NCBI RefSeq assembly: GCF_014640335.1
Contig: NZ_BMGT01000005.1
Coordinates: forward strand, 7,398-71,397
Origin: Edaphobacter dinghuensis
Lineage (GTDB): Bacteria; Acidobacteriota; Terriglobia; Terriglobales; Acidobacteriaceae
Direction of reading: 5' to 3'
DNA length: 64,000 bases
Shown one piece after another: positions 1 to 64,000 of this stretch. The notes beneath the pieces are model-generated. The model was given only the letters and a program-made list of their open reading frames with translations, was not told the origin of the DNA and ran no database searches. The position numbers and the translations under genes are program-made. Position 1 is the first letter of the stretch. Each line of letters begins with the position of its first letter.

Positions 1-202
1 GTGCATCTGGAAGCCATGCCGCTGACGCCAAACGGGAAACTCGACCGCAAGGCGCTGCCTGCTCCCGAGGGTGATGCCTACGCCACTCGTGCCTACGAAC
101 CGCCACAGGGAGAGATTGAGAGCGCACTGGCCCAGATATGGCAGGAGCTTCTGCACGTCGACCGCGTCGGACGCAATGACAACTTCTTCGAGCTCGGCGG
201 CC
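1..202 (+). repeat. Intragenic repeat: A-domain tail plus PCP, copy 1
   Basis: This stretch aligns without gaps of note to 3259-3460 in the same gene, 3258 bp downstream. Both copies run from the A10 region to the PCP FELGG motif. It marks the module period (1086 codons) and shows the modules arose by duplication. Confidence 0.85.
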
Positions 203-3200
203 ACTCGCTACTGGCGGTTCAGGTAGTTCAGTACGTGCGTCAACTCGGATTCGACCTCGAAATCCGCGCCCTGTTCGCTACGCCGAAACTGGCCGACCTT
301 GCCGCATCTCTTCACCAGACTCTCGGTTTGTCCATCCTGCCGAACCTGATACAACCCAATTCCGAGATCATCACACCCGAGATGCTGCCACTAATCGATC
401 TGACGCAGCAGGAGATCGATCGCATCGTACAGCAGGTCCCGGGAGGCACCGCCAACGTCCAGGATATCTATGCGCTATCGCCATTGCAGGAAGGCATTCT
501 CTTCCACCACCTCATGGCCCATGCCGGCGATCCGTACCTGAGCCGCACCTTCTTATCGTTTGCCAGCCGAGCCTTGCTCGATCGCTTCCTGTTTGCGGTT
601 CAACAGATAGTCGATCGTCATGACATCCTCCGCACTTCATTTATCTGGGAAGGGCTCTCTATCCCGGCGCAGGTGGTGTGGCGGCAGGCCAAGATACCTG
701 TTGTCGAACTGGAACTCGATCCAGCCGCCGGGCCGATTGCAGATCAGCTTGCAAGTCATTTCGACCCAAGACAGGATCGCATTGATCTCGCGACGGCTCC
801 GCTCCTGCGCTTCGTTGTCGCCCATGATCCCGCACAAGACCGCTGGCTGATGATGCAGCTGCTGCACCATCTTGTTGGAGACCAGTCCACGCTGCACATG
901 CTGCGCCAGGAAGTCGCTGCGTTTCTCGCCGGGGGAGCGCAATCTCTATCCCCCTCCGTGCCGTTCCGTAATCTGGTGGCGCAGGCGCGGCTAGGCGTGA
1001 CGGTGGAAGAGCACGAGCGCTTCTTCCGGCAGATGCTCGGGGATATCACCGAACCCACATTAGCCTTCGGCATCACGGATGTTTATCAGGATGGCAGCAG
1101 CAGCACGGCAACGCGGCGAATGCTTCCACAGATGCTGAATGACCGCTTACGCAGGCAGGCTCGGCGGCTCGGTGTGAGCCTCACGACTTTGTGCCACCTC
1201 GCCTGGGGTCAGGTGCTTGCGTGCATCACCGATTGTGACAGCGTCGTTTGGGGAACCGTCCTTTTGGGCAGAATGCAGACGGGAGCTGCCGATGCGGTGG
1301 GCCTATTCATCAATACACTACCGATCCGTCTCGATCTCGATAACATCGCGACGGAAACTGCAGTTCGACAAGTGCAGTCCCGTTTGTCCGAGTTACTCAT
1401 GCATGAGCATGCTTCGCTGGTTCTGGCCCAACGCTGTAGCCGTGTCGAGGCACCGTTGCCTCTTTTCAACACTGTTTTCAATTACCGCCATAGTTCTCCG
1501 CCGCTGGACTCTACATCTACGAATGCCCTCGAGCAACAACGCCTGTTATCAGGTATCGAAGTGCTTGGGGGCGAGATCCGTAATAACTATCCGATCAGCC
1601 TCTCCGTAGATGATTTTGGGAGTTCTCTGGGCCTAGATGTGCTGGTCACGCAATCGCTGTTTCCGGAACGTATCTGCGATTACATGCAGCAGGCCCTCGA
1701 AAGCCTGGCAGATGCTTTGGAGACAGATCCCAAAACGCCCGTTCGCAAGCTCGAGGTTGTTCCTCTCGCTGAGCGGAAGCTTTTGCTGGAGACATGGAAC
1801 GCGACCGAAGCTCCGTACCCGGAGAATCTGTGCATCCACCAGCTGTTCGAAGAACAGGTACGCAAGAACCCTGAGGCGTCAGCGCTGATCTTCAATGATG
1901 GATCTCTCACCTATGCGGAATTGAACCGTCAGGCTAACCGTCTCGCTCACTATCTGATCGGGCTGGGCGTCCTGCCGGACGACCGTGTGGCCATCTGCGT
2001 GGACCGCGCCCCGGCCATGATCGTCGGCCTGCTCGCCATTCTTAAGGCCGGCGGAGCCTACGTGCCGCTCGATCCTGCCTATCCTTCCGAGCGCCTTACC
2101 CAGGTGCTGAACGATGCTGCGCCTCGGGTATTGCTCTGCGACGCGCGCGGTCATGAAGTTCTCGAAAGCCACACCGTAGATGGATTCACTGTACGCGGTC
2201 TCGACGATCCCTCCGCATGGTCTGATCTGTCGGCTGAAGATCCGCAGGTGCAGGAGCTCACCTCACAACATCTTGCCTACGTGATCTATACCTCGGGCTC
2301 CACCGGCACGCCAAAAGGCGTCATGATCGAGCATAGAAACCTGCTCAATTACTTCACTTGGGCGAGCAACGCCTATTATGGCCGAAATCGCGGAGGCTCA
2401 CCTGTAACCTTGTCGTTCGCTTTTGATGCAAGCATCACAGTTCTCTTCGGACCGCTGCTTGTCGGAGAGCCGGTTACGATGCTCGAAGCGCAAACCGAGC
2501 TCATAGCCCTGGAGCAGGCGGTATCGCCGTACGACGTCATTAAGCTGACTCCCGGTCACCTGAAGATCTTCAGTCAGTCGCTTGCGGCATCGGATGTGCC
2601 TGCTCCCTGCCGCTGCCTGGTGCTCGGCGGCGAAGCACTGAGCGCCAGCGATGTCCATTTCTGGCTTCAAAGATATCCAGATGTCGAGTTGATTAACGAG
2701 TACGGACCGACGGAAGCAACGATAGGCTGCCTAAGTTATGTTGTTAACTCGCCCTCGAAAAGATCAGTCATACCGATCGGTCGCCCGATCATCAACACGC
2801 GGATCTATCTTCTGGACAGTCACGGGCAGCCTGTGCCTCTCGGCGCAGTAGGAGAGATGTACATCGGCGGCGCGGGGGTAGCGCGTGGTTATCTGAGCCG
2901 ACCGGAGCTGACGGAAGAGCGCTTTCTGCCCGATCTGTTCTGTGGTGAGCCGGGAGCGCGCATGTACCGCACCGGGGACCTCGCGCGTTATCTGCCGGAC
3001 GGCAACCTGGAGTTCCTGGGGCGGAACGACCAGCAGGTGAAGATCCGCGGCTTCCGCATCGAGCTGGGTGAGATCGAAGCACGTCTTGCGGAGCATCCGC
3101 TGGTTGAACACCCCGTCGTCATCGCAAGAGAAGATGTTTCCGGGGACAAGCGGCTGGTCGCTTATTACACCACATCCTCTTCGCAAGACATAACAGCCGA

Positions 3201-4425
3201 GCAGTTGCGCACGCACCTGGCAACGCTGTTGCCGGAGTATATGGTGCCATCTGCGTTCGTGCATCTGGAAGCCCTGCCGCTGACGCCAAACGGAAAGCTG
3301 GATCGCAAGGCGTTGCCGGTTCCGGAGGGCGATGCCTACGGTGTCCAAACCTATGAGCCGCCTCAGGGAGAGACAGAAATCGCCCTGGCAGAAATCTGGC
3401 GGGAGTTGCTGCATATCGACCGCGTCGGACGCAACGACAACTTCTTCGAACTCGGCGGAAACTCACTGCTCGCTATTCAACTACTGGTTCGTTTAAAACA
3501 GCATTTCAAGGTATCTATTAGTCTTCCAGATCTGTACGATCACCTCCATTTGGCTCAACTATCTATACTCCTGCCAATAACGCAAGCGGCCGCGGTGCAC
3601 CATTCACACCTCATCTCGATTCGACCAAACGGCACGGCTATTCCTTTATTTCTTGTTCATGCCGGCGGAGGAGGTATCGACTACGCCAGACGGTTGGCAC
3701 CTTTTATCTCCTCGGTTATACCGTTATATGCGCTTGAGGCAAGCGGACTATTGCCTGGAGAAGAACCACTTACTAACGTTGAAGAAATGGCACAGACGTA
3801 TATAAAGTGGATCCGCACGGTGCAGGCCCGCGGACCATACAGAATTGCTGGCTGGTCGGCTGGTGGAGTCATCTGCTACGAGATGGCAAGACAATTTCTT
3901 TCGCAAGGGGACACAATAGCCTTTCTAGGAATGGTCGATACGTACTGCCCTACGACGCTGATTCATTCTGGAGTTCACTTCGAAGAAAAAAGCGCTCTCC
4001 TAGAAAGCCTCTCGACCCTGCTAGACCACAACAACATGACCGCTGTATGCGAGGCAGCAAAACGTCTAACCTTCGATGACCTCATCGATTATCTCCATAA
4101 GATGCGCTTATTAACAAAGGAACTAGTCAACCTACCCAACCTCGACGCCGCAACTGTGCGGTCGGTTTTGTATACACGCCACACCATCAACGCTGCTATA
4201 ACGAAATATGCAGTCAGCCCTATAACCTTGCCCATTTACCTCTTTGAGGCAATAGAAACAAACGCTCCTTGCTCAACAGGCTGGGCTGCGATTCTGAAGA
4301 AACAATTGCAGGTTATTCCTGTCCGAGGAACCCATATAAGTATGATGGAGAATCCTGAGTATGCGCGCTATCTAGGATCCCATCTCACAAGCCTTCTCGA
4401 GTCAACTTGCGTCGAATCAAATTAA
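1..4425 (+). CDS. Nonribosomal peptide synthetase, 3' part (A-end, PCP, dual E/C, A, PCP, TE)
   Basis: The frame is open to the window edge, so the true start lies upstream and the GTG at 1 is only the first in-frame codon. Visible order: the end of an A domain (LTPNGKLDRKALP), PCP1 (FELGGHSL, Ser69), a condensation domain from about 155 to 590, an A domain from about 610 to 1100 (YTSGSTGTPKG at 763, YGPTE at 901), PCP2 (FELGGNSL, Ser1155), and a terminal thioesterase (GWSAGG, Ser1286; Asp1313; His1445). The condensation domain has both its normal HHLVGD motif (289-294) and the N-terminal HHLMAHAGD (169-177), which fits the HH[I/L]x4GD signature of dual epimerisation/condensation domains. The upstream residue is therefore probably converted to D. 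The specificity residues of the complete A domain read D-A-T-K-V-G-E-I-G, which I recall as Asn/Asp-like. This is the chain-terminating subunit; the TE would release or cyclise the peptide. Confidence 0.95.
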   Translation: MHLEAMPLTPNGKLDRKALPAPEGDAYATRAYEPPQGEIESALAQIWQELLHVDRVGRNDNFFELGGHSLLAVQVVQYVRQLGFDLEIRALFATPKLADLAASLHQTLGLSILPNLIQPNSEIITPEMLPLIDLTQQEIDRIVQQVPGGTANVQDIYALSPLQEGILFHHLMAHAGDPYLSRTFLSFASRALLDRFLFAVQQIVDRHDILRTSFIWEGLSIPAQVVWRQAKIPVVELELDPAAGPIADQLASHFDPRQDRIDLATAPLLRFVVAHDPAQDRWLMMQLLHHLVGDQSTLHMLRQEVAAFLAGGAQSLSPSVPFRNLVAQARLGVTVEEHERFFRQMLGDITEPTLAFGITDVYQDGSSSTATRRMLPQMLNDRLRRQARRLGVSLTTLCHLAWGQVLACITDCDSVVWGTVLLGRMQTGAADAVGLFINTLPIRLDLDNIATETAVRQVQSRLSELLMHEHASLVLAQRCSRVEAPLPLFNTVFNYRHSSPPLDSTSTNALEQQRLLSGIEVLGGEIRNNYPISLSVDDFGSSLGLDVLVTQSLFPERICDYMQQALESLADALETDPKTPVRKLEVVPLAERKLLLETWNATEAPYPENLCIHQLFEEQVRKNPEASALIFNDGSLTYAELNRQANRLAHYLIGLGVLPDDRVAICVDRAPAMIVGLLAILKAGGAYVPLDPAYPSERLTQVLNDAAPRVLLCDARGHEVLESHTVDGFTVRGLDDPSAWSDLSAEDPQVQELTSQHLAYVIYTSGSTGTPKGVMIEHRNLLNYFTWASNAYYGRNRGGSPVTLSFAFDASITVLFGPLLVGEPVTMLEAQTELIALEQAVSPYDVIKLTPGHLKIFSQSLAASDVPAPCRCLVLGGEALSASDVHFWLQRYPDVELINEYGPTEATIGCLSYVVNSPSKRSVIPIGRPIINTRIYLLDSHGQPVPLGAVGEMYIGGAGVARGYLSRPELTEERFLPDLFCGEPGARMYRTGDLARYLPDGNLEFLGRNDQQVKIRGFRIELGEIEARLAEHPLVEHPVVIAREDVSGDKRLVAYYTTSSSQDITAEQLRTHLATLLPEYMVPSAFVHLEALPLTPNGKLDRKALPVPEGDAYGVQTYEPPQGETEIALAEIWRELLHIDRVGRNDNFFELGGNSLLAIQLLVRLKQHFKVSISLPDLYDHLHLAQLSILLPITQAAAVHHSHLISIRPNGTAIPLFLVHAGGGGIDYARRLAPFISSVIPLYALEASGLLPGEEPLTNVEEMAQTYIKWIRTVQARGPYRIAGWSAGGVICYEMARQFLSQGDTIAFLGMVDTYCPTTLIHSGVHFEEKSALLESLSTLLDHNNMTAVCEAAKRLTFDDLIDYLHKMRLLTKELVNLPNLDAATVRSVLYTRHTINAAITKYAVSPITLPIYLFEAIETNAPCSTGWAAILKKQLQVIPVRGTHISMMENPEYARYLGSHLTSLLESTCVESN
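3259..3460 (+). repeat. Intragenic repeat: A-domain tail plus PCP, copy 2
   Basis: This is the second copy of the segment at 1-202, beginning with the same GTGCATCTGGAAGCC. The similarity stops at the PCP phosphopantetheine motif, where base composition also changes sharply. Confidence 0.85.
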
Positions 4426-4539
4426 ACGAGCTTTTTGCCTGCTCCGATAAGATACTCATTGCAAATCGGCCTGGCCAAGATAGCAGTTGTGACCGCTTTA
4501 AAGTATTTCCTTGAATCGTAGCTCGCGACGAGCCTCATC

Positions 4540-5397
4540 ATGCGCTACCCTACGTTGAGAAACTTAACATTTCATCCGCTAATGCCTCTACATGCGACGC
4601 ATGCACAGAATCACCCTATCGTTTGCATACCTGGGGCAGGAGCAAGCGTAACTACCTTTATCGCATTTGCCGGAGCTCTGGGAGATAGTCACCCGATCTT
4701 CGGTCTACAGCCGCGCGGCCTCGATCTAGTTCATCTACCCCACGCAAGCGTTGTAGAGACCGCGCACTTCAACGTTGCAGCCGTCGCAACCTTACATTCC
4801 GTTCGGCCCATCCACCTCATAGGGCATTCATATGGGGGACTCGTAGCATTCGAGATGGCACTTCAACTGGAGCAAAGCGGTGCACCCGTCGAATCCCTCA
4901 CCCTTATCGATAGTGATCCTCCCGATGAACGGCCCAATCACTCGAACCTGCCAACGACTTCAGAGCTCTTCCAAGCATTCACGGAAGTATTTGAGGACAA
5001 CTACGAGATTGAACTGGCCCTAAATAACGATCTGATGGCTTCGGGCGATCAAATCAATTTCCTCCTAAGCCTCCATAGGACCTTGCTTTCAAGACGATGC
5101 CTTCCAGCGCATAGCACTATTGATATGATCAGGGGGTCGTTCCTGCACTTCGCATCTGCTCTCACGAATCGATACATACCACAGGATATCCGCAGGTCGG
5201 CTACCCATCTTGCATATGTCCGATCCAAACGGCTCAACGAGATGGACAATTACGAACGACTAATCGTTAATACAAAACAATGGCGATTGTTTTCGCCAAA
5301 TCTTACTATTTGGTCGGGTCCGGGCGATCACTTTTCAATCCTTCGTCCTCCTCACGTCTCGTCTCTAGCCCAATGGTGGAGAGCAGCACACTCGTAA
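4540..5397 (+). CDS. Free-standing thioesterase (alpha/beta hydrolase, PF00975-like)
   Basis: A 285-residue alpha/beta hydrolase of the NRPS/PKS thioesterase type. The N-terminal IVCIPGAGASVTTF forms the oxyanion strand-loop, GHSYGG carries the nucleophilic Ser, LIDSDPP supplies the likely Asp and GPGDHFSIL the His. Such proteins either clear misprimed carrier domains (type II TE) or act as a second release enzyme. It lies 114 bp after the NRPS that already has its own TE domain, and its sequence is closer to the TE-domain type than to classical short type II TEs. The ribosome site is weak; Met15 at 4582 is an alternative start. No signal peptide is seen, so it should be cytosolic. Confidence 0.85.
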   Translation: MRYPTLRNLTFHPLMPLHATHAQNHPIVCIPGAGASVTTFIAFAGALGDSHPIFGLQPRGLDLVHLPHASVVETAHFNVAAVATLHSVRPIHLIGHSYGGLVAFEMALQLEQSGAPVESLTLIDSDPPDERPNHSNLPTTSELFQAFTEVFEDNYEIELALNNDLMASGDQINFLLSLHRTLLSRRCLPAHSTIDMIRGSFLHFASALTNRYIPQDIRRSATHLAYVRSKRLNEMDNYERLIVNTKQWRLFSPNLTIWSGPGDHFSILRPPHVSSLAQWWRAAHS

Positions 5398-5591
5398 ATG
5401 CCTCCGTTTAACGCTCCCTCCGAGCTGATGGTGAACCAAATCTAATTCGCGTATTGACTGAAAACCCAGACGTGCGCGTGGCGGGCGGCAGTGGTCCGTA
5501 TTCCACATTTCCCTACTGTTGCTTGACACCAACCATTACCGATGTATTTCACCCGAAACTCTAGATCGTTCTCAATAGGGAAGAGCTATTC

Positions 5592-7217
5592 ATGGATTTG
5601 ATCAACTTTCTGTTAAAGCATTCGCGACGAGAGCTGCTCCTCAGTATCTTTGCGGGGATCATAAGCGGCGCCTGCAATGCTGGATTGATTGCAACAATAA
5701 ATGCAGCAATAAGGCACGGAGCCATAGACACACATCGCTCCCTCATATTTATTGCTCTGTGTATTCTGTTGCCTCTCTCGCGCCATTTGTCTGAAAGGGT
5801 ACTAAACCGAATCGGCCAGCATTCGATGTATACGTTACGCATGGGGCTATGTCGTCAAATATTGGCGGCTCCATTACGCGTTATTGAGCAGCTTGGGCCG
5901 GCTCGCTTGCTCGCAATTCTCACGGAAGATATTCCAACCATTACCGGAACTGTTTTTATGCTACCTACGGTATGCATTAACGTTGCAATGATGATTGCGT
6001 GCCTAATCTATCTTGGCCTTCTTTCGGCATCTCTCTTAATAGCCTTGCTTGCGTTCCTTTTGATTGGTGTCTTGGTTTATCAATTGCTTGTGTCAAAGGC
6101 GCGTCGCCTATTCACGCTTGCCCGCGAGGACGCAAACCACCTGCACGATAATTTTCGGGGGCTCTTGTATGGAATCAAGGAACTCAAGCTGCACGAGTCC
6201 CGCAGGTTTGAGTTTATCGATCGCGTGTTGCAGTCTACAGCTAGTTCCATAGAATCTAATAACATCGCCGGCCAGAATATCTACAGCATCGCTACCAGCG
6301 GCGGCCAGATGTTGTTGTTTGGATTTATTGGCGTCATAATATTTGGGGCACCTCGCTTCCATTATCTCCCTCCCGTGACCCTCACCGGATATGCGTTTAC
6401 GCTACTTTATCTAATGTCACCGTTGCAGGGGATCATGAATATCTCACCTACTGTCACACGAGCCAATATAGCGCTTAGGACCGTCACCGACCTTGGCCTT
6501 TCTCTAGTGAAGTATGACTGCTGCGAAACAAAAGTAGTTGGTAATTCCACCTCGTGGCAGTCTCTAACACTTCAGTCTGTCGTTCATACTTACTTCCAGG
6601 AGAAGGATAGTAGGCCATTTACTTTAGGGCCACTCGACATATCTTTTAAGCCCGGCGAGATCGTGTTCATCATAGGCGGTAATGGAACAGGGAAAACCAC
6701 ATTCGCCAAACTGATAACAGGACTGTATACACCCGAAGAGGGCACAATTTTTCTCGATGAAGATGCTATAGATAATGAGGAAGCGAGGAGTAGATATCGT
6801 CAATACTTCAGCGCGATATTTGGCGACTTTTTTCTTTTTGAGGAATTGATCGGGATTACAAATGATGACGAACTGAACCGCGTTGCCAATGATTATCTTG
6901 ACAAACTGCATCTTGCGAATAGCGTGAGTATTCATAACCGTACGCTGTCAACTCTCGATCTGTCGCAGGGGCAAAGAAAGCGTCTTGCATTGCTCACTGC
7001 GTTTCTTGAAGACCGGCCAATCTACTTATTTGACGAATGGGCTGCGGACCAGGATCCGTATTTCAAAGAAATATTTTATAGAGAGTTACTACCCGCACTC
7101 CGAGCCCGGGGTAAGACTGTCTTTGTAATTAGTCACGATGATCGGTACTACTCGATAGCCGATCGTGTAATAAAGCTGGAAAATGGATCAATTATTCAGG
7201 ATGCAACTGCAGCATAG
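5592..7217 (+). CDS. Cyclic peptide export ABC transporter (SyrD/PvdE family), TM-ATPase fusion
   Basis: A 541-residue half-transporter with fused membrane and ATPase domains. Six hydrophobic segments lie in about residues 1-290, followed by the ATPase with Walker A GGNGTGKTT (362-370), signature LSQGQ (457-461), Walker B YLFDEW (Asp481, Glu482) and H-loop His515. The phrase DEWAADQDP after Walker B is characteristic of the SyrD/PvdE group, which moves nonribosomal peptides or peptide siderophores from the cytoplasm to the periplasm. It would act as a homodimer in the inner membrane. GGAAG-like sequence (AGGGAAGAG) precedes the ATG. Its place straight after the NRPS and thioesterase marks it as the cluster's exporter. 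Confidence 0.93.
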   Translation: MDLINFLLKHSRRELLLSIFAGIISGACNAGLIATINAAIRHGAIDTHRSLIFIALCILLPLSRHLSERVLNRIGQHSMYTLRMGLCRQILAAPLRVIEQLGPARLLAILTEDIPTITGTVFMLPTVCINVAMMIACLIYLGLLSASLLIALLAFLLIGVLVYQLLVSKARRLFTLAREDANHLHDNFRGLLYGIKELKLHESRRFEFIDRVLQSTASSIESNNIAGQNIYSIATSGGQMLLFGFIGVIIFGAPRFHYLPPVTLTGYAFTLLYLMSPLQGIMNISPTVTRANIALRTVTDLGLSLVKYDCCETKVVGNSTSWQSLTLQSVVHTYFQEKDSRPFTLGPLDISFKPGEIVFIIGGNGTGKTTFAKLITGLYTPEEGTIFLDEDAIDNEEARSRYRQYFSAIFGDFFLFEELIGITNDDELNRVANDYLDKLHLANSVSIHNRTLSTLDLSQGQRKRLALLTAFLEDRPIYLFDEWAADQDPYFKEIFYRELLPALRARGKTVFVISHDDRYYSIADRVIKLENGSIIQDATAA

Positions 7218-7419
7218 CGATTGCGCACCGCCATATCGCTGCCTTCTCGCTCTCGTGGAAAGGCCTTGCACCTGTGATTTTGAGAAATATCAAACAACTT
7301 GCGCCGCGGTGGTCTACCGTTGTGCGGAGCCGTTGCGATGCGACCGAATAGCGATCTCGCGTTCGCATTAAAAGTCCAGCGTTGGCTATCTTCCTGTATG
7401 TCGCTACCGGAGAAACTCC

Positions 7420-8370
7420 ATGATTCAATGGCACGTAACAACAAGCACTCTTCCACTCGAAGCGCATGCAGAACGGCCAGGCTCTTCAGTCGGAGAACTG
7501 CGCGATTGGCTGCTTTCGAATCCATCGGAACTCGACTCCAGACTAATGAGTTCCGGTGCAGTTCTCTTTCGAAACTTTGCCGTCACTACACCCGAGGAAT
7601 TTCAGGAGATCGCGGCAGTCGTTTGCGGTAAGTTCGCCGACTATGTAGGAGGAAATTCACCGCGGACCCGTGTAGCTAGCCACGTCTTTACTTCGACTGA
7701 GTACCCGAGAACTGCTGTTATTTCGATGCATAACGAAGCATCTTATCTGCCACATATGCCGCGACGAATTCTCTTTTACTGTGCAAAACCCGCAGCAACC
7801 GGAGGCCAAACACCGCTTGCGGATTGTCGGCGCATTTTGACCCGAATATCTCCTGCTGTGACCGAGCGCTTTGTCAAGCATGGGGTCATCTATGTAAATA
7901 ATTTACATGGAGGCAGGGGATTTGGACGGTCATGGATAGATGTTTTCGATACTCGGGACAAACATGAGGTACAAAAGCGACTTAAGGCAGATGGATATGA
8001 TTACGAATGGACCAAGAACGGTGGGCTCCGAACGATGATGCGCGCACCCTCCGTCATAGTTCACCCTGAAACCGGTGCAAGAGTATGGATCAATCAAGCC
8101 GAGCAATGGCATCCCTCAAGTCTCGATCCTGCCATACGCGAGCAACTTCTATCGATTTTACCCGTAGATGAACTGCCTCACTACGCCGTACTTGGAAACG
8201 GGTCAGAGATCGAAGAGCAGGACCTTGAAGACATTAGAAGGGCTATGCTAGCGGAGGAACGAATATTTCAATGGCGTAGTGGGGATATCCTCCTTTGCGA
8301 CAACTTCTTGGTGATGCACGGGCGTCAGGCTTACACGGGTGATCGAAGAGTTCTAGTCTCCATGGGATGA
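7420..8370 (+). CDS. TauD/SyrP-like Fe(II)/2-oxoglutarate dioxygenase, copy 1
   Basis: A 316-residue member of the TauD/TfdA superfamily (SyrP/AsnO-like). Metal ligands are visible as His104-x-Glu106 (SMHNEASY) and a distal His300 (VMHGR); the following Arg is a candidate 2-oxoglutarate anchor. The H-x-E form is known in clavaminate synthase-like and AsnO-type enzymes, while classic TauD has H-x-D. SyrP-type enzymes hydroxylate the beta carbon of aspartate on an NRPS carrier, and AsnO hydroxylates free Asn. This one likely makes a beta-hydroxy amino acid for the peptide. GGAG precedes the ATG. It ends at MG followed by two stops, about 9 residues shorter than the paralogue at 10657, so a small C-terminal truncation is possible. 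Confidence 0.88.
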   Translation: MIQWHVTTSTLPLEAHAERPGSSVGELRDWLLSNPSELDSRLMSSGAVLFRNFAVTTPEEFQEIAAVVCGKFADYVGGNSPRTRVASHVFTSTEYPRTAVISMHNEASYLPHMPRRILFYCAKPAATGGQTPLADCRRILTRISPAVTERFVKHGVIYVNNLHGGRGFGRSWIDVFDTRDKHEVQKRLKADGYDYEWTKNGGLRTMMRAPSVIVHPETGARVWINQAEQWHPSSLDPAIREQLLSILPVDELPHYAVLGNGSEIEEQDLEDIRRAMLAEERIFQWRSGDILLCDNFLVMHGRQAYTGDRRVLVSMG

Positions 8371-8730
8371 TGAGGACCATGGTTTCCATGTGCCCGCGCA
8401 ACAGATGTGATCGATCGCGCTTGACTCTCAATCGCCAAGCTGGAATTCCAGACAGCTTATGAGTTGCTCGGCGTTCCGCAACTACCCATTCACAATGTTC
8501 AACAGACCCAAGCTGTAGCTTGCATCGGAATCATTCAGGCAAGATACTCGGCAGGCTTGTAGCACAAAGTGGGCCAACGCGGTTCGGAGCCAGGCACCGC
8601 TCACTACCAAGCACAACATCATTACTTGGCACGACCACGTAGCTGTCAAGACACGGAGCATAGCGTGTTCGTGGACAACCAACTATTGCATCTAGACTCA
8701 GCGTTGCAAAACACTGCGGAGGTACACCTC
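8371..8730. other. Intergenic stretch, nothing recognised
   Basis: 360 bp between the first dioxygenase and the chosen glycosyltransferase start. The glycosyltransferase frame stays open back to a GTG at 8569, but the translation there resembles no glycosyltransferase N-terminus. I see no convincing promoter, hairpin or small gene. Confidence 0.5.
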
Positions 8731-10377
8731 GTGAAATCTATCTATCTCGACATAGTGCCACAGGACGCGGAAAGCCGGAAGGAAACGGATCCTACGGGCT
8801 ACACAATTCTGGGGTATAACGTCTTCTCATCTGAATTTTTCAGGGCGGTGCTAAGACATTCTCGCTACGATCGGATATTTGTTCCGTCTAGCCCGAAGCC
8901 TTCGGGAGGCGACATGCGAGACTCCGCGGTTTACGAGAATAATCGTGGACGCATAGACGTGGTCACTGAACAGCAGATTGCGAACATGAAGGTAGCCGGC
9001 GATTGTGGCCCATCGGTATTTATGACGCGAGGAACGGATCTGGCTGCGATGGCAAGGCTACGCCGTATTGGCGGTTGCTCGCGGGCGCCTATCGTCGGTG
9101 CGATACATTCGATCAATTACTCATGGCAGCTAAGAGCGGTTATGATGCTGCTCGTAGCGCGGTTAAATAGCTTTGATGCTCTCGTGTGTTCGAGTTCCGC
9201 TGGGCATACGGCCATGCTCCGGTTTATTGATCTTCTGACAAAGAGACTGAAAATATGTGATTTGCCCGCTCTGCCTGCGGAGTTTAAGATGCCGATTATT
9301 CCGCTAGGGGTCGATACTGACCGATTTGAGAAGTTTGGGCAAGGTGAGATTCGCAAACAACTCTCGTTGTCATCCGGGCCGATACTTTTGTATTTTGGAA
9401 GGTTCTCTCCCACGAGCAAGGCTGACCTCCTACCTCTTATTGCAGCATTCCAGCAGGTAGTCCGCAAGACTCCGGATGCGACCTTGTTGCTTGCGGGCGA
9501 TGATACTCACCACCATATGAGCGGCCAACTCCAAAAGCTAGCTACTTTCCTAGATATCACTGACAACGTACGCGTGATTGCGAATCCGGATCTAAGCATG
9601 AAGCGTCGTCTCTTTGGCGAAGCAGACATCTTTGTCTCGCCTAGTGACAGCTTGCAGGAGACCTTTGGGATTACACTGATCGAAGCGATGGCAGCAGGTC
9701 TGCCCTGCGTGGTCTCAGACTGGAACGGGTACAAGGATATCGTGAGTGATGGCGAGACAGGCTTCCTCATTCCCACGACTATTCCGATATATCCCTCAAG
9801 TTTTGATGACTTGCGCGGATCTGGAGCGATGGTAAATGTAGATCTCCTCGCTGCAACTACTATCGTAGACTGGCCAACGTTTATCAACCGAGTCTGTACC
9901 CTTCTCTCCGACGTAGATCTGCGCAAAAGAATGGGCATAGCCGCACGGAACAAAGCTAAGTTGCGATATGACTGGTCTGTTGTTATCAAGGACCATGAAG
10001 CGCTGTGGGACGAACTCATCGATGAAGCGGCGCGCCGCAATGGGGTGAATGAAAATAAAACTCTCGACCTAGACAGCTTTGGGTATCGAGAAATCTTCTC
10101 TCACTACTCAACGGACGAGCTTTCAGATGATCGGGTTGTTTCTACAACGAGTGTGACAGGCTCTCCTGAACTGCCCTTTAGCATGTTAAGAGACACCCTT
10201 CCGTGGTTTCAGGAAGATGTGTTCCTTGCAATTGACGCAATCATTAAGAAGACAGGCACGACAACAATAGGAGAAATCCTTCGTGATCTTGGCAAAGGCG
10301 GCGAACTGGAGGAAATCTCTCACATCGCACACCTGAGCCGAATGATCAAATACGGTTTACTCAAGTTCGGCGATTAA
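8731..10377 (+). CDS. Glycosyltransferase, GT4/GT-B type
   Basis: I place the start at GTG 8731 because GGAGG lies 9 bp upstream and the protein then opens with a beta strand (MKSIYLDIVPQ); a longer frame from 8569 adds 54 unconvincing residues. The 548-residue product has a GT-B fold signature: PIIPLGVDTDRF, then LLYFGRFSPTSKADLL at the start of the nucleotide-sugar domain, then ETFGITLIEAMAAGLP with the E-x7-E retaining motif. A C-terminal tail of about 120 residues after the GT core is unusual and unassigned. It probably transfers a sugar to the peptide or its lipid tail, since it sits between the two hydroxylase genes whose products create hydroxyl acceptors. Acceptor and sugar cannot be read from sequence. 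Confidence 0.88.
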   Translation: MKSIYLDIVPQDAESRKETDPTGYTILGYNVFSSEFFRAVLRHSRYDRIFVPSSPKPSGGDMRDSAVYENNRGRIDVVTEQQIANMKVAGDCGPSVFMTRGTDLAAMARLRRIGGCSRAPIVGAIHSINYSWQLRAVMMLLVARLNSFDALVCSSSAGHTAMLRFIDLLTKRLKICDLPALPAEFKMPIIPLGVDTDRFEKFGQGEIRKQLSLSSGPILLYFGRFSPTSKADLLPLIAAFQQVVRKTPDATLLLAGDDTHHHMSGQLQKLATFLDITDNVRVIANPDLSMKRRLFGEADIFVSPSDSLQETFGITLIEAMAAGLPCVVSDWNGYKDIVSDGETGFLIPTTIPIYPSSFDDLRGSGAMVNVDLLAATTIVDWPTFINRVCTLLSDVDLRKRMGIAARNKAKLRYDWSVVIKDHEALWDELIDEAARRNGVNENKTLDLDSFGYREIFSHYSTDELSDDRVVSTTSVTGSPELPFSMLRDTLPWFQEDVFLAIDAIIKKTGTTTIGEILRDLGKGGELEEISHIAHLSRMIKYGLLKFGD

Positions 10378-10656
10378 ACAGCCTGTAAGTCTGCCCTGCA
10401 CGCTTGTGATCTTGGGTTGATGTGAGTGTTGATTGCGCATAACCTGGAGCGGCTCCGACTGCTTTTCAGTATGAAGAAGGACAGAATCAGCTAGGAATCA
10501 CCAGCATAGTATCTCTACAGTCAGTCCCCGGCAGCCGGTCGCGGTCATTTTGAGAGTTATCTGACATTCATCAGAATTCGGAATCGTGGCCGTTCTCCTT
10601 CCAGCAACCTTCAGCTTAAAAAGCGTATCACCTATGCCAACAATGGAGAGATGATC

Positions 10657-11589
10657 ATGATACCTTTCGTCATCGCATCTAGTTCGCAGGAGACCCTGTC
10701 ACAACAGATTGCTAGCAATCGACAGACGATTGACAACACGATAAGGGAACTCGGTGCCGTACTTCTTCGGGGCTTTAATATATCAACGGAGCCCCAATTC
10801 CAAGAGATCGTCACGCTTTTGTGTGGCCAGCCGCTTAATTACATGTACCGATCAACGCCGAGGACAGATTTAGGTCACGGTATCTACACAGCAACGGAGT
10901 ACCCTGCTGGTTTATCAATACCGCTCCACAATGAGAACGCATACCAGAGGGACTGGCCTCTGCTAATTATGTTTTGCTGCATAGAGCCTGCGGCCGATAA
11001 GGCAGGACAAACGCCAATCGCCGACACCATTCGCGTGACGAACAGAATACCCAAGATGATACAGGATGTCTTTCGCGAGAAGGAGATTATGTATATCAGG
11101 AACTATCATCAGAGCGTTGATTTACCCTGGCAGGTCGTATTCCAAACCCAGTCACGCGATATGGTTGATAAGTATTGCGAAGAACATGAAATCGAAACCG
11201 TGTGGTTTCCGGATGGAGCATTGCAAACGCGACAAATCTGCCAAGCGTTTGCTAACCACCCAGTATCTGAATCGTGTATTTGGTTTAATCAAGCACACCT
11301 CTTTCATCCTTCCGCACTGGACGGCCGGACGCGGGCAGCTCTTGGTGAAATGTTCACCGAGGATCGTTTTCCAAGAAACGCTACTTTTGGGGATGGTTCT
11401 CGAATAGATGAAGAAATGCTCGCCGAAATAAGAACTGCATTTGAAGCAGAGAAAGTTTTGTTCGAATGGCGAAAGGGTGATGTCTTAGTTCTAGATAACA
11501 TGCGCGTTTCGCATGGGAGAACACCATTTAAAGGCAAAAGGCGAATCCTCACGGCTATGGGTCGGCCCTATTCAGCATACATCAAATAA
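10657..11589 (+). CDS. TauD/SyrP-like Fe(II)/2-oxoglutarate dioxygenase, copy 2
   Basis: A 310-residue paralogue of the enzyme at 7420, clearly diverged but sharing the same segments throughout. Ligands are His91-x-Glu93 (LHNENAY) and His286 (VSHGRTPF). I prefer ATG 10657 to ATG 10651 because GGAGAG at 10645-10650 abuts the first ATG and is well spaced from the second. Two such enzymes in one cluster suggest two hydroxylated positions, or one enzyme for Asp and one for another residue. It follows the first glycosyltransferase. Carrier-bound versus free substrate cannot be told from sequence. The C-terminus RPYSAYIK is complete, unlike copy 1. Confidence 0.88.
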   Translation: MIPFVIASSSQETLSQQIASNRQTIDNTIRELGAVLLRGFNISTEPQFQEIVTLLCGQPLNYMYRSTPRTDLGHGIYTATEYPAGLSIPLHNENAYQRDWPLLIMFCCIEPAADKAGQTPIADTIRVTNRIPKMIQDVFREKEIMYIRNYHQSVDLPWQVVFQTQSRDMVDKYCEEHEIETVWFPDGALQTRQICQAFANHPVSESCIWFNQAHLFHPSALDGRTRAALGEMFTEDRFPRNATFGDGSRIDEEMLAEIRTAFEAEKVLFEWRKGDVLVLDNMRVSHGRTPFKGKRRILTAMGRPYSAYIK

Positions 11590-12196
11590 GATATATCCAA
11601 GCCGTGTCGTCAGGTACGATGTTAAGTATGTATGTCAGAGCAAGACCAACGTGGTCTGTAGAATTCCTGTGATCTGCCCGATCCCAACTCTTCTTGTTCG
11701 TGGCGCCGTACTATGGCCCGCACCGCTTTGGAATCCATGTTTACGTTCTGGCCGCCCCGAGGGGCTATTAGCCCCTCGTCCAATTGCCGCAAAACTCGCG
11801 CTCGCCGCGCGCTCGCGCCGACTTACGGCCGCGGTTCAGCATTCTGCCAATCTGCTCCCGCTCCCCATTGCCCAGTGCACCTTGCCTCGATGCTACTTCG
11901 TCAGGAAGCCGTTCTTCGCCGATATCCCTCGCTCAGAAAGTCTTTGCGTAGGCACACGATTACGTGGCTAGACTACTAGCAGCTCTGGAATGGACTTCAT
12001 GAGGGCAAAGTACGTTGCGAGGAGGGACAATCCGCATAAGAGTATTTGTGAGTGACGGTAGTGCTGAATAGGTTCGTGCGTATTCGGCTAGTACACACCG
12101 CGATTGAAGATTAGCAACTCAGGAAGCATGCGACCAGGTGGGGCCGCGTAGGAAACCGGACTACATTACGTGGAATCAGTACCCAAAGGGAAGATT
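11590..12196. other. Long intergenic region with one hairpin
   Basis: About 600 bp without a convincing gene. Short + strand frames (for example 11713-11979) encode Arg/Ser-rich, low-complexity protein that I do not recognise, and they may be remnants. The one clear structure is the hairpin at 11758-11778. The change to a new gene block (methyltransferase and two glycosyltransferases) follows. Confidence 0.5.
11758..11778 (+). terminator. Perfect 9-bp hairpin downstream of dioxygenase 2
   Basis: CGAGGGGCT, loop ATT, AGCCCCTCG. It is GC-rich and tight, about 170 bp beyond the dioxygenase stop, but has no T-run after it. It may be a Rho-independent-like stop or an unrelated stem. Confidence 0.35.
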
Positions 12197-13009
12197 ATGC
12201 TAACAAGTAAACTCTGCGTAAAGAACGATTTTTCTGAGCCTTGGTTTATTCCTTGGCGCGAAAGCATGAAGCATGATGCCAACGGCATCCAACTTGGCGG
12301 ACGTTTTCTACATCGCAAAGAGTGGGAATTCGTTACAGTTTGCCAAGCTCTCGAAGAGAGAGGAATGTTGGGACCGGGCAAACGTGGTCTCGGTTTTGCT
12401 GTTGGCCTGGAGCCATTGCCATCAATATTCGCAAACAGGGGCTGCACGATAACCGCCACGGACCACGAGACCGACTCCGACGGCGCGTGGGACGGTCAAT
12501 GGGCGTCCGATCTTGGAGCTCTCAACAACCCCGATATCTGCGAACCCTCCATATTCCACAAAAATGTGACGCTACGACGTATTGATATGAATAATCTGCC
12601 CGCAGACCTTAACGGCTATGACTTCTCGTGGTCGTGTTGTGCACTCGAGCACTTGGGAAGTCTACAAAAAGGTCTTGAGTTTCTGCATTCCCAAATGCGG
12701 TGCTTGAGACCCGGCGGTGTTGCAGTCCACACGACAGAATATAATCTCTTGTCGAACGACGCCACGCTCACCGAAGGACCAACGGTAGTTTATCGACAGA
12801 GAGACCTAAGCGAATTGCAGTACCGCCTTGAGAAGCAAGGTCACAGCCTCGAGCCTATGAACATGGATATAGGAAATAGCATGGAGGATTGGTTTATAGC
12901 GCATCAACCATGGGAAGACACAACGAAAAATCTCTCTCATCTCCGCTTATTGATTGGCCGTAACATCTGCACGTCTGTACTATTAATTGCGACCAAAAGT
13001 CGCGCCTGA
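12197..13009 (+). CDS. SAM-dependent methyltransferase, class I (divergent)
   Basis: About 270 residues. The Rossmann core shows a degenerate motif I (GLGFAVGLEPLPSIFA, followed by the acidic end of strand 2 in TATDHE). Its motif IV-like stretch is YDFSWSCCALEHLGSL, and the post-motif is MRCLRPGGVAVHTTEYN. This layout is that of small-molecule O- or N-methyltransferases found in polysaccharide and secondary-metabolite loci. I choose ATG 12197, with AAGGGAAG just upstream; an in-frame GTG at 12170 would add 9 residues. Placed among glycosyltransferases, it may methylate a sugar or the peptide. The acceptor is unknown. Confidence 0.75.
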   Translation: MLTSKLCVKNDFSEPWFIPWRESMKHDANGIQLGGRFLHRKEWEFVTVCQALEERGMLGPGKRGLGFAVGLEPLPSIFANRGCTITATDHETDSDGAWDGQWASDLGALNNPDICEPSIFHKNVTLRRIDMNNLPADLNGYDFSWSCCALEHLGSLQKGLEFLHSQMRCLRPGGVAVHTTEYNLLSNDATLTEGPTVVYRQRDLSELQYRLEKQGHSLEPMNMDIGNSMEDWFIAHQPWEDTTKNLSHLRLLIGRNICTSVLLIATKSRA

Positions 13010-13480
13010 CCTACTCAATGCGTTCCTGAGAGAACTCTTTGCTTACTAGCCAGTCCTATCCCTCAGGATTCTGTGAGATAGCCTGCTCTTGTCCAGGATA
13101 CCTGGACGTGCTCACAATATTGCCAACCGATCACTAGCCAAGCGCGTGATAGTTTTTACACCACATCCCGCACATAAGTGACAACCGATCGGAGTGCTCA
13201 AGGACGCAAATAAAAAACATGCGGGGTGCAGATCGAACTCTCTGATAAAGAGCTCGTAAGTCTTGATGTAGCGGCAGCGAGCGCCAAGAGAGTGAATCTA
13301 CGAGATGCAGTCAGGCGTCGACAGTGACCAGTTGGGCGCTGAGAACATCTCGGTCCACGACAACTTACGTTTGCGCCGAAGTTTATCTCTCTGGGTTGCT
13401 TGCGAGAGTCATCAAGAAACTATTGTGCCTGGCTTTTCGCGGTTCTCTCATCACACTTGAATGTCTCAACGTATATCCAT
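13010..13480. other. Intergenic stretch, nothing recognised
   Basis: 470 bp between the methyltransferase and the second glycosyltransferase. The glycosyltransferase frame is open from 13400, but the extra residues do not look like protein of this family. No hairpin or promoter stands out. Confidence 0.45.
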
Positions 13481-14515
13481 ATGAAACGACGTACAATTGG
13501 TTACGCAAGCCAGAATTACGCAAGTCATAGCCGAGTCAGCGCCTTATACCAGTCAATTATCAGAGAGCGCTGGGACGTTGTGTCAGCGGTAAAAACAGCC
13601 GATGAGCTCGCATCGCTCGATCTCGTAATCTTGCATATAGAACCTCATGATTATGCTGCAATCTATAAGGAATATCCTGGATTAAGCCGGAAATATGTAA
13701 TTAGTTATTGCGTATGGGAAGCCGACAAGCTACCCGAGCCGTATCGAGCGTCACTTTCTCTAGTCCAGGAAGTGTGGACCCCTTCGGAATATTGCAAATC
13801 GGTCATTGAACAGTATCATGATCGCGTCTATTGCATTCCCCATTGCATAGAGCGAGACGGAGGTTATTCGCAAATCGAGTTCGATCGTGTAAGAGAGATT
13901 ATTCGCCCTCGTGACGACGATTTTTTCTTCTTGAATATGGGTGCCACCGGTGACAAGCGGAAGAATATCAAGGCTTTAATCAACTCATTCCGCAGCTGCG
14001 CGGATCAAATTCCGCAAGCCCGGCTAATACTGAAGGCTCCGCTGTCGGATTCGACCACTTCCGATCAACGCATCACAACGATTACCAACTTCCTATCAGA
14101 CGGAGAAGTGAATGCGCTATACGCGATATCTAACGTATACGTAAGCACTCATCATGGCGAAGGATGGGGACTAACTCTATCCGACGCAATGCTTCTCGGC
14201 ATACCTGCAATAGCTACCGGCTACTCGGGGAACCTTCACTACATGACAGAAGACAATGCATTTTTAATTCCTTCGGAGGAGAGGAATATCGAGACGGATG
14301 ATTGCTTCGGATTATTCTCGGGAAATATGAAGTGGGCATATCCACGTCTCGACGACATTGCATCAAATATGGTCTTTGTGGCGGAACACTATGACAATGA
14401 CATAGTGATTCAGAGAGCTCTCCAAGCAAAGCGCGACGTGCTGCGCTTCAATAGGCAGCAAATACGGGAGTTGATCCATGGTCGGCTAAGCGACTTGCTT
14501 GCAGAAAGACAATAA
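13481..14515 (+). CDS. Glycosyltransferase, GT4-like
   Basis: The start at ATG 13481 gives 344 residues beginning MKRRTIGYASQNYASHSRV, a natural N-terminus for this fold. A longer frame from 13400 adds 27 residues with no family likeness. Recognisable parts are VWTPSEYCKSVIEQ and VYCIPHCIE at the end of the first Rossmann domain, FFFLNMGATGDKRKNI at the start of the second, and HHGEGWGLTLSDAMLLGIP as the nucleotide-sugar motif, with Asp where most relatives have the second Glu. It probably adds one sugar to the exported peptide. The spacing of about 270 bp to the next glycosyltransferase suggests loosely packed, perhaps separately transferred genes. Confidence 0.82.
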   Translation: MKRRTIGYASQNYASHSRVSALYQSIIRERWDVVSAVKTADELASLDLVILHIEPHDYAAIYKEYPGLSRKYVISYCVWEADKLPEPYRASLSLVQEVWTPSEYCKSVIEQYHDRVYCIPHCIERDGGYSQIEFDRVREIIRPRDDDFFFLNMGATGDKRKNIKALINSFRSCADQIPQARLILKAPLSDSTTSDQRITTITNFLSDGEVNALYAISNVYVSTHHGEGWGLTLSDAMLLGIPAIATGYSGNLHYMTEDNAFLIPSEERNIETDDCFGLFSGNMKWAYPRLDDIASNMVFVAEHYDNDIVIQRALQAKRDVLRFNRQQIRELIHGRLSDLLAERQ

Positions 14516-14783
14516 CCTAATTGACCGACTAAAGTATGACAGGCATAACCCGATCCCTAATGTAATGTTAGGGAGCATATCCCTTTTCACTACAATCCGT
14601 AACTACTGACATTTGGCTCGCCGATAGGATAAGCGGTTGCCGACAGACGGGAAACAGATGAACCGCTGTTGACGTTGTTCTTATGTTCTTCGGGTACTAA
14701 CCATACGGCGTGCTCACGAAGTGAGCGGATCATCAACTGTATTGAAAAACCAAAATTGAGAAGGCGAGGGGGGAGAAAGGCTA

Positions 14784-15752
14784 ATGCGAGACCCAAGGAT
14801 ATTCTATTACGCGTTCGATAGTGGCTTACCGTCCGGAGGAGAGAAGGATACATACGAGCATGTTGACATTTTGAACCAGAGCGGAAGCGACGCATATGCT
14901 CTTCACCTGAAGGAGGGTTATCGGCACACATGGTTCAGAAATGAAACGCGCACCATTTGTTTCCGAGACATGTGGAACCTTCACGACAGACAGCGGGACT
15001 ATTTCGTGTTGCCAGAAGTTCTCGGACCAATGATCGAAAGTTTCCCTGGCCGTAAGGTTATTTTTAATAAAAACGTTTACTACGGGTTTCAGGCATTTCA
15101 GAGTGATGAGCAGCTATTCAAAACTTATTCAGATCCATCGGTAGCTGCGGTATTCGCTGTTTCCGAGCATAATAGATCTCACTTGGCCTTCACGTTTCCG
15201 GAAAGTCAAATCTTTAGAGTTGTTTATAGTATTGACTGTGAAGTGTTCAGTTACAATCCAATGCCGAATAAAAAGCCTATTATTGCTTGTGTCGCAAAAG
15301 ACCTCCCACAACTGGATATGCTTCGGAAAATCATCTCGGCTAGGAATTGTGCAGGACTTAACGATTTCGGAATGTACGAGTGGCTATTATTAAAGGGCTA
15401 TGATGAAGGACGGATGGCGAGCACATTACGTGACGCCGTCCTCGTCATTTCTCTATCCACAAAAGAGGGGCTCAGCAGAACGATTCGAGAGGCGATGGCG
15501 TGTGGTTGCCTCGTGCTAGTTCCTGCTGCAGGAGCCGCCATGGAAGATCTCCCACAGCATGCCCACGTGGAAGTGGAGAACTTGATGGACATGGTGACAA
15601 AAATCGAAGACATCATGCGGATGTTCCTGCATCAGCCCGATCAGTTGGCCGCACTTTCTTTAGAAAATTGCAGGTACGCAACCTCCTTCACATATCAGCG
15701 CTCACGCGAGCACATATTGCGGGCGTGGCAAGAGATTCTCCGTGAGGACTGA
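14784..15752 (+). CDS. Glycosyltransferase-like protein
   Basis: 322 residues, preceded by a strong GGGGGGAGAAAGG ribosome site 3-12 bp upstream of the ATG. The N-terminal half begins RIFYYAFDSGLPSGG. The C-terminal half carries LVISLSTKEGLSRTIREAMACGCLVLVP, which corresponds to the E-x-(n)-E nucleotide-sugar loop of GT-B enzymes, and it ends in a typical helix (RAWQEIL). The overall size is short for GT4, so it is a divergent member. It is the last gene of the peptide cluster on this strand; after it the minus-strand FTR1 fragment begins. Confidence 0.72.
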   Translation: MRDPRIFYYAFDSGLPSGGEKDTYEHVDILNQSGSDAYALHLKEGYRHTWFRNETRTICFRDMWNLHDRQRDYFVLPEVLGPMIESFPGRKVIFNKNVYYGFQAFQSDEQLFKTYSDPSVAAVFAVSEHNRSHLAFTFPESQIFRVVYSIDCEVFSYNPMPNKKPIIACVAKDLPQLDMLRKIISARNCAGLNDFGMYEWLLLKGYDEGRMASTLRDAVLVISLSTKEGLSRTIREAMACGCLVLVPAAGAAMEDLPQHAHVEVENLMDMVTKIEDIMRMFLHQPDQLAALSLENCRYATSFTYQRSREHILRAWQEILRED

Positions 15753-15846
15753 TCGATCGGATGATGGGAGTCCCCTACTCTCAAGGCCTTCACACGACTG
15801 GCCCACCTCGCTCCACGCTGCGTGCGTTGGAAGATGAAGTGCCCAT

Positions 15847-16265
15847 TCACCAGGAACTATTGTCTCGACGACTGGCTCCGCGAGCTGCTGTTGTTTTAGC
15901 GGCTGCTTGCCTTGAGCGTTGGGCTACGAAGTAGAAGACGAATCCGAGGGTGAATGCAATCACCTGCCTAGTTAGTGTCTCGACTGTTGGGAAAACGCAG
16001 AACCAGAGTCTATCCATGCGAGTGCTCCGTCCGATAAGCCAATGAACCAGAGCTGTTGGAACTGATGTGCAAACTGCATCTTCTGAGCTTGGTCTCCCAC
16101 GATCACGATCAGAGCGAGACCGAGCAAGATGCCGGTGAGTACCAGCATCTTTGGATACGGCAGTCCGCGATATTCGATGAACGTGAGCACGGCGACAAGG
16201 CAGGAGAATAAAGAGCCGAGCAGAACACCGAGACAGAGAGGCTCATTACCGAGATGCCTAACCAT
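15847..16265 (-). pseudogene. Decayed FTR1 iron permease, C-terminal fragment
   Basis: The minus strand encodes VRHLGNEPLCLGVLLGS and GLPYPKMLVLTGILLG, which match the C-terminal half of the intact FTR1 protein at 17510 (LRLGNEPVLYGVLLGS, RLPYKRMLVLTGALL). The frame then shifts by one base near 15980-16030. The neighbouring frame continues with LWFCVFPTVETLT and FYFVAQR, again matching the intact protein, to a stop at 15847. The N-terminal half with the first R-E-x-x-E motif is absent. It is therefore a broken second copy lying in the opposite orientation to the intact gene. Confidence 0.85.
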
Positions 16266-16734
16266 AAAAGACACCGGCGTTCCACGTTTTGTTCCCACAC
16301 GGACTAAATTATCTCGGCTGGTAGCCGTTAAAATGAAATGGGAGGACAGCGAACATATGGCTCGCGCGTCTCTAGCTCAGTCAGCTCTCGTAGAAGTTCC
16401 GAATCGCTTCGAACTATGCCACCTCGCGAGCAGGGCCACTCGCGCCTTTCATGTTCCTAGCACTACTGTTGCGCATACAATCAATTTTGCTTTTTTCCGG
16501 ATCGGCGGCTCTCATGCAACTCATCCCGAAATTAGGTTGAGATCTCTGGCCCACACGCCAATCGTTGACCTGCGGCGAGCCATCTCTAGCTCAAAGCGAT
16601 TCTGATACGTACGGAAGACCGAACTAGCCCGGCGACTTTCACTGCATCTTCGTCACGCACCAATCAGAGTAGAAACGCTTAAGACACTCTGGAGTGCTAG
16701 CACGATGAAGCAGATTGTATTCCGCGGGCCACGA
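16266..16734. other. Intergenic stretch, nothing recognised
   Basis: About 470 bp beyond the FTR1 fragment. Open frames here (for example 16129-16605 on +) overlap the fragment antisense and have no family likeness. It may be eroded sequence from the same rearrangement. Confidence 0.45.
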
Positions 16735-17214
16735 CTAACTGGCGCCCGATATCCATCTTTCTTTGAGGAGCTTCTCGGTTAATTCTGGAGTTGATTCAAC
16801 TTGTTCCGACTCCTTCTTTGTGTCGATCAGCTCGCTGAACTTCTCGCGGGTCTTTCTTGCATTGTCCTGAGATACCGCGATCGGGTTTGCTGGCGCTGTA
16901 TGAGTGAGGGCAGAAGGGGACAAGGAAACCTCCTTGCGAGAGCGACGCTTTCTTGGCTGGGGTAGAGGTGCGAGAGGCGGAGTGTTCAGAACTGATTCGT
17001 CGCGAGATGGGAGTTCCTTTGCTGCAGGAGTGACTGGCTCAGCAGAAATAACGGCGGGACTCCTTTTAATCGTCAGCTTAAGCCGACGGCGTCTGACAGA
17101 TGGAGGGCCAGGCTCTTGCGCGAGTAGTGCGCGGACCTGTTGGAGTAACAGAATCTCGGAGTCTATGTACGCAATGATTTCTTCATAAGCCATCGCTGAT
17201 GTCTTGCCTTTCAT
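16735..17214 (-). CDS. Hypothetical basic, low-complexity protein
   Basis: 159 residues, or 152 if Met8 (17193) is the start, which opens MAYEEIIAYIDSEILLLQQ, an amphipathic and probably coiled helix. The middle (about 45-125) is rich in Pro, Arg, Lys and Ser, with a KRRSRK basic cluster. The end is charged and helical (LTEKLLKERWISGAS). I do not recognise a family. The basic clusters would suit nucleic-acid binding, but that is only inference. It is divergent from the FTR1 gene, with about 300 bp between. Confidence 0.55.
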   Translation of the reverse strand: MKGKTSAMAYEEIIAYIDSEILLLQQVRALLAQEPGPPSVRRRRLKLTIKRSPAVISAEPVTPAAKELPSRDESVLNTPPLAPLPQPRKRRSRKEVSLSPSALTHTAPANPIAVSQDNARKTREKFSELIDTKKESEQVESTPELTEKLLKERWISGAS

Positions 17215-17509
17215 TTGGATGGGTGGAATACAAGGATTTTCCTATGGCAGTCAGGGCGAAAATCAGTTTTCTGCCATTGGCGGTAAAGGAATACGACCGG
17301 TGCCTGTGGCGATGCAATAACGGCGAACGTTGATTTTTCCGTACCAATGCATACGCAACTATGACCGAAACTCGCCTCTCATCCAATTCCGGTGTCACCA
17401 ATCTCATTTTCCGCCGATCTGCCTTTTTCTGCCATCTGGTGCGGAATCAACCACTTTGGATGAAATTTTGTGCGCTCACAAATACGACCGATTTAGTCTT
17501 ATATTGATT

Positions 17510-18508
17510 ATGAACGCTCGGGTACCACCTCATGCCGGGTCAAACGGTTCTCACCACAGAGCCAAATACGCTATTTGGATTGGCCTGGCTGCATTAGGAC
17601 TGGTTTTCGCCGCCATGGTCTGGGAAATATCTCGTCCTTCTGGCAGCCCTGATCCGACCGTGCGGGGAGCAACAAAGTCTTCCGTCATCCTCGACATTGG
17701 AGTGCTCGTATTCCGGGAAGGGCTGGAGTGCGTCCTGGTGCTGGCCGCAATCACCGCCGGACTGACCGGCGACCAGGAACGATACCGCCGCCCTGTGGCT
17801 ATAGGAGCCGGGATCGGCTTTGGGGCGACATTGATCACGTGGTCGGTGGCTGTCCGTATCCTCGCGGATCTTGCTAAGAAGGTTTCCGCTCTTGCACTGC
17901 AGGCCGCCACCGGCTTGCTGGCTATCGTCGTTCTCCTGATCGTCATGAACTGGTTTTTCCATAAGCTCTACTGGACGGGATGGATATCGCTCCATAACAG
18001 GCGCAAACGAAGCCTCCTCGAGGAGACGACAAAGCAGTCAGGAAGAAGAAATGTTTTGTTAGGATTTGCTTTGCTCGGATTCTCCTCTTTCTACCGGGAG
18101 GGTGTGGAGGTTGTTCTCTTCCTGCAAAGCTATCGGCTGAGATTGGGAAACGAGCCGGTGCTTTACGGTGTACTGCTTGGCTCGATACTGTCGGCGGCGG
18201 TTGCGGCCCTTACCTTTGTCGCTCACCGAAGACTGCCCTATAAGAGGATGCTCGTGTTGACGGGCGCCTTGCTTGCCGTCGTGCTCTTTGTGATGGTTGG
18301 AGAGCAGGCGCAGGAGATGCAACTGGCTCATTGGCTTCCAACGACATCCATACCTGGGCTGGTGGATAGAATTCCGTCTTGGGCCGGATTGTGGTTTTCA
18401 ATCTTTCCGACGGTAGAAACACTCACCGGGCAGACTCTCGCGCTGGCTGTGGTGCTTGGCTCGTATTTTCTTGCGCAAAGACAGCTCCGCTCGACCATTA
18501 GGATTTGA
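17510..18508 (+). CDS. FTR1-family iron permease
   Basis: Start chosen at ATG 17510 (332 residues); a frame open from 17330 lacks family features. The protein has about seven membrane segments and both R-E-x-x-E motifs of iron permeases: REGLE at 69-73 and REGVE at 196-200. These bind Fe during translocation across the inner membrane. The N-terminal helix (IWIGLAALGLVFAAMVW) precedes the first motif. It sits 34 bp upstream of a siderophore-interacting flavoprotein, so the pair likely form an operon that imports iron and reduces ferric chelate. A broken copy of its 3' half is at 15847-16265. Confidence 0.92.
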   Translation: MNARVPPHAGSNGSHHRAKYAIWIGLAALGLVFAAMVWEISRPSGSPDPTVRGATKSSVILDIGVLVFREGLECVLVLAAITAGLTGDQERYRRPVAIGAGIGFGATLITWSVAVRILADLAKKVSALALQAATGLLAIVVLLIVMNWFFHKLYWTGWISLHNRRKRSLLEETTKQSGRRNVLLGFALLGFSSFYREGVEVVLFLQSYRLRLGNEPVLYGVLLGSILSAAVAALTFVAHRRLPYKRMLVLTGALLAVVLFVMVGEQAQEMQLAHWLPTTSIPGLVDRIPSWAGLWFSIFPTVETLTGQTLALAVVLGSYFLAQRQLRSTIRI

Positions 18509-18542
18509 CGCACACGGTTTCGCATAAGCAGGGAGAAGGAAT

Positions 18543-19265
18543 ATGTCACCGATCCCCGAGTTTTTAAGCAATGCAGTTCAGAAGATTTTCTTTCGGTGCG
18601 CAATCGTGACGGATGTCGAAGCCTTGACTGGTCATTTCCGCCTGGTAACGGTGGCGGGGCCAGCCCTGATCGGCGAAACCTGGATTCCCGGACAGAAGGT
18701 GCAGTTTCATCTCGGGAATCTCGTCACTCGTACCTATACTCCCACCGCATGGAATCCGGACAAAGGTATTGCGCAATTCCTGATGTTTCTTCATGGCAAT
18801 GGACCGGGCTCGGATTGGGCGGCCTCGCTGCAGAAGGGAGACCCCTGTCAATTTATAGGCCCGCGAAGTTCTCTTAACTTCGCAGACATCAAGGGGCCAT
18901 CCTTATTTTTTGGAGATGAGACCTCAATCGGAGCTGCCCAGGCTCTCGCCAGTAGCAACACTGGAAATCGCCAGGCGCATTATGTGTTCGAAGTCTCGTC
19001 GTCCATCGAGTCCGAGGAGGTCCTGCGCCGAGCAGGCCTGACGAACACAAAGCTCGTTCAACGGACAGCGGATGAGACCCATCTTCATGAGGTCGATAAA
19101 CTCCTCGCGAGCACAGCAACAAGTCTTGGTCTGCCCCAGTGGATTCTGACCGGGAGAGCACAGTCTATTCAGACTCTCCGCAAGCTGCTTCGCGCACGGA
19201 GGATGCTCTTCTCCAAGCTGAACGTAAAAGCCTATTGGGCCAATGGGAAAACCGGCCTCGATTGA
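18543..19265 (+). CDS. Siderophore-interacting protein (SIP), FAD-dependent ferric reductase
   Basis: 240 residues in the layout of the SIP family. The FAD-binding domain has RTYTPT (flavin contact), the pyridine-nucleotide domain has SLFFGDETSIGAA, and the protein ends KAYWANGKTGLD, the usual SIP ending. GGAGAAGGA lies just before the ATG. SIPs reduce ferric siderophores in the cytoplasm with NAD(P)H and release Fe(II). Together with FTR1 just upstream it suggests use of ferric chelates, perhaps the product of the adjacent NRPS. The family is often about 260-280 residues, so this one is slightly short. Its last 60 codons are duplicated at 44036. Confidence 0.92.
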   Translation: MSPIPEFLSNAVQKIFFRCAIVTDVEALTGHFRLVTVAGPALIGETWIPGQKVQFHLGNLVTRTYTPTAWNPDKGIAQFLMFLHGNGPGSDWAASLQKGDPCQFIGPRSSLNFADIKGPSLFFGDETSIGAAQALASSNTGNRQAHYVFEVSSSIESEEVLRRAGLTNTKLVQRTADETHLHEVDKLLASTATSLGLPQWILTGRAQSIQTLRKLLRARRMLFSKLNVKAYWANGKTGLD

Positions 19266-19400
19266 TCGGTGCATGTAAGGAAGCAGCAGTGAATGTCTTC
19301 GATCAGTAGGATCGCGAATCGTTTACCTGGACATTCGAGGCGAGCAGGATTTCGATGTTGCGCTTGCTGCTGTGCAATCGATTCGCGATCGGAGCAGCGA
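19085..19400 (+). repeat. Direct repeat flanking the permease island, left copy
   Basis: This covers the last 60 codons of the SIP gene and about 135 bp downstream. It aligns collinearly with 44036-44347; the coding half is nearly identical and the downstream half is more diverged, ending at the shared GATTCGCGATC-GAGCAGCGA. Confidence 0.88.
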
Positions 19401-19549
19401 GTAAACATCGGAACCGCATTATTTCAATTCGAATGCTGTTGTGGCAAAAGTGCACAATGACAGAAGATGGAGAGAGGAATCGGAGCAAGATGTTTCACTC
19501 TTTTGTTTCGTGAGCCTGAACAGGAATTCTCACAGGGAATGGCCGCTCG

Positions 19550-19894
19550 ATGACAAAGGAAGAAGCGACCCGAAAGCTTAGACAGATGGGTGTGCAGTGT
19601 GCCGAGATCCTGCATCTGCTTGCACCGCTGCCTTCAGATCCCGCATCGGAGGCAGCGATCCGGAGCCTTACCGCGGATCTAAGACAAGGGATTGAGTCGG
19701 AATATATTCGCACGCAGCCGGAGCGGATCCAAAGATCGATGACGATCTTCGAACTTTCTATATACTCTCCTACGATTGAAGAGGCCTGGAAGGAGAGCGG
19801 AATCCGTCGACTCAAAGTCGATGGCAAGATTGATTGGAAGTGGAAGGAAGCAATCGAATCAGTTGCCTACAAAGTCTCAAAATACTTGTCATGA
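19550..19894 (+). CDS. Conserved-looking hypothetical protein
   Basis: 114 residues, mostly helical (KEEATRKLRQMGVQCAEILHLL; SLTADLRQGIESEYI), then WKESGIRRLKVDGKIDWKWKEA. AGGGAA precedes the ATG by about 10 bp. I do not recognise a family. It lies between the SIP gene and a small HU gene, inside the left flank of the permease island. Codon use is like its neighbours, so it is probably a real gene. Confidence 0.6.
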   Translation: MTKEEATRKLRQMGVQCAEILHLLAPLPSDPASEAAIRSLTADLRQGIESEYIRTQPERIQRSMTIFELSIYSPTIEEAWKESGIRRLKVDGKIDWKWKEAIESVAYKVSKYLS

Positions 19895-19903
19895 GGCTCT
19901 TCT

Positions 19904-20143
19904 TTGGATTTGGCCGTAGTGCAAAGTCCTTCTGCTTTCGAATACCATTCCTGGCACTGGTTTAAGAAGATTAAGCCCTGTGTTTCTATGCGCGCAGCGC
20001 AATTGCTTACGATTACGAAGCGTGAAACGGGCGTCAAAGTGGAGGCGGACCTCTTCATTTCGAGGCGCAAGGATCCTGGCATTTTGGGTTGGCTTCGAGA
20101 GGTCGGGGCTGCTGTAGTCGATAATAGGAATGAGGTCTACTGA
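19904..20143 (+). CDS. Possible small hypothetical protein
   Basis: 79 residues from a TTG, or 52 from the ATG at 19988. The C-terminal part (LLTITKRETGVKVEADLFISRRKD, GWLREVGAAVVDN) looks protein-like, with alternating strands. No ribosome site or family is apparent. It ends 15 bp before the HU start. Confidence 0.35.
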   Translation: MDLAVVQSPSAFEYHSWHWFKKIKPCVSMRAAQLLTITKRETGVKVEADLFISRRKDPGILGWLREVGAAVVDNRNEVY

Positions 20144-20158
20144 CCTGGGGAGCACGTA

Positions 20159-20446
20159 TTGGCATTATCGAAGACAGAATTGGTGCGCATGATCTCTGAA
20201 AAGACCGGCGTTCAAGGCAAACAAGTTTCAGAAGTCCTGGCCCTGCTGGCCGAAATCGCTATCAGTGAAACGAAGCAAAGCGGTGAGTTCACCGTTCCCG
20301 GTCTAGGCAAACTCGTAAAGTCAGAGCGGGCCGCCCGCGTGGGCCGCAACCCGGCTACAGGCGAATCGATTCAGATCCCCGCGAAGACAACGATCAAGTT
20401 CCGCGTTGCGAAAGCGGCGTCGGATGCCATAGACGCGATTGTCTAG
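20159..20446 (+). CDS. HU-family DNA-binding protein (TTG start)
   Basis: 95 residues beginning ALSKTELVRMISEKTG, with the HU beta-arm segment (GRNPATGESIQIPA) and the closing FRVAKAASDAI. The start is TTG 20159, preceded by GGGGAG at the right distance; no ATG would preserve the conserved N-terminal helices. HU dimers bend DNA non-specifically in the nucleoid. This single copy at the edge of the permease island is probably not the main chromosomal HU. The unusual start codon implies low expression. Confidence 0.9.
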   Translation: MALSKTELVRMISEKTGVQGKQVSEVLALLAEIAISETKQSGEFTVPGLGKLVKSERAARVGRNPATGESIQIPAKTTIKFRVAKAASDAIDAIV

Positions 20447-20652
20447 TTCCGACCGTGCAGACGGCACCGAGCTAGCGCGGGCCTCTCAATGCTATCGCTG
20501 CGGCGTGCTGGCAAACCTGGCGGCCGCAGCCAAAGCACCGAACATTGGATCGGCAATCTTTTTCATCGAGGTGCTTCCGTATTGACTCTGAAAGCTTGTT
20601 ATAGCAGCGACGACGAAAGAGCAATTGTTGGATCCAGTTCACGGTTAACCTC

Positions 20653-23349
20653 TTATTCAGCGCGCAAGGCTTGCGCGGGATCGATGGAAACTGCCCTTCG
20701 CGCAGGCAGTGCAGCCGCCATAAAGCTGCTTAGAAACAAAGTCAAAACAGCCATTCCAAACAGAACGGGGCTGGCGGCATTCACCTGAAACAGAAATGCT
20801 TTCACCGAGTGAACAGCGAGAATCGCCAAGCATCCGCCTGCCACGGTGCCAAGTGCCAACAGCGCGACTGTCTGCTTCATGACCATATTGAAAACAGCCA
20901 TACGAGTAGCGCCGAACGCCATACAAACGCCGATTTCTGTGGTCCGCTGATCTACATACGAGGCCGTCAAGCCGTAAATGCCGACGCAGCTCAGAAGCAG
21001 CACCAGCGCGGCAAAGAAGTTCGATAGTACAGATAACAACCTCTCTACCGAGATGGCATCGTTGAATTGCACGGCGAACGCTTTCGGCTCAGCTTCGGGG
21101 CTGGTGGGAGCGAGTTCGTGAAGCACGTTCCTATAGGCTGAGTCGGCTTCCGTGAGTGTATGGGCATGGATGATAAAGGTCATGCCTTGCAAGCGCCGAG
21201 TGCTGCTTCCGAATGAAAGATACACGGTCGGTGTCGTGGCCTGCCGCAAGCTGCTGTATTTGGCATCTTCAACAACCCCTATCACTCGACATTCCTTCGT
21301 GTTCGCTCCGGAGGCGGTCGTACCAACATGCTGATAAAGAGCTTGCCCCAGGGCGGAAGTATTGGGAAAAAGACGACTTGCCCCAGCACGATTGACAATG
21401 CAGGTGTCTCTGTCCGAATCCTGGCCGGCAAAGTCGCGGCCAGCGAGAATCTGTGTGCCGAGAGTCGCGAAGTAATGAGCTCCTACATCATTCACTGAAT
21501 AGTCTTCTCTCAGTTCCTCCGCAGAACTGAAATGCGCATCATGACTGAATGCTTCTGTATGACTCCAGCCGTTGAGCGGCGTGTTCTCAGCCACGCTTGC
21601 ATCTATCACTCCTGGCATCTGACCGATGCGTAAAACCATTTCCCGATCAAGATGGACTAGATCTCGATCCTTTTGAGGAAGATCACCAAAATCTGCGGTG
21701 ACAAGGAGCACATTCTCCATGTGAAATCCAAGATTGCTATTTCTCAGGTTCATTACGGAGGCTCCGAGCATCGTGGCTATGACAACCATGGCTAGACCGA
21801 ATGCAATCTGCGCAGGTATAAAAAGCCTTCGTAGGAAGGTACCTTTGCCCGCCAGAATGTTTTTGTTCGACTGCCTTAACGTTGGCTCGATGGAGGTGTG
21901 GCCTGCCAGCCATGCTGGAATGAAACCGAAGAGTAATGCGCAGAAGATGGCGCATCCCGCAGTAATAGCCAGAGTGAATATATCGGGTTCAACAGACAGA
22001 GCCACCGCAGCTTCGCGGTTACTGATGAATTGCAATAAATAGCGGTCCGTTATCCATGCGAATGCGATTGCCAACGTTGCACCGGCGACTGACACGGTCA
22101 GGGCTTCCACCAGAAGTTGCCGCATTAACCGGACTCGGGTTGCCCCCAGTGCTCCGCGAACCGCAAATTCATGCTCACGCTGAGCAACGCGCGTCAGAAA
22201 CAATCCGGCAAGGTTGAGGCAGCATGCGAAAAGTACGACACCTACGAGCGTCTGAAGAAGAAAGAGTGGCTTGGAGTATTGGTTGCGTAAAAAGCTCTAG
22301 CCTGTCCGGCCCAGGACAACCACGAATCGGGCATGATTTTGGACAAGCCTGCTTCGCATGGATGGAGCCGTTTCCCTCATAACGGCTTCGAAGAGATGGG
22401 ACATTTCTGCGAGAGCATTTGCCTGGCTGATACCTGGCTTAAGGCGGCCCCAGGCAGTAAGCCAGAGACTGCCGGTACTATGCAAAAGTGATTCCTTCCC
22501 ATGTACGAGGGGTTCGAATGCCAGCGGCATATAGAAATCAGGATTTGTCCCAACAAGCACGCCGTCAAAACCCGATGGAGCAATCCCGACAACCGTAACG
22601 CTTTGTCCAGACAGTGTGATCTGCTTTCCAATGACTGACGAGTCCTCGTGATAATGCTGCACCCAGAATCGATGGCTGAGGACGATAGCCCAGCCATCAG
22701 TGCCGCCGCCCGTCTGATCGTCCGCAGGCATCAAGAACCTGCCTTCCGCAGGCGCCAGCCCCAATACCTGAAATGTATTTCCACTCACGATAGCCCCCGG
22801 GTAAATGCGGGAGACACCATTTTCGGTCAGCACCACGTCGCTGGAACTCCAGCCGAATATCCCGGAGAAGGACTTCGCTTGGCGCTGCAGAGACTGCATG
22901 AGGAAAAGATTTAATGGCATCCCATTCGCACCGGGATCAGGGGAGTCTCCATTGACAGAGATGCGGACGAGGCTGTCCGGATCGGGGATCGGCAGGCTCT
23001 TGAGTAGCAATGCGTGCATCAGGGTGAATATGCCGGTATTGGCCCCGATCCCGATAGCAAGGACAAAAATTGCAGTTGCTGCAAAAGCCGGAGATCTTGA
23101 TAGTTGTCGCATGGCATATCGTATGTCGGCCCAGATACTTTCCAGCGTTGGCCACTGCCACACTTCTCAGCTATGCTCTTCTATCCGCGTTACGTTGCCG
23201 AACTCGCGGCGCGCGGTTCGCTCTGCTTCTTCTTGCGTCATGCCCCGGTCCGTGAGATCAGCGATCTTCTCGTCAAGGTGTTCACGGATAGACTCTGAGA
23301 GTTCGTCATAGCGACGATGGCGAGAGAATGACGATCTGAGCCAGCGCAT
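20653..23349 (-). pseudogene. ADOP permease broken by two in-frame stop codons
   Basis: One continuous frame of 899 codons carries every ADOP segment. The leader is RRYDELSESIREHLDEKIAD, then WQWPTLES, the first membrane helix, two MacB-type periplasmic domains and two FtsX-type helix sets, ending DPAQALRAE. It is interrupted by TGA at 23164-23166, where intact paralogues have CGA (Arg of RSREVWQW), and by TAG at 22297-22299 after VVLGRTG. No frameshift exists. The rest is uneroded, so inactivation looks recent. It is the last gene of the six-gene permease operon, 45 bp after its neighbour. The three open pieces could look like separate genes, but none is complete. Confidence 0.9.
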
Positions 23350-23394
23350 ACGGATAACTCCTGCGGTGAAGACTTTGCGTGGGAAGTACCTCCC

Positions 23395-25974
23395 CTATTC
23401 CCCACGAAGTACATTCATAGGGTTGAGACGTGCTGCACGAACAGCGGGGATGAGAAATGCGGCGACCGAGATTGCTCCAAGTAGAACAACTGATGACGCA
23501 AAGCTTGTCACATCGAATGGGCTGACCTGAAATAGCAAACGGGTAAGCAATCGGGTGAGAAGGAGTGCGCCACCGATACCAGCGAACATTCCCGTAGCGG
23601 TCAAGAGCAAACCATGACGAAAGACAATCCGTAAAATATCCCCGCGTCCCGCGCCTATAGCCATGCGAATTCCAAACTCCTGCATCCGCTGAAGAACTGA
23701 ATATGCAATCACCCCATAAATCCCGACCGCTGCAAGCATCAGAGCAAGTGAAGAAAAGATGCCGAGCAGGATTGCCGCAAATTTGTCTCCGGTCATAGAA
23801 CTCGCAACTGTTTCCTTCATCGTCGTAACCTTCGATACTGGAAGCTCTGCGTCCAATGCTGAAACCTGTTGACGTATCGCCGTGGCAAGCGTTTCGCTAT
23901 TAGGTCCACGAACAATGACGCTGAAGGAGGACGATGGTTTTTGAGCGAAAGGTTCATAGATCTGTGGGCTTACGGCTGCTTTCAGGCCAGTCTGTTTAAC
24001 ATCCCCTACGACTCCGACAATCTGGCGAAGGTAGGTCGGTCCTGAGATGTCTATGCTTTTCCCGATAGGGTTTTCCGATGGGAAAAAGCGCTTGGCCATC
24101 GTTTCGTTAATGATTGCGACTGGAATGTGATTTGCTGCGTCCTGCTGATCGAAGAAGCGTCCCTGTAGCAAGGGAATTTCCATCGAACGGAAGTATTGCG
24201 GTGTGACGCGGTAGTAGTTTGCCGTGGTTCCTGAGTCGCTTGCTCCAATCGGACGGCCATCAATACGGATACCGGCATCCGGAGCATCCTTGAAAGGGAG
24301 ACCGGACGATATAGCAGCTTGTCGAACATCCGGAAGCCTTATGAGGTGCTCAACAAGAGCTTCGGCAAACTGAGCTTGTTGATACGGCTTTTGATACTTG
24401 ATAGATGGAAGATTGACGTTGGCCGTCACTATGTTTTCTGGATTAAACCCGGTATCGACTTGAAGCAGGTGCCAGAAGCTCTTCAGCACGAGGCTGGAAC
24501 CAGTAAGAAGTACTAGGGAAAAAGCTACTTCTGACACGACTAAAATACTGCGAAGAGTGGTCCGCTTGCCTCCCGCTGAAGCTTTGCTTCCAGACTTGAG
24601 GGGATCAAAGAGATTTGTGCTGGATAGCCGTATGGCAGGCAGTGATCCAAATAGCAGCCCGGTTATTGTTGTCAGCAGGATTGTGAACAACAACACCGTA
24701 TGGTCTACGCTGATCTTATCGAATTCTGGAACGTTAACGAGGGGGGACTTACTGATAGCCGTGACGCCGATAAATGCAAAGGAAGTCCCCAATATGCCTC
24801 CTGCCAGTGCAAGCACGAAACCTTCTGTCAGAAGTTGTTGAACGATGCGCCTTTGACTTGCGCCCAGGGATGTTCGCAGCGCAATCTCTGGTTCTCTGGC
24901 TGAACCACGCGCCAGTAGTAAACCAGCGACATTTACACAGGCAATGAGAAGCACCAACCCCGTGGCACCTAGCAACACATACAGTGGGGTTTTGAGTTCA
25001 CCGGTGTAATACGTGGTGAGCGGGAATACGTTCACACTCCAGAACTGCGGCGTTCGCAGGCGTGGCATGATGGCGTCCATTTCTGCTTGAGCCTGTTCGG
25101 GGGTGACATTTTGCTTGAGGCGGCCAATACCCCAGAGAAAGTGACCTCCATCGAGATCTTCTGCGGTGAGGCCCATAGGCTTCCAAATCTCAGCATCATG
25201 AGGAAAGCTGAAGCTTGCAGGCATTACTCCAATAACAGTGAAGTCAACGTCATTGAGCTTGACGGTAGATCCGAGCACATTGGCGCTGCCGGAGAATTGC
25301 CGTTTCCACAGGTTGTAACCGAGCAGGATAACGTGATCGTTGCCTGCCGTGTCTTCTTGCGGTGTGAATGTCCGGCCTAAGATGGGCTTTATTCCCAAAA
25401 GGTCAGGCAAATTGGCTGTAACGCGCTCGCCCGAAATGCGCTCAGACCTGTCCCCCTCGGAAAGGTTGAATGCCATGCTCACAAAAGCGCCGAGTTGGTT
25501 AAAGGACTTACTCTGTTCTCTCCAGGCCATAAAATCCTGAGGCGGTGCCTCAAAATGCGAGAAGCGCGGCAACCATTTCTCGTCGAGCATCATGAGCCGT
25601 GAAGGATCATGGAAAGGCAGAGGGCGTAGAAGCACGCTATTTACCACGCTAAAAATTGCGGTGTTGGCTCCGATGCCAAGGGCAAGAGTTAATAGGGCGA
25701 CAATAGTGAATCCAGGGGATTTGCGTAATTGCCTTAGTGCAAACTTAACGTCTGCCCATGCGCCTTCCAGCGTTGGCCACTGCCACACTTCTCTGCTGCG
25801 TTCTTCGATCCGCGTGACGTTGCCGAACTCGCGCCGGGCTGCGCGTTCTGCTTTATCCTGTGTCATGCCGTGTTCCATCAGGTCTGCGATCTTTTCGTCG
25901 AGATGTTCGCGGATCGTCTCTGAAAGTTCGTCGTAGCGACGGCGACGAGAGAACAGTTGCTTGAGCCAGTTCAT
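23395..25974 (-). CDS. ADOP-family permease (MacB/FtsX-like, duplicated), operon position 5
   Basis: 859 residues from ATG 25974, with AGGGAG 6 bp upstream; a longer frame overlaps the gene before it. Residues 1-70 form the charged cytoplasmic ADOP leader (RRYDELSETIREHLDEKIAD, REFGNVTRIEERS). A membrane helix (IVALLTLALGIGANTAIF) follows, then a MacB-type periplasmic domain, three helices including VLLIACVNVAGLLLARG, and a second periplasmic domain with three more helices. The protein ends LNPMNVLRGE. MacB relatives couple an ATPase to push substrates from the periplasm outward, but no ATPase is encoded nearby, which is the defining feature of ADOP. It starts 10 bp after the upstream stop and is probably translationally coupled. 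Confidence 0.9.
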   Translation of the reverse strand: MNWLKQLFSRRRRYDELSETIREHLDEKIADLMEHGMTQDKAERAARREFGNVTRIEERSREVWQWPTLEGAWADVKFALRQLRKSPGFTIVALLTLALGIGANTAIFSVVNSVLLRPLPFHDPSRLMMLDEKWLPRFSHFEAPPQDFMAWREQSKSFNQLGAFVSMAFNLSEGDRSERISGERVTANLPDLLGIKPILGRTFTPQEDTAGNDHVILLGYNLWKRQFSGSANVLGSTVKLNDVDFTVIGVMPASFSFPHDAEIWKPMGLTAEDLDGGHFLWGIGRLKQNVTPEQAQAEMDAIMPRLRTPQFWSVNVFPLTTYYTGELKTPLYVLLGATGLVLLIACVNVAGLLLARGSAREPEIALRTSLGASQRRIVQQLLTEGFVLALAGGILGTSFAFIGVTAISKSPLVNVPEFDKISVDHTVLLFTILLTTITGLLFGSLPAIRLSSTNLFDPLKSGSKASAGGKRTTLRSILVVSEVAFSLVLLTGSSLVLKSFWHLLQVDTGFNPENIVTANVNLPSIKYQKPYQQAQFAEALVEHLIRLPDVRQAAISSGLPFKDAPDAGIRIDGRPIGASDSGTTANYYRVTPQYFRSMEIPLLQGRFFDQQDAANHIPVAIINETMAKRFFPSENPIGKSIDISGPTYLRQIVGVVGDVKQTGLKAAVSPQIYEPFAQKPSSSFSVIVRGPNSETLATAIRQQVSALDAELPVSKVTTMKETVASSMTGDKFAAILLGIFSSLALMLAAVGIYGVIAYSVLQRMQEFGIRMAIGAGRGDILRIVFRHGLLLTATGMFAGIGGALLLTRLLTRLLFQVSPFDVTSFASSVVLLGAISVAAFLIPAVRAARLNPMNVLRGE

Positions 25975-25984
25975 TCGATTCTCC

Positions 25985-28627
25985 CTATTCGGTGCGAAGG
26001 GCTTGCATTGGATCAATGGAAGCCGCACGTCGTATTGGTGTCAGCGCAGCCAGTAACCCAATTGTGGCAAGCAGAGCTACCAGCGCTACGATGACAATGC
26101 CATCGCGTTCAAACTGAATCGAAATGATGTTGCCCACGACGCGATGGATCACGAGAGTCATGAACAGCCCAGTTCCCAAGCCGCTCGCAAGCAATATAGA
26201 GATGCGAGCAAACATCATCTTCGTGATTCCGATACGCGTTGCTCCAAGGGCCATACGCACACCGATATCTCTCGTATGACTGATCACTTCCTGGGTTAGC
26301 AAGCCGTAGATGCCGACAGCCACGAGGAGAACTGCGATGCAGGCGAAGATTCCAAATACCCAACTCTCCATCCGGTTGCTGACCAGAGCATCGCTAAGCA
26401 ACTCGTCCATCGTTTCCGGCTGTTGAAATGCGATTGCCGGCCCGACATCACTCAAGGCTTTCTTCAGTTGAGGGATGATACTCAAAGGAGAAACTGCCGT
26501 GCGTACATACAGATAAGGGCTCCACGACCCCGTATTTTTCTGTTCCTCTAAAGACTCCCGCGAAATTGGAAAGTCGATTTCTGGCCGGGCAGGCTCCAGC
26601 GCGTTCTGTCGCGCATCGGCGACAACCCCGACAATCTGAACTTTGCTTCCGTCTCCCTCTCGAAATGCTTGTGTTATGGGATCCAACCCTTTCGGCAAAA
26701 ACTCTTTAACCCAGGCCTGATTCACAATCGCCACTGCCTGCGAATCCGGCGTGTCCTGCGCATTGAAGTTCCGGCCTCTGAGAATTGGAAGCCCGATCGC
26801 AGCATAGTATCCGGATGAAACAGCTCTGCTCTCAGCTGTCCTTTGGATATTCGGTGGATCCGGTGGCTGGCCCACAAGAGGCAGATAAACGGCTCCTCCA
26901 TAACCAAGCAATGCCCCCTGGTCGCTGAAACCTGCCGCAGTCACGCCTGGAATTTCCCGCACCCGCTCTTCCAAGGGCATGAGCAACTGGCGCACCGAAT
27001 CTCGCCCCTTCGCGGCATAATCGCCGGAGGGAATATTGATTTCCAGCGCCAGCAAATTGTTCGAATTGAATCCAACGTCAGCGCTCAACATGCGATGCAA
27101 GGCAAGCAGAAGCATGCCGGAGAAAACCAGCAAAACCAGCGATAACGAGACTTGTGCAACCACAAATCCTGCACGCATCCTGTGCTGCTGCCCTGTAGTG
27201 CCAGACGTGATGCCAGACTTAAGGGCCTTGTTGGGATTGGATTGGGCGGCGTGCCAGGCCGGAGCAAGTCCGGCCCCAATGCTGGAGAGGACGCTGACGC
27301 CTAGAGTGACGGCAATCACTTCGAGATTCAACGTGATATTTGCACCGCGCATAAAGGCATGGATCAGGAATGCCTTCATGGCTGCGAGTAAACTTGCGGC
27401 GAGTAGAATTCCAGCACATGCGCCCATCGCTCCGAGCAGGGTATTCTCCACCAGCAGTTGACGAATCAGCCTGCTTCGAGCCGCGCCTATTGCGACCCGC
27501 AAGGCCATTTCTCGTTCGCGTGCGACTCCACGCGCGAGCAAAAGTCCGGCTACGTTCGCGCATGCAATCAGTAGCACTGACAAAACTGCGCCCAGCATCA
27601 GCCATATCTCGGACAATTCATCACGGCCACGCAGGGTCGTAGAGATAGGAACCAGTTTTGCGGTACGTCCCGTGTCCGAATCAGGCTTTTCTTTCCCAAT
27701 CTCCTGCATCACATGCGTCATATCGGCACTGGCCTGCTGCAGAGAGACTCCTGGCTTCATGCGGCCAAAAGTTATTAGCCAGTGAGTCCGCCATTCCCCG
27801 ACGAAGTTCGATCGGACGTGCATCGGAATGTAAATCAGGTTTGGTTTTCCATATGGAAAACGAAAGCCTGCGGGCATCACTCCGATCACCTGATATGGTT
27901 CGCCGTCGAGATTCACAACTTTACCGATGACATCGTGATCAGCATTGAAAGACTGACGCCACACTTCATAGCTCAGGACGACGACATTGTTTTTCCCTGG
28001 TTGATCCTCGCCGGGAGCAAATGTTCTGCCCAGGAGTGGGCGTACTCCGAAGACATCGAAAAAGTTATCCGTCCCCTGATCGACATTCAAATAACGAGTC
28101 TGGTCCCCGGCTTTCAAGGTCATGCCCCAGAAATCCTCGTAGGCCGCAAAAGCTTCAAAGCTCGAGTTCAACTTGCGCATCTCGAGATATCCTGGCCAAG
28201 AGGACATTTGCCAGTCGCCGGAAGGAGAATACGTTGGAACACTCACAATGCGATTCACATCGCTGTAAGGCAATGGGCGCAGAACAACAGCGTCGATCAC
28301 GCTGAATATTGCGGCCGTCGCCCCAATTCCGAGCGCTAGAGTCAATACCGCCGCGACCGTGAACCCCGGTGATTTCCATAGCTGTCGAAAGGCAAATCTT
28401 GTGTCGGCCCAGATGCTTTCGAGCGTCGGCCATTGCCAGACTTCGCGGCTACGCTGCTCGATCAGTGTTGCGTTGCCGAATTCGCGGTGGGCAACGCGTT
28501 CCGCCTGCTCGCGCGTCATGCCGCGATTCATCAGATCGGTAATCTTCTCTTCGAAGTGCTCTCTTATTGACTCGGAGAGCTCGTCATAACGGCGACGGCG
28601 AGACAACAGTTGCTTGATCGAGTTCAT
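25985..28627 (-). CDS. ADOP-family permease, operon position 4
   Basis: 880 residues from ATG 28627 (GGAG just upstream); an in-frame extension to 28708 overlaps the preceding gene and is rejected. The leader is RRYDELSESIREHFEEKITD, with Phe in place of the usual Leu. The first helix is VAAVLTLALGIGATAAIFSV, the mid helix set contains VLLIACANVAGLLLARG, and the end is SIDPMQALRTE. The first periplasmic domain has the usual VVVLSYEVWRQSF and GVMPAGFRFPYG strands. It starts 10 bp after the previous stop and ends 10 bp before the next start, so spacing is uniform across the operon. It should sit in the inner membrane with two large periplasmic domains. Confidence 0.9.
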   Translation of the reverse strand: MNSIKQLLSRRRRYDELSESIREHFEEKITDLMNRGMTREQAERVAHREFGNATLIEQRSREVWQWPTLESIWADTRFAFRQLWKSPGFTVAAVLTLALGIGATAAIFSVIDAVVLRPLPYSDVNRIVSVPTYSPSGDWQMSSWPGYLEMRKLNSSFEAFAAYEDFWGMTLKAGDQTRYLNVDQGTDNFFDVFGVRPLLGRTFAPGEDQPGKNNVVVLSYEVWRQSFNADHDVIGKVVNLDGEPYQVIGVMPAGFRFPYGKPNLIYIPMHVRSNFVGEWRTHWLITFGRMKPGVSLQQASADMTHVMQEIGKEKPDSDTGRTAKLVPISTTLRGRDELSEIWLMLGAVLSVLLIACANVAGLLLARGVAREREMALRVAIGAARSRLIRQLLVENTLLGAMGACAGILLAASLLAAMKAFLIHAFMRGANITLNLEVIAVTLGVSVLSSIGAGLAPAWHAAQSNPNKALKSGITSGTTGQQHRMRAGFVVAQVSLSLVLLVFSGMLLLALHRMLSADVGFNSNNLLALEINIPSGDYAAKGRDSVRQLLMPLEERVREIPGVTAAGFSDQGALLGYGGAVYLPLVGQPPDPPNIQRTAESRAVSSGYYAAIGLPILRGRNFNAQDTPDSQAVAIVNQAWVKEFLPKGLDPITQAFREGDGSKVQIVGVVADARQNALEPARPEIDFPISRESLEEQKNTGSWSPYLYVRTAVSPLSIIPQLKKALSDVGPAIAFQQPETMDELLSDALVSNRMESWVFGIFACIAVLLVAVGIYGLLTQEVISHTRDIGVRMALGATRIGITKMMFARISILLASGLGTGLFMTLVIHRVVGNIISIQFERDGIVIVALVALLATIGLLAALTPIRRAASIDPMQALRTE

Positions 28628-28637
28628 GAAAAATCTC

Positions 28638-31313
28638 CTATTCAGACCGGAGCGCTCGCATTGGGTCAATGGAAGAAGCACGGTACGCTGGAAAATAGCA
28701 GGCGGCAAGGGTGACTACCATGAGCAATGTGCTCACTGCCAACAGCGTTAGGGGGTCGTAAGACCGAACGCCGTACAGCACCGGGGTTTTTGCAAGGTAG
28801 ACGCTTTGCAATAAATGAGTCAGGGCGAGGGCGGCGGATATTCCGATGCTGACTCCAATAAGAGCAAGTTGTGCGCCACGTTTTAGGACATGCAGGAGGA
28901 CTGTTCCGCGTTTGGCGCCCAGCACCATGCGAATAGCCATTTCCTGGGTGCGTTGGCTGACGAGATACGAGATCACTCCGTACAGCCCGATACTGGCAAG
29001 CAGTAGTGCAAGGCCGGAAAAAACACCCAGGAGAGCCAGGAAGAACTGCCGTGCCGCAAGTGTTGTTTCAATGAACTGCGTCATGGTTTCAGGTGAGTAT
29101 GCGACCTGTTCGTGATTCATTTGACGTAATGCGCGCTGAATCTCTGGAAAAATCAGATCGGCTTTATCGGCGCGAACGACGAGATCGGTAACAATACCTG
29201 TCGGGGAAATCAGATCGTCCCCAACCATCTGGGCGGTCGGCAAATAGATTTGGGAGCGCAGCGAATAGCTTGCGTCATTATCCAGTCCCCACTGCATGAC
29301 GTGTCCCACGACCCCTACGATCAGAATTTTTTTGTCGGACCCGTCGAAATTGAGTTGTTTCCCGACGGGATCGCTGTTGCCGAAGTATTGCTTTGCAAGC
29401 GATTCATCAATGACTGCTACCAAAGGGGAGTTAGCCCGGTCTGCATCGTTAAAGAAGCGGCCGTGCAAGAGCGAAATGTGCATCACTCGGAGATAATCAG
29501 GCTCAACGATGTAGCGAAGAGCCCAGTGCATGTCATTTGCGTATGTCGGCCGGGATTCATTATCCAACCAAAACAGCTGTTCATCATCATTGCCGGTCAT
29601 GGGGAGTGAACCCCAGGAAGATGAAACCGCCTGAACGCCATGTACTTGTTTAATGTGGCGATCAACTTCACGAAGGTAGGTTTGTACTTCTCTGGTAGCA
29701 GCAGTTGGAGAATAGGGTACGGACAAGCTGAAAGTAAGAACTCCATTCGAATCGAAGCCGGGCTTACTGCGCGATAGCGTAACCAAACTGCGGATCATGA
29801 GGCCGGTAGCTACCAGCAATATAAGAGCGGCGGAAATTTCAAAAATCACCAGCGCATCCTGCGTCCTATGGCGCGCCCCGCTGGTACCCCTGCCATGTTC
29901 TTTCATCGCAGCTTGCGGTTGCTGTGTTGCAAGCTTCCATGCGGGTAGCAATCCGAAAATAATTCCTGTAGCGACAGAAACAACGACTGTCATGCCAAGT
30001 GCGAGCAGACTGAGATGAATTTCCGAAGTCCGAGGGAGCGCAGCAGGAACAAGTTTCACCGTGATGCGTGTCCCCCATGCTGCAAACAGGAGGCCAATGG
30101 TCCCGCCGGCAATAGACAACAGGGTGCTTTCAGTGAGTAACTGTCGAATGATTCGAGTACGGTTAGCTCCCAGTGAGAGGCGAACAGCAAATTCGTGCGC
30201 TCGTATATTTGCGCGGGCAAGTAGCAAGTTGGCCACATTGATGCAGGCGATGAGAAGAACAAATCCAACTGCGCCAAGCAGAGCCAGCAGAACAGGCTGT
30301 ACGTCGCCTACAATTTTGCGGCGTAAAGAAGTGAGGCTGGCAGAAATATCATGGTCCTCATTCGGGTATGCGGCAGAAAGCTGTGTTGAAACAGCATTCA
30401 TGTTTTCCTGCGCCTGCGCAATCGTTATGCCATGGAGGAGACGTGCAACCCCATGAATGCCTAGCCCTGCACTGCGAGCATTTAATGGTGCTTTCCATTG
30501 TCCAATCGGCAAATAGACATCCCCTGGCTTAAATGTGGAGAACGCGAGATCGAAATTCGCCGGAACTACGCCGACGATGGTAAAGTCTTTCCCCCCGAGG
30601 GCAATAGTTTTACCGATTGCGTTGGGTGCTGACCCAAATTTGCGAGCCCATAATCCCTCACTGATCAGGGCTATCGCACCTCGGTTAGGCTCATCCTCGC
30701 CTGTTGTGAACAACCTACCCGTAGTGGGCTTTACTCCAAGCAGAGAAAAGAAGTCCGAAGATACATAGTCACCGTGAATGCGCTCCGCCTGACCTAATCC
30801 GGTCAATAGAAAACCCGTATGACGAAAGATAGCCAAGGCCGAAAAACAGTGGTTGTCCTTTTGCCAGTCACGGAAGTTGGGGTATGAGATGGAGCCATCC
30901 TTGAAATTCGGCTTGCTGGCGTCCACGGCAACCAGTTCGTCTGGTTGTGGCAAAGCAATCGGGTGCAGAAGCACGGTGTCCACGATTGAGAACAAGGCGG
31001 TGTTGATTCCAATGCCGAGTGCGAGAGTGAGAAGTGCCGTTATCGTGAATGCTGGCGACTTGCAAAGCTGACGGATGCCATATTTCACGTCTGCCCAAAA
31101 TGATTCGAGCGTTGGCCACTGCCAGACTTCGCGGCTACGCTCTTCGATCCGCGTCACATTGCCGAACTCGCGTCGGGAGGTTCGTTCAGCTTCTTCTCGC
31201 GTCATGCCGCGATCCATTAGGTCGGCAATTTTTTCGTTGAGATGTTCGCGAATCGATTCAGACAGCTCATCGTAACGACGGCCGCGAAAGAACAATTGTT
31301 TGATCCAGTTCAT
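28638..31313 (-). CDS. ADOP-family permease, operon position 3
   Basis: 891 residues. The leader is RRYDELSESIREHLNEKIAD, then WQWPTLESFWADVKYGIRQL, first helix ITALLTLALGIGINTALFSI, mid helix set with VLLIACINVANLLLARAN, and C-terminal SIDPMRALRSE. The periplasmic strands NFDLAFSTFKPGDVYLP and GRFFNDADRANSPLVAVID fit the MacB-type fold. It begins 9 bp after the previous stop. The sequence is clearly diverged from its neighbours in the periplasmic parts while the leader is strongly conserved, so the array is old but the leader is under common constraint or conversion. Confidence 0.9.
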   Translation of the reverse strand: MNWIKQLFFRGRRYDELSESIREHLNEKIADLMDRGMTREEAERTSRREFGNVTRIEERSREVWQWPTLESFWADVKYGIRQLCKSPAFTITALLTLALGIGINTALFSIVDTVLLHPIALPQPDELVAVDASKPNFKDGSISYPNFRDWQKDNHCFSALAIFRHTGFLLTGLGQAERIHGDYVSSDFFSLLGVKPTTGRLFTTGEDEPNRGAIALISEGLWARKFGSAPNAIGKTIALGGKDFTIVGVVPANFDLAFSTFKPGDVYLPIGQWKAPLNARSAGLGIHGVARLLHGITIAQAQENMNAVSTQLSAAYPNEDHDISASLTSLRRKIVGDVQPVLLALLGAVGFVLLIACINVANLLLARANIRAHEFAVRLSLGANRTRIIRQLLTESTLLSIAGGTIGLLFAAWGTRITVKLVPAALPRTSEIHLSLLALGMTVVVSVATGIIFGLLPAWKLATQQPQAAMKEHGRGTSGARHRTQDALVIFEISAALILLVATGLMIRSLVTLSRSKPGFDSNGVLTFSLSVPYSPTAATREVQTYLREVDRHIKQVHGVQAVSSSWGSLPMTGNDDEQLFWLDNESRPTYANDMHWALRYIVEPDYLRVMHISLLHGRFFNDADRANSPLVAVIDESLAKQYFGNSDPVGKQLNFDGSDKKILIVGVVGHVMQWGLDNDASYSLRSQIYLPTAQMVGDDLISPTGIVTDLVVRADKADLIFPEIQRALRQMNHEQVAYSPETMTQFIETTLAARQFFLALLGVFSGLALLLASIGLYGVISYLVSQRTQEMAIRMVLGAKRGTVLLHVLKRGAQLALIGVSIGISAALALTHLLQSVYLAKTPVLYGVRSYDPLTLLAVSTLLMVVTLAACYFPAYRASSIDPMRALRSE

Positions 31314-31322
31314 TCTGAACTC

Positions 31323-34004
31323 CTATTCAGACCGCAGGGCTAGAGCGGGATCAACTTCCGCTGCACGGCGTGATGGCAAATAGCATGCAAGCAGAGCGGC
31401 TATCATCACGGCACAAGTGATTGCGATGTACGTCATCGGATCGTGAGCACTAACGCCGTAGAGAAGTGCGGACATGAAACGCATCGTTGCCAACGAGATC
31501 ACCAAGCCAATCGTGATCCCAGCAACAGTGAGCCACATGCCTTGTCGTACAAACGCCCCTACCACCGCACTACGCTGTGCGCCGAGAGCCATCCGAATTC
31601 CAATTTCGCGAGTTCGTTGAGACACGGAATATGCAATCACCCCATATATTCCAATGGTTCCGAGGACGAGAGCTATTCCTCCAGAGACGCAGAGCATCAG
31701 AAGCGTAAAAGTTGTTCGGGCCATCGATTGCGCGTAGAGGTCGCCCAGTGTTTCACTGTTCGCCAGCGGCACATTTGGATCGACCATTGCTACTTGTTGC
31801 TCGATAGCTTTCATCAAAGATTGCGTCCCCGCAAGCTGACTTCGCACCACAAAAACTGTGGCGCGACGTAGCCATTGCTTTTGACCATCGAAATTGTCCA
31901 TCATGAGGGGCCAGTACACCATTGACGGAGCAGGTTTCTCGACGCCGTCATAATGAACATCTTCAGAAACGCCGATGATTTCTCGCCATGTGTCGGTGCT
32001 CGTTACGCGTATTCTTTGACCTAATGCGTCTTGAGGCCGATGCCAGTATTCGCTGGCGAAACTCTTCGAGACGACGACAACCGGCCTCTTCTCGTAGATG
32101 TCGGTCCATGTGAAATCCCGACCAGCGAGCAACTGTGTGCCGAGTGTCGAAAAGAATCCTGGCGCTATGAAGTTGAACCGTCTTGAAGGAGGTATCTCAT
32201 TGCCTTCATAAGTGTGATTCTGTACAAAGACAGGATTGTTGAAGCTGTTGCTGTCCATCGGCACGGCAGAGCCACTGCTCACCGAAGCAACGCTCGGAAT
32301 CGAGCTAATCTTTTGTCTAGTCGCCTCGTCCATGCGGATCACAAGCTCCGGAGAGCTATCCGGGATCTGAGTCTCCGGGATATAGAAGCCGAATGTCTGG
32401 ACAGTTTCAGGGGAAGTGAATCCGGGCAATACATGCATCATCGCCTGAAATGTACGAATCATAAGTCCCGAACAAACCAGCAGGATTACCGAAAGGGCAA
32501 CCTGAAGCATGACGAGTGCTTTGCGTGTGCGTTGCCCTTTTCTGCCCTCGCCTACCCCGCGGCCTCCCTCTCGAAGATTGCTTATGAGGTGTGGGCTTGT
32601 GTTTTTAAGAATCGGAACACAGGCAATCAGAATGCTGGTAGTCACTGCAACGGTTACGGTAAACAACAACACAGATGGCGTGACGCTAATATCTCGGATG
32701 CGCGGGATGTTCGCGGCTCCAAGTCTCACAATAACGCGCATCGATCCCAATGCTAGTAGCAGTCCAATCAGGCTTCCCGTAAGCCCGAGCAGCATACTCT
32801 CGAGGAGAATGTCGGCGGAAACCCCTTTCCTCGCTGCTCCGATGGCATAGCGAATGGTAAATTCATGATGCCTGCCTTCGACGCGAACAAGCAGGAGATT
32901 CGCAACATTTGCGCAGGCCACCAAAAGCACCAGAATGGTCGAGGCCAGCAGAATCCAGAGAGCATTCTGGACATTGCCGACCAGTTCCCCCTTTAAGGGC
33001 ATCAGGCTCGGCGCAAGGTGCATTGACTGAAAGAAGCTGGCACTCACGCCCTCTGGCGGCGGGAATGTCCGTATTACCACAGGAAGCAGGCGCTCGAGAT
33101 CAGTACCGGCTTGTTGCACACTGACCCCTGGTTTCAGCCTTGCTATAGCGTGCGCGTTAAAACTTCCGAGGGCTGTAGTGGCACGATCCCACCGCATCGG
33201 GAGTATCAACGAGGGATCTTTCTGATCTAGGAAATGGAAGCGTTGGGGAAGAACGCCGATTATTTCCATGGGTGTGCCGCCCACCGTAATCGAGTTGCCG
33301 ATGACCGATGATGCTCCGCCGAATCGTTGCTGCCAATATGGATATGTGAGTATCACAGTCCTTGCAGCTCCCGGCGAGTCATCGTGTCGAGTAAACAACC
33401 GTCCCCGTACCGGACTAACTCCCAGGAGTGGCAAGGTGCCATCTGTGACATCCAAAACACGCACGTGTTCCGGTGCTCCGGCACCAGTTACGTCAAGCTC
33501 ATCATTGTTATAGGCACCGATGTCCACGAGTGTCGTATTTTGCTCGCGATAGACAAAGTAGATCGAGGGATCGATGCCCATCTTCTTAAAGCCCGCTTGC
33601 TGCGATGAGTGATCCACAGCAATCAGTCGGTCGGGATCGGGATAGGACAAGGGCTTGAGCAATACGCCGTTCACGACGCTGAAGATCACGGTATTTGCGC
33701 CGACTGCAACCGCGAGAGTGATCAGGGCGATTGTCGTGAATAGAGGTGCTCGCCTCAGTCGCCGCAACGCATATTTCGTATTCGCCAACAGAGATTCCAG
33801 CTTTGGCCACTGCCATACTTCGCGGCTACGCTGCTCAATCAATGCCACATTCCCAAACTCGCGGCGGGCTGCGCTTTCGGCTTGTTCCCGAGTCATCCCC
33901 CGATCCATCAGGTCAGCAATCTTTTCGTCGAGGTGTTCGCGGATTGAATCGGACAACTCGCTATAGCGGCGATGGCGAGAGTACTGCGGCCATATCCATT
34001 TCAT
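31323..34004 (-). CDS. ADOP-family permease, operon position 2
   Basis: 893 residues from ATG 34004. The frame stays open back to 34166 but those 54 residues overlap the previous gene's 3' end and are Arg-rich noise. The leader is RRYSELSDSIREHLDEKIAD, with the WQWPKLESLLANTKYALRRL segment, first helix TIALITLAVAVGANTVIFSV, mid helices with VLLVACANVANLLLVRVEG, and C-terminus EVDPALALRSE. The mid-part GVGEGRKGQRTRKALVMLQVALS is the usual linker into the second membrane set. It follows the first permease by 47 bp, wider than the 9-10 bp elsewhere, leaving room for its own ribosome site. Confidence 0.9.
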   Translation of the reverse strand: MKWIWPQYSRHRRYSELSDSIREHLDEKIADLMDRGMTREQAESAARREFGNVALIEQRSREVWQWPKLESLLANTKYALRRLRRAPLFTTIALITLAVAVGANTVIFSVVNGVLLKPLSYPDPDRLIAVDHSSQQAGFKKMGIDPSIYFVYREQNTTLVDIGAYNNDELDVTGAGAPEHVRVLDVTDGTLPLLGVSPVRGRLFTRHDDSPGAARTVILTYPYWQQRFGGASSVIGNSITVGGTPMEIIGVLPQRFHFLDQKDPSLILPMRWDRATTALGSFNAHAIARLKPGVSVQQAGTDLERLLPVVIRTFPPPEGVSASFFQSMHLAPSLMPLKGELVGNVQNALWILLASTILVLLVACANVANLLLVRVEGRHHEFTIRYAIGAARKGVSADILLESMLLGLTGSLIGLLLALGSMRVIVRLGAANIPRIRDISVTPSVLLFTVTVAVTTSILIACVPILKNTSPHLISNLREGGRGVGEGRKGQRTRKALVMLQVALSVILLVCSGLMIRTFQAMMHVLPGFTSPETVQTFGFYIPETQIPDSSPELVIRMDEATRQKISSIPSVASVSSGSAVPMDSNSFNNPVFVQNHTYEGNEIPPSRRFNFIAPGFFSTLGTQLLAGRDFTWTDIYEKRPVVVVSKSFASEYWHRPQDALGQRIRVTSTDTWREIIGVSEDVHYDGVEKPAPSMVYWPLMMDNFDGQKQWLRRATVFVVRSQLAGTQSLMKAIEQQVAMVDPNVPLANSETLGDLYAQSMARTTFTLLMLCVSGGIALVLGTIGIYGVIAYSVSQRTREIGIRMALGAQRSAVVGAFVRQGMWLTVAGITIGLVISLATMRFMSALLYGVSAHDPMTYIAITCAVMIAALLACYLPSRRAAEVDPALALRSE

Positions 34005-34051
34005 CCTGATACTCCAGTTCCTAAAACGAAGGTATGGGCATGTCTTCTCTG

Positions 34052-36688
34052 TTATTCCTCTCTGAGCAGGCGTGCCGGGTCGATTCTGAGCGCTCGCCTG
34101 GCAGGTAGTCCTGTTGCCAGCACGCCGAGCAGAGCCATGGTCACGAACACGCCTCCAAGCACCCATGGATCGTGCGGAGTCGCCTCGTACACGACCTGGG
34201 CGAGAAGATGGCTCGCAAGAATTCCGATGAGCAGGCCCGAGACGGACCCTGAAAGGAGAAGGATGAAGGGGCGCCCGAGCGCCGGCCCGAGCAAATCTAC
34301 ATGATTTGCGCCCAGGGCGACCCGGATGCCAAGCTCTTTCATACGTTTTGAGACACTGTATGAAGCCATGCCAAAGATGCCAGTAAGTGCGAGCATGGCA
34401 GCCAACAATCCCATGATCCCGAGTGCACCGGTGGCTGCCTTCGCTGGAAACAAAGCGAGATCGAGTGCATCCGGCCAGCTATGCAATGTGAGTGGAAGGT
34501 TCGGATCAATAGCGTCGAGCGCGTGATAGAGAGCATTGCTGATTTCGCTCGAGGCAAGTGGTGAACGCACCACGAGCACGGTGCCGTTATTGTTGATTTC
34601 CTGTGTGAAGGGAAAAAAGACCGCTGGCTGCGGGTCTTCGGTCAGCGACTGATATTTGCCGTCTTCGACGACACCGATGACTTCCTTCGGCTGAGTTCCT
34701 CGAAAGAGAAGAAAGTGCTGTCCCACGGCGGGCGCGTTTCCAAACAGCATATGGGCGAAGGTTGCGTTGACCACTGCTACCTGAGGAGAATTGGCGTTGT
34801 CGCTCCAGTTGATAGCTCGGCCGGCAAGCAAGCGAGTTCCAGCGGCGTCGAGATAACCCGGGGAGATGGCGAAGTTGTGAGCGTCGAAGGCCTCCTTGCG
34901 AAAATCTGTTGTGCCGGCTCGAAAAATCCCCTCACCCCCGCAACAACTCTTTCCGAGGATCGTCCGGTCGATCATTCCTACGGCTGACACACCGGGCAAT
35001 TGAGCCACCGTCTCCAACATGCGTTTTTGCATCGGCAGGAATTGATCCGGAGGGTACCCGGCCATCGTCAGGTCGGTCTCGGCCAGCATCACTCCTTGCG
35101 GCTGGAAGCCGAATGGAGCATGCAGAGACCGCACCATGCCGCGCAGCGCTACAAAGGAAGCCGTGACCAGCAGAGTACAAAGAACGATCTGAATGCCAAG
35201 CAGAAGGTCGCGAAGGGCAAGCCGGCGAAATATGGGTGTCGCCGTCATGCCGCCCTTCATGGCCTGGGCGGCATCGGTTCGCCAGATCATCCGCGCTGGT
35301 AACAATCCAAACAAAACGCCGCTCGCGAGAGAAAGCAGAAACGCGGCCATGTAGACCGTTGTATCGGGATGAACCAACACATGGAACGGCATGTCCTGAA
35401 AGGGCTGCCATCGACTCAGCCCACGCAACAACTGACTGGCAAAGATTGCTCCTGCCAGACCTCCGAAAAGCGAGATGAGCACCGCTTCCAGCAGAAGACC
35501 CCGCAAAATGCTCCAGTGGCTGGAACCAACGGCCAAACGGATCGCCAGTTCGCGTCCGCGGTCCGTCGCGCGCGCAGTAAAAATGCTGCCCAGGTTAGCG
35601 CACGCCGCCAGAAGTACCAGTCCTGCCAGCAGCATGATGCCTTTGAGAAATCCGCGGATGGGATCTCCCCAGGAATCGCCCATCAATCCGGGTTTCACCA
35701 GTCTGGCTGTTATTCCATAATCTGAGGTGGGGTATTGCTCGGCCAGACGACGCGAGATGACGGTTAAATCATCCGTTGCCTGTTGACGCGTGACTCCTGG
35801 CTTCAACCGCCCGAGAATCCAGGGATTATGGGATGCCCGGTTCACGAGGTAGTTGGTATTCATTCCGATCCCGGGCGCACTCGTAATGGGGATCCAGAAG
35901 TCGGGCCAGTAGAGCAGCTCCGTGCCATGAAAATCGGGCTGAGCGATGCCGATCACGGTCAAGGGATGCTTATTGACATCGATCGTCTTGCCGACGATGC
36001 CGGGATCACCGTTAAAACGCCGCTGCCAGAATTCATGACTGAGAACCACGTAGGGAGCGGAGTTGATGCCATGCTCGTCACTCGCGTGTAGGAATCTTCC
36101 AAGCTCGGGCTGCACGCCGAGCAGATCGAAATAGTTGCCGGAGACAAAGTAGCCGAAGTTTTTCGTCGTCGTATTGCCCGCAGTGATTGCCGCACTGGTC
36201 GTGTCGTATGCCGCCATGCCGCTGAATGTGTTGTTGCGGTCGCGATAGTCCACATAGTCGGGATAAGACTGGTAGTGGGAATTGTGCTGCTGATGCACAA
36301 CGTTCACCAGTTCCTGCGGATCTGAAACATTCAGAGGCCTGAGGATAAGCGCATTCAGGACGCCGAAGACGACAACATTCGCCCCGATCCCAAGGGCTAA
36401 TGTGATGACCGCTGTTGTCGAGAATCCGGGATGCTTGATTAATTGGCGCATCGCATATTTCAGGTCACCCCAGAGCGCGTCAACCCTCGCCCACAGCCAC
36501 ACCTCGCGGCTGCGCTGCTCGATCACCGCCACATTCCCGAACTCAAGACGCGCGGCTCGTTCCGCTTCATCCCGTGTCAGGCCACGGTCCATGAGATCCT
36601 CAATCTTTTCATCGAGGTGTTCGCGGATCGTCTCGGAAAGCTCGTCGTAGCGACGGCGACGAGAGAACAACTGTCGAAGCCAGCCCAT
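34052..36688 (-). CDS. ADOP-family permease, operon position 1
   Basis: 878 residues, starting 8 bp after the padR stop. The leader is RRYDELSETIREHLDEKIED, then VWLWARVDALWGDLKYAMRQL, in which the common WQWPTLE is changed to WLWARVD. The first helix is TTAVITLALGIGANVVVFGV, the mid set has VLLAACANLGSIFTARAT, and it ends RIDPARLLREE. Its first helix set carries a longer cytoplasmic loop (ARATDRGRELAIRLAVGSSH) like the others. As the first structural gene after padR it is expected to be most strongly expressed and to share the padR promoter. Confidence 0.9.
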   Translation of the reverse strand: MGWLRQLFSRRRRYDELSETIREHLDEKIEDLMDRGLTRDEAERAARLEFGNVAVIEQRSREVWLWARVDALWGDLKYAMRQLIKHPGFSTTAVITLALGIGANVVVFGVLNALILRPLNVSDPQELVNVVHQQHNSHYQSYPDYVDYRDRNNTFSGMAAYDTTSAAITAGNTTTKNFGYFVSGNYFDLLGVQPELGRFLHASDEHGINSAPYVVLSHEFWQRRFNGDPGIVGKTIDVNKHPLTVIGIAQPDFHGTELLYWPDFWIPITSAPGIGMNTNYLVNRASHNPWILGRLKPGVTRQQATDDLTVISRRLAEQYPTSDYGITARLVKPGLMGDSWGDPIRGFLKGIMLLAGLVLLAACANLGSIFTARATDRGRELAIRLAVGSSHWSILRGLLLEAVLISLFGGLAGAIFASQLLRGLSRWQPFQDMPFHVLVHPDTTVYMAAFLLSLASGVLFGLLPARMIWRTDAAQAMKGGMTATPIFRRLALRDLLLGIQIVLCTLLVTASFVALRGMVRSLHAPFGFQPQGVMLAETDLTMAGYPPDQFLPMQKRMLETVAQLPGVSAVGMIDRTILGKSCCGGEGIFRAGTTDFRKEAFDAHNFAISPGYLDAAGTRLLAGRAINWSDNANSPQVAVVNATFAHMLFGNAPAVGQHFLLFRGTQPKEVIGVVEDGKYQSLTEDPQPAVFFPFTQEINNNGTVLVVRSPLASSEISNALYHALDAIDPNLPLTLHSWPDALDLALFPAKAATGALGIMGLLAAMLALTGIFGMASYSVSKRMKELGIRVALGANHVDLLGPALGRPFILLLSGSVSGLLIGILASHLLAQVVYEATPHDPWVLGGVFVTMALLGVLATGLPARRALRIDPARLLREE

Positions 36689-36696
36689 AAAGCCTC

Positions 36697-37041
36697 CTAC
36701 TGTCCCGCCAGCGCGAGCACCCGAGTGACTCCGGCAAACATCTTCTCGACGCTCGCAAGCTCCTGCTCGAGATGTTTCTGTCCTGCTTCAGTCACTTTGA
36801 AGATCCGGACCGGCCGGTTCCTCGCCGAAAGGCCCATCTCTGTTTCGAGCCAACCGGTCTTCAGCATCCGCTGCAGCGCCGGGTACAAAGAGCCCTCTTC
36901 TATCTGCAGATAATCCTCGGAAATATCCTTCAGCCGTTGCGCTAATGCATAGCCGTGCATCGGCCTCCAACTCAGGCTTTTGAGAATCATCAGTTCGATA
37001 GCTCCAGGGAAAAGATCGCGATATTCGGTTTTCTTCTTCAT
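36697..37041 (-). CDS. PadR-family transcriptional regulator of the six-permease operon
   Basis: 114 residues from ATG 37041. The in-frame ATG at 37053 lies inside the predicted -10 box and is unlikely. PadR winged-helix features: FPGAIELMILKSLSWRPMHGYALAQRL, then EEGSLYPALQRMLKTGWLE (recognition helix and wing) and a C-terminal dimerisation helix (EQELASVEKMFAGVTRVL). PadR proteins repress and are released by small ligands, often phenolics or drugs. It is the first gene of the operon and probably represses itself through the palindrome at 37053-37073. If the promoter is right the transcript begins about 2 nt before the ATG, that is, nearly leaderless. Confidence 0.9.
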   Translation of the reverse strand: MKKKTEYRDLFPGAIELMILKSLSWRPMHGYALAQRLKDISEDYLQIEEGSLYPALQRMLKTGWLETEMGLSARNRPVRIFKVTEAGQKHLEQELASVEKMFAGVTRVLALAGQ

Positions 37042-37049
37042 GGAGCGGA

Positions 37050-37078
37050 ACAATACTTTATTGAAACAAGTATGTCAA
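37050..37078 (-). promoter_or_regulatory. Promoter with overlapping PadR-type operator
   Basis: Minus strand: -35 TTGACA at 37078-37073, 17-bp spacer, -10 TATTGT at 37055-37050. The inverted repeat ATACTT-N9-AAGTAT (37053-37073) fills the spacer and overlaps both boxes, the usual geometry of an autorepressing PadR site. Confidence 0.7.
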
Positions 37079-37146
37079 ATATAGTAGTTAAGCTCTTATT
37101 GCACTCCAATAGGCAAGTGCCCTCTTGTGCTATGCAGGAGTGAGCG

Positions 37147-37488
37147 ATGGGAGAAAAGCCGTCAGTCAGGCTGGGAACGATGGCCCTGATGGTATTGAAG
37201 ACGCTTGATCTGATGGGGCTGCAGCACGGATACGGGCTTGCGCGCCGGATCGAGCAGATCAGCGGAGACGCATTTCCCCTCAATTACGGCACGTCTATCC
37301 AGTCCTGCTCAAGCTCGAGCAGGAAGGTTCGATCGAATCCGAGTGGGGATTCTCGGAAAACAACCGCAGGGCGAAGTTCTACAGATTGATCGCGAGTGGA
37401 ACGAAAACTCCAGAAAGAGACGCAAAGCTGGGAACAGGCGACAAAGATTCTGGCGCGGTTTCTGTCGCCGGACAAGGAGCTCGTGTGA
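37147..37488 (+). pseudogene. Frameshifted padR (two single-base deletions)
   Basis: The first frame gives [40 protein letters not shown], closely matching the PadR at 40988. A one-base loss near 37294 (ACGTCTAT for ACG-CTC-TAT) moves the reading to a second frame with [23 protein letters not shown] second one-base loss near 37408 (after ACGAAAA) restores [19 protein letters not shown] to a stop at 37488. No functional protein is expected. It is divergent from the intact padR at 36697 and is followed directly by the permease remnant. Confidence 0.85.
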
Positions 37489-37634
37489 AGCGCCTGCGTG
37501 CATGGAACCGCCGTCTTCGCGGCATCATTCAGCCTGCCTGGCTGAAGCCGCAATGTTGTTGGTCGTTAGCCTGCCTGATTCCCGCCCGCAGGGCCACAGC
37601 CGTCGGTCCTGTAAAAGCTTTGCGCTATGGCTGA
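37485..37634 (+). pseudogene. ADOP permease reduced to 50 codons by internal deletion
   Basis: The GTG at 37485 overlaps the stop of the decayed padR (GTGA), exactly as the ATG of the intact permease at 41329 overlaps its padR. The frame starts [12 protein letters not shown], like an ADOP N-terminus, and ends [22 protein letters not shown], like the conserved ADOP C-terminus (for example RRAASIDPMQALRTE). Everything between, about 2.5 kb in relatives, is missing and the junction happens to stay in frame. The homology of the ends is short, so this reading is inference, but the padR context supports it. Confidence 0.65.
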
Positions 37635-37719
37635 CATAGTGCATTGGCCTCACCCTGTGTACCGGTGTCGAAGATGACAGTGACATTAGGCGAGAAGCAA
37701 TCTATTGCAGGCTAGGATG

Positions 37720-40407
37720 CTATTCGCCTCTCAATGCGAGGTTGGGGTCGATCCGCATCGCCCGTATTGCCGGCAAAAGAGTAGCGGCGCCCGCACACAG
37801 CACCAGCGTCGCTGCGGCGAAGGCAAAGCTGAGCGGGTCACGGGTGCTCACGCCGTAGAGAACCCCATCATGCTGATGCGGCACCATAAATAGCTTGTCT
37901 CCCAGGAGTCCGCCCGCAATGAAAGCGATTGCGAATCCGATAATGGAACCAAGGGCAACGAGACTAGATGTTTGCCGGGACACGAGTTTCACAACATCCA
38001 TTCGCTGCGCTCCTACCGCGATTCGCACGCCGATATCACGCGTCTGCTGAACTACGGCAAAAGAGAGCGTCCCAAACAAAGCAACGGCTGTGAGGAGCAG
38101 GCTCAATCCGGCGAACACCGAAACCATCGACAGATTCAATCGCGATCCACGCAACTGCTCCCGCACAACGGAAGCAAGTGGGCGCAGTTCAGCGACAAAT
38201 TGTTCCGGATCGAGGGCCTGCATTTTCTGCCTCATGACCGGAGCAACTGCGTTGAAAGCGTGCGTTTTGACAACGAGATACATCGCGCGCGGAACTCCCT
38301 GCGAGACAGGCAAGTAGAGATCGTCAAATGGGACCTCGTTCAGGCCAATATCTCTAACGTTGCCTGCAATCCCGACAATCTCCACTCGTCCCTCGGGTAT
38401 CGACGGCTCATCTCCGGCCAGCAGCAACAATTGTTTCCCAATCGGATTTTCACCCGCAAATAAATGTCTGGCCAAATTTTGATTGATCATAGCGACCCGC
38501 AGGCCGGAGGCCAGATCGCCTTCATTCAATGCGCGACCTTTCAGGATCGGGATGCCAAGGAGTTGAAAATAGCCAGGAGTTACGTTGCGGGTGAAAGCAA
38601 AGGGTTCCTGGCCATGCGGTGGCCGCGGGTGATCTGCGCGGGCGTAGTTCACTTCAATCCCACCCGACAGAGGAAGGCCGCTGGCCAGTGCAGCCTGTTG
38701 GACCCCTGGCACCCCGGAGACCTGATCAAGCGCTCGATGGTAGAAGGCTGTGACTGGTGGGGCATTCGTATAGTGGGGTCCGCTGAGCGAGATCTGCATT
38801 GCGGCAATGCCCTTGGGATCGAACCCCAGTGTGACCTGTTCGAGGTGCCTATAACTGCCGGCAAACAGCCCGGTGCCGAAAAGCGAGAGAAACGCGAGGG
38901 CTATTTGCGTTACGGAGAGGGCCGCGAGGCGGCGTCTCAGTTTCGGACTGCTCGATGCCGACCGTCCGGAGCCACGCAGCAGCGCCTCGAGGTCCGATCG
39001 AGGTCCAAAGAGTACGGGTGCCAGCCCGAAGAAGAGCGCCGCAAGTGCCGCAGTCAGCATCACAAAACCAATCGACCACAGGCTCATCGACAAGTCGGTC
39101 TCGCGCTGGACCATATGCATGAAGCCGAGGGCTTTCAGCCCCTGCAGGGCCGACAGTGCCAGAATCATGCCGACGACGCTGCCGATCGTCACTAACCACG
39201 CGCTCTCAGCGATCGCCTGTCGAAGCATCGCAGCGCGATTCGCCCCAAGCGCCTCCCGCACCGCGAATTCCCGGCTGCGGACGGCCGAGCGCATCAGTTG
39301 CAGCGTTGCAACATTGAAGCACGCGATGAGCAGCACGAAAAAGGCAAAGACCAGCGACAGGAGAAGCCATGTGCGAGTGGCGTCCGCGGTAAATGCGTGG
39401 ATTGGATCTTCTACGAGGACACCAAAATTGGCATCGGAATCCGGATATTCGCGAGCGAGAACGTGAGCGATGGATTCCAGATCGGCCAAGGCCGCAGCCC
39501 GGGTGGTCCCGGAACGTAAGCGCCCAAACACGGCCAGATCGCGTTTGTCGCGTGGCAGCTCACCGCTGACTATCAAAGGAACAAACACATCAGGCGTGCG
39601 CAGGATGTCGAGGCGGAAGGTCGACGGCAGAATGCCCGTAACCGTGTATTCCCGGTCATCCAGCCGGAGACTCTTGCCGAGCGCGTTTTGTTCCGATCCA
39701 AAGACACGCCGGGCGAACGCGAAAGTCAGTATGGCTTCTGCCTGGTTGCCGGGTTCTTCATTCCTGGGCTGGAATGTCGTGCCCGCTTCCGGCAGGACGC
39801 CCAGGGTCTCGAAGAAGCCGGATGAGACGGCAGACACGAGCACCCGTTCCGTCTGGTGATCTGCCAGGAAGCGGCGCCTGGAAGGCCACTGCATCGCAGC
39901 CATCCTTTGGAACGTCTGCGCTCTCTGTCTCCAGTCGGCGAAATTCGCGGTGGATACCGATGTCTGTTGCCATTCCTGCTTGAGATTTCTCTCCCAGACA
40001 ACCACGAGCTTCTGCGGTTCGGGGAAGGGCAGCGGCCGCCAGAGCTGTGACTCCACCACACTGAAGAGTGTTGTCGATGTTGCGATGCCGAGTGCAATCG
40101 TCAGGACTGCAGTCACAAAGAATGACGGGCTTTTGATCAAGACCCGCAGGCCATAACGCAGGTCGCGAACGAAATTCTCGACCAATACGATTCCGCGAGC
40201 GTCGCGACATTGCTCTCTTATGAGTTCCTTTGTTCGCAACTCCTGAGCAGCTTGCTGCCTAGCTTGTTCCGGCGGGATTCCCAACTCGATCTGTCTCTCC
40301 GCCTCACGATCGAAATAATCTCGTAACTCGTCTTCAAGATCCTCTTCCACTTTGGCTCGATGGAGCAGAGAACGGAATCGCAGCTGCAATTTTCGGAGAG
40401 CTCTCAT
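37720..40407 (-). CDS. ADOP-type permease, separate unit with its own PadR
   Basis: 895 residues from ATG 40407, with GGGGTAGGTG before it. The leader differs from the operon genes: KVEEDLEDELRDYFDREAERQIELGIPPEQARQQAA, then NFVRDLRYGLRVLIKSPSF, so it belongs to a second ADOP subgroup shared with the gene at 41329. The first helix is VTAVLTIALGIATSTTLFSV, the mid set has FFVLLIACFNVATLQLMRSA, and it ends RIDPNLALRGE. Two MacB-type periplasmic domains are present and no ATPase is nearby. It starts 6 bp after the padR stop. Confidence 0.88.
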   Translation of the reverse strand: MRALRKLQLRFRSLLHRAKVEEDLEDELRDYFDREAERQIELGIPPEQARQQAAQELRTKELIREQCRDARGIVLVENFVRDLRYGLRVLIKSPSFFVTAVLTIALGIATSTTLFSVVESQLWRPLPFPEPQKLVVVWERNLKQEWQQTSVSTANFADWRQRAQTFQRMAAMQWPSRRRFLADHQTERVLVSAVSSGFFETLGVLPEAGTTFQPRNEEPGNQAEAILTFAFARRVFGSEQNALGKSLRLDDREYTVTGILPSTFRLDILRTPDVFVPLIVSGELPRDKRDLAVFGRLRSGTTRAAALADLESIAHVLAREYPDSDANFGVLVEDPIHAFTADATRTWLLLSLVFAFFVLLIACFNVATLQLMRSAVRSREFAVREALGANRAAMLRQAIAESAWLVTIGSVVGMILALSALQGLKALGFMHMVQRETDLSMSLWSIGFVMLTAALAALFFGLAPVLFGPRSDLEALLRGSGRSASSSPKLRRRLAALSVTQIALAFLSLFGTGLFAGSYRHLEQVTLGFDPKGIAAMQISLSGPHYTNAPPVTAFYHRALDQVSGVPGVQQAALASGLPLSGGIEVNYARADHPRPPHGQEPFAFTRNVTPGYFQLLGIPILKGRALNEGDLASGLRVAMINQNLARHLFAGENPIGKQLLLLAGDEPSIPEGRVEIVGIAGNVRDIGLNEVPFDDLYLPVSQGVPRAMYLVVKTHAFNAVAPVMRQKMQALDPEQFVAELRPLASVVREQLRGSRLNLSMVSVFAGLSLLLTAVALFGTLSFAVVQQTRDIGVRIAVGAQRMDVVKLVSRQTSSLVALGSIIGFAIAFIAGGLLGDKLFMVPHQHDGVLYGVSTRDPLSFAFAAATLVLCAGAATLLPAIRAMRIDPNLALRGE

Positions 40408-40413
40408 AGGCAC

Positions 40414-40749
40414 CTACCCCTCTGCGGGAAGAACAATGGAATTAACAGCCAGCGAGAGGCGCTTCCAGTTCGCTGTCTGCCGGTTCAATTGCTTGCGGCC
40501 TTCTTTCGTCAGCGTGTAGAACTTCACACGCCGCTGTGTTTCGCTCATGGACCAATCCGCGGTGATCCAGCCCTCCTGCTCCAGCTTGTGAAGAGCCGGA
40601 TATAGAGAGCCGGGGCCGACTTGGAGAATCTCGTTCGACATCTGCTTGAGCCTTTGCGCGAGCGCCCAGCCATGCATCGGCTCAAGTTCCAGGATCTTAA
40701 GGATCAACAGATTGAGCGTTCCTTGCAGTAGATCATTAGGCTTGGTCAT
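40414..40749 (-). CDS. PadR-family transcriptional regulator
   Basis: 111 residues. PadR features are LLQGTLNLLILKILELEPMHGWALAQRL, GPGSLYPALHKLEQEGWI and RRVKFYTLTKEGRKQL. It lies directly upstream of the permease at 37720-40407 and is transcribed with it. A perfect 10-bp inverted repeat abuts the start codon (40751-40773), so autorepression is expected. The ligand is unknown. Confidence 0.92.
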   Translation of the reverse strand: MTKPNDLLQGTLNLLILKILELEPMHGWALAQRLKQMSNEILQVGPGSLYPALHKLEQEGWITADWSMSETQRRVKFYTLTKEGRKQLNRQTANWKRLSLAVNSIVLPAEG

Positions 40750-40750
40750 A

Positions 40751-40773
40751 GTATTATCGGATACCGATAATAC
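40751..40773 (-). promoter_or_regulatory. Perfect palindrome at the padR start: probable PadR operator
   Basis: GTATTATCGG-ATA-CCGATAATAC, a perfect 10-bp inverted repeat ending one base before the padR ATG (40749). It includes TATTAT and GATAAT, either of which could serve as a -10 box. Repressor binding here would block both initiation and ribosome access. Confidence 0.75.
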
Positions 40774-40987
40774 GAGCCTACCATTCGACGTAACACCTCT
40801 TCAAGGTTCCATTCAGGCATGCAGTGCACGAAGGCATTAACCGGCACATTCTGTCTCTTGGGGCGGTTGCCGCCGTGTCTTCCTCTCATTGGATCCATTC
40901 GCTTCGAACACAAAACCGGCTGCTCCTGTTGTCTTCCCAATGGAAGTGTGGCATTCTTCCTGTGGGTAAAGCAATGAAGGAGCGCCG

Positions 40988-41332
40988 ATGAAAAAGAAGG
41001 ACGTGCTTCCCGGTACGCTTGCACTCATGGTTCTGAAAACCCTCGATGTTCTAGGCCCGCTGCATGGCTATGGCATTGCGCGGCGCATCGCGCAGATCAG
41101 CGGAGAGTTGCTCTCGTTGAACCAGGGAACGTTGTATCCGGTTCTGATCCGCCTGGAACAAGAGGGGGCCATTGCCTCGCAATGGGGGCCATCGGAGAAC
41201 AACCGTCGCGCCCGCTTTTACCGCCTTACCCGGAGCGGCCAAAAATTGTTGCATGCCGAGACGCGGGAGTGGGAACAGGCCGCAGCCATCGTCGAACGAT
41301 TCTTCCGCGTGAAAGCCGAGGATTTGCAATGA
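40988..41332 (+). CDS. PadR-family transcriptional regulator (divergent unit)
   Basis: 114 residues with GGAG 8 bp before the ATG. Segments are [62 protein letters not shown] and a helical tail (EWEQAAAIVERFF). Its stop overlaps the start of the next permease (ATGA), so the two are translationally coupled. It is the close intact relative of the frameshifted padR at 37147. No perfect palindrome comparable to that at 40751 was seen just upstream of this gene. Confidence 0.92.
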   Translation: MKKKDVLPGTLALMVLKTLDVLGPLHGYGIARRIAQISGELLSLNQGTLYPVLIRLEQEGAIASQWGPSENNRRARFYRLTRSGQKLLHAETREWEQAAAIVERFFRVKAEDLQ

Positions 41333-43983
41333 GAGTCCTGCGACCATTTCTCATCCGCCTGATGAATCTCGCCAAAGGCAACGACCAGGCAAGGCTGTGG
41401 GAGGAATTAGAAGAGCATCACACATTGCTGACAGAAGAATACATCCGTGCAGGCATGGATAAAACGGAAGCTCGCCGTCAGGCGACGCTGGCGATAGGAC
41501 CCATGCAGGTAGTTCGGGAACAGTACCATGCGCAGAAGACATTTCCGGTTTTGGAGAATTTTGTCAGGGACCTTCGCTTCGCAGTTCGGAAGCTGATCAA
41601 ATCTCCGTCTTTTGCCATCGCTACGATCCTGACGATGGCGCTTGGTATCAGCGCTACATCGCTTGTCTTTAGTGTTTTCTATGCAGCGGTTGTGGCGCCC
41701 TATCCCTACAGGGATGCGAATCACATCGTGCAGATGGGGTTCGCCGGGAAACAAGGAATCCGCGGATTTATGGCCGTCAATGGGACTGACTTCCACGCGG
41801 TTCGACACGCGAGCACCGTCGCCGACGCCATGCTGACGGACTTTGCCGATCCGATTACCACGATCTCCGGTTACCCGGAAGATATTCATGTTGCGCGGAT
41901 GTCGGGCAACGCGTTCGATTTTCTTGGAGTGGCTCCTCTGTTTGGCCGGACGCTGACTCCGGCAGATCGAAACCAGCCTTTCGTCGTGCTTGGCTATCGT
42001 TTATGCCGATCGCATTTTCAATGCGATGCGAGAATACTGGGCCGAACCATCGATTTCGACCACCGGCAATTTGTGGTTGTTGGCGTCATGCCGCCGAGGT
42101 TCGCATGGGAAGAGTCGGCGGCTTTCATTCCACTCCCTGCGGATAACAATCCGGACGAGGGACATCCGCTCTACTTGCGGGCCAGGTCTGGCGTCTCCTC
42201 AAGTGCGATGGCGTCCCAAATGCTGAGCCTGGTGCGCCATTTTGTTCTCGCGAATGAAGGGGTGGCACTTCCTTCGGAAACCCGCCTGGTTGCAATACCC
42301 TACGGTCAACGGAGTGGAGACGGCACACAAAGGCGAATGGTCTTGCTTTTTGCTCTGGTGTGCGTCCTCCTTTTGATCGCATGCGCCAACGTCTCGATAT
42401 TGCTGCTCAGCCGGACAAGCGCGCGGGGTCACGAGTTCCAAATGCGCCATGCACTGGGAGCATCCCAGCGCCGCATTTTGGGACAGGTACTTGTCGAATC
42501 AGTCTTGATTGCGTGCAGCGGAGGAGCTCTCGGCGTCGGCCTTGCCTGTGCGGGTGTTGCCGTGTTGCAAACCGCGATTGCCAAAAGCTTCTTCCCTGCG
42601 GAAGCGGTGCTTACGATCAATGTGTGGGTAGTTTCATTCAGCACGGTGATTTCAGTAGCAACGGGGATACTCTTCGGCCTAATACCGGGTCTTTATGCGT
42701 CGAGAAATAGTGACACACCGCTGCTGGCTCCACAGCCGATCTCCGGGGCGTCCGGTCATCGGCACTCCCAACGCATCCTCATCGCGTTCCAGGTAGCGCT
42801 TACCTTGGTTTTGCTTGCGGTCGCAGAAACATCGATTCGGTCCTTTGTGTCTCTTTACCGAATGAACATGGGCTACGATCCCCACCATGTGTATTCGCTT
42901 CGCCTGCCGCTGTCCTTTGCCAAGAATGAAAGCTGGGCGTCGCGGGTCCAATACCAGGCCCAGCTCGGAGAAGCACTTCGACGTATTCCCGGAGTGCTGG
43001 ATGCCAGTGTCAGTGAAGCGATGCCCACGGGCGGTGGAATGCGGATGGAGTATGGCATGCCGGAGGAGCAGTATGGCGGTGACATGGATGTCAAAATGCC
43101 GCGCGCAGACTTCGAATTTGTCGATGCCCACTACCTGTCACTGCTGCATATTCCTGTTCTTTCAGGGAGACCTTTCCTCCAAACGGACCTGGACTCTGCC
43201 GAACCTGTCGCCATCGTCAACAAGACATTCGCACGCCGTTTGTTCGGTGAACAAAATCCCCTGAGAAGGACACTGCGATTACCGCCTCTCGCAGCTGGAT
43301 ACGAGAATTTCGTGCGGCCCCCGCATGCATCGCAGATGGTCCGCATTATCGGGATCGCGGGGGATGTACGTGATGCGTGGATGCCTGGCGCGCCCGCCCG
43401 GGAGACGATCTACCTGCCAGAATCGCTCTTCGCCAGCCCATACCGTCTGGCTGCTCAACTACGCACCACAGAGGACTCCGACGCGATTCTCGAAACGGCT
43501 CGCCACGTCATAGCTGGCGTCAACCGCGCGCAACCTGTCTCGGATCCGCGCAAACTTGACGAGATCCTGAGTGAAGACCTACGCAGTCGCGACCGCTGGC
43601 TCGCGATCCTGGCTGGCGCGTTCTCGGCAAGCGCCTTGTTTCTGGCGGCAATGGGCCTTTACAGCACCACGTTGTTTGCCGCCGGCCTGCGCATGCGCGA
43701 GTTCGGGCTTCGCGTCGCCCTGGGTGCTGCCCGCTGGGAAATCTTTCGCCTTGTTCTCTTTTCAGAGGTTCGAGCGGTGACTACCGGAGTCGGCATCGGC
43801 GTCTTATTGACCCTCTTTATACAGAGAGTCCTCCTCAGTGTAGTGGGGTTGGCCCCCATTCAGCTCTGGTTCTTGATTCCCGCATGCCTCGGGATGCTGC
43901 TTGTTTGTGCATTGGCGAATTCCTTCCCTGCACGACAGGCCGCGTATGTCGAGCCGAATACGATTCTGCGATCAGAATCATGA
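41329..43983 (+). CDS. ADOP-type permease (divergent unit)
   Basis: 884 residues from ATG 41329, overlapping the padR stop by 4 bp; a longer frame from 41182 only reads through padR. The leader is DQARLWEELEEHHTLLTEEYI, then NFVRDLRFAVRKLIKSPSF. The first helix is IATILTMALGISATSLVFSV, the mid set has VLLLIACANVSILLLSRTS, and the end is EPNTILRSES. The first periplasmic domain is shorter than in the operon paralogues. The gene ends 53 bp before the duplicated SIP fragment, so it is the right-hand limit of the permease island. Confidence 0.88.
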   Translation: MRVLRPFLIRLMNLAKGNDQARLWEELEEHHTLLTEEYIRAGMDKTEARRQATLAIGPMQVVREQYHAQKTFPVLENFVRDLRFAVRKLIKSPSFAIATILTMALGISATSLVFSVFYAAVVAPYPYRDANHIVQMGFAGKQGIRGFMAVNGTDFHAVRHASTVADAMLTDFADPITTISGYPEDIHVARMSGNAFDFLGVAPLFGRTLTPADRNQPFVVLGYRLCRSHFQCDARILGRTIDFDHRQFVVVGVMPPRFAWEESAAFIPLPADNNPDEGHPLYLRARSGVSSSAMASQMLSLVRHFVLANEGVALPSETRLVAIPYGQRSGDGTQRRMVLLFALVCVLLLIACANVSILLLSRTSARGHEFQMRHALGASQRRILGQVLVESVLIACSGGALGVGLACAGVAVLQTAIAKSFFPAEAVLTINVWVVSFSTVISVATGILFGLIPGLYASRNSDTPLLAPQPISGASGHRHSQRILIAFQVALTLVLLAVAETSIRSFVSLYRMNMGYDPHHVYSLRLPLSFAKNESWASRVQYQAQLGEALRRIPGVLDASVSEAMPTGGGMRMEYGMPEEQYGGDMDVKMPRADFEFVDAHYLSLLHIPVLSGRPFLQTDLDSAEPVAIVNKTFARRLFGEQNPLRRTLRLPPLAAGYENFVRPPHASQMVRIIGIAGDVRDAWMPGAPARETIYLPESLFASPYRLAAQLRTTEDSDAILETARHVIAGVNRAQPVSDPRKLDEILSEDLRSRDRWLAILAGAFSASALFLAAMGLYSTTLFAAGLRMREFGLRVALGAARWEIFRLVLFSEVRAVTTGVGIGVLLTLFIQRVLLSVVGLAPIQLWFLIPACLGMLLVCALANSFPARQAAYVEPNTILRSES

Positions 43984-44035
43984 TTCGATCCGAGAATTCC
44001 TCGCGCTCCCAGTCGCGGAGCCGAGCCTCCTATTG

Positions 44036-44347
44036 TCATGAGGTCGAGAAACTCCTCGCGAGCACAGCAACAAGTCTTGGCCTGCCTCAGTGGATTCTGA
44101 CCGGAGGAGCACAGTCTATTCAGACTCTCCGGAAGCTCCTGCGTGCACACAGGATGCTCTTCTCTAGGCTGAGCGTAAAGCCTATTGGGCCAACGGAAAA
44201 ACCGGGCTCGACTGATCGATGCATGGGAGGGATGCCATGGGGTCTCGATGATGAAGATCGCGAGCCGTTCACCAGACGAATCAAGGCGAGCAGGGCCTCG
44301 ATATTGGCGCAGGTTGCCGTGTAGTCGATTCGCGATCAGAGCAGCGA
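44036..44347 (+). pseudogene. Duplicated 3' fragment of the siderophore-interacting gene
   Basis: 44036-44215 encodes HEVEKLLASTATSLGLPQWILTGG and TLRKLLRAHRMLFSRLSVK, almost the same as the end of the SIP protein. A one-base loss near 44180 (GTAAAGCC for GTAAAAGCC) shifts the frame before the final AYWANGKTGLD, which is still readable in the next frame. The similarity continues about 130 bp past the stop. It has no 5' part of the gene and cannot make a protein. It forms the right-hand direct repeat around the permease island. Confidence 0.9.
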
Positions 44348-44666
44348 TTTCACTATGGTTGCCAGGTGCTCGTGAGGGCATGAGCGGTCATCCCTCCAGA
44401 TGCATAGAAATCGATGAATCGAGGTGAGCCGATGGAAGCGAGTACCACGTGGATTGGCGGATCATCGCTCTTCAAAAACGGCGTCAGGTGGAGGCCCTGA
44501 ATCGCCGGTTTTGGGAGAAATTCGGGTGGTGCAGGTGGTGCAGTTTTTGGGTAGAATTGGTTCCACGGCAGAGATTCCAGAGAATTCATGGAAGTTATGG
44601 AAATTCGGAACCTGCTGATTCTAAAACGGATATGGCTTAAGCTGCATCGATTCAATCAGTTGATTT
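44348..44666. other. Intergenic stretch, nothing recognised
   Basis: About 320 bp between the SIP fragment and tRNA-Pro. It contains only short frames and a small GGTGGTGCA tandem near 44525-44541. No copy of the tRNA-Pro 3' end was seen here that would mark an integration site. Confidence 0.45.
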
Positions 44667-44743
44667 TGGTCGGGGCGGAGGGATTCGAACCCCCGACCCT
44701 CTGCTCCCAAAGCAGATGCGCTACCAGACTGCGCTACGCCCCG
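44667..44743 (-). tRNA. tRNA-Pro (anticodon TGG)
   Basis: The minus strand folds as a cloverleaf: acceptor CGGGGCG/CGCCCCG, D-arm GCGCAGTCTGGTAGCGC, anticodon loop CTTTGGGAG with TGG, T-arm GGGGGTTCGAATCCC, discriminator A and an encoded CCA. 77 nt. Confidence 0.96.
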
Positions 44744-44782
44744 ACTGCCTTTAGTCTATCGCATCCATGCGTCGGCTCAACG

Positions 44783-45319
44783 CTACATAGCAAAGAGTCG
44801 ATGCATATCCATGCCAATCGTTCGCAAAACGTGTTCTGCCATCCATGCAACCAGCAGCATCGGCAACAGAACCAACCCTGCCAACACAACACATAGCACA
44901 ATCAGAAATACCCAGCTCTGGATCGTATGTTTTCTCGGCTGCGCCAGGCTGCCGGCCAGCAGAGCATAGTTGCGCCGGTTCGCGCGCCAGGCAATGTCGA
45001 ACATATCGCCCACAACCGGCACCGATCCCACCACAACTTCGATCCCTACATTGGCCACCATGCGCGCCAGCGTCACATACGAAACACCGCGCATCCAGGC
45101 GGCAACGATGATGATGCACGAAGCAATTCCGCCAATCACATCGCCGATTCCCGGGATCACGCCAACGATGCCATCGAGACCGAAACGGATTGAGGTGCCG
45201 GGAATCTTCAGGAAATCATCCAGAATATGCGACAGCATATCCAGATTTTCGTCATCGAATAATTTTCCACCGCGTTTCAGGCGTGGCGGCAGAACCTCGG
45301 GCTTTGCTGTAAATTCCAT
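44783..45319 (-). CDS. DUF4112 domain membrane protein
   Basis: 178 residues. The family signature DDFLKIPGTSIRFGLDGIVGVIPGIGD is clear, followed by hydrophobic stretches GGIASCIIIVAAWM and, after a conserved VPVVGDMFDIAWRANRRN, a long C-terminal hydrophobic pair (WVFLIVLCVVLAGLVLLPML). GGGAG lies before the ATG. The function of DUF4112 is not established; it is a small inner-membrane protein with glycine-rich turns. It stands alone between two tRNA genes. Confidence 0.85.
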   Translation of the reverse strand: MEFTAKPEVLPPRLKRGGKLFDDENLDMLSHILDDFLKIPGTSIRFGLDGIVGVIPGIGDVIGGIASCIIIVAAWMRGVSYVTLARMVANVGIEVVVGSVPVVGDMFDIAWRANRRNYALLAGSLAQPRKHTIQSWVFLIVLCVVLAGLVLLPMLLVAWMAEHVLRTIGMDMHRLFAM

Positions 45320-45343
45320 CGCACTCCCACGGTCGCGGTGCTA

Positions 45344-45349
45344 TAATTC
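45344..45349 (+). promoter_or_regulatory. -10 box of tRNA-His
   Basis: A perfect TATAAT ends 9 bp before the mature 5' end of tRNA-His. No good -35 match is seen 17 bp upstream. Confidence 0.55.
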
Positions 45350-45358
45350 TCAGTATAC

Positions 45359-45432
45359 GGCGGCTATAGTTCAGTGGCAGAACGCCGCTCTGTGGCAGCG
45401 GATGTCGTGGGTTCGAACCCCACTAGCCGCCC
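45359..45432 (+). tRNA. tRNA-His (anticodon GTG)
   Basis: Acceptor GGCGGCT/AGCCGCC, anticodon loop CTCTGTGGCA with GTG, T-arm GTGGGTTCGAACCCCAC, discriminator C as expected for tRNA-His. CCA is not encoded. The base before the acceptor is C, so G-1 would be added after transcription. Confidence 0.95.
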
Positions 45433-45490
45433 CAAAATCTTTCCCCTCATCGAAGTCCAGTTATAGATACCTTCGAGCTCTCGGTCCGAC

Positions 45491-46255
45491 GTGGTCTCCG
45501 CACAAGCCTCAACTCGAATCTACGCCGGGACCTCCGGCTGGGCTTATCCGACCTGGAAACCCGAGTTCTACCCTCCTAAAACTCCCACAAAGAAGTTTCT
45601 CGAGTTCTACGCCTCGCAACTTACCTCTGTCGAGGTCAATTACACCTTCCGCGCTCTGCCCACTGAAAAAATTCTGGAAGGCTGGCTTGCCTCCACGCCA
45701 TCGCACTTCCGCTTCAGCTTCAAAGCGCCGCAGCGCATCACCCATTTCAGGAGACTTCGCGATTGCGATGCCGACGTAGTTCAATTTCTTGCCGCGCTCG
45801 AACCGGTCCGCCAAGTCGGCAAGCTGGGTCTTCTGCTCTTTCAACTTCCTCCTAACTTTAAAGCCGATGCCGGCCTGCTCACAACATTTCTCTCAACCCC
45901 TACCCTGCAAGCAGCCAGGAACGCACCCCGCATTGCGTTTGAGTTTCGCCACGAATCCTGGTTCAGCGAAGAGATTTACAGGGTTTTACGGCAGCATGAG
46001 GCCGCGCTCTGCATCGCCGAAAGCGACGATCTTATTACCCCCGAGGTGCATACCGCGGCCGCATTCACCTGCTTCCGTCTGCGCCGCAGCGGAGCTTATT
46101 CTTCTGCGGAACTCGATTCCTTCGCCAAACGTTTCACCGCACTCGCAGAACAGCGCGATGTCTACGCCTACTTCAAGCACGAGGACGAACCCACCGGCGC
46201 GCTCAACGCCAAAGCTTTCCTCGATCGCACCATGGCCCTCGAGGACAAGCATTGA
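45491..46255 (+). CDS. DUF72 domain protein (YecE-like)
   Basis: 254 residues from a GTG. The family opening IYAGTSGWAYPTWKPEFYP is followed by FLEFYASQLTSVEVNYTFRALP and FSFKAPQRITHF, then FEFRHESW and a C-terminal DVYAYFKHEDE. This TIM-barrel family has no established activity. Its stop overlaps the start of the next hydrolase gene (TGATG), so the two are probably co-translated. The true start could be a few codons later; no clear ribosome site is visible before GTG 45491. Confidence 0.88.
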   Translation: MVSAQASTRIYAGTSGWAYPTWKPEFYPPKTPTKKFLEFYASQLTSVEVNYTFRALPTEKILEGWLASTPSHFRFSFKAPQRITHFRRLRDCDADVVQFLAALEPVRQVGKLGLLLFQLPPNFKADAGLLTTFLSTPTLQAARNAPRIAFEFRHESWFSEEIYRVLRQHEAALCIAESDDLITPEVHTAAAFTCFRLRRSGAYSSAELDSFAKRFTALAEQRDVYAYFKHEDEPTGALNAKAFLDRTMALEDKH

Positions 46256-47292
46256 TGTCAACAACAACGTTCGCAACCGATACCGTTCTAACAGCCGATT
46301 TTCAGCCACGACGCTACCTGCGCAACGGCCACCTGCAGACCATCTTCGGCAACTATCTTCCTCGCGCCAACAGCCTTCCTGCACCCGAGGCTCAGCTCGT
46401 CGAGGTCTCTCCCGCCACGGACTACCAGATCTCGAGCCAGGTGCTCTGCCACTGCCACTGGCAGCCTGAAGATGTCCGTGCCACGCGGCCAACCGCCATC
46501 ATCGTGCATGGCCTCGAAGGCTCATCCAATTCGCAGTATGTGATCGGCAACGCCAATAAGCTCTGGCATGCCGGCTGCAACGTCGTCCGTATGAACATGC
46601 GTAATTGCGGCGGCACCGAAGCGCTGGCGCCGACGCTCTACCACTCCGGGCTCTCGGGCGATGTCGACGCGGTCATGCGCTTCTTCGTCGAGCTGCACCA
46701 TCTTCAATCCATCACGCTCATCGGGTACTCCATGGGTGGCAACCTTGTGCTCAAGCTTGCAGGAGAGCTCGGTAAAAACCCGCCGCCCGAGCTTCATGCA
46801 GTCATCGGCGTCTCGCCGGTCATCGACCTCGCGCCCTCTTCGGCGGCTCTTCACCTCTGGCAAAATCGCGTCTACGAAAAGAAGTTCGTACGCGCCATGC
46901 TGCGCCGCTTTCGCCGCAAGGCGTCGCTCTTCCCTCGCGCATTCGATCCCAATCGCGCCACCGGCGTTAGCTCACTTCGCGACTTTGACGAACACATCAT
47001 CTCTCTCTACGCCGGTTTCGCCAACGCCGACGACTATTACCATCGCGTAGCCGCCGCTCGCGTCATCGATCAAATCACCGTACCCACGCTCATCCTCAAC
47101 TCTCTCGATGATCCCTTCATTCGGATCGCGCCCGATACCCGCGACAAGATTGTGGCGAATCCGAACATCACCTTCCTCGAGACAGCTCAGGGTGGCCACT
47201 GCGCCTTCCTCGCCCAGCCCGATCCAACCACCGGCTACGATGGCTACTGGGCAGAGCACACGCTGCTGCGCTTCATCCTTGCCAACGCATAA
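46255..47292 (+). CDS. YheT-like alpha/beta hydrolase
   Basis: 345 residues from ATG 46255, overlapping the DUF72 stop. The YheT family mark RNGHLQTIFGNYLPR is near the N-terminus, then AIIVHGLEGSSNSQYV, NMRNCGGTEALAPTLYHSG and the nucleophile elbow GYSMGGNLVLK. The acid lies in LNSLDDPFI and the His in AQGGHCAFL. Family members are esterases of unknown physiological substrate. The charged insert after GVSPVIDLAPSSAA is typical. It is likely cytosolic. Confidence 0.9.
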   Translation: MSTTTFATDTVLTADFQPRRYLRNGHLQTIFGNYLPRANSLPAPEAQLVEVSPATDYQISSQVLCHCHWQPEDVRATRPTAIIVHGLEGSSNSQYVIGNANKLWHAGCNVVRMNMRNCGGTEALAPTLYHSGLSGDVDAVMRFFVELHHLQSITLIGYSMGGNLVLKLAGELGKNPPPELHAVIGVSPVIDLAPSSAALHLWQNRVYEKKFVRAMLRRFRRKASLFPRAFDPNRATGVSSLRDFDEHIISLYAGFANADDYYHRVAAARVIDQITVPTLILNSLDDPFIRIAPDTRDKIVANPNITFLETAQGGHCAFLAQPDPTTGYDGYWAEHTLLRFILANA

Positions 47293-47334
47293 CCATTCTC
47301 TGCCAGCCTAAGACTCCCGCTAAGATAGTTATTG

Positions 47335-47955
47335 ATGCTCGCCGAATGGTCCGTAGAAGCCTCCGCAGACGATCCCGTCCTCGTCATTCCCTGGTCTGAC
47401 CCCTCAGACCCCACCGGCGACCGTCGTTTCATCGACTTGCGCGAAAATCCCTACGACCTCGACCATATCCCCGAAGCCGAGTTGTATCCCCCACTCATGC
47501 ACGCTCTTCGCTCCCTCAACGCTCTTCGTTCTCCAGTATTCACGGCCAAATGCGATGCATGGCCGCTCCGCCCAAAGCAGGACGCAGACGAGCTTGAGAC
47601 CCTTCGCCTCAACCTCGACATCTTCGAGGACGCGGCCAACGACGCCTCCCACGGCTTCGTCAGCTATATCGACATCCTATGGCGCGAGCGCTCCATCTTC
47701 ACCTCGTTTCACCAGCACGAGCAGCTTCTGCACCGCCTCACCCGACACGCAGCACCGCTCAGCCACCCCTATGCCATGCTCGACTGCGTTCTGCGCCCCG
47801 CACTCGTCGACCTCACCGGCCCGCAGGAAGGTTTCGCCCTCAGCCTCTACATCAAGTCGCTTGGCCACGATCCGCAATCCGCCGAAGAGAACTGGGCCAG
47901 CGCGCTCGATGCGGTCGTGGGCCTGGTCCGTAGCAAAGATCTCTCCTTCGCCTAA
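47335..47955 (+). CDS. Hypothetical protein
   Basis: 206 residues from ATG 47335. The sequence is acidic and helical (LETLRLNLDIFEDAANDASHGFVSYIDILW, then HQHEQLLHRLTRHAAPLSHPYAMLDCVLRP) with no membrane segment or signal. I do not recognise a family. Base composition matches the neighbouring genes, so it is probably a lineage-specific core gene. It is followed by tRNA-Arg. Confidence 0.7.
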   Translation: MLAEWSVEASADDPVLVIPWSDPSDPTGDRRFIDLRENPYDLDHIPEAELYPPLMHALRSLNALRSPVFTAKCDAWPLRPKQDADELETLRLNLDIFEDAANDASHGFVSYIDILWRERSIFTSFHQHEQLLHRLTRHAAPLSHPYAMLDCVLRPALVDLTGPQEGFALSLYIKSLGHDPQSAEENWASALDAVVGLVRSKDLSFA

Positions 47956-48006
47956 GTTTTTTCCTGTTGATCGTCCTACCCGCTACAATCGAATCAGGAT
48001 GCATCG

Positions 48007-48082
48007 GGGCGAGTAGCTCAATGGATAGAGCATCAGCCTTCTAAGCTGACGGTTGCAGGTTCGAGCCCTGCCTCGCTCACCA
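48007..48082 (+). tRNA. tRNA-Arg (anticodon TCT)
   Basis: Acceptor GGGCGAG/CTCGCTC, D-arm GCTCAATGGATAGAGC, anticodon loop CCTTCTAAG with TCT, T-arm CAGGTTCGAGCCCTG, discriminator A and encoded CCA. A TACAAT at 47984-47989 may be its -10 box. Confidence 0.96.
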
Positions 48083-48116
48083 CCCTCCATGTTCGTCCTT
48101 GTGCCGGCCCAATGCC

Positions 48117-48172
48117 GACAAAATGTGATGGGCCGCGGAAGTTGGAAGTTCCGCGGCCCATCACATTTTGTC
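48117..48172. repeat. 24-bp perfect inverted repeat with 8-nt loop
   Basis: The left arm (48117-48140, starting GACAAAATGTG and ending CGCGGAA) is the exact reverse complement of the right arm (48149-48172). The loop is GTTGGAAG. It is followed by TTTGTAAAAAA. It lies 35 bp after tRNA-Arg, and a terminator role for the tRNA is possible, though the perfection and length are more than a terminator needs. Confidence 0.95.
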
Positions 48173-48191
48173 TTTGTAAAAAACACAGAAA

Positions 48192-48240
48192 CACGTCATC
48201 TCGACCGAAGCGTAGCGAAGTGGAGAGACCCCTGTATTTA
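48192..48240 (+). repeat. Dispersed element, copy 1
   Basis: ACGTCATCTCGACCGAAGC...AAGTGGAGAGACCCCTGTATTT. A near-identical copy with a small insertion is at 51444-51494. Both are intergenic. Confidence 0.8.
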
Positions 48241-48275
48241 TCTTTGGCTGGCCGAAAAAAGCTCCAGCATCTCAA

Positions 48276-48833
48276 CTACTTCTTAGCAGCAACCTCTGCC
48301 TGCCCCTTCGTCTTGTTATCGATAAAGGCCTGCTGCGCTTCGATCACCTTGTCGCGTGCAAACGAAGCATCGCGCCAGCCCTTCACCTCGACACGCTTGC
48401 CTTCAAGATCTTTGTAGATGGCAAAGAAGTGCGTGATCTCCTTGAGCATGTGCGGGTAGATCTCCGAGTAGTTCCACACGTCCTGATAACGCGGATTATT
48501 CTTACCCACGCAAAGGACCTTCTCGTCGGCCACCCCCTGGTCGAGCATCTCCAGCACCCCAATGGGGCGGACCTCCTGGATACAGCCGGAAAAGCTGGGC
48601 GTATCGACGAGCACCAGAACGTCCAGCGGATCGCCATCGGCCGCAAGCGTGCTCGGAATAAAACCGTAATCACCAGGATAGTGAACGGGGGAGTAGAGGT
48701 TGCGATCCAGCCGGAAGACGTGCAGCTTTTTGTCGTACTCGTATTTGTTGATGCCTTCGAAGGGGATCTCGATGACGGCGTTGATTACCTCGGGGGCTTT
48801 TTCTCCGATGGGTAGCTCAAGATAGTTCGGCAT
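48276..48833 (-). CDS. ppa: Inorganic pyrophosphatase, family I
   Basis: 185 residues with the family I layout: IEIPFEGINKYEYDKK, then HYPGDYGFIPSTL, the metal-binding signature DGDPLDVLV, DEKVLCV and a C-terminal helix. The enzyme hydrolyses pyrophosphate to phosphate in the cytosol and pulls biosynthetic reactions forward. It is slightly longer than the E. coli enzyme because of an Ala/Lys-rich tail (KTKGQAEVAAKK). It is divergent from purS, with about 120 bp between them. Confidence 0.96.
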   Translation of the reverse strand: MPNYLELPIGEKAPEVINAVIEIPFEGINKYEYDKKLHVFRLDRNLYSPVHYPGDYGFIPSTLAADGDPLDVLVLVDTPSFSGCIQEVRPIGVLEMLDQGVADEKVLCVGKNNPRYQDVWNYSEIYPHMLKEITHFFAIYKDLEGKRVEVKGWRDASFARDKVIEAQQAFIDNKTKGQAEVAAKK

Positions 48834-48941
48834 AAAGTCTGGGATCTCTTCTCATGTGCGAAATTTTGCAGCGTCTAACGTGCGATAGCTGCCAAGGAAA
48901 CGGTTTCCTCTCTGTTTTAGGAAGGAAAGCGTCACCTTGTC

Positions 48942-48947
48942 TATAAT
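48942..48947 (+). promoter_or_regulatory. -10 box of purS
   Basis: A perfect TATAAT lies 9 bp before the purS ATG (48956), which would put the transcript start within about 3 nt of the ATG and make the mRNA nearly leaderless. The -35 region is poor. Confidence 0.45.
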
Positions 48948-48955
48948 CAAGCAGA

Positions 48956-49201
48956 ATGAAGGCTCATGTCTATGTCACGCTGAAACGAACGGTGCTGGAT
49001 GCCCAGGGGCAGACAGTCGCGGATGCACTGCGGCGAATGGAATATCGCGGCATTGCCGACGTGCGGCAGGGTAAGTATTTCCTGCTGACCTTGGAAGATG
49101 GATTGGACCAGAACGCGGCGAAGGCCGAGGTAGAACGGATCGCTCGCGAGGTGCTCACCAATCCGGTAATCGAAGAGTTTACCTTCCGGCTGGAACCCTA
49201 A
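48956..49201 (+). CDS. purS: Phosphoribosylformylglycinamidine synthase subunit PurS
   Basis: 81 residues beginning KAHVYVTLKRTVLDAQGQTV, with DVRQGKYFLLTL and the C-terminal VLTNPVIEEFTFRLEP; this is the complete PurS fold. PurS bridges PurQ and PurL in the small-subunit form of FGAM synthase in purine synthesis. Usually purQ or purL follows, but here the next gene is hemE, so the partners must lie elsewhere. No ribosome site precedes the ATG. Confidence 0.93.
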   Translation: MKAHVYVTLKRTVLDAQGQTVADALRRMEYRGIADVRQGKYFLLTLEDGLDQNAAKAEVERIAREVLTNPVIEEFTFRLEP

Positions 49202-49287
49202 ACACTGCGTTCTCACAGTTTTCGGTCAAAATTAATCGCCGTCGCTGGAAGCGGCAAGCGGCTGGTGCTAGGCTCAAGAGCGTAGCA

Positions 49288-50397
49288 ATGGAGAACCCTT
49301 TGAGTCCCGCGTCGAGTCCTGCGTCCCTGGAATCCGCCACAGCGCTTCAGTCTACCGGAAGCAGATTTGTCCGTGCCTGCCTTCGCCAGCCCGTAGACCG
49401 CACCCCCATCTGGCTTCTGCGTCAGGCAGGGCGATACATGCCCGAATACATGGCCGTCCGCAAGCACCACTCGCTGCTCGATATCTGCCGAACCCCTGAG
49501 ATTGCCTCTGAGGTGACTATCACCGCCGCTGAACGGCTCGGCGTGGATGCGGCAATTATCTTTGCCGATCTCCTGCTGCCGTTTACGCCGATGGGACTCG
49601 ACTTCGAGTTTCTCGCCGGCGAAGGCCCAGTGGTACATGTGCCTGTGCGCACAGTCGAGCAGGTACGTGCTCTCCGCACCGATCGCATCGACGAACTAAG
49701 CTACGTAGCGCAAGCCATTGAAAAGGTTGCCGCTCACTTCTCCGCACCGCGAGCGGATGGCGACCAGCTTGGCATCATCGGATTCTGCGGCGCGCCCTTC
49801 ACTCTCGCAAGCTACATGATCGAAGGCGGATCGTCGCGAAACTACATCGAGACCAAAAAATTGATGTACAGCGATAACGTCGCATGGCCCATGTTGATGG
49901 AAAAGCTGGTAACGGTGCTGGTCGGTTTTGCGCAGCAACAAATAGAAGCCGGAGCCGACGTCATCCAGATCTTCGATAGCTGGGTTGGCGCACTGAGCGT
50001 AACCGATTATCGGCGCTACTGTCTCCCCGCCGCTACAGAACTTGTTCGGCGAATCCAGTCTCTCGGCGTTCCCGTCATCTACTTCGGCGTAGACACAGCT
50101 TCTCTGCTGCCGTCCATGGCCGAGACCGGAGCCGACGTCATCGGGCTCGACTGGCGCATTCCGCTCGACCAGGGCTGGAAGGCCGTTGGCAACAGCCATG
50201 GTGTGCAGGGAAACCTAGATCCCATCACTCTGTTTGCTCCTAAAGATGTACTGAAAGATCGCGTCCGCGAGGTGTTGGCCGCAGCAGCCGGACGTCCCGG
50301 TCATATCTTCAACCTCGGCCACGGCATCGTCCCCGGAACCCCCGTCGAAAATGTCATCAAAGTCGTCGAGTGGGTAAAGGAGTACGGCGCGCTATGA
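49288..50397 (+). CDS. hemE: Uroporphyrinogen III decarboxylase
   Basis: 369 residues. The N-terminal family signature PIWLLRQAGRYMPEY is at about 36-50, followed by IIFADLLLPFTPMG, GFCGAPFTLASYMIEGG and IQIFDSWVGALS, and HIFNLGHGIVPGTP near the end. It removes four carboxyl groups from uroporphyrinogen III to give coproporphyrinogen III in the cytosol. The N-terminal 25 residues (Ser/Ala-rich) are an extension beyond the usual start. Its stop overlaps the hemH start (ATGA), so the two are coupled. Confidence 0.97.
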   Translation: MENPLSPASSPASLESATALQSTGSRFVRACLRQPVDRTPIWLLRQAGRYMPEYMAVRKHHSLLDICRTPEIASEVTITAAERLGVDAAIIFADLLLPFTPMGLDFEFLAGEGPVVHVPVRTVEQVRALRTDRIDELSYVAQAIEKVAAHFSAPRADGDQLGIIGFCGAPFTLASYMIEGGSSRNYIETKKLMYSDNVAWPMLMEKLVTVLVGFAQQQIEAGADVIQIFDSWVGALSVTDYRRYCLPAATELVRRIQSLGVPVIYFGVDTASLLPSMAETGADVIGLDWRIPLDQGWKAVGNSHGVQGNLDPITLFAPKDVLKDRVREVLAAAAGRPGHIFNLGHGIVPGTPVENVIKVVEWVKEYGAL

Positions 50398-51425
50398 GCG
50401 GAGAGGCAGGGCGCAGCGCCGTTCTGCTGCTCGCGCACGGCACTCCCGACGTGCTCGGCGAGATGGCCGCCTATCTCAGCAAGGTGACCGGTGGCAGACC
50501 GCTCCCGCAGGAAGTTGTCGAAGAGCTGCAGCATCGTTATCGCCAGATTGGTCTGGGCGAAACGCCGGGAGCCGAAGCCCCTCCACTGACAAAATGGACG
50601 CTCATTCAAGCGCATCTGCTGGAGCGTTCCCTCGATCGCAATGGCGATTCCAATACTCGAGTTTACGTCGGAATGCGGAATTGGCATCCCTATATCGCCG
50701 ATGCGATCGCGCAGATGCGGCTCGATGGAGTCACCCACATCAAGGCGATCTGCCTCGCTCCACAGAACTCCCGCACCAGCGTCGGCCTCTATCGAAAAGC
50801 AGTTCTGGCCGCCGCCGATGGTCTCGAGGTAGATTTCGTCGCTGGCTGGGCCGAACATCCGCTTCTCGCACAGGCATTTGCAGAACGCCTGTGGCCGGTA
50901 TGGGCGCTGGCCTGCGCGCAATCGAAACGCCGCGTCCCCGTCCTGTTTACAGCGCACAGTGTTCCCTGCCGAACTGTAATGACTAAGGAAGCCTCGGATA
51001 ATGGAGCCTCTCAGCAAGAGCCGCCGGATACCTACGCAGTCGAGGCAAAACGCACCGCCGAGCTCGTAGCGCAACACATGGCCCCTGTGGGATTCGGAGA
51101 GAAAGACTGGTACTTCGCCTTTCAGAGCCAGGGCGTAAGTGGCGGGCCATGGATCGGGCCAACCGTAGAAGAGACGCTCAAGTCCATCAAGGACGAGGGG
51201 CATGTCGGAGTCGTCATGCAACCGATAGGCTTCCTCTGCGACCACGTCGAAATTCTGTACGACATCGACATCGCCTTCACAGAGAAGGCACGCGAGCTTG
51301 GCCTGAAGCTGTGGCGGGCCGAGAGCCTGAACGACTCCGATGTTCTGATCAACGCCCTAACCCAGATCGCAACAGGTCAATATAAAGCCGTGGTCGATGA
51401 GGCGATCGTTCCAGCGCAGGTTTAA
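50394..51425 (+). CDS. hemH: Ferrochelatase (proto- or coproporphyrin type)
   Basis: 343 residues from ATG 50394, which overlaps the hemE stop. Opening strand AVLLLAHGTPDVL, then VYVGMRNWHPYI, the catalytic His188 in FTAHSVP, FQSQGVSGGPWIGP and IGFLCDHVEILYDID, which holds the conserved Glu and Asp near the metal site. It inserts Fe(II) into porphyrin. Whether the substrate is protoporphyrin IX or coproporphyrin III cannot be told from sequence alone; the order hemE-hemH-oxidase also occurs in coproporphyrin-dependent organisms. There is no membrane segment. Confidence 0.93.
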   Translation: MSGEAGRSAVLLLAHGTPDVLGEMAAYLSKVTGGRPLPQEVVEELQHRYRQIGLGETPGAEAPPLTKWTLIQAHLLERSLDRNGDSNTRVYVGMRNWHPYIADAIAQMRLDGVTHIKAICLAPQNSRTSVGLYRKAVLAAADGLEVDFVAGWAEHPLLAQAFAERLWPVWALACAQSKRRVPVLFTAHSVPCRTVMTKEASDNGASQQEPPDTYAVEAKRTAELVAQHMAPVGFGEKDWYFAFQSQGVSGGPWIGPTVEETLKSIKDEGHVGVVMQPIGFLCDHVEILYDIDIAFTEKARELGLKLWRAESLNDSDVLINALTQIATGQYKAVVDEAIVPAQV

Positions 51426-51443
51426 GCATTGCTTCAACCAAAT

Positions 51444-51494
51444 CACGTCATCTCGACCGAAGCCGAAGGGCAAAGTGGAGAGCCCCCTGTATTT
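51444..51494 (+). repeat. Dispersed element, copy 2
   Basis: CACGTCATCTCGACCGAAGCCGAAGGGC, then AAGTGGAGAGCCCCCTGTATTT, matching 48192-48240. It separates hemH from the oxidase gene. Confidence 0.8.
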
Positions 51495-51572
51495 CGCTTT
51501 TCGCCCACCCACAAAAATTCTCGATGAAAATGCTCTAGGCTAATAAAAGTCAGAGCATTTGGGAGAGAGTGG

Positions 51573-52955
51573 ATGAAGCGGATAGCAATCATCGGTGGCG
51601 GCATAGCAGGATTAACAGCAGCCTACGAGCTATCGTGTCTGGCAAGCAAAGGAGCCGCGGTAGAAGCCGTGCTCTTCGAAGCCTCTCCCCGACTTGGCGG
51701 CATTGTTGAGACAGTGCGCGAAGGCGGCTTTGTCATCGAATGCGGCCCCGACGCCTGGGTGACGGAAAAGCCGTGGGCTCGCGAGCTTGCAGAACAGCTT
51801 GGCTTGGGCGATGAGATCATCTCTTCCAACGATGCCACGCGCAAGACATACGTTCTGATGGACGGCCTCCTTCAGGCGATGCCGGATGGAATGCGGATGA
51901 TGGTTCCCGCCAACCTCCACGCCCTTGACCAGTCGGAGTTATTCAGCCCAGAGGCCAAACAAGATTTTCACGCCGAAATCAGCCGAGCAACCGAACTCAA
52001 GGCCAGCGCGCCGCAGCACGATGAGAGCGTCGCAGCGTTTGTCCGGCGGCACTTCGGCGACGAAGTGCTCGACACCATCGGCGCTCCGCTGCTACGCGGT
52101 GTCTTCGGCGGAGACGTAACGCAATTGAGCGTGCGCGCCGTCATGGCTCCTTTCGTTGCCATGGAGCGCGAACACGGCAGTCTGATCGCAGCTATGCAGG
52201 CCAACAGCACCGCCAGCAAAAGCCGACAGGCTGCGATATTCACCACACTGCAAAGTGGATTGGGAACGCTTGTAGACAGAATGGTCGCAACGATTCCCAA
52301 AGACTGGCTCCGCCTGGGAACAACCATCCGCGCGCTCTCACACGAGCACGATGGCTGGAAGGTAGAGACGTCTTCAACTCAGGAGCACTTCGATGTCATC
52401 CTCATGGCTGCGCCCGTTCACATCGCGCGAGAGCTGATGCAATCAATCGACACGCGCGCCGCGCAGCTCATAGCGATGGACGCAAGCTCCGCCGTGGTTG
52501 TCGCCTTCGGGTTCCCCGATGCAACTGGCTTCTCCACTCCTCCCGGCTTTGGCTTTCTCGTCCCCGAAGGGTCAGGAAGCCGCCTGCTGGCCTGCACCTT
52601 TGTCGACCAGAAGTTCGCTAACCGCGTACCACCAAATGGAAAGCTGATACGCGCCTTCTTTGGCGCCGACGCCGCAGAACGGTTGATCCGCTGCGGCAAC
52701 GACGAGGTATCCTCCGTGGCACGGCTCGAACTTGCACACATCCTCGGCCCCTTACCCGAGCCTCAGGTAACCGTAGTACGACGCTGGCCCAAGAGCCTTC
52801 CCCAATATGCCGTCGGTCATCTTGAACGGATGAAAGAACTCGACGAGCACATACGAAATCTCAACGGACTATATCTCTTGGGAAACGGATATCGCGGCGT
52901 CGGTTTACCCGACCTGATACGAGATGCACGTGCCGCAGCGCAGCAACTCGTATAA
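51573..52955 (+). CDS. hemY: Protoporphyrinogen/coproporphyrinogen III oxidase, HemY type
   Basis: 460 residues, flavin amine oxidase fold. Opens RIAIIGGGIAGLTAAYEL (FAD dinucleotide motif), then FEASPRLGGIVETV and FVIECGPDAWV, and ends with LNGLYLLGNGYRGVGLPDLI, the C-terminal FAD motif of the HemY family. It oxidises proto- or coproporphyrinogen to the porphyrin with O2. GGGAGAGAG precedes the ATG. It follows hemH by 147 bp holding a dispersed repeat, so it may have its own promoter. Gram-positive-like CgoX activity is possible. Confidence 0.93.
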   Translation: MKRIAIIGGGIAGLTAAYELSCLASKGAAVEAVLFEASPRLGGIVETVREGGFVIECGPDAWVTEKPWARELAEQLGLGDEIISSNDATRKTYVLMDGLLQAMPDGMRMMVPANLHALDQSELFSPEAKQDFHAEISRATELKASAPQHDESVAAFVRRHFGDEVLDTIGAPLLRGVFGGDVTQLSVRAVMAPFVAMEREHGSLIAAMQANSTASKSRQAAIFTTLQSGLGTLVDRMVATIPKDWLRLGTTIRALSHEHDGWKVETSSTQEHFDVILMAAPVHIARELMQSIDTRAAQLIAMDASSAVVVAFGFPDATGFSTPPGFGFLVPEGSGSRLLACTFVDQKFANRVPPNGKLIRAFFGADAAERLIRCGNDEVSSVARLELAHILGPLPEPQVTVVRRWPKSLPQYAVGHLERMKELDEHIRNLNGLYLLGNGYRGVGLPDLIRDARAAAQQLV

Positions 52956-52986
52956 ATCTTGCAGCAAAGCACGATGGAGGCAACCC

Positions 52987-53565
52987 ATGAGCATAGCAAC
53001 GACCCACGGAGACAGCGGACAGACAGGACTAGCCGGCGGTGTACGCGTCTCAAAGGCAGACCTGCGCGTCGAAGCATACGGCTCGGTCGATGAGTTGAAT
53101 GCGACGCTCGGCTTTGCCCGCAGTATCTGCCATCACAAAGAGATCTGCACCTGGACCGAAGAGATTCAACGCACGCTCTTCCGTGTCGGCGGCGCTCTGG
53201 CCACTCCTCCAGAAAATCAGAAAAATGCTCCTGTCATCTCGCTCGAGGATGTCGACGCTCTCACCAACCTCGTCCACCAGATCGAAGCGACCGAAGGCAT
53301 TCTCTCCGACTGGTCTTTGCCCGGAGCGCACACTGAGTCCGCCGCCTACGAGATCGCTCGCACGGTCTGCCGCCGCGCCGAACGCAACGCCGTTCGCCTC
53401 GCAGAAAATGGGGTCGAGGTAAATCCCACGATCATTGCTTACCTCAACCGGCTCTCCGATCTCATCTGGCTCTTCGGCAGACTGATCGAGCTGACCGCGG
53501 GCATCGACGCTCGCCTTCGCACCGACGATACCGCCGGGCCAAAGTGGTCTCGCGCCTGGAAGTAA
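52987..53565 (+). CDS. Cob(I)yrinic acid a,c-diamide adenosyltransferase, PduO type
   Basis: 192 residues from ATG 52987 (GGAGGC 10 bp upstream); a longer frame from 52924 reads through the end of the previous gene. Motifs are THGDSGQTGL (ATP loop), LRVEAYGSVDELNATLG, ESAAYEIARTVCRRAERNAV and YLNRLSDLIWLFGRL, all typical of the PduO/CobA2 family. It transfers the adenosyl group from ATP to cob(I)alamin in the cytosol. It is placed 31 bp after the haem oxidase, perhaps as one transcription unit of tetrapyrrole genes, ended by the hairpin at 53570. Confidence 0.95.
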   Translation: MSIATTHGDSGQTGLAGGVRVSKADLRVEAYGSVDELNATLGFARSICHHKEICTWTEEIQRTLFRVGGALATPPENQKNAPVISLEDVDALTNLVHQIEATEGILSDWSLPGAHTESAAYEIARTVCRRAERNAVRLAENGVEVNPTIIAYLNRLSDLIWLFGRLIELTAGIDARLRTDDTAGPKWSRAWK

Positions 53566-53569
53566 AAGC

Positions 53570-53598
53570 AAAGGCCCATCCACAATGGATGGGCCTTT
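53570..53598. terminator. Bidirectional terminator hairpin
   Basis: A 13-bp perfect stem, AAAGGCCCATCCA and TGGATGGGCCTTT, with loop CAA. It lies between convergent genes (adenosyltransferase on +, receptor on -), and A/T runs in the arms serve both strands. Confidence 0.85.
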
Positions 53599-53625
53599 GG
53601 AATTAATACGTCAGTTGAGTTCAGG

Positions 53626-56600
53626 TTAGAACGACAACTTCATCGCAAGCTGCAGGCGGCGAGATGCATTGCCGCCGTTGCGTGCGCCTGTGATCGAGCT
53701 GAAGTTGCTGCCAGTGAAGTTAAGGCTGCCCGGCTGCCCGAACGGTGTCGTGTTCGTCAGGTTGAAGGCCTCCGCACGGAATTGCAGTCCAACTCTCTCC
53801 GTAAAGGCGAAGTTCTTCAACAACGAGGCATCGAGGTTCTTGTAATTAGGTCCACGAGCCTGCTGCGGGCCTCCGCCCAGAGGAGAGTAATCCGCTTGTC
53901 CAATCGCCGTGACTGAAGGCGGTTGAGCAAACGCCGCTGGATTCAGCCACTGCCTGAAGTTATGCGGCCCGGCATAGATGTTCGTTCCCTTGACAACGTT
54001 GGCAAAGCAGCCAAACTCAGAGGTCGCCGTGGGGCACGTTACGGTAAATGGCTGGCCCGTCTGGTAGGTATAGATCATGTTGACGACCCATCCGCCAATC
54101 GCCAGGTCGGTTGCCTTGTTGGAGTTGCCCAGGAATGCACGGCCATGACCGAAGGGCAGTTTGTACGACCCGGAGGCATGAACCACATTGGTGGCATCGG
54201 TATCGCAGAGACCGTAGTCTCCCTTGATGCCAAACCCCGGCAGCCACTCAGCCCTATACTGCTGGTTCTGTGAGGCCTGCGTATGTTGATCGGTCATGCA
54301 CTTGCTCCAGCTGTAATTGGCAAGAATGCTCAGACCGGAGTTCATCTGATGCTCATAGGTCGTCTGCAGAGCGTTATAGCTGCTGGCCGCATTCGTCGTC
54401 TCATACGTTGCATTGCGGGCAAAGCTCGGGAACGGCACATAGTTCTGAGCGTTGGCGCTGGGAGGAAGCAACTGGCTTGGAGAGTTGAAGTATCCAAGGT
54501 TATCCAGGTGCCGTCCCATCGAGCCTACGTATCCGATCTCGAGAGAGTCGTGGTTCGTAAGCTGGTTCTGGAACGCCAGGTTGACAGACTGAATATATGG
54601 AGTCTGGAAGTTGTACTGCCGCCCATACAGATTCAAGCCCTGGCCGGTGTTGACCGTAGGATCGCCAATGTTGATCTGCGTGAACGCGTTCTCCATCGTC
54701 GCTGTTGAACCATTTGTAACTGGGATGAGTGGATGCTGGCTATCGGGGCTGTTGAAGGTGGACGTATAGACGAAGGGATAGTTCGTGCCGAGCGTTCCGC
54801 CGTAGCCGAGGTTACCCAACGCACCATAGGCAATGCCGTATCCGCCGCGCAGAACCTGCGTCGGCGTCATGCGGTAAGCAAATCCAACTCTGGGAGCGAA
54901 GTTGGTCTTCTGTGCCTGCCCCAGTGAGAGGCCGGAGACGCAATCCAGCTTGATGTTGCTGCTTGCCAGCAGGGCATCAAAGGAGGAAGAGCGCGCCACA
55001 TTGCATCCTTGCTTCGGGATATAGTACGTTCCCGTGTTGCCGTTGCCGCCGGCCGCAACAAAATTAGCCTGCCTTCCGGAGACCTCTGCATAAGGCGTGA
55101 AGTAATCCCAACGAACTCCAAGGTTCAGGGTAAGGGTCGGAGTTATCTTCCAGTCGTCCTGGAAGTAAGCACCGGTGTACCAGCGATGATCGTTAGTAGC
55201 GGCAACATTCGATCCGCCGAAGGTGCTCAGTCCACCAACATTATTGACACCGCCAACCGAAGAGATCATCGGAGTCAGCAGAAGATCGCCAAGTCCGGTG
55301 AAGCTGCTGTTCTTGTTCGGAATATCGGTGTATTGGCCGCTGAAGGTCATATTTCCTCTGCCTTGCGGCGGCTGAGAGATATTTCCTTCAATGTCGTCGA
55401 CCTGTATGCCTGCCTTGAAGACATGGTTGCGATAGACCTTAGTCACGCTGTCCGCACCTTCAATGCTGTACACATACTGAATCGTCGGGGTGTAGTTTCC
55501 AACGCCGATGTGGGTCAGTCCGTTGATGCTGGTCGGAGGAAGACCGCCGTTGTTGGCAACCTGGGGAATCCCCTGAATGCCATACTGCGCGGGGATCCCA
55601 AAGGTATTTCCATAGACCGACTGCTGCAGCTTATCCGCGTGCATCATGCCGACGTGCATATCGTTCGACAGCGTCTCGGTAAAGATATGCGTATACCCGA
55701 CAGCAAAGGCATAGGCCGGAAGGCTGTCGTTACGGCCTCCGGTCTGACCTACCGCCAACCCAGGCAGCGATGAAGGAACCGCCGCGGCATACAAGCTCCT
55801 GTCAAAAGTGCCGTTCACGATGTTCTTCTGGTTGATGTTCTCGTCGATGCGCACATCGTATGTGCTGATATTGAGCGTGGTCTTCGGATCATAGAAGAAG
55901 TTATTGTTAAGGCCGCTCTGGTTCTGCGCCGGATAGACTCCAAGCAGCTTGACCGCATTGGGATCAAGACGACTGGCCGGAAGGATGTTGAGCTGCGAGG
56001 TCGCGCCCGTAAAGTTCGTCATCCCGGCAAGGCTTCCCGTATAGAACGGGTCGCGCACATAGCTGCCCGGCGTTCCATGCAGACCGGTCACCGGATCGAC
56101 ACCCGAAGCTGGGATCGTACGCGTCGTTGCCGGATCGAGAACCGTGCCATGCGGAATAATTCGGCCCAGAGCATCCGTTCCCGTACCAGTGTTGTAAGTG
56201 ATCAGGTCCTGAAGGTTAGTGAAGCCGCTGTTGACCATCGACGTCGTCGGCACAGTGCTTGTGGCCGGCGTGGGGGTAACATATCGCTGTCCCTGGTATG
56301 CAAAGAAGAAGAAGGTCTTGTCGCGAACGATCGGGCCGCCAATGGTGGCGCCAAAGATGTTCTGGCGATACTCCGGCCTGGCTACATGATTGAGCTTATT
56401 AAAGAAGAGGTTCGCATTGAAGACGTCGTTGCGAACATACTCCCACACATCCCCATGAAACTGGTTAGTGCCCGACTTGGTCGTGGCATTCACCACGCCG
56501 CCGGTGGAGTGTCCAAACTCAGCGCTGTAGTTGACGCTCTGCAGCTTGAACTCCTGAATAGCATCAGGTGGAGGCGTAATCGTCGCATTGCTGTTGGTGT

Positions 56601-57249
56601 ACGAGCCTCCGTACATCTCGATGTTGTCATTGATACCGTTCAGACGGAAGTCGTTCTGCCAGACGTTGGCACCGTCTACAACAAAGTAAGCGCTCGAGGT
56701 GCTTCCCGAATCGGCGCTGGGATTGCCCGGCGGTGCCGTGGTAACACCAGCCGAAAGCTGCGAGAGCGATGCCCAGTTTCTGGACTGTAGCGGAAGGTCA
56801 TTGACGGTCTGCGACGTAATCGTCTGCCCTACCGCTCCATTTTCCGCCTGCAGCAGAGGAGCTGCGGCAGTGACGGTCACCTGCTGGGCAACAGCGCCCG
56901 TCGACAGGTGCAGGTCGATGGTCAAAATGTTCTGGATGTGAACCTCGACCCCATTCGCCGTGAAGATCTGAAAACCCGGCGCCTCACCCTTCAGGTTATA
57001 GTTGCCCGCCCTTACGGCTGAAAAGGAATAAGTGCCGGTCGACGTAGAGCGTGTGCTCTGCACGATACCGGTCGACGGATTCGTTAGTGTGACCTGAGCA
57101 TCAGGAACGGCTGCGCCAGTCGAATCGGTTACCGTTCCTGTAACTCCACCTGTATCCACCTGCGCCATCAGCGAGCTCGAGGTGAACATCGCAATCCACA
57201 AAGCACACAGCGCCAGGATTGCACCTTTGCTGAAATATTTGCGTAACAT
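53626..57249 (-). CDS. Oar-like TonB-dependent receptor with carboxypeptidase-regulatory domain
   Basis: 1207 residues from ATG 57249, preceded by AGGGGG; an open frame back to 57354 lacks the signal. Signal peptide ILALCALWIAMFTSSSLMA, then a regulatory fold (GGVTGTVTDSTGAAVPDAQV to YNLKGEAPGFQ, about 33-110), a plug with QSRNWASLSQLSAGV and EFGHSTGGVVNATTKSGTN, and a long beta-barrel ending in RRLQLAMKLSF with the usual terminal Phe. Such acidobacterial receptors sit in the outer membrane and take up large substrates, but substrates are mostly unknown. It is divergent from a membrane-anchored regulator-like gene, with 440 bp between, which may control it. A second receptor starts at the right window edge. 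Confidence 0.93.
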   Translation of the reverse strand: MLRKYFSKGAILALCALWIAMFTSSSLMAQVDTGGVTGTVTDSTGAAVPDAQVTLTNPSTGIVQSTRSTSTGTYSFSAVRAGNYNLKGEAPGFQIFTANGVEVHIQNILTIDLHLSTGAVAQQVTVTAAAPLLQAENGAVGQTITSQTVNDLPLQSRNWASLSQLSAGVTTAPPGNPSADSGSTSSAYFVVDGANVWQNDFRLNGINDNIEMYGGSYTNSNATITPPPDAIQEFKLQSVNYSAEFGHSTGGVVNATTKSGTNQFHGDVWEYVRNDVFNANLFFNKLNHVARPEYRQNIFGATIGGPIVRDKTFFFFAYQGQRYVTPTPATSTVPTTSMVNSGFTNLQDLITYNTGTGTDALGRIIPHGTVLDPATTRTIPASGVDPVTGLHGTPGSYVRDPFYTGSLAGMTNFTGATSQLNILPASRLDPNAVKLLGVYPAQNQSGLNNNFFYDPKTTLNISTYDVRIDENINQKNIVNGTFDRSLYAAAVPSSLPGLAVGQTGGRNDSLPAYAFAVGYTHIFTETLSNDMHVGMMHADKLQQSVYGNTFGIPAQYGIQGIPQVANNGGLPPTSINGLTHIGVGNYTPTIQYVYSIEGADSVTKVYRNHVFKAGIQVDDIEGNISQPPQGRGNMTFSGQYTDIPNKNSSFTGLGDLLLTPMISSVGGVNNVGGLSTFGGSNVAATNDHRWYTGAYFQDDWKITPTLTLNLGVRWDYFTPYAEVSGRQANFVAAGGNGNTGTYYIPKQGCNVARSSSFDALLASSNIKLDCVSGLSLGQAQKTNFAPRVGFAYRMTPTQVLRGGYGIAYGALGNLGYGGTLGTNYPFVYTSTFNSPDSQHPLIPVTNGSTATMENAFTQINIGDPTVNTGQGLNLYGRQYNFQTPYIQSVNLAFQNQLTNHDSLEIGYVGSMGRHLDNLGYFNSPSQLLPPSANAQNYVPFPSFARNATYETTNAASSYNALQTTYEHQMNSGLSILANYSWSKCMTDQHTQASQNQQYRAEWLPGFGIKGDYGLCDTDATNVVHASGSYKLPFGHGRAFLGNSNKATDLAIGGWVVNMIYTYQTGQPFTVTCPTATSEFGCFANVVKGTNIYAGPHNFRQWLNPAAFAQPPSVTAIGQADYSPLGGGPQQARGPNYKNLDASLLKNFAFTERVGLQFRAEAFNLTNTTPFGQPGSLNFTGSNFSSITGARNGGNASRRLQLAMKLSF

Positions 57250-57691
57250 CACAAACCCCCTAAAAAATCTTGCATTTATTCCAATTCGAGCAGCAGCATT
57301 ACCTGCTGGGTTGAACATCATCACATTGCAGAGACGCTGCGAAGCAGCGTGCACGGATCATTCTTTTGAATGACTTTTGCGCTTTTTCTCACTGAGACCT
57401 TACAACCCAAAATGGCGAAAGTTTTACCAGATCTGACCAAGGACATATCGCTTCTAAGCCGAGTCTTCGGCCAAATAAAAAACGTTTCAAACGTTTGGTC
57501 TTTTTTCTCACCTTTAGGGAGGAATCGTAAGGGGTTTTACCCGGTGTTTACACCTTCCACCACCTGTGAGTTGTTCTTCTTTTTCAATGACTTGGAACAA
57601 CTACAACGACAGATGATGCCTTTCTCTTAACGAGAGTAAAGATTACTGAGGAGTTAATGATTTATTAAGAGAAATTTGTTACCCTTCGCGT
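57250..57691. other. Divergent intergenic region with tandem AAACGTTT sites
   Basis: 440 bp between the receptor and the regulator-like gene, AT-rich around 57470-57520 and 57640-57690. It holds the sites annotated at 57480-57496 and no gene I can support (a small frame at 57370-57630 is Phe-rich and unlikely). Confidence 0.6.
57480..57496. promoter_or_regulatory. Tandem LacI-like half-palindromes (AAACGTTT x2)
   Basis: AAACGTTT is repeated with a single C between (AAACGTTTCAAACGTTT); each copy is itself a palindrome. AACGTT-centred sites are typical of LacI-family operators. They lie in the space shared by the receptor and the regulator-like gene. Confidence 0.55.
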
Positions 57692-59101
57692 GTGAAGATA
57701 ATGGATCAGCAGGCGTCCCGAACGCACTCATCGGAGATGCCTTCCAAAGATTCAGTCATTGATTCTGGCATTGCAAAGGAGTCAGGCTCGCAGCATCTGC
57801 AGCTCGAAGATGATCCGCGATGGCAGCTTACTCAACGTATTGCAGCAAGCGGGACCTTCACAAAATCCTCACTCCTCTCCGGCTTCCTTCTCTATATCTG
57901 CGAACGCGCTCTTACCGGGCGCATGGACGAGATCTCCGAGCATAAGATAGGCGTCCACGTCTTTGGAAGAAGATCCAGCTACAACCCCAGCGAAGATAAC
58001 ATCGTCCGTAACTACGCTCGCCAGCTTCGCCAGCGCCTCGATCATTACTTTGAAACAGAAGGAAGATCGGAGGAGCTGCGTCTCAGCATTCCTCTTGGCA
58101 AGTACGTTCCCGCCTTTAACCCGGCACAGGCTACTGGAACAATCCCCAAAGAAACGACGATCGTCGAGCCTCAGTTTTCTGCAACGCTGCAACCACCTGC
58201 CGCCGCTCCGGTTGCAGCTCCCATCGTTGAAAAGCGCAGCTACCGCCTGCTGCTGATTCTCGCCGCGCTCTTAGTTCTGCTTGTCTCTGGAGCAATCGCA
58301 TGGTGGTTCATTCAACGCATCCCCAAGACTCCACCCGATCCGCTCCATCCTCTCTGGGCACAGCTCTTCAATAAGACCCATCAGACATTTCTGGTCCCCT
58401 CCGACGATGGAATCGTCATGTTCCAGAACCTGACCGGCCACTCGGTTCATCTTTCGGAATACATTAACCGCGATTACCTCACGCTCAATCTTCCCCGCCA
58501 GACCGACGCCGCCAATATGGCGGATCTCGACAAGCAGCGCTACACCAGCGTCACCGACCTCAATGCTGTCCTCCGATTTTCCCGCCTTCCCGAAGCCAAG
58601 CCCGACCGCTTTATTGTCCGCTACGCGCGCGAGCTTCAGATGGACGACCTGAAGAACGGCAACGCCATCCTTCTCGGATCGAGCTTCTCCAATCCCTGGG
58701 TCGAGCTCTTTCAGAAGAGCATGAACTTCGAGTTTGAGTATCGCCCTCACCCGAACGACTCCACCATCATCAATCAGCATCCTGCCTCGGGAGAACTTCC
58801 GGTCTATACCAACGACGCGCTGGCTCCATCGCATCAGACCTACGCAGTCATCGCACTGCTTCCTAACCTCAACAACTCCGGCTGGGTCTTGATCGTGGAA
58901 GGTCTGACAATGGCAGGAACCCAGGCCGCCGAAGATACCCTCTTCGATCACGAAGCGATGCGGCCCATCCTCGAAAAGGCCAACGCCGGCAACGGTACCT
59001 TGAAGCCCTTCGAAATTCTGATCGAAACCAGAAGCTTCGGCTCCAACTCCCCGCAGGCTCAAATCATCGCCAGCAGATTTTATTCCCCCGTCTCCATGTA
59101 A
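57692..59101 (+). CDS. Membrane-anchored regulator-like protein with DNA-binding-type N-terminus
   Basis: 469 residues (a GTG start; ATG 57701 is an alternative). The N-terminal part (about 45-150) has FLLYICERALTGRMDEISEHKIGVHVFGR, SEDNIVRNYARQLRQRLDHYF and IPLGKYVPAF, a module common in acidobacterial proteins with a winged-helix-like or signalling look. One membrane helix (LLLILAALLVLLVSGAIAWWFI, about 188-209) leads to a periplasmic region of about 260 residues, possibly a ligand-sensing domain (LVPSDDGIVMFQNLTG; GTQAAEDTLFDHEAM). A one-component envelope sensor for the neighbouring receptor is plausible. I do not know a named family with proven activity. Confidence 0.6.
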   Translation: MKIMDQQASRTHSSEMPSKDSVIDSGIAKESGSQHLQLEDDPRWQLTQRIAASGTFTKSSLLSGFLLYICERALTGRMDEISEHKIGVHVFGRRSSYNPSEDNIVRNYARQLRQRLDHYFETEGRSEELRLSIPLGKYVPAFNPAQATGTIPKETTIVEPQFSATLQPPAAAPVAAPIVEKRSYRLLLILAALLVLLVSGAIAWWFIQRIPKTPPDPLHPLWAQLFNKTHQTFLVPSDDGIVMFQNLTGHSVHLSEYINRDYLTLNLPRQTDAANMADLDKQRYTSVTDLNAVLRFSRLPEAKPDRFIVRYARELQMDDLKNGNAILLGSSFSNPWVELFQKSMNFEFEYRPHPNDSTIINQHPASGELPVYTNDALAPSHQTYAVIALLPNLNNSGWVLIVEGLTMAGTQAAEDTLFDHEAMRPILEKANAGNGTLKPFEILIETRSFGSNSPQAQIIASRFYSPVSM

Positions 59102-59155
59102 CTTGATCTTTCGAAGCTAAGAAATAGCCCCTATTTTCATGGGATTTGAGCTGTT

Positions 59156-60769
59156 ATGCCTGCCATAATAGCTCCCATGACATTGTTCTCCTTCATCGAT
59201 GCTGACAACCAGTGTAAGCATCAACATTCCTCTTCACCGCTCTCCCATCTTCTAAAGCACTCCACTCATCCCATAACGCGAACTACCTTCATAGCCCTGT
59301 TCTTGTGCCTGCTTACTAGTTTCGGTACGGTAACGTGCCGCGCACAAAAATCTACCAGCGATCTCGATCTACACGGAACGATCACCTATGCGAACCGCCA
59401 GAGCTACGTCGAGATTCCCTTTGAAGTGCCTAAGGGCGTCACTCGCGTAACCGTCGAGTTCTCCTATACAGAGCGCGAACAACACACTGCCATTGACCTC
59501 GGCCTCTTCGACAGCGAGCGCTTTCGCGGATGGAGCGGAGGCAACAAGTCGATCTTCACCGTATCGGCAACCGATGCTACTCCCTCCTATCTCCCCGGCC
59601 CCATCGTCCCCGGAAGATGGAAGCTGATACTCGGAGTTCCTAATATCAGGGAAGGTGTTCGCTCCGAGTACGAAGCCAAAATTCATTTCTCACATGCTGG
59701 CGACAGGCCGGAGGTCTCCACCTTCAGCTCGGTTCCCCTGCGTAGCGGCCCCGCGTGGTTTCGCGGCGATCTGCACATGCACGACGCTCACAGCGATGGC
59801 TCATGCCTCAGCCAATCCGGAAAGAAGGTTCCCTGCCCTCTCTATAAGACCGTCGAGACCGCAGCCGAAAGAGGCCTCGACTTCATCGCCATCAGCGATC
59901 ACAACACCATCTCGCAGTACAACGACATGCGCGAGTTGCAGCCATACTTCGATCATCTGCTCCTGATCCCCGCTCGCGAGATCACCACCTTTCAAGGACA
60001 CGCCAACGTCTACGGCCCCACCGATTTCATCGACTTCCGGCTCACAAGCCCGCACGTGCCAAACTTCAACCGCCTGCTCAATGAAGTTCAAAGCCTGCAC
60101 GGCATCCTCTCCATCAATCACCCCGGCATACCATCCGGCGAGTCCTGCATGGGCTGCGGTTGGACCGTTCCCGATACCGACTTCAGCCGAGTCACAGCCA
60201 TCGAAGTAATCAACGGCGGCGATGCTGACGGCCCACACTCCGGAATCCCGTTCTGGCAGCAGCAACTCAACAACGGCTTCCGCCTGACCGCGCTAGGCGG
60301 AAGCGATAATCACGACTCCGATCTCAAAGCGCGAACCTATTCCGCCATCGGTCATCCCACAACCGTCATCTACGCCGCAAACTTATCCGAAAACGCTATC
60401 CTCGATGCAATCCGTGCAGGACACGTCTTCGTCGATGCCCAGGGTTCAAAAGACAGGGCCATCGAGTTCACAGCAAAAACGGCTACAAGCACTGCATCCA
60501 TGGGAGACGAGATTCAATCTCCTGCAGGAGAGCAGATACACTTCACACTCAAGATGACCGCCCTCGCAGACGATCACCCAGAGATCATTCTCGATGGCGA
60601 GTCAACCACATTACTCGATCCATCCGTGGCAAAGCAGAACGAGGAGACAAGGACCTTCGACTATCAAAGCGATGGCAAAAGACATTGGCTCCGAGTCAAC
60701 ATTCGCTCCCAAAGCGGTGCGCTGCTCATCGTCGGAAACCCTGTCTACCTGAACTTCTCTAAACGATAA
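59156..60769 (+). CDS. PHP-domain / CehA-McbA-type metallohydrolase, exported
   Basis: 537 residues. A long hydrophilic start is followed by a signal-like helix (TTFIALFLCLLTSFGTVTCRA, about 42-62); Met8 is an alternative start. An N-terminal beta domain (60-200) precedes the PHP part: RGDLHMHDAHSDGSC, DFIAISDHNTISQYND, REITTFQGHANVYG, SINHPG and LGGSDNHDSD. These His and Asp residues form the di- or tri-metal site of PHP phosphoesterases and CehA-type hydrolases. It likely cleaves a phosphoester or ester outside the inner membrane. It starts 55 bp after the regulator-like gene and is probably co-transcribed. The terminator hairpin at 60776 follows. Confidence 0.85.
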   Translation: MPAIIAPMTLFSFIDADNQCKHQHSSSPLSHLLKHSTHPITRTTFIALFLCLLTSFGTVTCRAQKSTSDLDLHGTITYANRQSYVEIPFEVPKGVTRVTVEFSYTEREQHTAIDLGLFDSERFRGWSGGNKSIFTVSATDATPSYLPGPIVPGRWKLILGVPNIREGVRSEYEAKIHFSHAGDRPEVSTFSSVPLRSGPAWFRGDLHMHDAHSDGSCLSQSGKKVPCPLYKTVETAAERGLDFIAISDHNTISQYNDMRELQPYFDHLLLIPAREITTFQGHANVYGPTDFIDFRLTSPHVPNFNRLLNEVQSLHGILSINHPGIPSGESCMGCGWTVPDTDFSRVTAIEVINGGDADGPHSGIPFWQQQLNNGFRLTALGGSDNHDSDLKARTYSAIGHPTTVIYAANLSENAILDAIRAGHVFVDAQGSKDRAIEFTAKTATSTASMGDEIQSPAGEQIHFTLKMTALADDHPEIILDGESTTLLDPSVAKQNEETRTFDYQSDGKRHWLRVNIRSQSGALLIVGNPVYLNFSKR

Positions 60770-60775
60770 GGCAAA

Positions 60776-60805
60776 GCCTCCTGTCAGCGAACACTGGCGG
60801 GAGGC
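60776..60805. terminator. Hairpin between convergent hydrolase genes
   Basis: GCCTCCTGTCAG, loop CGAACA, CTGGCGGGAGGC: 12 pairs including two G-T. It overlaps the last codons of the minus-strand gene and sits 7 bp after the PHP gene stop. Confidence 0.45.
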
Positions 60806-61959
60806 GCCAAAAGTTTATCGACACAACCAACAGGCTTCGTCACCGGATTACATCTCGCGACAAGGCCATCCGGAAATTTAACGACATAACTGGTCCACTG
60901 CGAAGGCTCCGACGCGGGATAGTCAGTGCTGATCATCTGCGCACCGCTCGAAAGTGCGAGATCACGTCGCGTCGTATCGTTCGTGCGCGCCTGATCGGTG
61001 TTCTCATCAGAGCGTGTCCGTACCAGATACCCCTGCTTCACCAGCGCATCGATCTCTTCACGCGACCCGTCATTCTCTTCCGTGAACGCCGCATCGGGAG
61101 CACCCGGCTCTGCATTGGTAAAGAGCACCCGCCCACGCAGCGAAGGATGCCCCTTCGTGTAGATCGGCTCCACATGCCTCTGGTCGAGCAAAAAGATCAC
61201 TCTACCGCGAGCCTGCGCCAGCGTAGGCCATCTCCCAGCATGAATAGCCTCCACCAGCGTCGCTGCGCTACCGCGCACATCATCCGGTGTAATCATCTCA
61301 TTGGCCGCGAAGACAGATCGAATCTCCTTATCTAACGCATCGAACACAGGAGCAGTAAACGGCTCAGGCGTCACAGCATTTGGAAGATTCCGGTCCCTGC
61401 CTTCCTTCGTCTCAATCAAAATAAAAATCGGCAAATGCTGCGGATGCTGCTTCGACCAGCCACGAACATCGGTGAGACAGGCAGTCAGCGTCATGCACGT
61501 GCTGCGCACATCGATGTCCTGCATGTGCAGCACCTTAAATCCCGGCTTGTCCATCACATGATGTGGATCGAACTCCGGGTCCGCCGGCAATCCAGCCTTC
61601 GCTACCATGCCCAGAATGGCAGGATGCGCATATCGACCGCCCTTCGTGTCGGCGTACACATCAATCTCTATCTGCCGCACACCGCCCGATAACTGATTGG
61701 CCAGCGGAGCATGATGATAGTCGAGCCCATGCAATCCCTCGGGACTCTTCATCTCCATCAGATTCCTCGCGCTTGGCGGAAACCCCGCATGGTAGCTATT
61801 GTGCGAACCAATTACCTGAATCTGATTCAGATGAACGCGCTGGTCTTGTTGAGCAGTAGTTGTCTGTTGCGCCAGCACCGCCCCACCCATAACAAATATC
61901 GCGATGGCGCAGGAGATTCGAATTGTCTTTTTAAAGATCATGTTTGTCCCGAACTGCAT
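60784..61959 (-). CDS. PI-PLC-like, Ca2+-dependent phosphodiesterase, secreted
   Basis: 391 residues with a signal peptide (RISCAIAIFVMGGAVLA). The catalytic barrel has QVIGSHNSYH (first His), LSGGVRQIEIDVYAD (Glu and Asp for Ca), VLHMQDIDV (second His) and PIFILIETKEG. This is the layout of bacterial PI-PLC-C1-like proteins. These cleave phosphoinositides or related phosphodiesters. The start codon lies 3 bp after the stop of the phosphoesterase gene (TAGCTAATG), so the two are translated together. A disulfide-type Cys pair is present (STCMTLTAC). The real substrate is unproven. Confidence 0.85.
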   Translation of the reverse strand: MQFGTNMIFKKTIRISCAIAIFVMGGAVLAQQTTTAQQDQRVHLNQIQVIGSHNSYHAGFPPSARNLMEMKSPEGLHGLDYHHAPLANQLSGGVRQIEIDVYADTKGGRYAHPAILGMVAKAGLPADPEFDPHHVMDKPGFKVLHMQDIDVRSTCMTLTACLTDVRGWSKQHPQHLPIFILIETKEGRDRNLPNAVTPEPFTAPVFDALDKEIRSVFAANEMITPDDVRGSAATLVEAIHAGRWPTLAQARGRVIFLLDQRHVEPIYTKGHPSLRGRVLFTNAEPGAPDAAFTEENDGSREEIDALVKQGYLVRTRSDENTDQARTNDTTRRDLALSSGAQMISTDYPASEPSQWTSYVVKFPDGLVARCNPVTKPVGCVDKLLAPPASVR

Positions 61960-61962
61960 TAG

Positions 61963-62907
61963 CTATCCAACCCGGTAAGGCTTGCTATAGTGTGTTGACC
62001 ACTCCACAAGATCCGCATTCATCCATCGCAGCTTCTGGCTGCGGCTGTCCGCCTCAAACAACATGTAAGCGTTGGGATCATAGCGAGTAGCCGCCGTAAC
62101 ATAATGCTGCGGCCCATAGGTATGAGCGAAGTCCACCCACTTATGCCAATGTCCTGCAATCACCATCTGTATGGTGTCGCTATGTTTTCGAAGCAGCGGA
62201 TGTAGGCCGTAGTCGCGGACCTCCGTTGCATCAACTAGCCATAACGGATAGTGAATAAAAACAACCGTAGGCCTGCGATCATTCAGAAGCGCTTCAAACC
62301 AATTCAACTGCTCTTCCCCAAGCGAGCCAAGTCGCTTGTCGAACTGAGGCGAGTTCCGGTCCCATCTGGCTCCTAAAAAATTATTCAGATGCACAAACCG
62401 GAAACCTTTGTAGTCGACCGAAGAATACGGCTTCGCCTTCAGCTTCTCCGCAAACAACCGATGCGACATCTCGCGCGAGACTCGCGGAACGTCATAGTCA
62501 TGGTTGCCGAAGCCCAGGTGCACGGGCATCTGAAAGCCGTCAAAGATCTCTTTCGCATTGTCGATGCGCGTCTTGTTCTTAAAATAAAAATCGTAGTCTG
62601 CCGATGGATAGTTATGAAAGCAATCCCCTGCCACAAAAACCTGTTCAATCTTGGGATGAAGCGAATTGATCAGATCCCGCGCCGAGATAAGACGCTCCGA
62701 CGTGTGAAGAATGCTTTCATTATCCTCCACGCCATTCTCTGATCCCTTCACATAAAACTCGTCGATGATGTGCGGGTCCGCAACTACCGCAAAGTGAAAC
62801 CTCGAAGGAGATGCTGCCTGCGCGACTTCACTCCACCCTCGCTGCGTCCAAAGTGTACCCAGCGCCGATGCTCCCATCATCCCAAATGCGCGGCGATCTA
62901 TCTTCAA
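61963..62907 (-). CDS. Calcineurin-like metallophosphoesterase with Tat signal
   Basis: 314 residues. The N-terminus KIDRRAFGMMGASALGTLW has the twin-Arg signal, so it is exported folded, probably with its metals. The metal motifs are VVADPHII (D-x-H), FVAGDCFHN (GD), GFGNHDYD (GNHD), VFIHYP (H) and IAGHWHKW (GHxH). This family cleaves phosphomono- or diesters. It is upstream of and coupled to the PI-PLC-like gene. Together they could turn an inositol phospholipid into inositol, phosphate and diacylglycerol; this is inference. Confidence 0.92.
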   Translation of the reverse strand: MKIDRRAFGMMGASALGTLWTQRGWSEVAQAASPSRFHFAVVADPHIIDEFYVKGSENGVEDNESILHTSERLISARDLINSLHPKIEQVFVAGDCFHNYPSADYDFYFKNKTRIDNAKEIFDGFQMPVHLGFGNHDYDVPRVSREMSHRLFAEKLKAKPYSSVDYKGFRFVHLNNFLGARWDRNSPQFDKRLGSLGEEQLNWFEALLNDRRPTVVFIHYPLWLVDATEVRDYGLHPLLRKHSDTIQMVIAGHWHKWVDFAHTYGPQHYVTAATRYDPNAYMLFEADSRSQKLRWMNADLVEWSTHYSKPYRVG

Positions 62908-62947
62908 GTCTTACTCCATTCTTTAGGCACAAATGCCTTCAGTTAGG

Positions 62948-62979
62948 TTCGGCACCGCCCTCTCCAGAGCGGTGCCGAA
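62948..62979. terminator. Hairpin after the second receptor
   Basis: TTCGGCACCGC and GCGGTGCCGAA, 11 perfect pairs with a 10-nt loop, 29 bp beyond the minus-strand receptor stop. The T-run is on the other strand only, so its efficiency for the receptor is uncertain. Confidence 0.5.
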
Positions 62980-63007
62980 TTATTTTCAGCCATAGACAAC
63001 CGGCCTG

Positions 63008-64000
63008 CTAGAAGGTGATCTTCGCCGCAAGCTGTAGCTGTCGTGCAGGGTAAGCGCTGGTGATGCTGCCGAAAGCTCCATCGGTGATTGTGCTGTCGGG
63101 AGCCTGGTAGTCCACTTGGTTGAGTACGTTGAAGGCCTCGGCGCGGAAGTCCAGCTTGGAGGTTTCGCTCCAGAGGTTGAACGCCTTGTGAAGACCGAGG
63201 TCTGTATCGAAGTAAGCAAAGGAGCGAAACTTATTACGCGAGATATTGCCATACGCATTGGTGTTTCCCAGTGCCACAGATGGAACTGCCAAATACGTTC
63301 CGTCCAGATAACCCTTCAATGCTGTAGCCGTCTTGGTCTGCTTCGAACCTGGGTTCTTGATCTTCGCACCCGGCAGAGTCAACTGTGGGCGCAGAGTCAC
63401 CAGGTCCGACGTGTACAGCGGATTATTGGCAGAGCTGTTGTAGTTCAGATTGAACGGCAGGCCGCTGGTCGACGTGTTGATGACAGTAGTCTGCCACCCA
63501 CCAAGAACCGCATTGACCAGGAAGTTCGAGTTAGCTCCAAACTTACGGCCATGTCCATACGGCAGGTCATACACAATCGAAAGCGTATTGTTGATCGGCT
63601 GGTCATAGCCCGACGGACCGTAGTCGTTGCGCGGATTGGCGAAGTTCACACGAGAGTTATCGCCGTTGCTGGTCTCCAGATGTCCCGAAGCGAGGTCAAA
63701 AGCACGGCCCCACGTAAACGAGTTCAACAGATAGAGCGCACCGACGCGCTTCTCAAGCTTGGCCTGCAAAGAGTTATAGGTTGAAGAGTTGCCACCGTAC
63801 GCGATCTCGATATCGCCAAACGTCGGTACCGGGCGACGCGACTGATACGTCGCGCAGTTTGCTCCTCCTGCATTGAGGCAGGGCGCCGCTTGGTTGTAGT
63901 CGGCGAGCACCTGAAGGTGCGTGCCCTTATTACCGACATAGGCGATGTCCATCACCATGCCCCACGGCAGCTCGCGCTGGAATCCGAAGAAGTAGCTCTG
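63008..64000 (-). CDS. Oar-like TonB-dependent receptor, C-terminal part (cut by window edge)
   Basis: 331 codons visible, open to the right edge (the frame reads QSYFFGFQRELPWG before the first Met). Barrel-type sequence throughout: IAYVGNKGTHLQVLADYNQAA, NSFTWGRAFDLASGH, YDLPYGHGRKFG (as in the receptor at 53626), and the C-terminal end RQLQLAAKITF with terminal Phe. The signal, regulatory and plug domains lie outside the window. It is upstream of the phosphoesterase pair on the same strand and could feed them substrate. Confidence 0.9.
   Translation of the reverse strand, partial: QSYFFGFQRELPWGMVMDIAYVGNKGTHLQVLADYNQAAPCLNAGGANCATYQSRRPVPTFGDIEIAYGGNSSTYNSLQAKLEKRVGALYLLNSFTWGRAFDLASGHLETSNGDNSRVNFANPRNDYGPSGYDQPINNTLSIVYDLPYGHGRKFGANSNFLVNAVLGGWQTTVINTSTSGLPFNLNYNSSANNPLYTSDLVTLRPQLTLPGAKIKNPGSKQTKTATALKGYLDGTYLAVPSVALGNTNAYGNISRNKFRSFAYFDTDLGLHKAFNLWSETSKLDFRAEAFNVLNQVDYQAPDSTITDGAFGSITSAYPARQLQLAAKITF

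What the first reader, a model, noticed from the sequence alone, without database searches (positions are those of the whole stretch)
1..11589. Asn/Asp-type terminal module with two H-x-E hydroxylases and an exporter
The last A domain reads D-A-T-K-V-G-E-I-G at the specificity positions, which I recall as close to Asn/Asp codes. Two TauD/SyrP-like enzymes in the same cluster have His-x-Glu iron ligands, a form known in AsnO and clavaminate-type enzymes. Together they predict one or two beta-hydroxy-Asx residues in the product. Beta-hydroxy-Asp is a known Fe(III) ligand in siderophores.
Basis: partly seen in the sequence, partly recalled or inferred. Interest (0 to 1): 0.75.

Follow-up and report, generated by a model that had tools for sequence, protein, structure and literature searches.

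The report
Acidobacterial peptide synthetase with asparagine hydroxylases
A soil-type acidobacterium carries a 12-step assembly line for an unknown fatty-acylated peptide, with two enzymes that most likely add a hydroxyl group to its asparagine residues; it looks more like an antibiotic-type peptide pathway than the iron-scavenging one first suggested.

Summary
The last A domain reads D-A-T-K-V-G-E-I-G; two intact TauD-fold enzymes with H-x-E ligands lie at 7420-8370 and 10651-11589; an exporter lies at 5592-7217. The window shows only the 3' end of a 12-module line (three complete genes plus one split by a contig break) in an acidobacterium-type genome. Three of its modules, not one, have Asx codes.

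The interpretation needs two corrections. (1) The code is Asn-type (E at position 322). In tistrellabactin a DATKIGEVG domain loads mainly Asn and is not hydroxylated, while OH-Asp comes from DLTKVGHVG. (2) H-x-E is no AsnO mark: it is invariant in 102 of 102 SyrP-type beta-hydroxylases examined. AsnO itself matches at E = 0.05 only.

In trees TauD2 groups with the AlbVIII-like albicidin locus and TauD1 with other NRPS-linked hydroxylases, both outside the cyanochelin/pyoverdine-type group (AU p = 0.084 and 0.042, so suggestive only). No TonB receptor lies near, and no FecCD permease exists in the genome.

Best reading: an uncharacterised, N-acylated peptide pathway in which SyrP/CysJ-type enzymes beta-hydroxylate carrier-bound Asn. 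The siderophore reading is not supported, though not excluded: an FTR1-like/SIP pair lies about 6 kb downstream. New member of a known kind.

The parts
1..4425 (+). 3' part of the last NRPS gene (g4, at least 3,939 aa, begins upstream of the window): T domain of module 11, then terminal module 12 C-A-T-TE
   Evidence: PF00668 aa 153-596, PF00501 aa 616-965, AMP-binding_C aa 1024-1099, PP-binding aa 1129-1188, Thioesterase aa 1215-1450
457..1788 (+). C domain of module 12, motif SPLQEGILFHHLMAHAGDPYL, dual condensation/epimerisation type (inferred from motif)
1846..3297 (+). A domain of module 12, code D-A-T-K-V-G-E-I-G (Asn-type); core 97% identical in DNA to the A core of module 9
3385..3564 (+). 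Carrier (T) domain of module 12 with LGGNSL motif, found only here and in module 9 among 12 modules
3643..4350 (+). C-terminal type I thioesterase (product release)
4540..5397 (+). Second, stand-alone thioesterase
   Evidence: PF00975 E 8.5e-22
5592..7217 (+). Cyclic-peptide-type ABC exporter (TIGR01194 subfamily)
   Evidence: 486.7 bits over cut-off 286.2
7420..8370 (+). TauD1: SyrP-type Fe(II)/2OG beta-hydroxylase, ligands H104-x-E106 and H300, Arg309/310
8569..10377 (+). GT4 glycosyltransferase with ~100-aa C-terminal extension, between the two hydroxylases
10651..11589 (+). TauD2: SyrP-type Fe(II)/2OG beta-hydroxylase, ligands H93-x-E95 and H288, R297
12170..13009 (+). Methyltransferase-like protein, probable cluster member (weak)
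   Evidence: PF08241 20.6 bits, just below cut-off 21.2
13400..14515 (+). GT4 glycosyltransferase, membership in the cluster uncertain
14784..15752 (+). GT4 glycosyltransferase-like, membership in the cluster uncertain

Best explanation
The locus is the downstream end of an uncharacterised NRPS gene cluster in an acidobacterium. A starter-C domain acylates the first residue. About 12 modules then build, by code, acyl-Thr-Gln-Ser-Glx?-X-Glx?-Thr-Ser-Asn-Asn-Ala-Asn, with several D residues set by dual C/E domains. The two SyrP/CysJ-type Fe(II)/2-oxoglutarate enzymes hydroxylate the beta-carbon of Asn while it is held on a carrier protein, most likely in modules 9 and 12, which share a near-identical A core and a unique GGNS carrier motif. 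The terminal TE releases (probably cyclises) the peptide and the TIGR01194 exporter secretes it. Shown by sequence: domains, codes, catalytic residues, family. Inferred: Asn as substrate, the target modules, acylation, cyclisation, and a non-siderophore (antibiotic-type) role.
For: A code DATKVGE[IV]G in three modules, matching published Asn codes. TauD1/TauD2 are NRPS-neighbour beta-hydroxylases: standalone relatives in 80 named genomes sit next to Asx modules more often than other modules do (32/59 first-downstream A domains vs 25/103 others, Fisher p = 1.6e-4; relatedness not corrected). TauD2 groups with the X. albilineans locus whose gene order (methyltransferase, CoA-ligase-like gene, SyrP-like gene) fits AlbVI-AlbVII-AlbVIII, and with a Rugamonas locus holding a pABA-like code and an Asn code. 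CysJ, homolog of AlbVIII, was shown to hydroxylate carrier-bound L-Asn (PMC7966384). A Janthinobacterium plasmid lipopeptide cluster with a FAAL has one relative of each hydroxylase and a DATKIGEVG module. Another acidobacterium has a hydroxylase beside three DLTK[VI]GEVG modules. First C domain is nearest to the 7c1k/7c1h entries (starter-C of RzmA from my own knowledge). Modules 9 and 12 duplicated with GGNS carriers. Exporter and two TEs fit peptide release and export.
Against: Tistrellabactin shows that DATK-type domains can take some Asp and need not be hydroxylated. AU test does not strictly reject TauD2 with the siderophore group (p = 0.084); TauD1 and TauD2 are long branches. The TauD2 group also holds Burkholderia loci beside a FAAL-PKS with no Asx module within 10 kb, so its substrates are mixed. 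Target modules are not experimentally linked. Chain order assumes that C4 and C5 join inside one gene.
Confidence: 0.65

Rival explanations
1. Siderophore cluster: the enzymes make beta-hydroxy-Asp (from promiscuous Asn/Asp domains) as Fe(III) ligands, and the nearby FTR1-like/SIP pair takes up or reduces the iron.
For: FTR1-like permease (17330-18508) and siderophore-interacting FAD protein (18543-19265) about 6 kb past TauD2; DATKIGEVG in tistrellabactin also loads Asp; the hydroxylases belong to the family that includes siderophore hydroxylases; AU p = 0.084 for TauD2.
Against: E322 Asn-type codes in all three Asx modules, while siderophore loci here carry H322 (DLTK[IV]GHVG). Both enzymes fall outside the siderophore group. 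No TonB receptor within 25 kb of the cluster, no FecCD permease in a 99.97% complete genome, no other chelator gene seen among the genes checked. The FTR1-like gene occurs without the hydroxylases in G027 and G009, in G027 paired with SIP. Even clade membership would not settle it, since non-metallophore lipopeptides such as turnercyclamycin are known false positives (PMC12971057).
Confidence: 0.15
2. One or both hydroxylases act on another residue, for example the Glx-like residues of modules 4 and 6 (kutzneride KtzO/KtzP-like) or the acyl chain, and not on Asn.
For: Two enzymes and two DM(K)DLGMVD Glx-like modules; TauD1 belongs to a different group from TauD2 and could have another substrate; 27 of 59 neighbouring A domains of relatives are not Asx.
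Against: Asx enrichment next to relatives; a relative of each type and a DATKIGEVG module co-occur in J. lividum, although that cluster also has one Glx code.
Confidence: 0.15
3. Stand-alone AsnO-type hydroxylation of free L-Asn before loading.
For: HxE ligands as in AsnO.
Against: HxE is invariant in all 102 SyrP-type homologs; AsnO (2og5/2og7) matches the family profile only at E = 0.048 over a short C-terminal stretch; nearest solved folds are At3g21360 and 9yut. The related CysJ does not act on free Asn (PMC7966384).
Confidence: 0.05

Closest known systems
CysJ (cystobactamid) / AlbVIII (albicidin), SyrP-type Asn beta-hydroxylases
   Same: Same TauD-fold family, stand-alone gene in an NRPS cluster; TauD2 groups with the AlbVIII-like locus L070 (98/90; SH-aLRT 92); Asn-coded module present.
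   Different: About 45% identity to TauD2; product scaffold unrelated (no pABA, no AMDH domain looked for); here two hydroxylases and three Asn modules.
SyrP and siderophore Asp beta-hydroxylases (TBH_Asp, IBH_Asp, CyanoBH_Asp)
   Same: Same superfamily, HxE ligands, NRPS neighbours.
   Different: Those siderophore loci pair with DLTK[VI]GHVG (Asp) modules and siderophore uptake genes; TauD1 and TauD2 fall outside that group and pair with Asn-type modules.
Janthinobacterium lividum EIF2 plasmid p356839 lipopeptide cluster (unnamed product)
   Same: One homolog grouping with TauD1 and one with TauD2, plus a DATKIGEVG module.
   Different: FAAL-initiated, more modules, SbnAB (Dap) genes and a different exporter; product unknown.
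Occidiofungin (ocf) cluster
   Same: Cyclic peptide transporter, glycosyltransferase, hydroxylase and two thioesterases, Asn / beta-OH-Asn residue (PMC9494966).
   Different: Hybrid PKS-NRPS with halogenase; residue set different; sequence homology of the clusters not tested.

Membership tests
SyrP/CysJ-type NRPS amino-acid beta-hydroxylases | TauD (PF02668) fold with complete Fe(II) facial triad and 2OG-binding Arg | tested here: met
   PF02668 E 3.5e-37 and 1.9e-41; H-x-E and distal H present, Arg after the distal His
SyrP/CysJ-type NRPS amino-acid beta-hydroxylases | Full-length homology to hydroxylases found beside NRPS modules | tested here: met
   42-53% identity to TauD2 over ~300 aa in 80 named loci, most beside NRPS A domains
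SyrP/CysJ-type NRPS amino-acid beta-hydroxylases | Acts on carrier-bound, not free, amino acid | not testable with these tools
   Needs purified proteins; shown for CysJ (PMC7966384)
AsnO / clavaminate-synthase-type oxygenases | Clear sequence homology to AsnO or CAS | tested here: not met
   Profile search of PDB: CAS1 E 9.7e-4 and AsnO E 0.048, both only over ~40 C-terminal residues
Siderophore Asp beta-hydroxylases (TBH/IBH/CyanoBH) | Placement with known siderophore hydroxylases in a tree | tested here: inconclusive
   Both placed outside the 75-row group holding cyanochelin, pyoverdine-like and Pandoraea loci, but AU p = 0.084 (TauD2) and 0.042 (TauD1). The published pHMMs were not available.
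NRP siderophore cluster | Asp-type (H322) A domain for the OH-Asp residue | tested here: not met
   All three Asx modules have E322; tistrellabactin precedent
NRP siderophore cluster | Ferric-siderophore uptake genes at the locus (TonB receptor, FecCD) | tested here: not met
   No PF00593 hit within 25 kb of the cluster; no PF01032 hit in the genome, 13 of 14 control genomes positive. An FTR1-like/SIP pair is present about 6 kb downstream.
NRP siderophore cluster | Iron-regulated production and Fe(III) binding | not testable with these tools
   Needs culture
Asn-activating A domain | Stachelhaus code D-[AL]-T-K-x-G-E-[VI]-G | tested here: met
   DATKVGEIG / DATKVGEVG / DATKVGEIG; published matches by PMC10391617 and PMC3547906
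TIGR01194 cyclic peptide exporters | Score above curated cut-off | tested here: met
   486.7 vs 286.2 bits

The most novel reading that the evidence does not exclude
The two hydroxylases each serve one of the two duplicated Asn modules (9 and 12), recognising the GGNS carrier motif, and the glycosyltransferase encoded between them sugars the new beta-hydroxyl, giving a glycosylated beta-hydroxyasparagine lipopeptide, a product type I know of from no acidobacterium.
Probability: 0.15. Interest if true: 0.6.

Novelty: new member of a known kind. Interest (0 to 1): 0.4.

Why it matters
A published survey found only 9 NRP-metallophore regions in 836 Acidobacteriota genomes (PMC12971057), and I know of few characterised NRPS products from this phylum. 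This cluster gives a testable residue-level prediction for one. It also shows why 'beta-hydroxylase beside an NRPS' is not enough to call a siderophore: the A-domain residue at position 322 and the hydroxylase clade point to beta-OH-Asn, which is typical of antibiotic lipopeptides and does not offer the iron-binding alpha-hydroxycarboxylate.

Tried and rejected
HxE as evidence for an AsnO-like enzyme: rejected, invariant in the whole family. FTR1-like/SIP pair as part of the cluster: rejected as proof, since the FTR1-like gene occurs in relatives without the hydroxylases and the pair recurs in one of them. Looking for the same cluster in relatives: TauD2 matches above the limit occur in only 4 of ~60 congeners, at 32-35% identity, three of them beside different NRPS genes with Asp, Ser or Gly codes, so no orthologous cluster was found. 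Standalone TauD next to DIWQSTADD-coded A domains in other families of the class: a separate clade, set aside. Clavaminate/GntD/TMLD NCBIfam hits: far below cut-offs. Reitz 2019 paper on interface domains is not held, so interface-domain typing could not be done. Laxaphycin route to OH-Asn: different enzyme (cupin_8; PMC7524897). g1 residues ~440-830 between the first C and first A domain: only sub-threshold Formyl_trans_C and half-C similarity; left unexplained.
Full report
WHAT IS THERE. The window is G000:C5:7398-71397 of a 4.54 Mb, 99.97% complete genome. The finding's ORF 1-4425 is only the end of a gene of at least 3,939 aa; an N at C5:7397 marks an assembly gap just before the window. 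Upstream, contig C4 holds three more NRPS genes that run towards the contig end, and a PPTase. Read in order, the codes are: g1 DFWNIGMVH (Thr), DAWQFGLID (Gln), DVWHISLID (Ser); g2 DM(K)DLGMVD (Glx-like), DLYDFSLVW (unassigned, Cys-like); g3 DM(K)DLGMVD, DFWNIGMVH (Thr), DVWHISLID (Ser); g4 DATKVGEIG, DATKVGEVG, DLFNNALTY (Ala), DATKVGEIG. Residue names other than Asn come from my own knowledge of published codes. The join of g3 to g4 across the contig break is inferred.

DOWNSTREAM GENES. After the terminal TE come, all on the + strand: a second TE, an exporter that passes TIGR01194, TauD1, a GT4 glycosyltransferase, TauD2, then a methyltransferase-like protein and two more GT4-like proteins. 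TauD1 and TauD2 are the only TauD-family genes in the genome. Both are full length; TauD1 ends with two stop codons after the conserved RRVLVSMG and lacks only a few variable C-terminal residues.

SPECIFICITY. Position 322 is E. In tistrellabactin biosynthesis DATKIGEVGK loads D-Asn (favoured) or D-Asp and that residue is not hydroxylated, whereas the l-erythro-OH-Asp comes from DLTKVGHVGK (PMC10391617). In the zeamine cluster DATKVGEVGK is predicted Asn (PMC3547906). In the siderophore-type loci fetched here the Asx module near the hydroxylase carries H322 (DLTK[IV]GHVG) in nearly all cases; E322 codes appear beside hydroxylases in Scytonema, Nostoc, Pyrinomonadaceae, Rugamonas, Janthinobacterium and another acidobacterium. 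So Asn is the better call, Asp a minor possibility.

THE TWO HYDROXYLASES. H-x-E and the distal His are invariant in 102 of 102 family members, so the motif does not point to AsnO. A profile of five members finds At3g21360 and 9yut strongly, clavaminate synthase and AsnO only weakly over ~40 residues. In the first tree TauD2 falls in a 10-row group (98/90) with X. albilineans, Rugamonas, Lysobacter, Burkholderia, Caulobacteraceae, Beijerinckiaceae and Blastocatellia AA13 sequences. The X. albilineans locus has a methyltransferase and a CoA-ligase-like gene just before the hydroxylase, the order I recall for albVI-albVII-albVIII; the Rugamonas locus has a pABA-like code and DLTKIGEVG. CysJ, homolog of AlbVIII, hydroxylates CysH-bound L-Asn and not free Asn (PMC7966384). 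In the second tree TauD2 keeps that company (SH-aLRT 92), TauD1 joins a 5-row group (98) with a Janthinobacterium, two Streptomyces and an acidobacterial sequence, and the cyanochelin producer's plasmid copy (Leptolyngbya NIES-3755; identification from my own knowledge), pyoverdine-like, Pandoraea and cyanobacterial sequences form a separate 75-row group (86). Forcing TauD2 or TauD1 into that group costs 22.5 or 38.1 log units, AU p 0.084 and 0.042: suggestive, not decisive, and both are long branches. The groups were named after seeing the tree.

AN INDEPENDENT PARALLEL. A J. lividum plasmid lipopeptide cluster (FAAL, NRPS) carries one hydroxylase that groups with TauD1 and one that groups with TauD2, and has a DATKIGEVG module. 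It also carries one Glx code, so it does not exclude Glx as a substrate. Across the 80 named loci the first A domain downstream of a stand-alone hydroxylase is Asx in 32 of 59 cases against 25 of 103 other modules (Fisher p = 1.6e-4); loci are related, so the p value is optimistic, and a few A-domain codes were misread by the motif search.

WHICH MODULES. Modules 9 and 12 share an A core 97% identical in DNA, and only these two have a carrier motif LGGNSL instead of LGGHSL. Two hydroxylases and two matching modules suggest these as targets, but the DATK modules of Scytonema and Nostoc beside hydroxylases have GGHS, so the motif is not a general mark. The first C domain is closest to PDB 7c1k/7c1h (161 bits; RzmA starter C, from my own knowledge) ahead of EntF, which suggests an N-acyl chain. 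C domains before modules 6, 7, 10 and 12 carry the HH[IL]xxxxGD-like motif of dual C/E domains and that before module 8 a degenerate form, predicting D residues at 5, 6, 7, 9 and 11 (motif meaning from my own knowledge).

SIDEROPHORE QUESTION. For: an FTR1-like permease and a SIP-family flavoprotein at 17330-19265. Against: the FTR1-like gene occurs without the hydroxylases in G027 and G009, and in G027 a copy is paired with SIP; no TonB receptor within 25 kb of the cluster; no FecCD permease in the genome while 13 of 14 control genomes have one; only two weak Lys/Orn-oxygenase-family hits, both on other contigs. The authors of the metallophore detector state that these hydroxylases are polyphyletic and that non-metallophore lipopeptides such as turnercyclamycin are caught as false positives (PMC12971057). 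The siderophore reading therefore stays a minority possibility.

VERDICT. Ordinary in kind, uncharacterised in detail: an acidobacterial NRPS cluster predicted to make an N-acylated dodecapeptide with one or more beta-hydroxy-Asn residues.

Noticed in passing
20653-43983: A tandem array of about eight MacB/FtsX (ADOP-type) permease genes with a PadR-like regulator at 40414-40749. MacB-like genes also sit beside the NRPS here (C4:29620-32277), beside the hydroxylase in L040, and beside the glycosyltransferase homolog in L159.
   Followed up: partly
17330-19265: FTR1-like permease (much below the EfeU/Ftr1 cut-offs of NCBIfam, above Pfam's) next to a SIP-family flavoprotein; a copy of the pair recurs in congener G027, which lacks the hydroxylases.
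   Followed up: partly
L011:6576-7958 (-), residues ~400-860 of the first NRPS protein: About 360 extra residues between the starter C domain and the first A domain, with sub-threshold similarity to Formyl_trans_C followed by what looks like the C-terminal half of a condensation domain.
   Followed up: partly
L009:51-350 and L009:9654-9953: A-domain cores of modules 9 and 12 are 97% identical in DNA, suggesting recent duplication or gene conversion inside the synthetase.
   Followed up: partly
L034-L039: In other families of the same class, stand-alone TauD enzymes follow a half-C/A/T protein with code DIWQSTADD; a separate, conserved pair of unknown product.
   Followed up: no
L057, L078, L090: Burkholderia lata/cepacia SyrP-type gene beside an aminotransferase, a FAAL-KS protein and a luciferase-like-monooxygenase PKS, without an Asx module within 10 kb; substrate unclear.
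   Followed up: no
8569-10377: GT4 glycosyltransferase found above E 1e-60 in only 2 other genomes of 396 in the phylum; one of these (G405) also has a TauD2-type hydroxylase, on another contig.
   Followed up: partly
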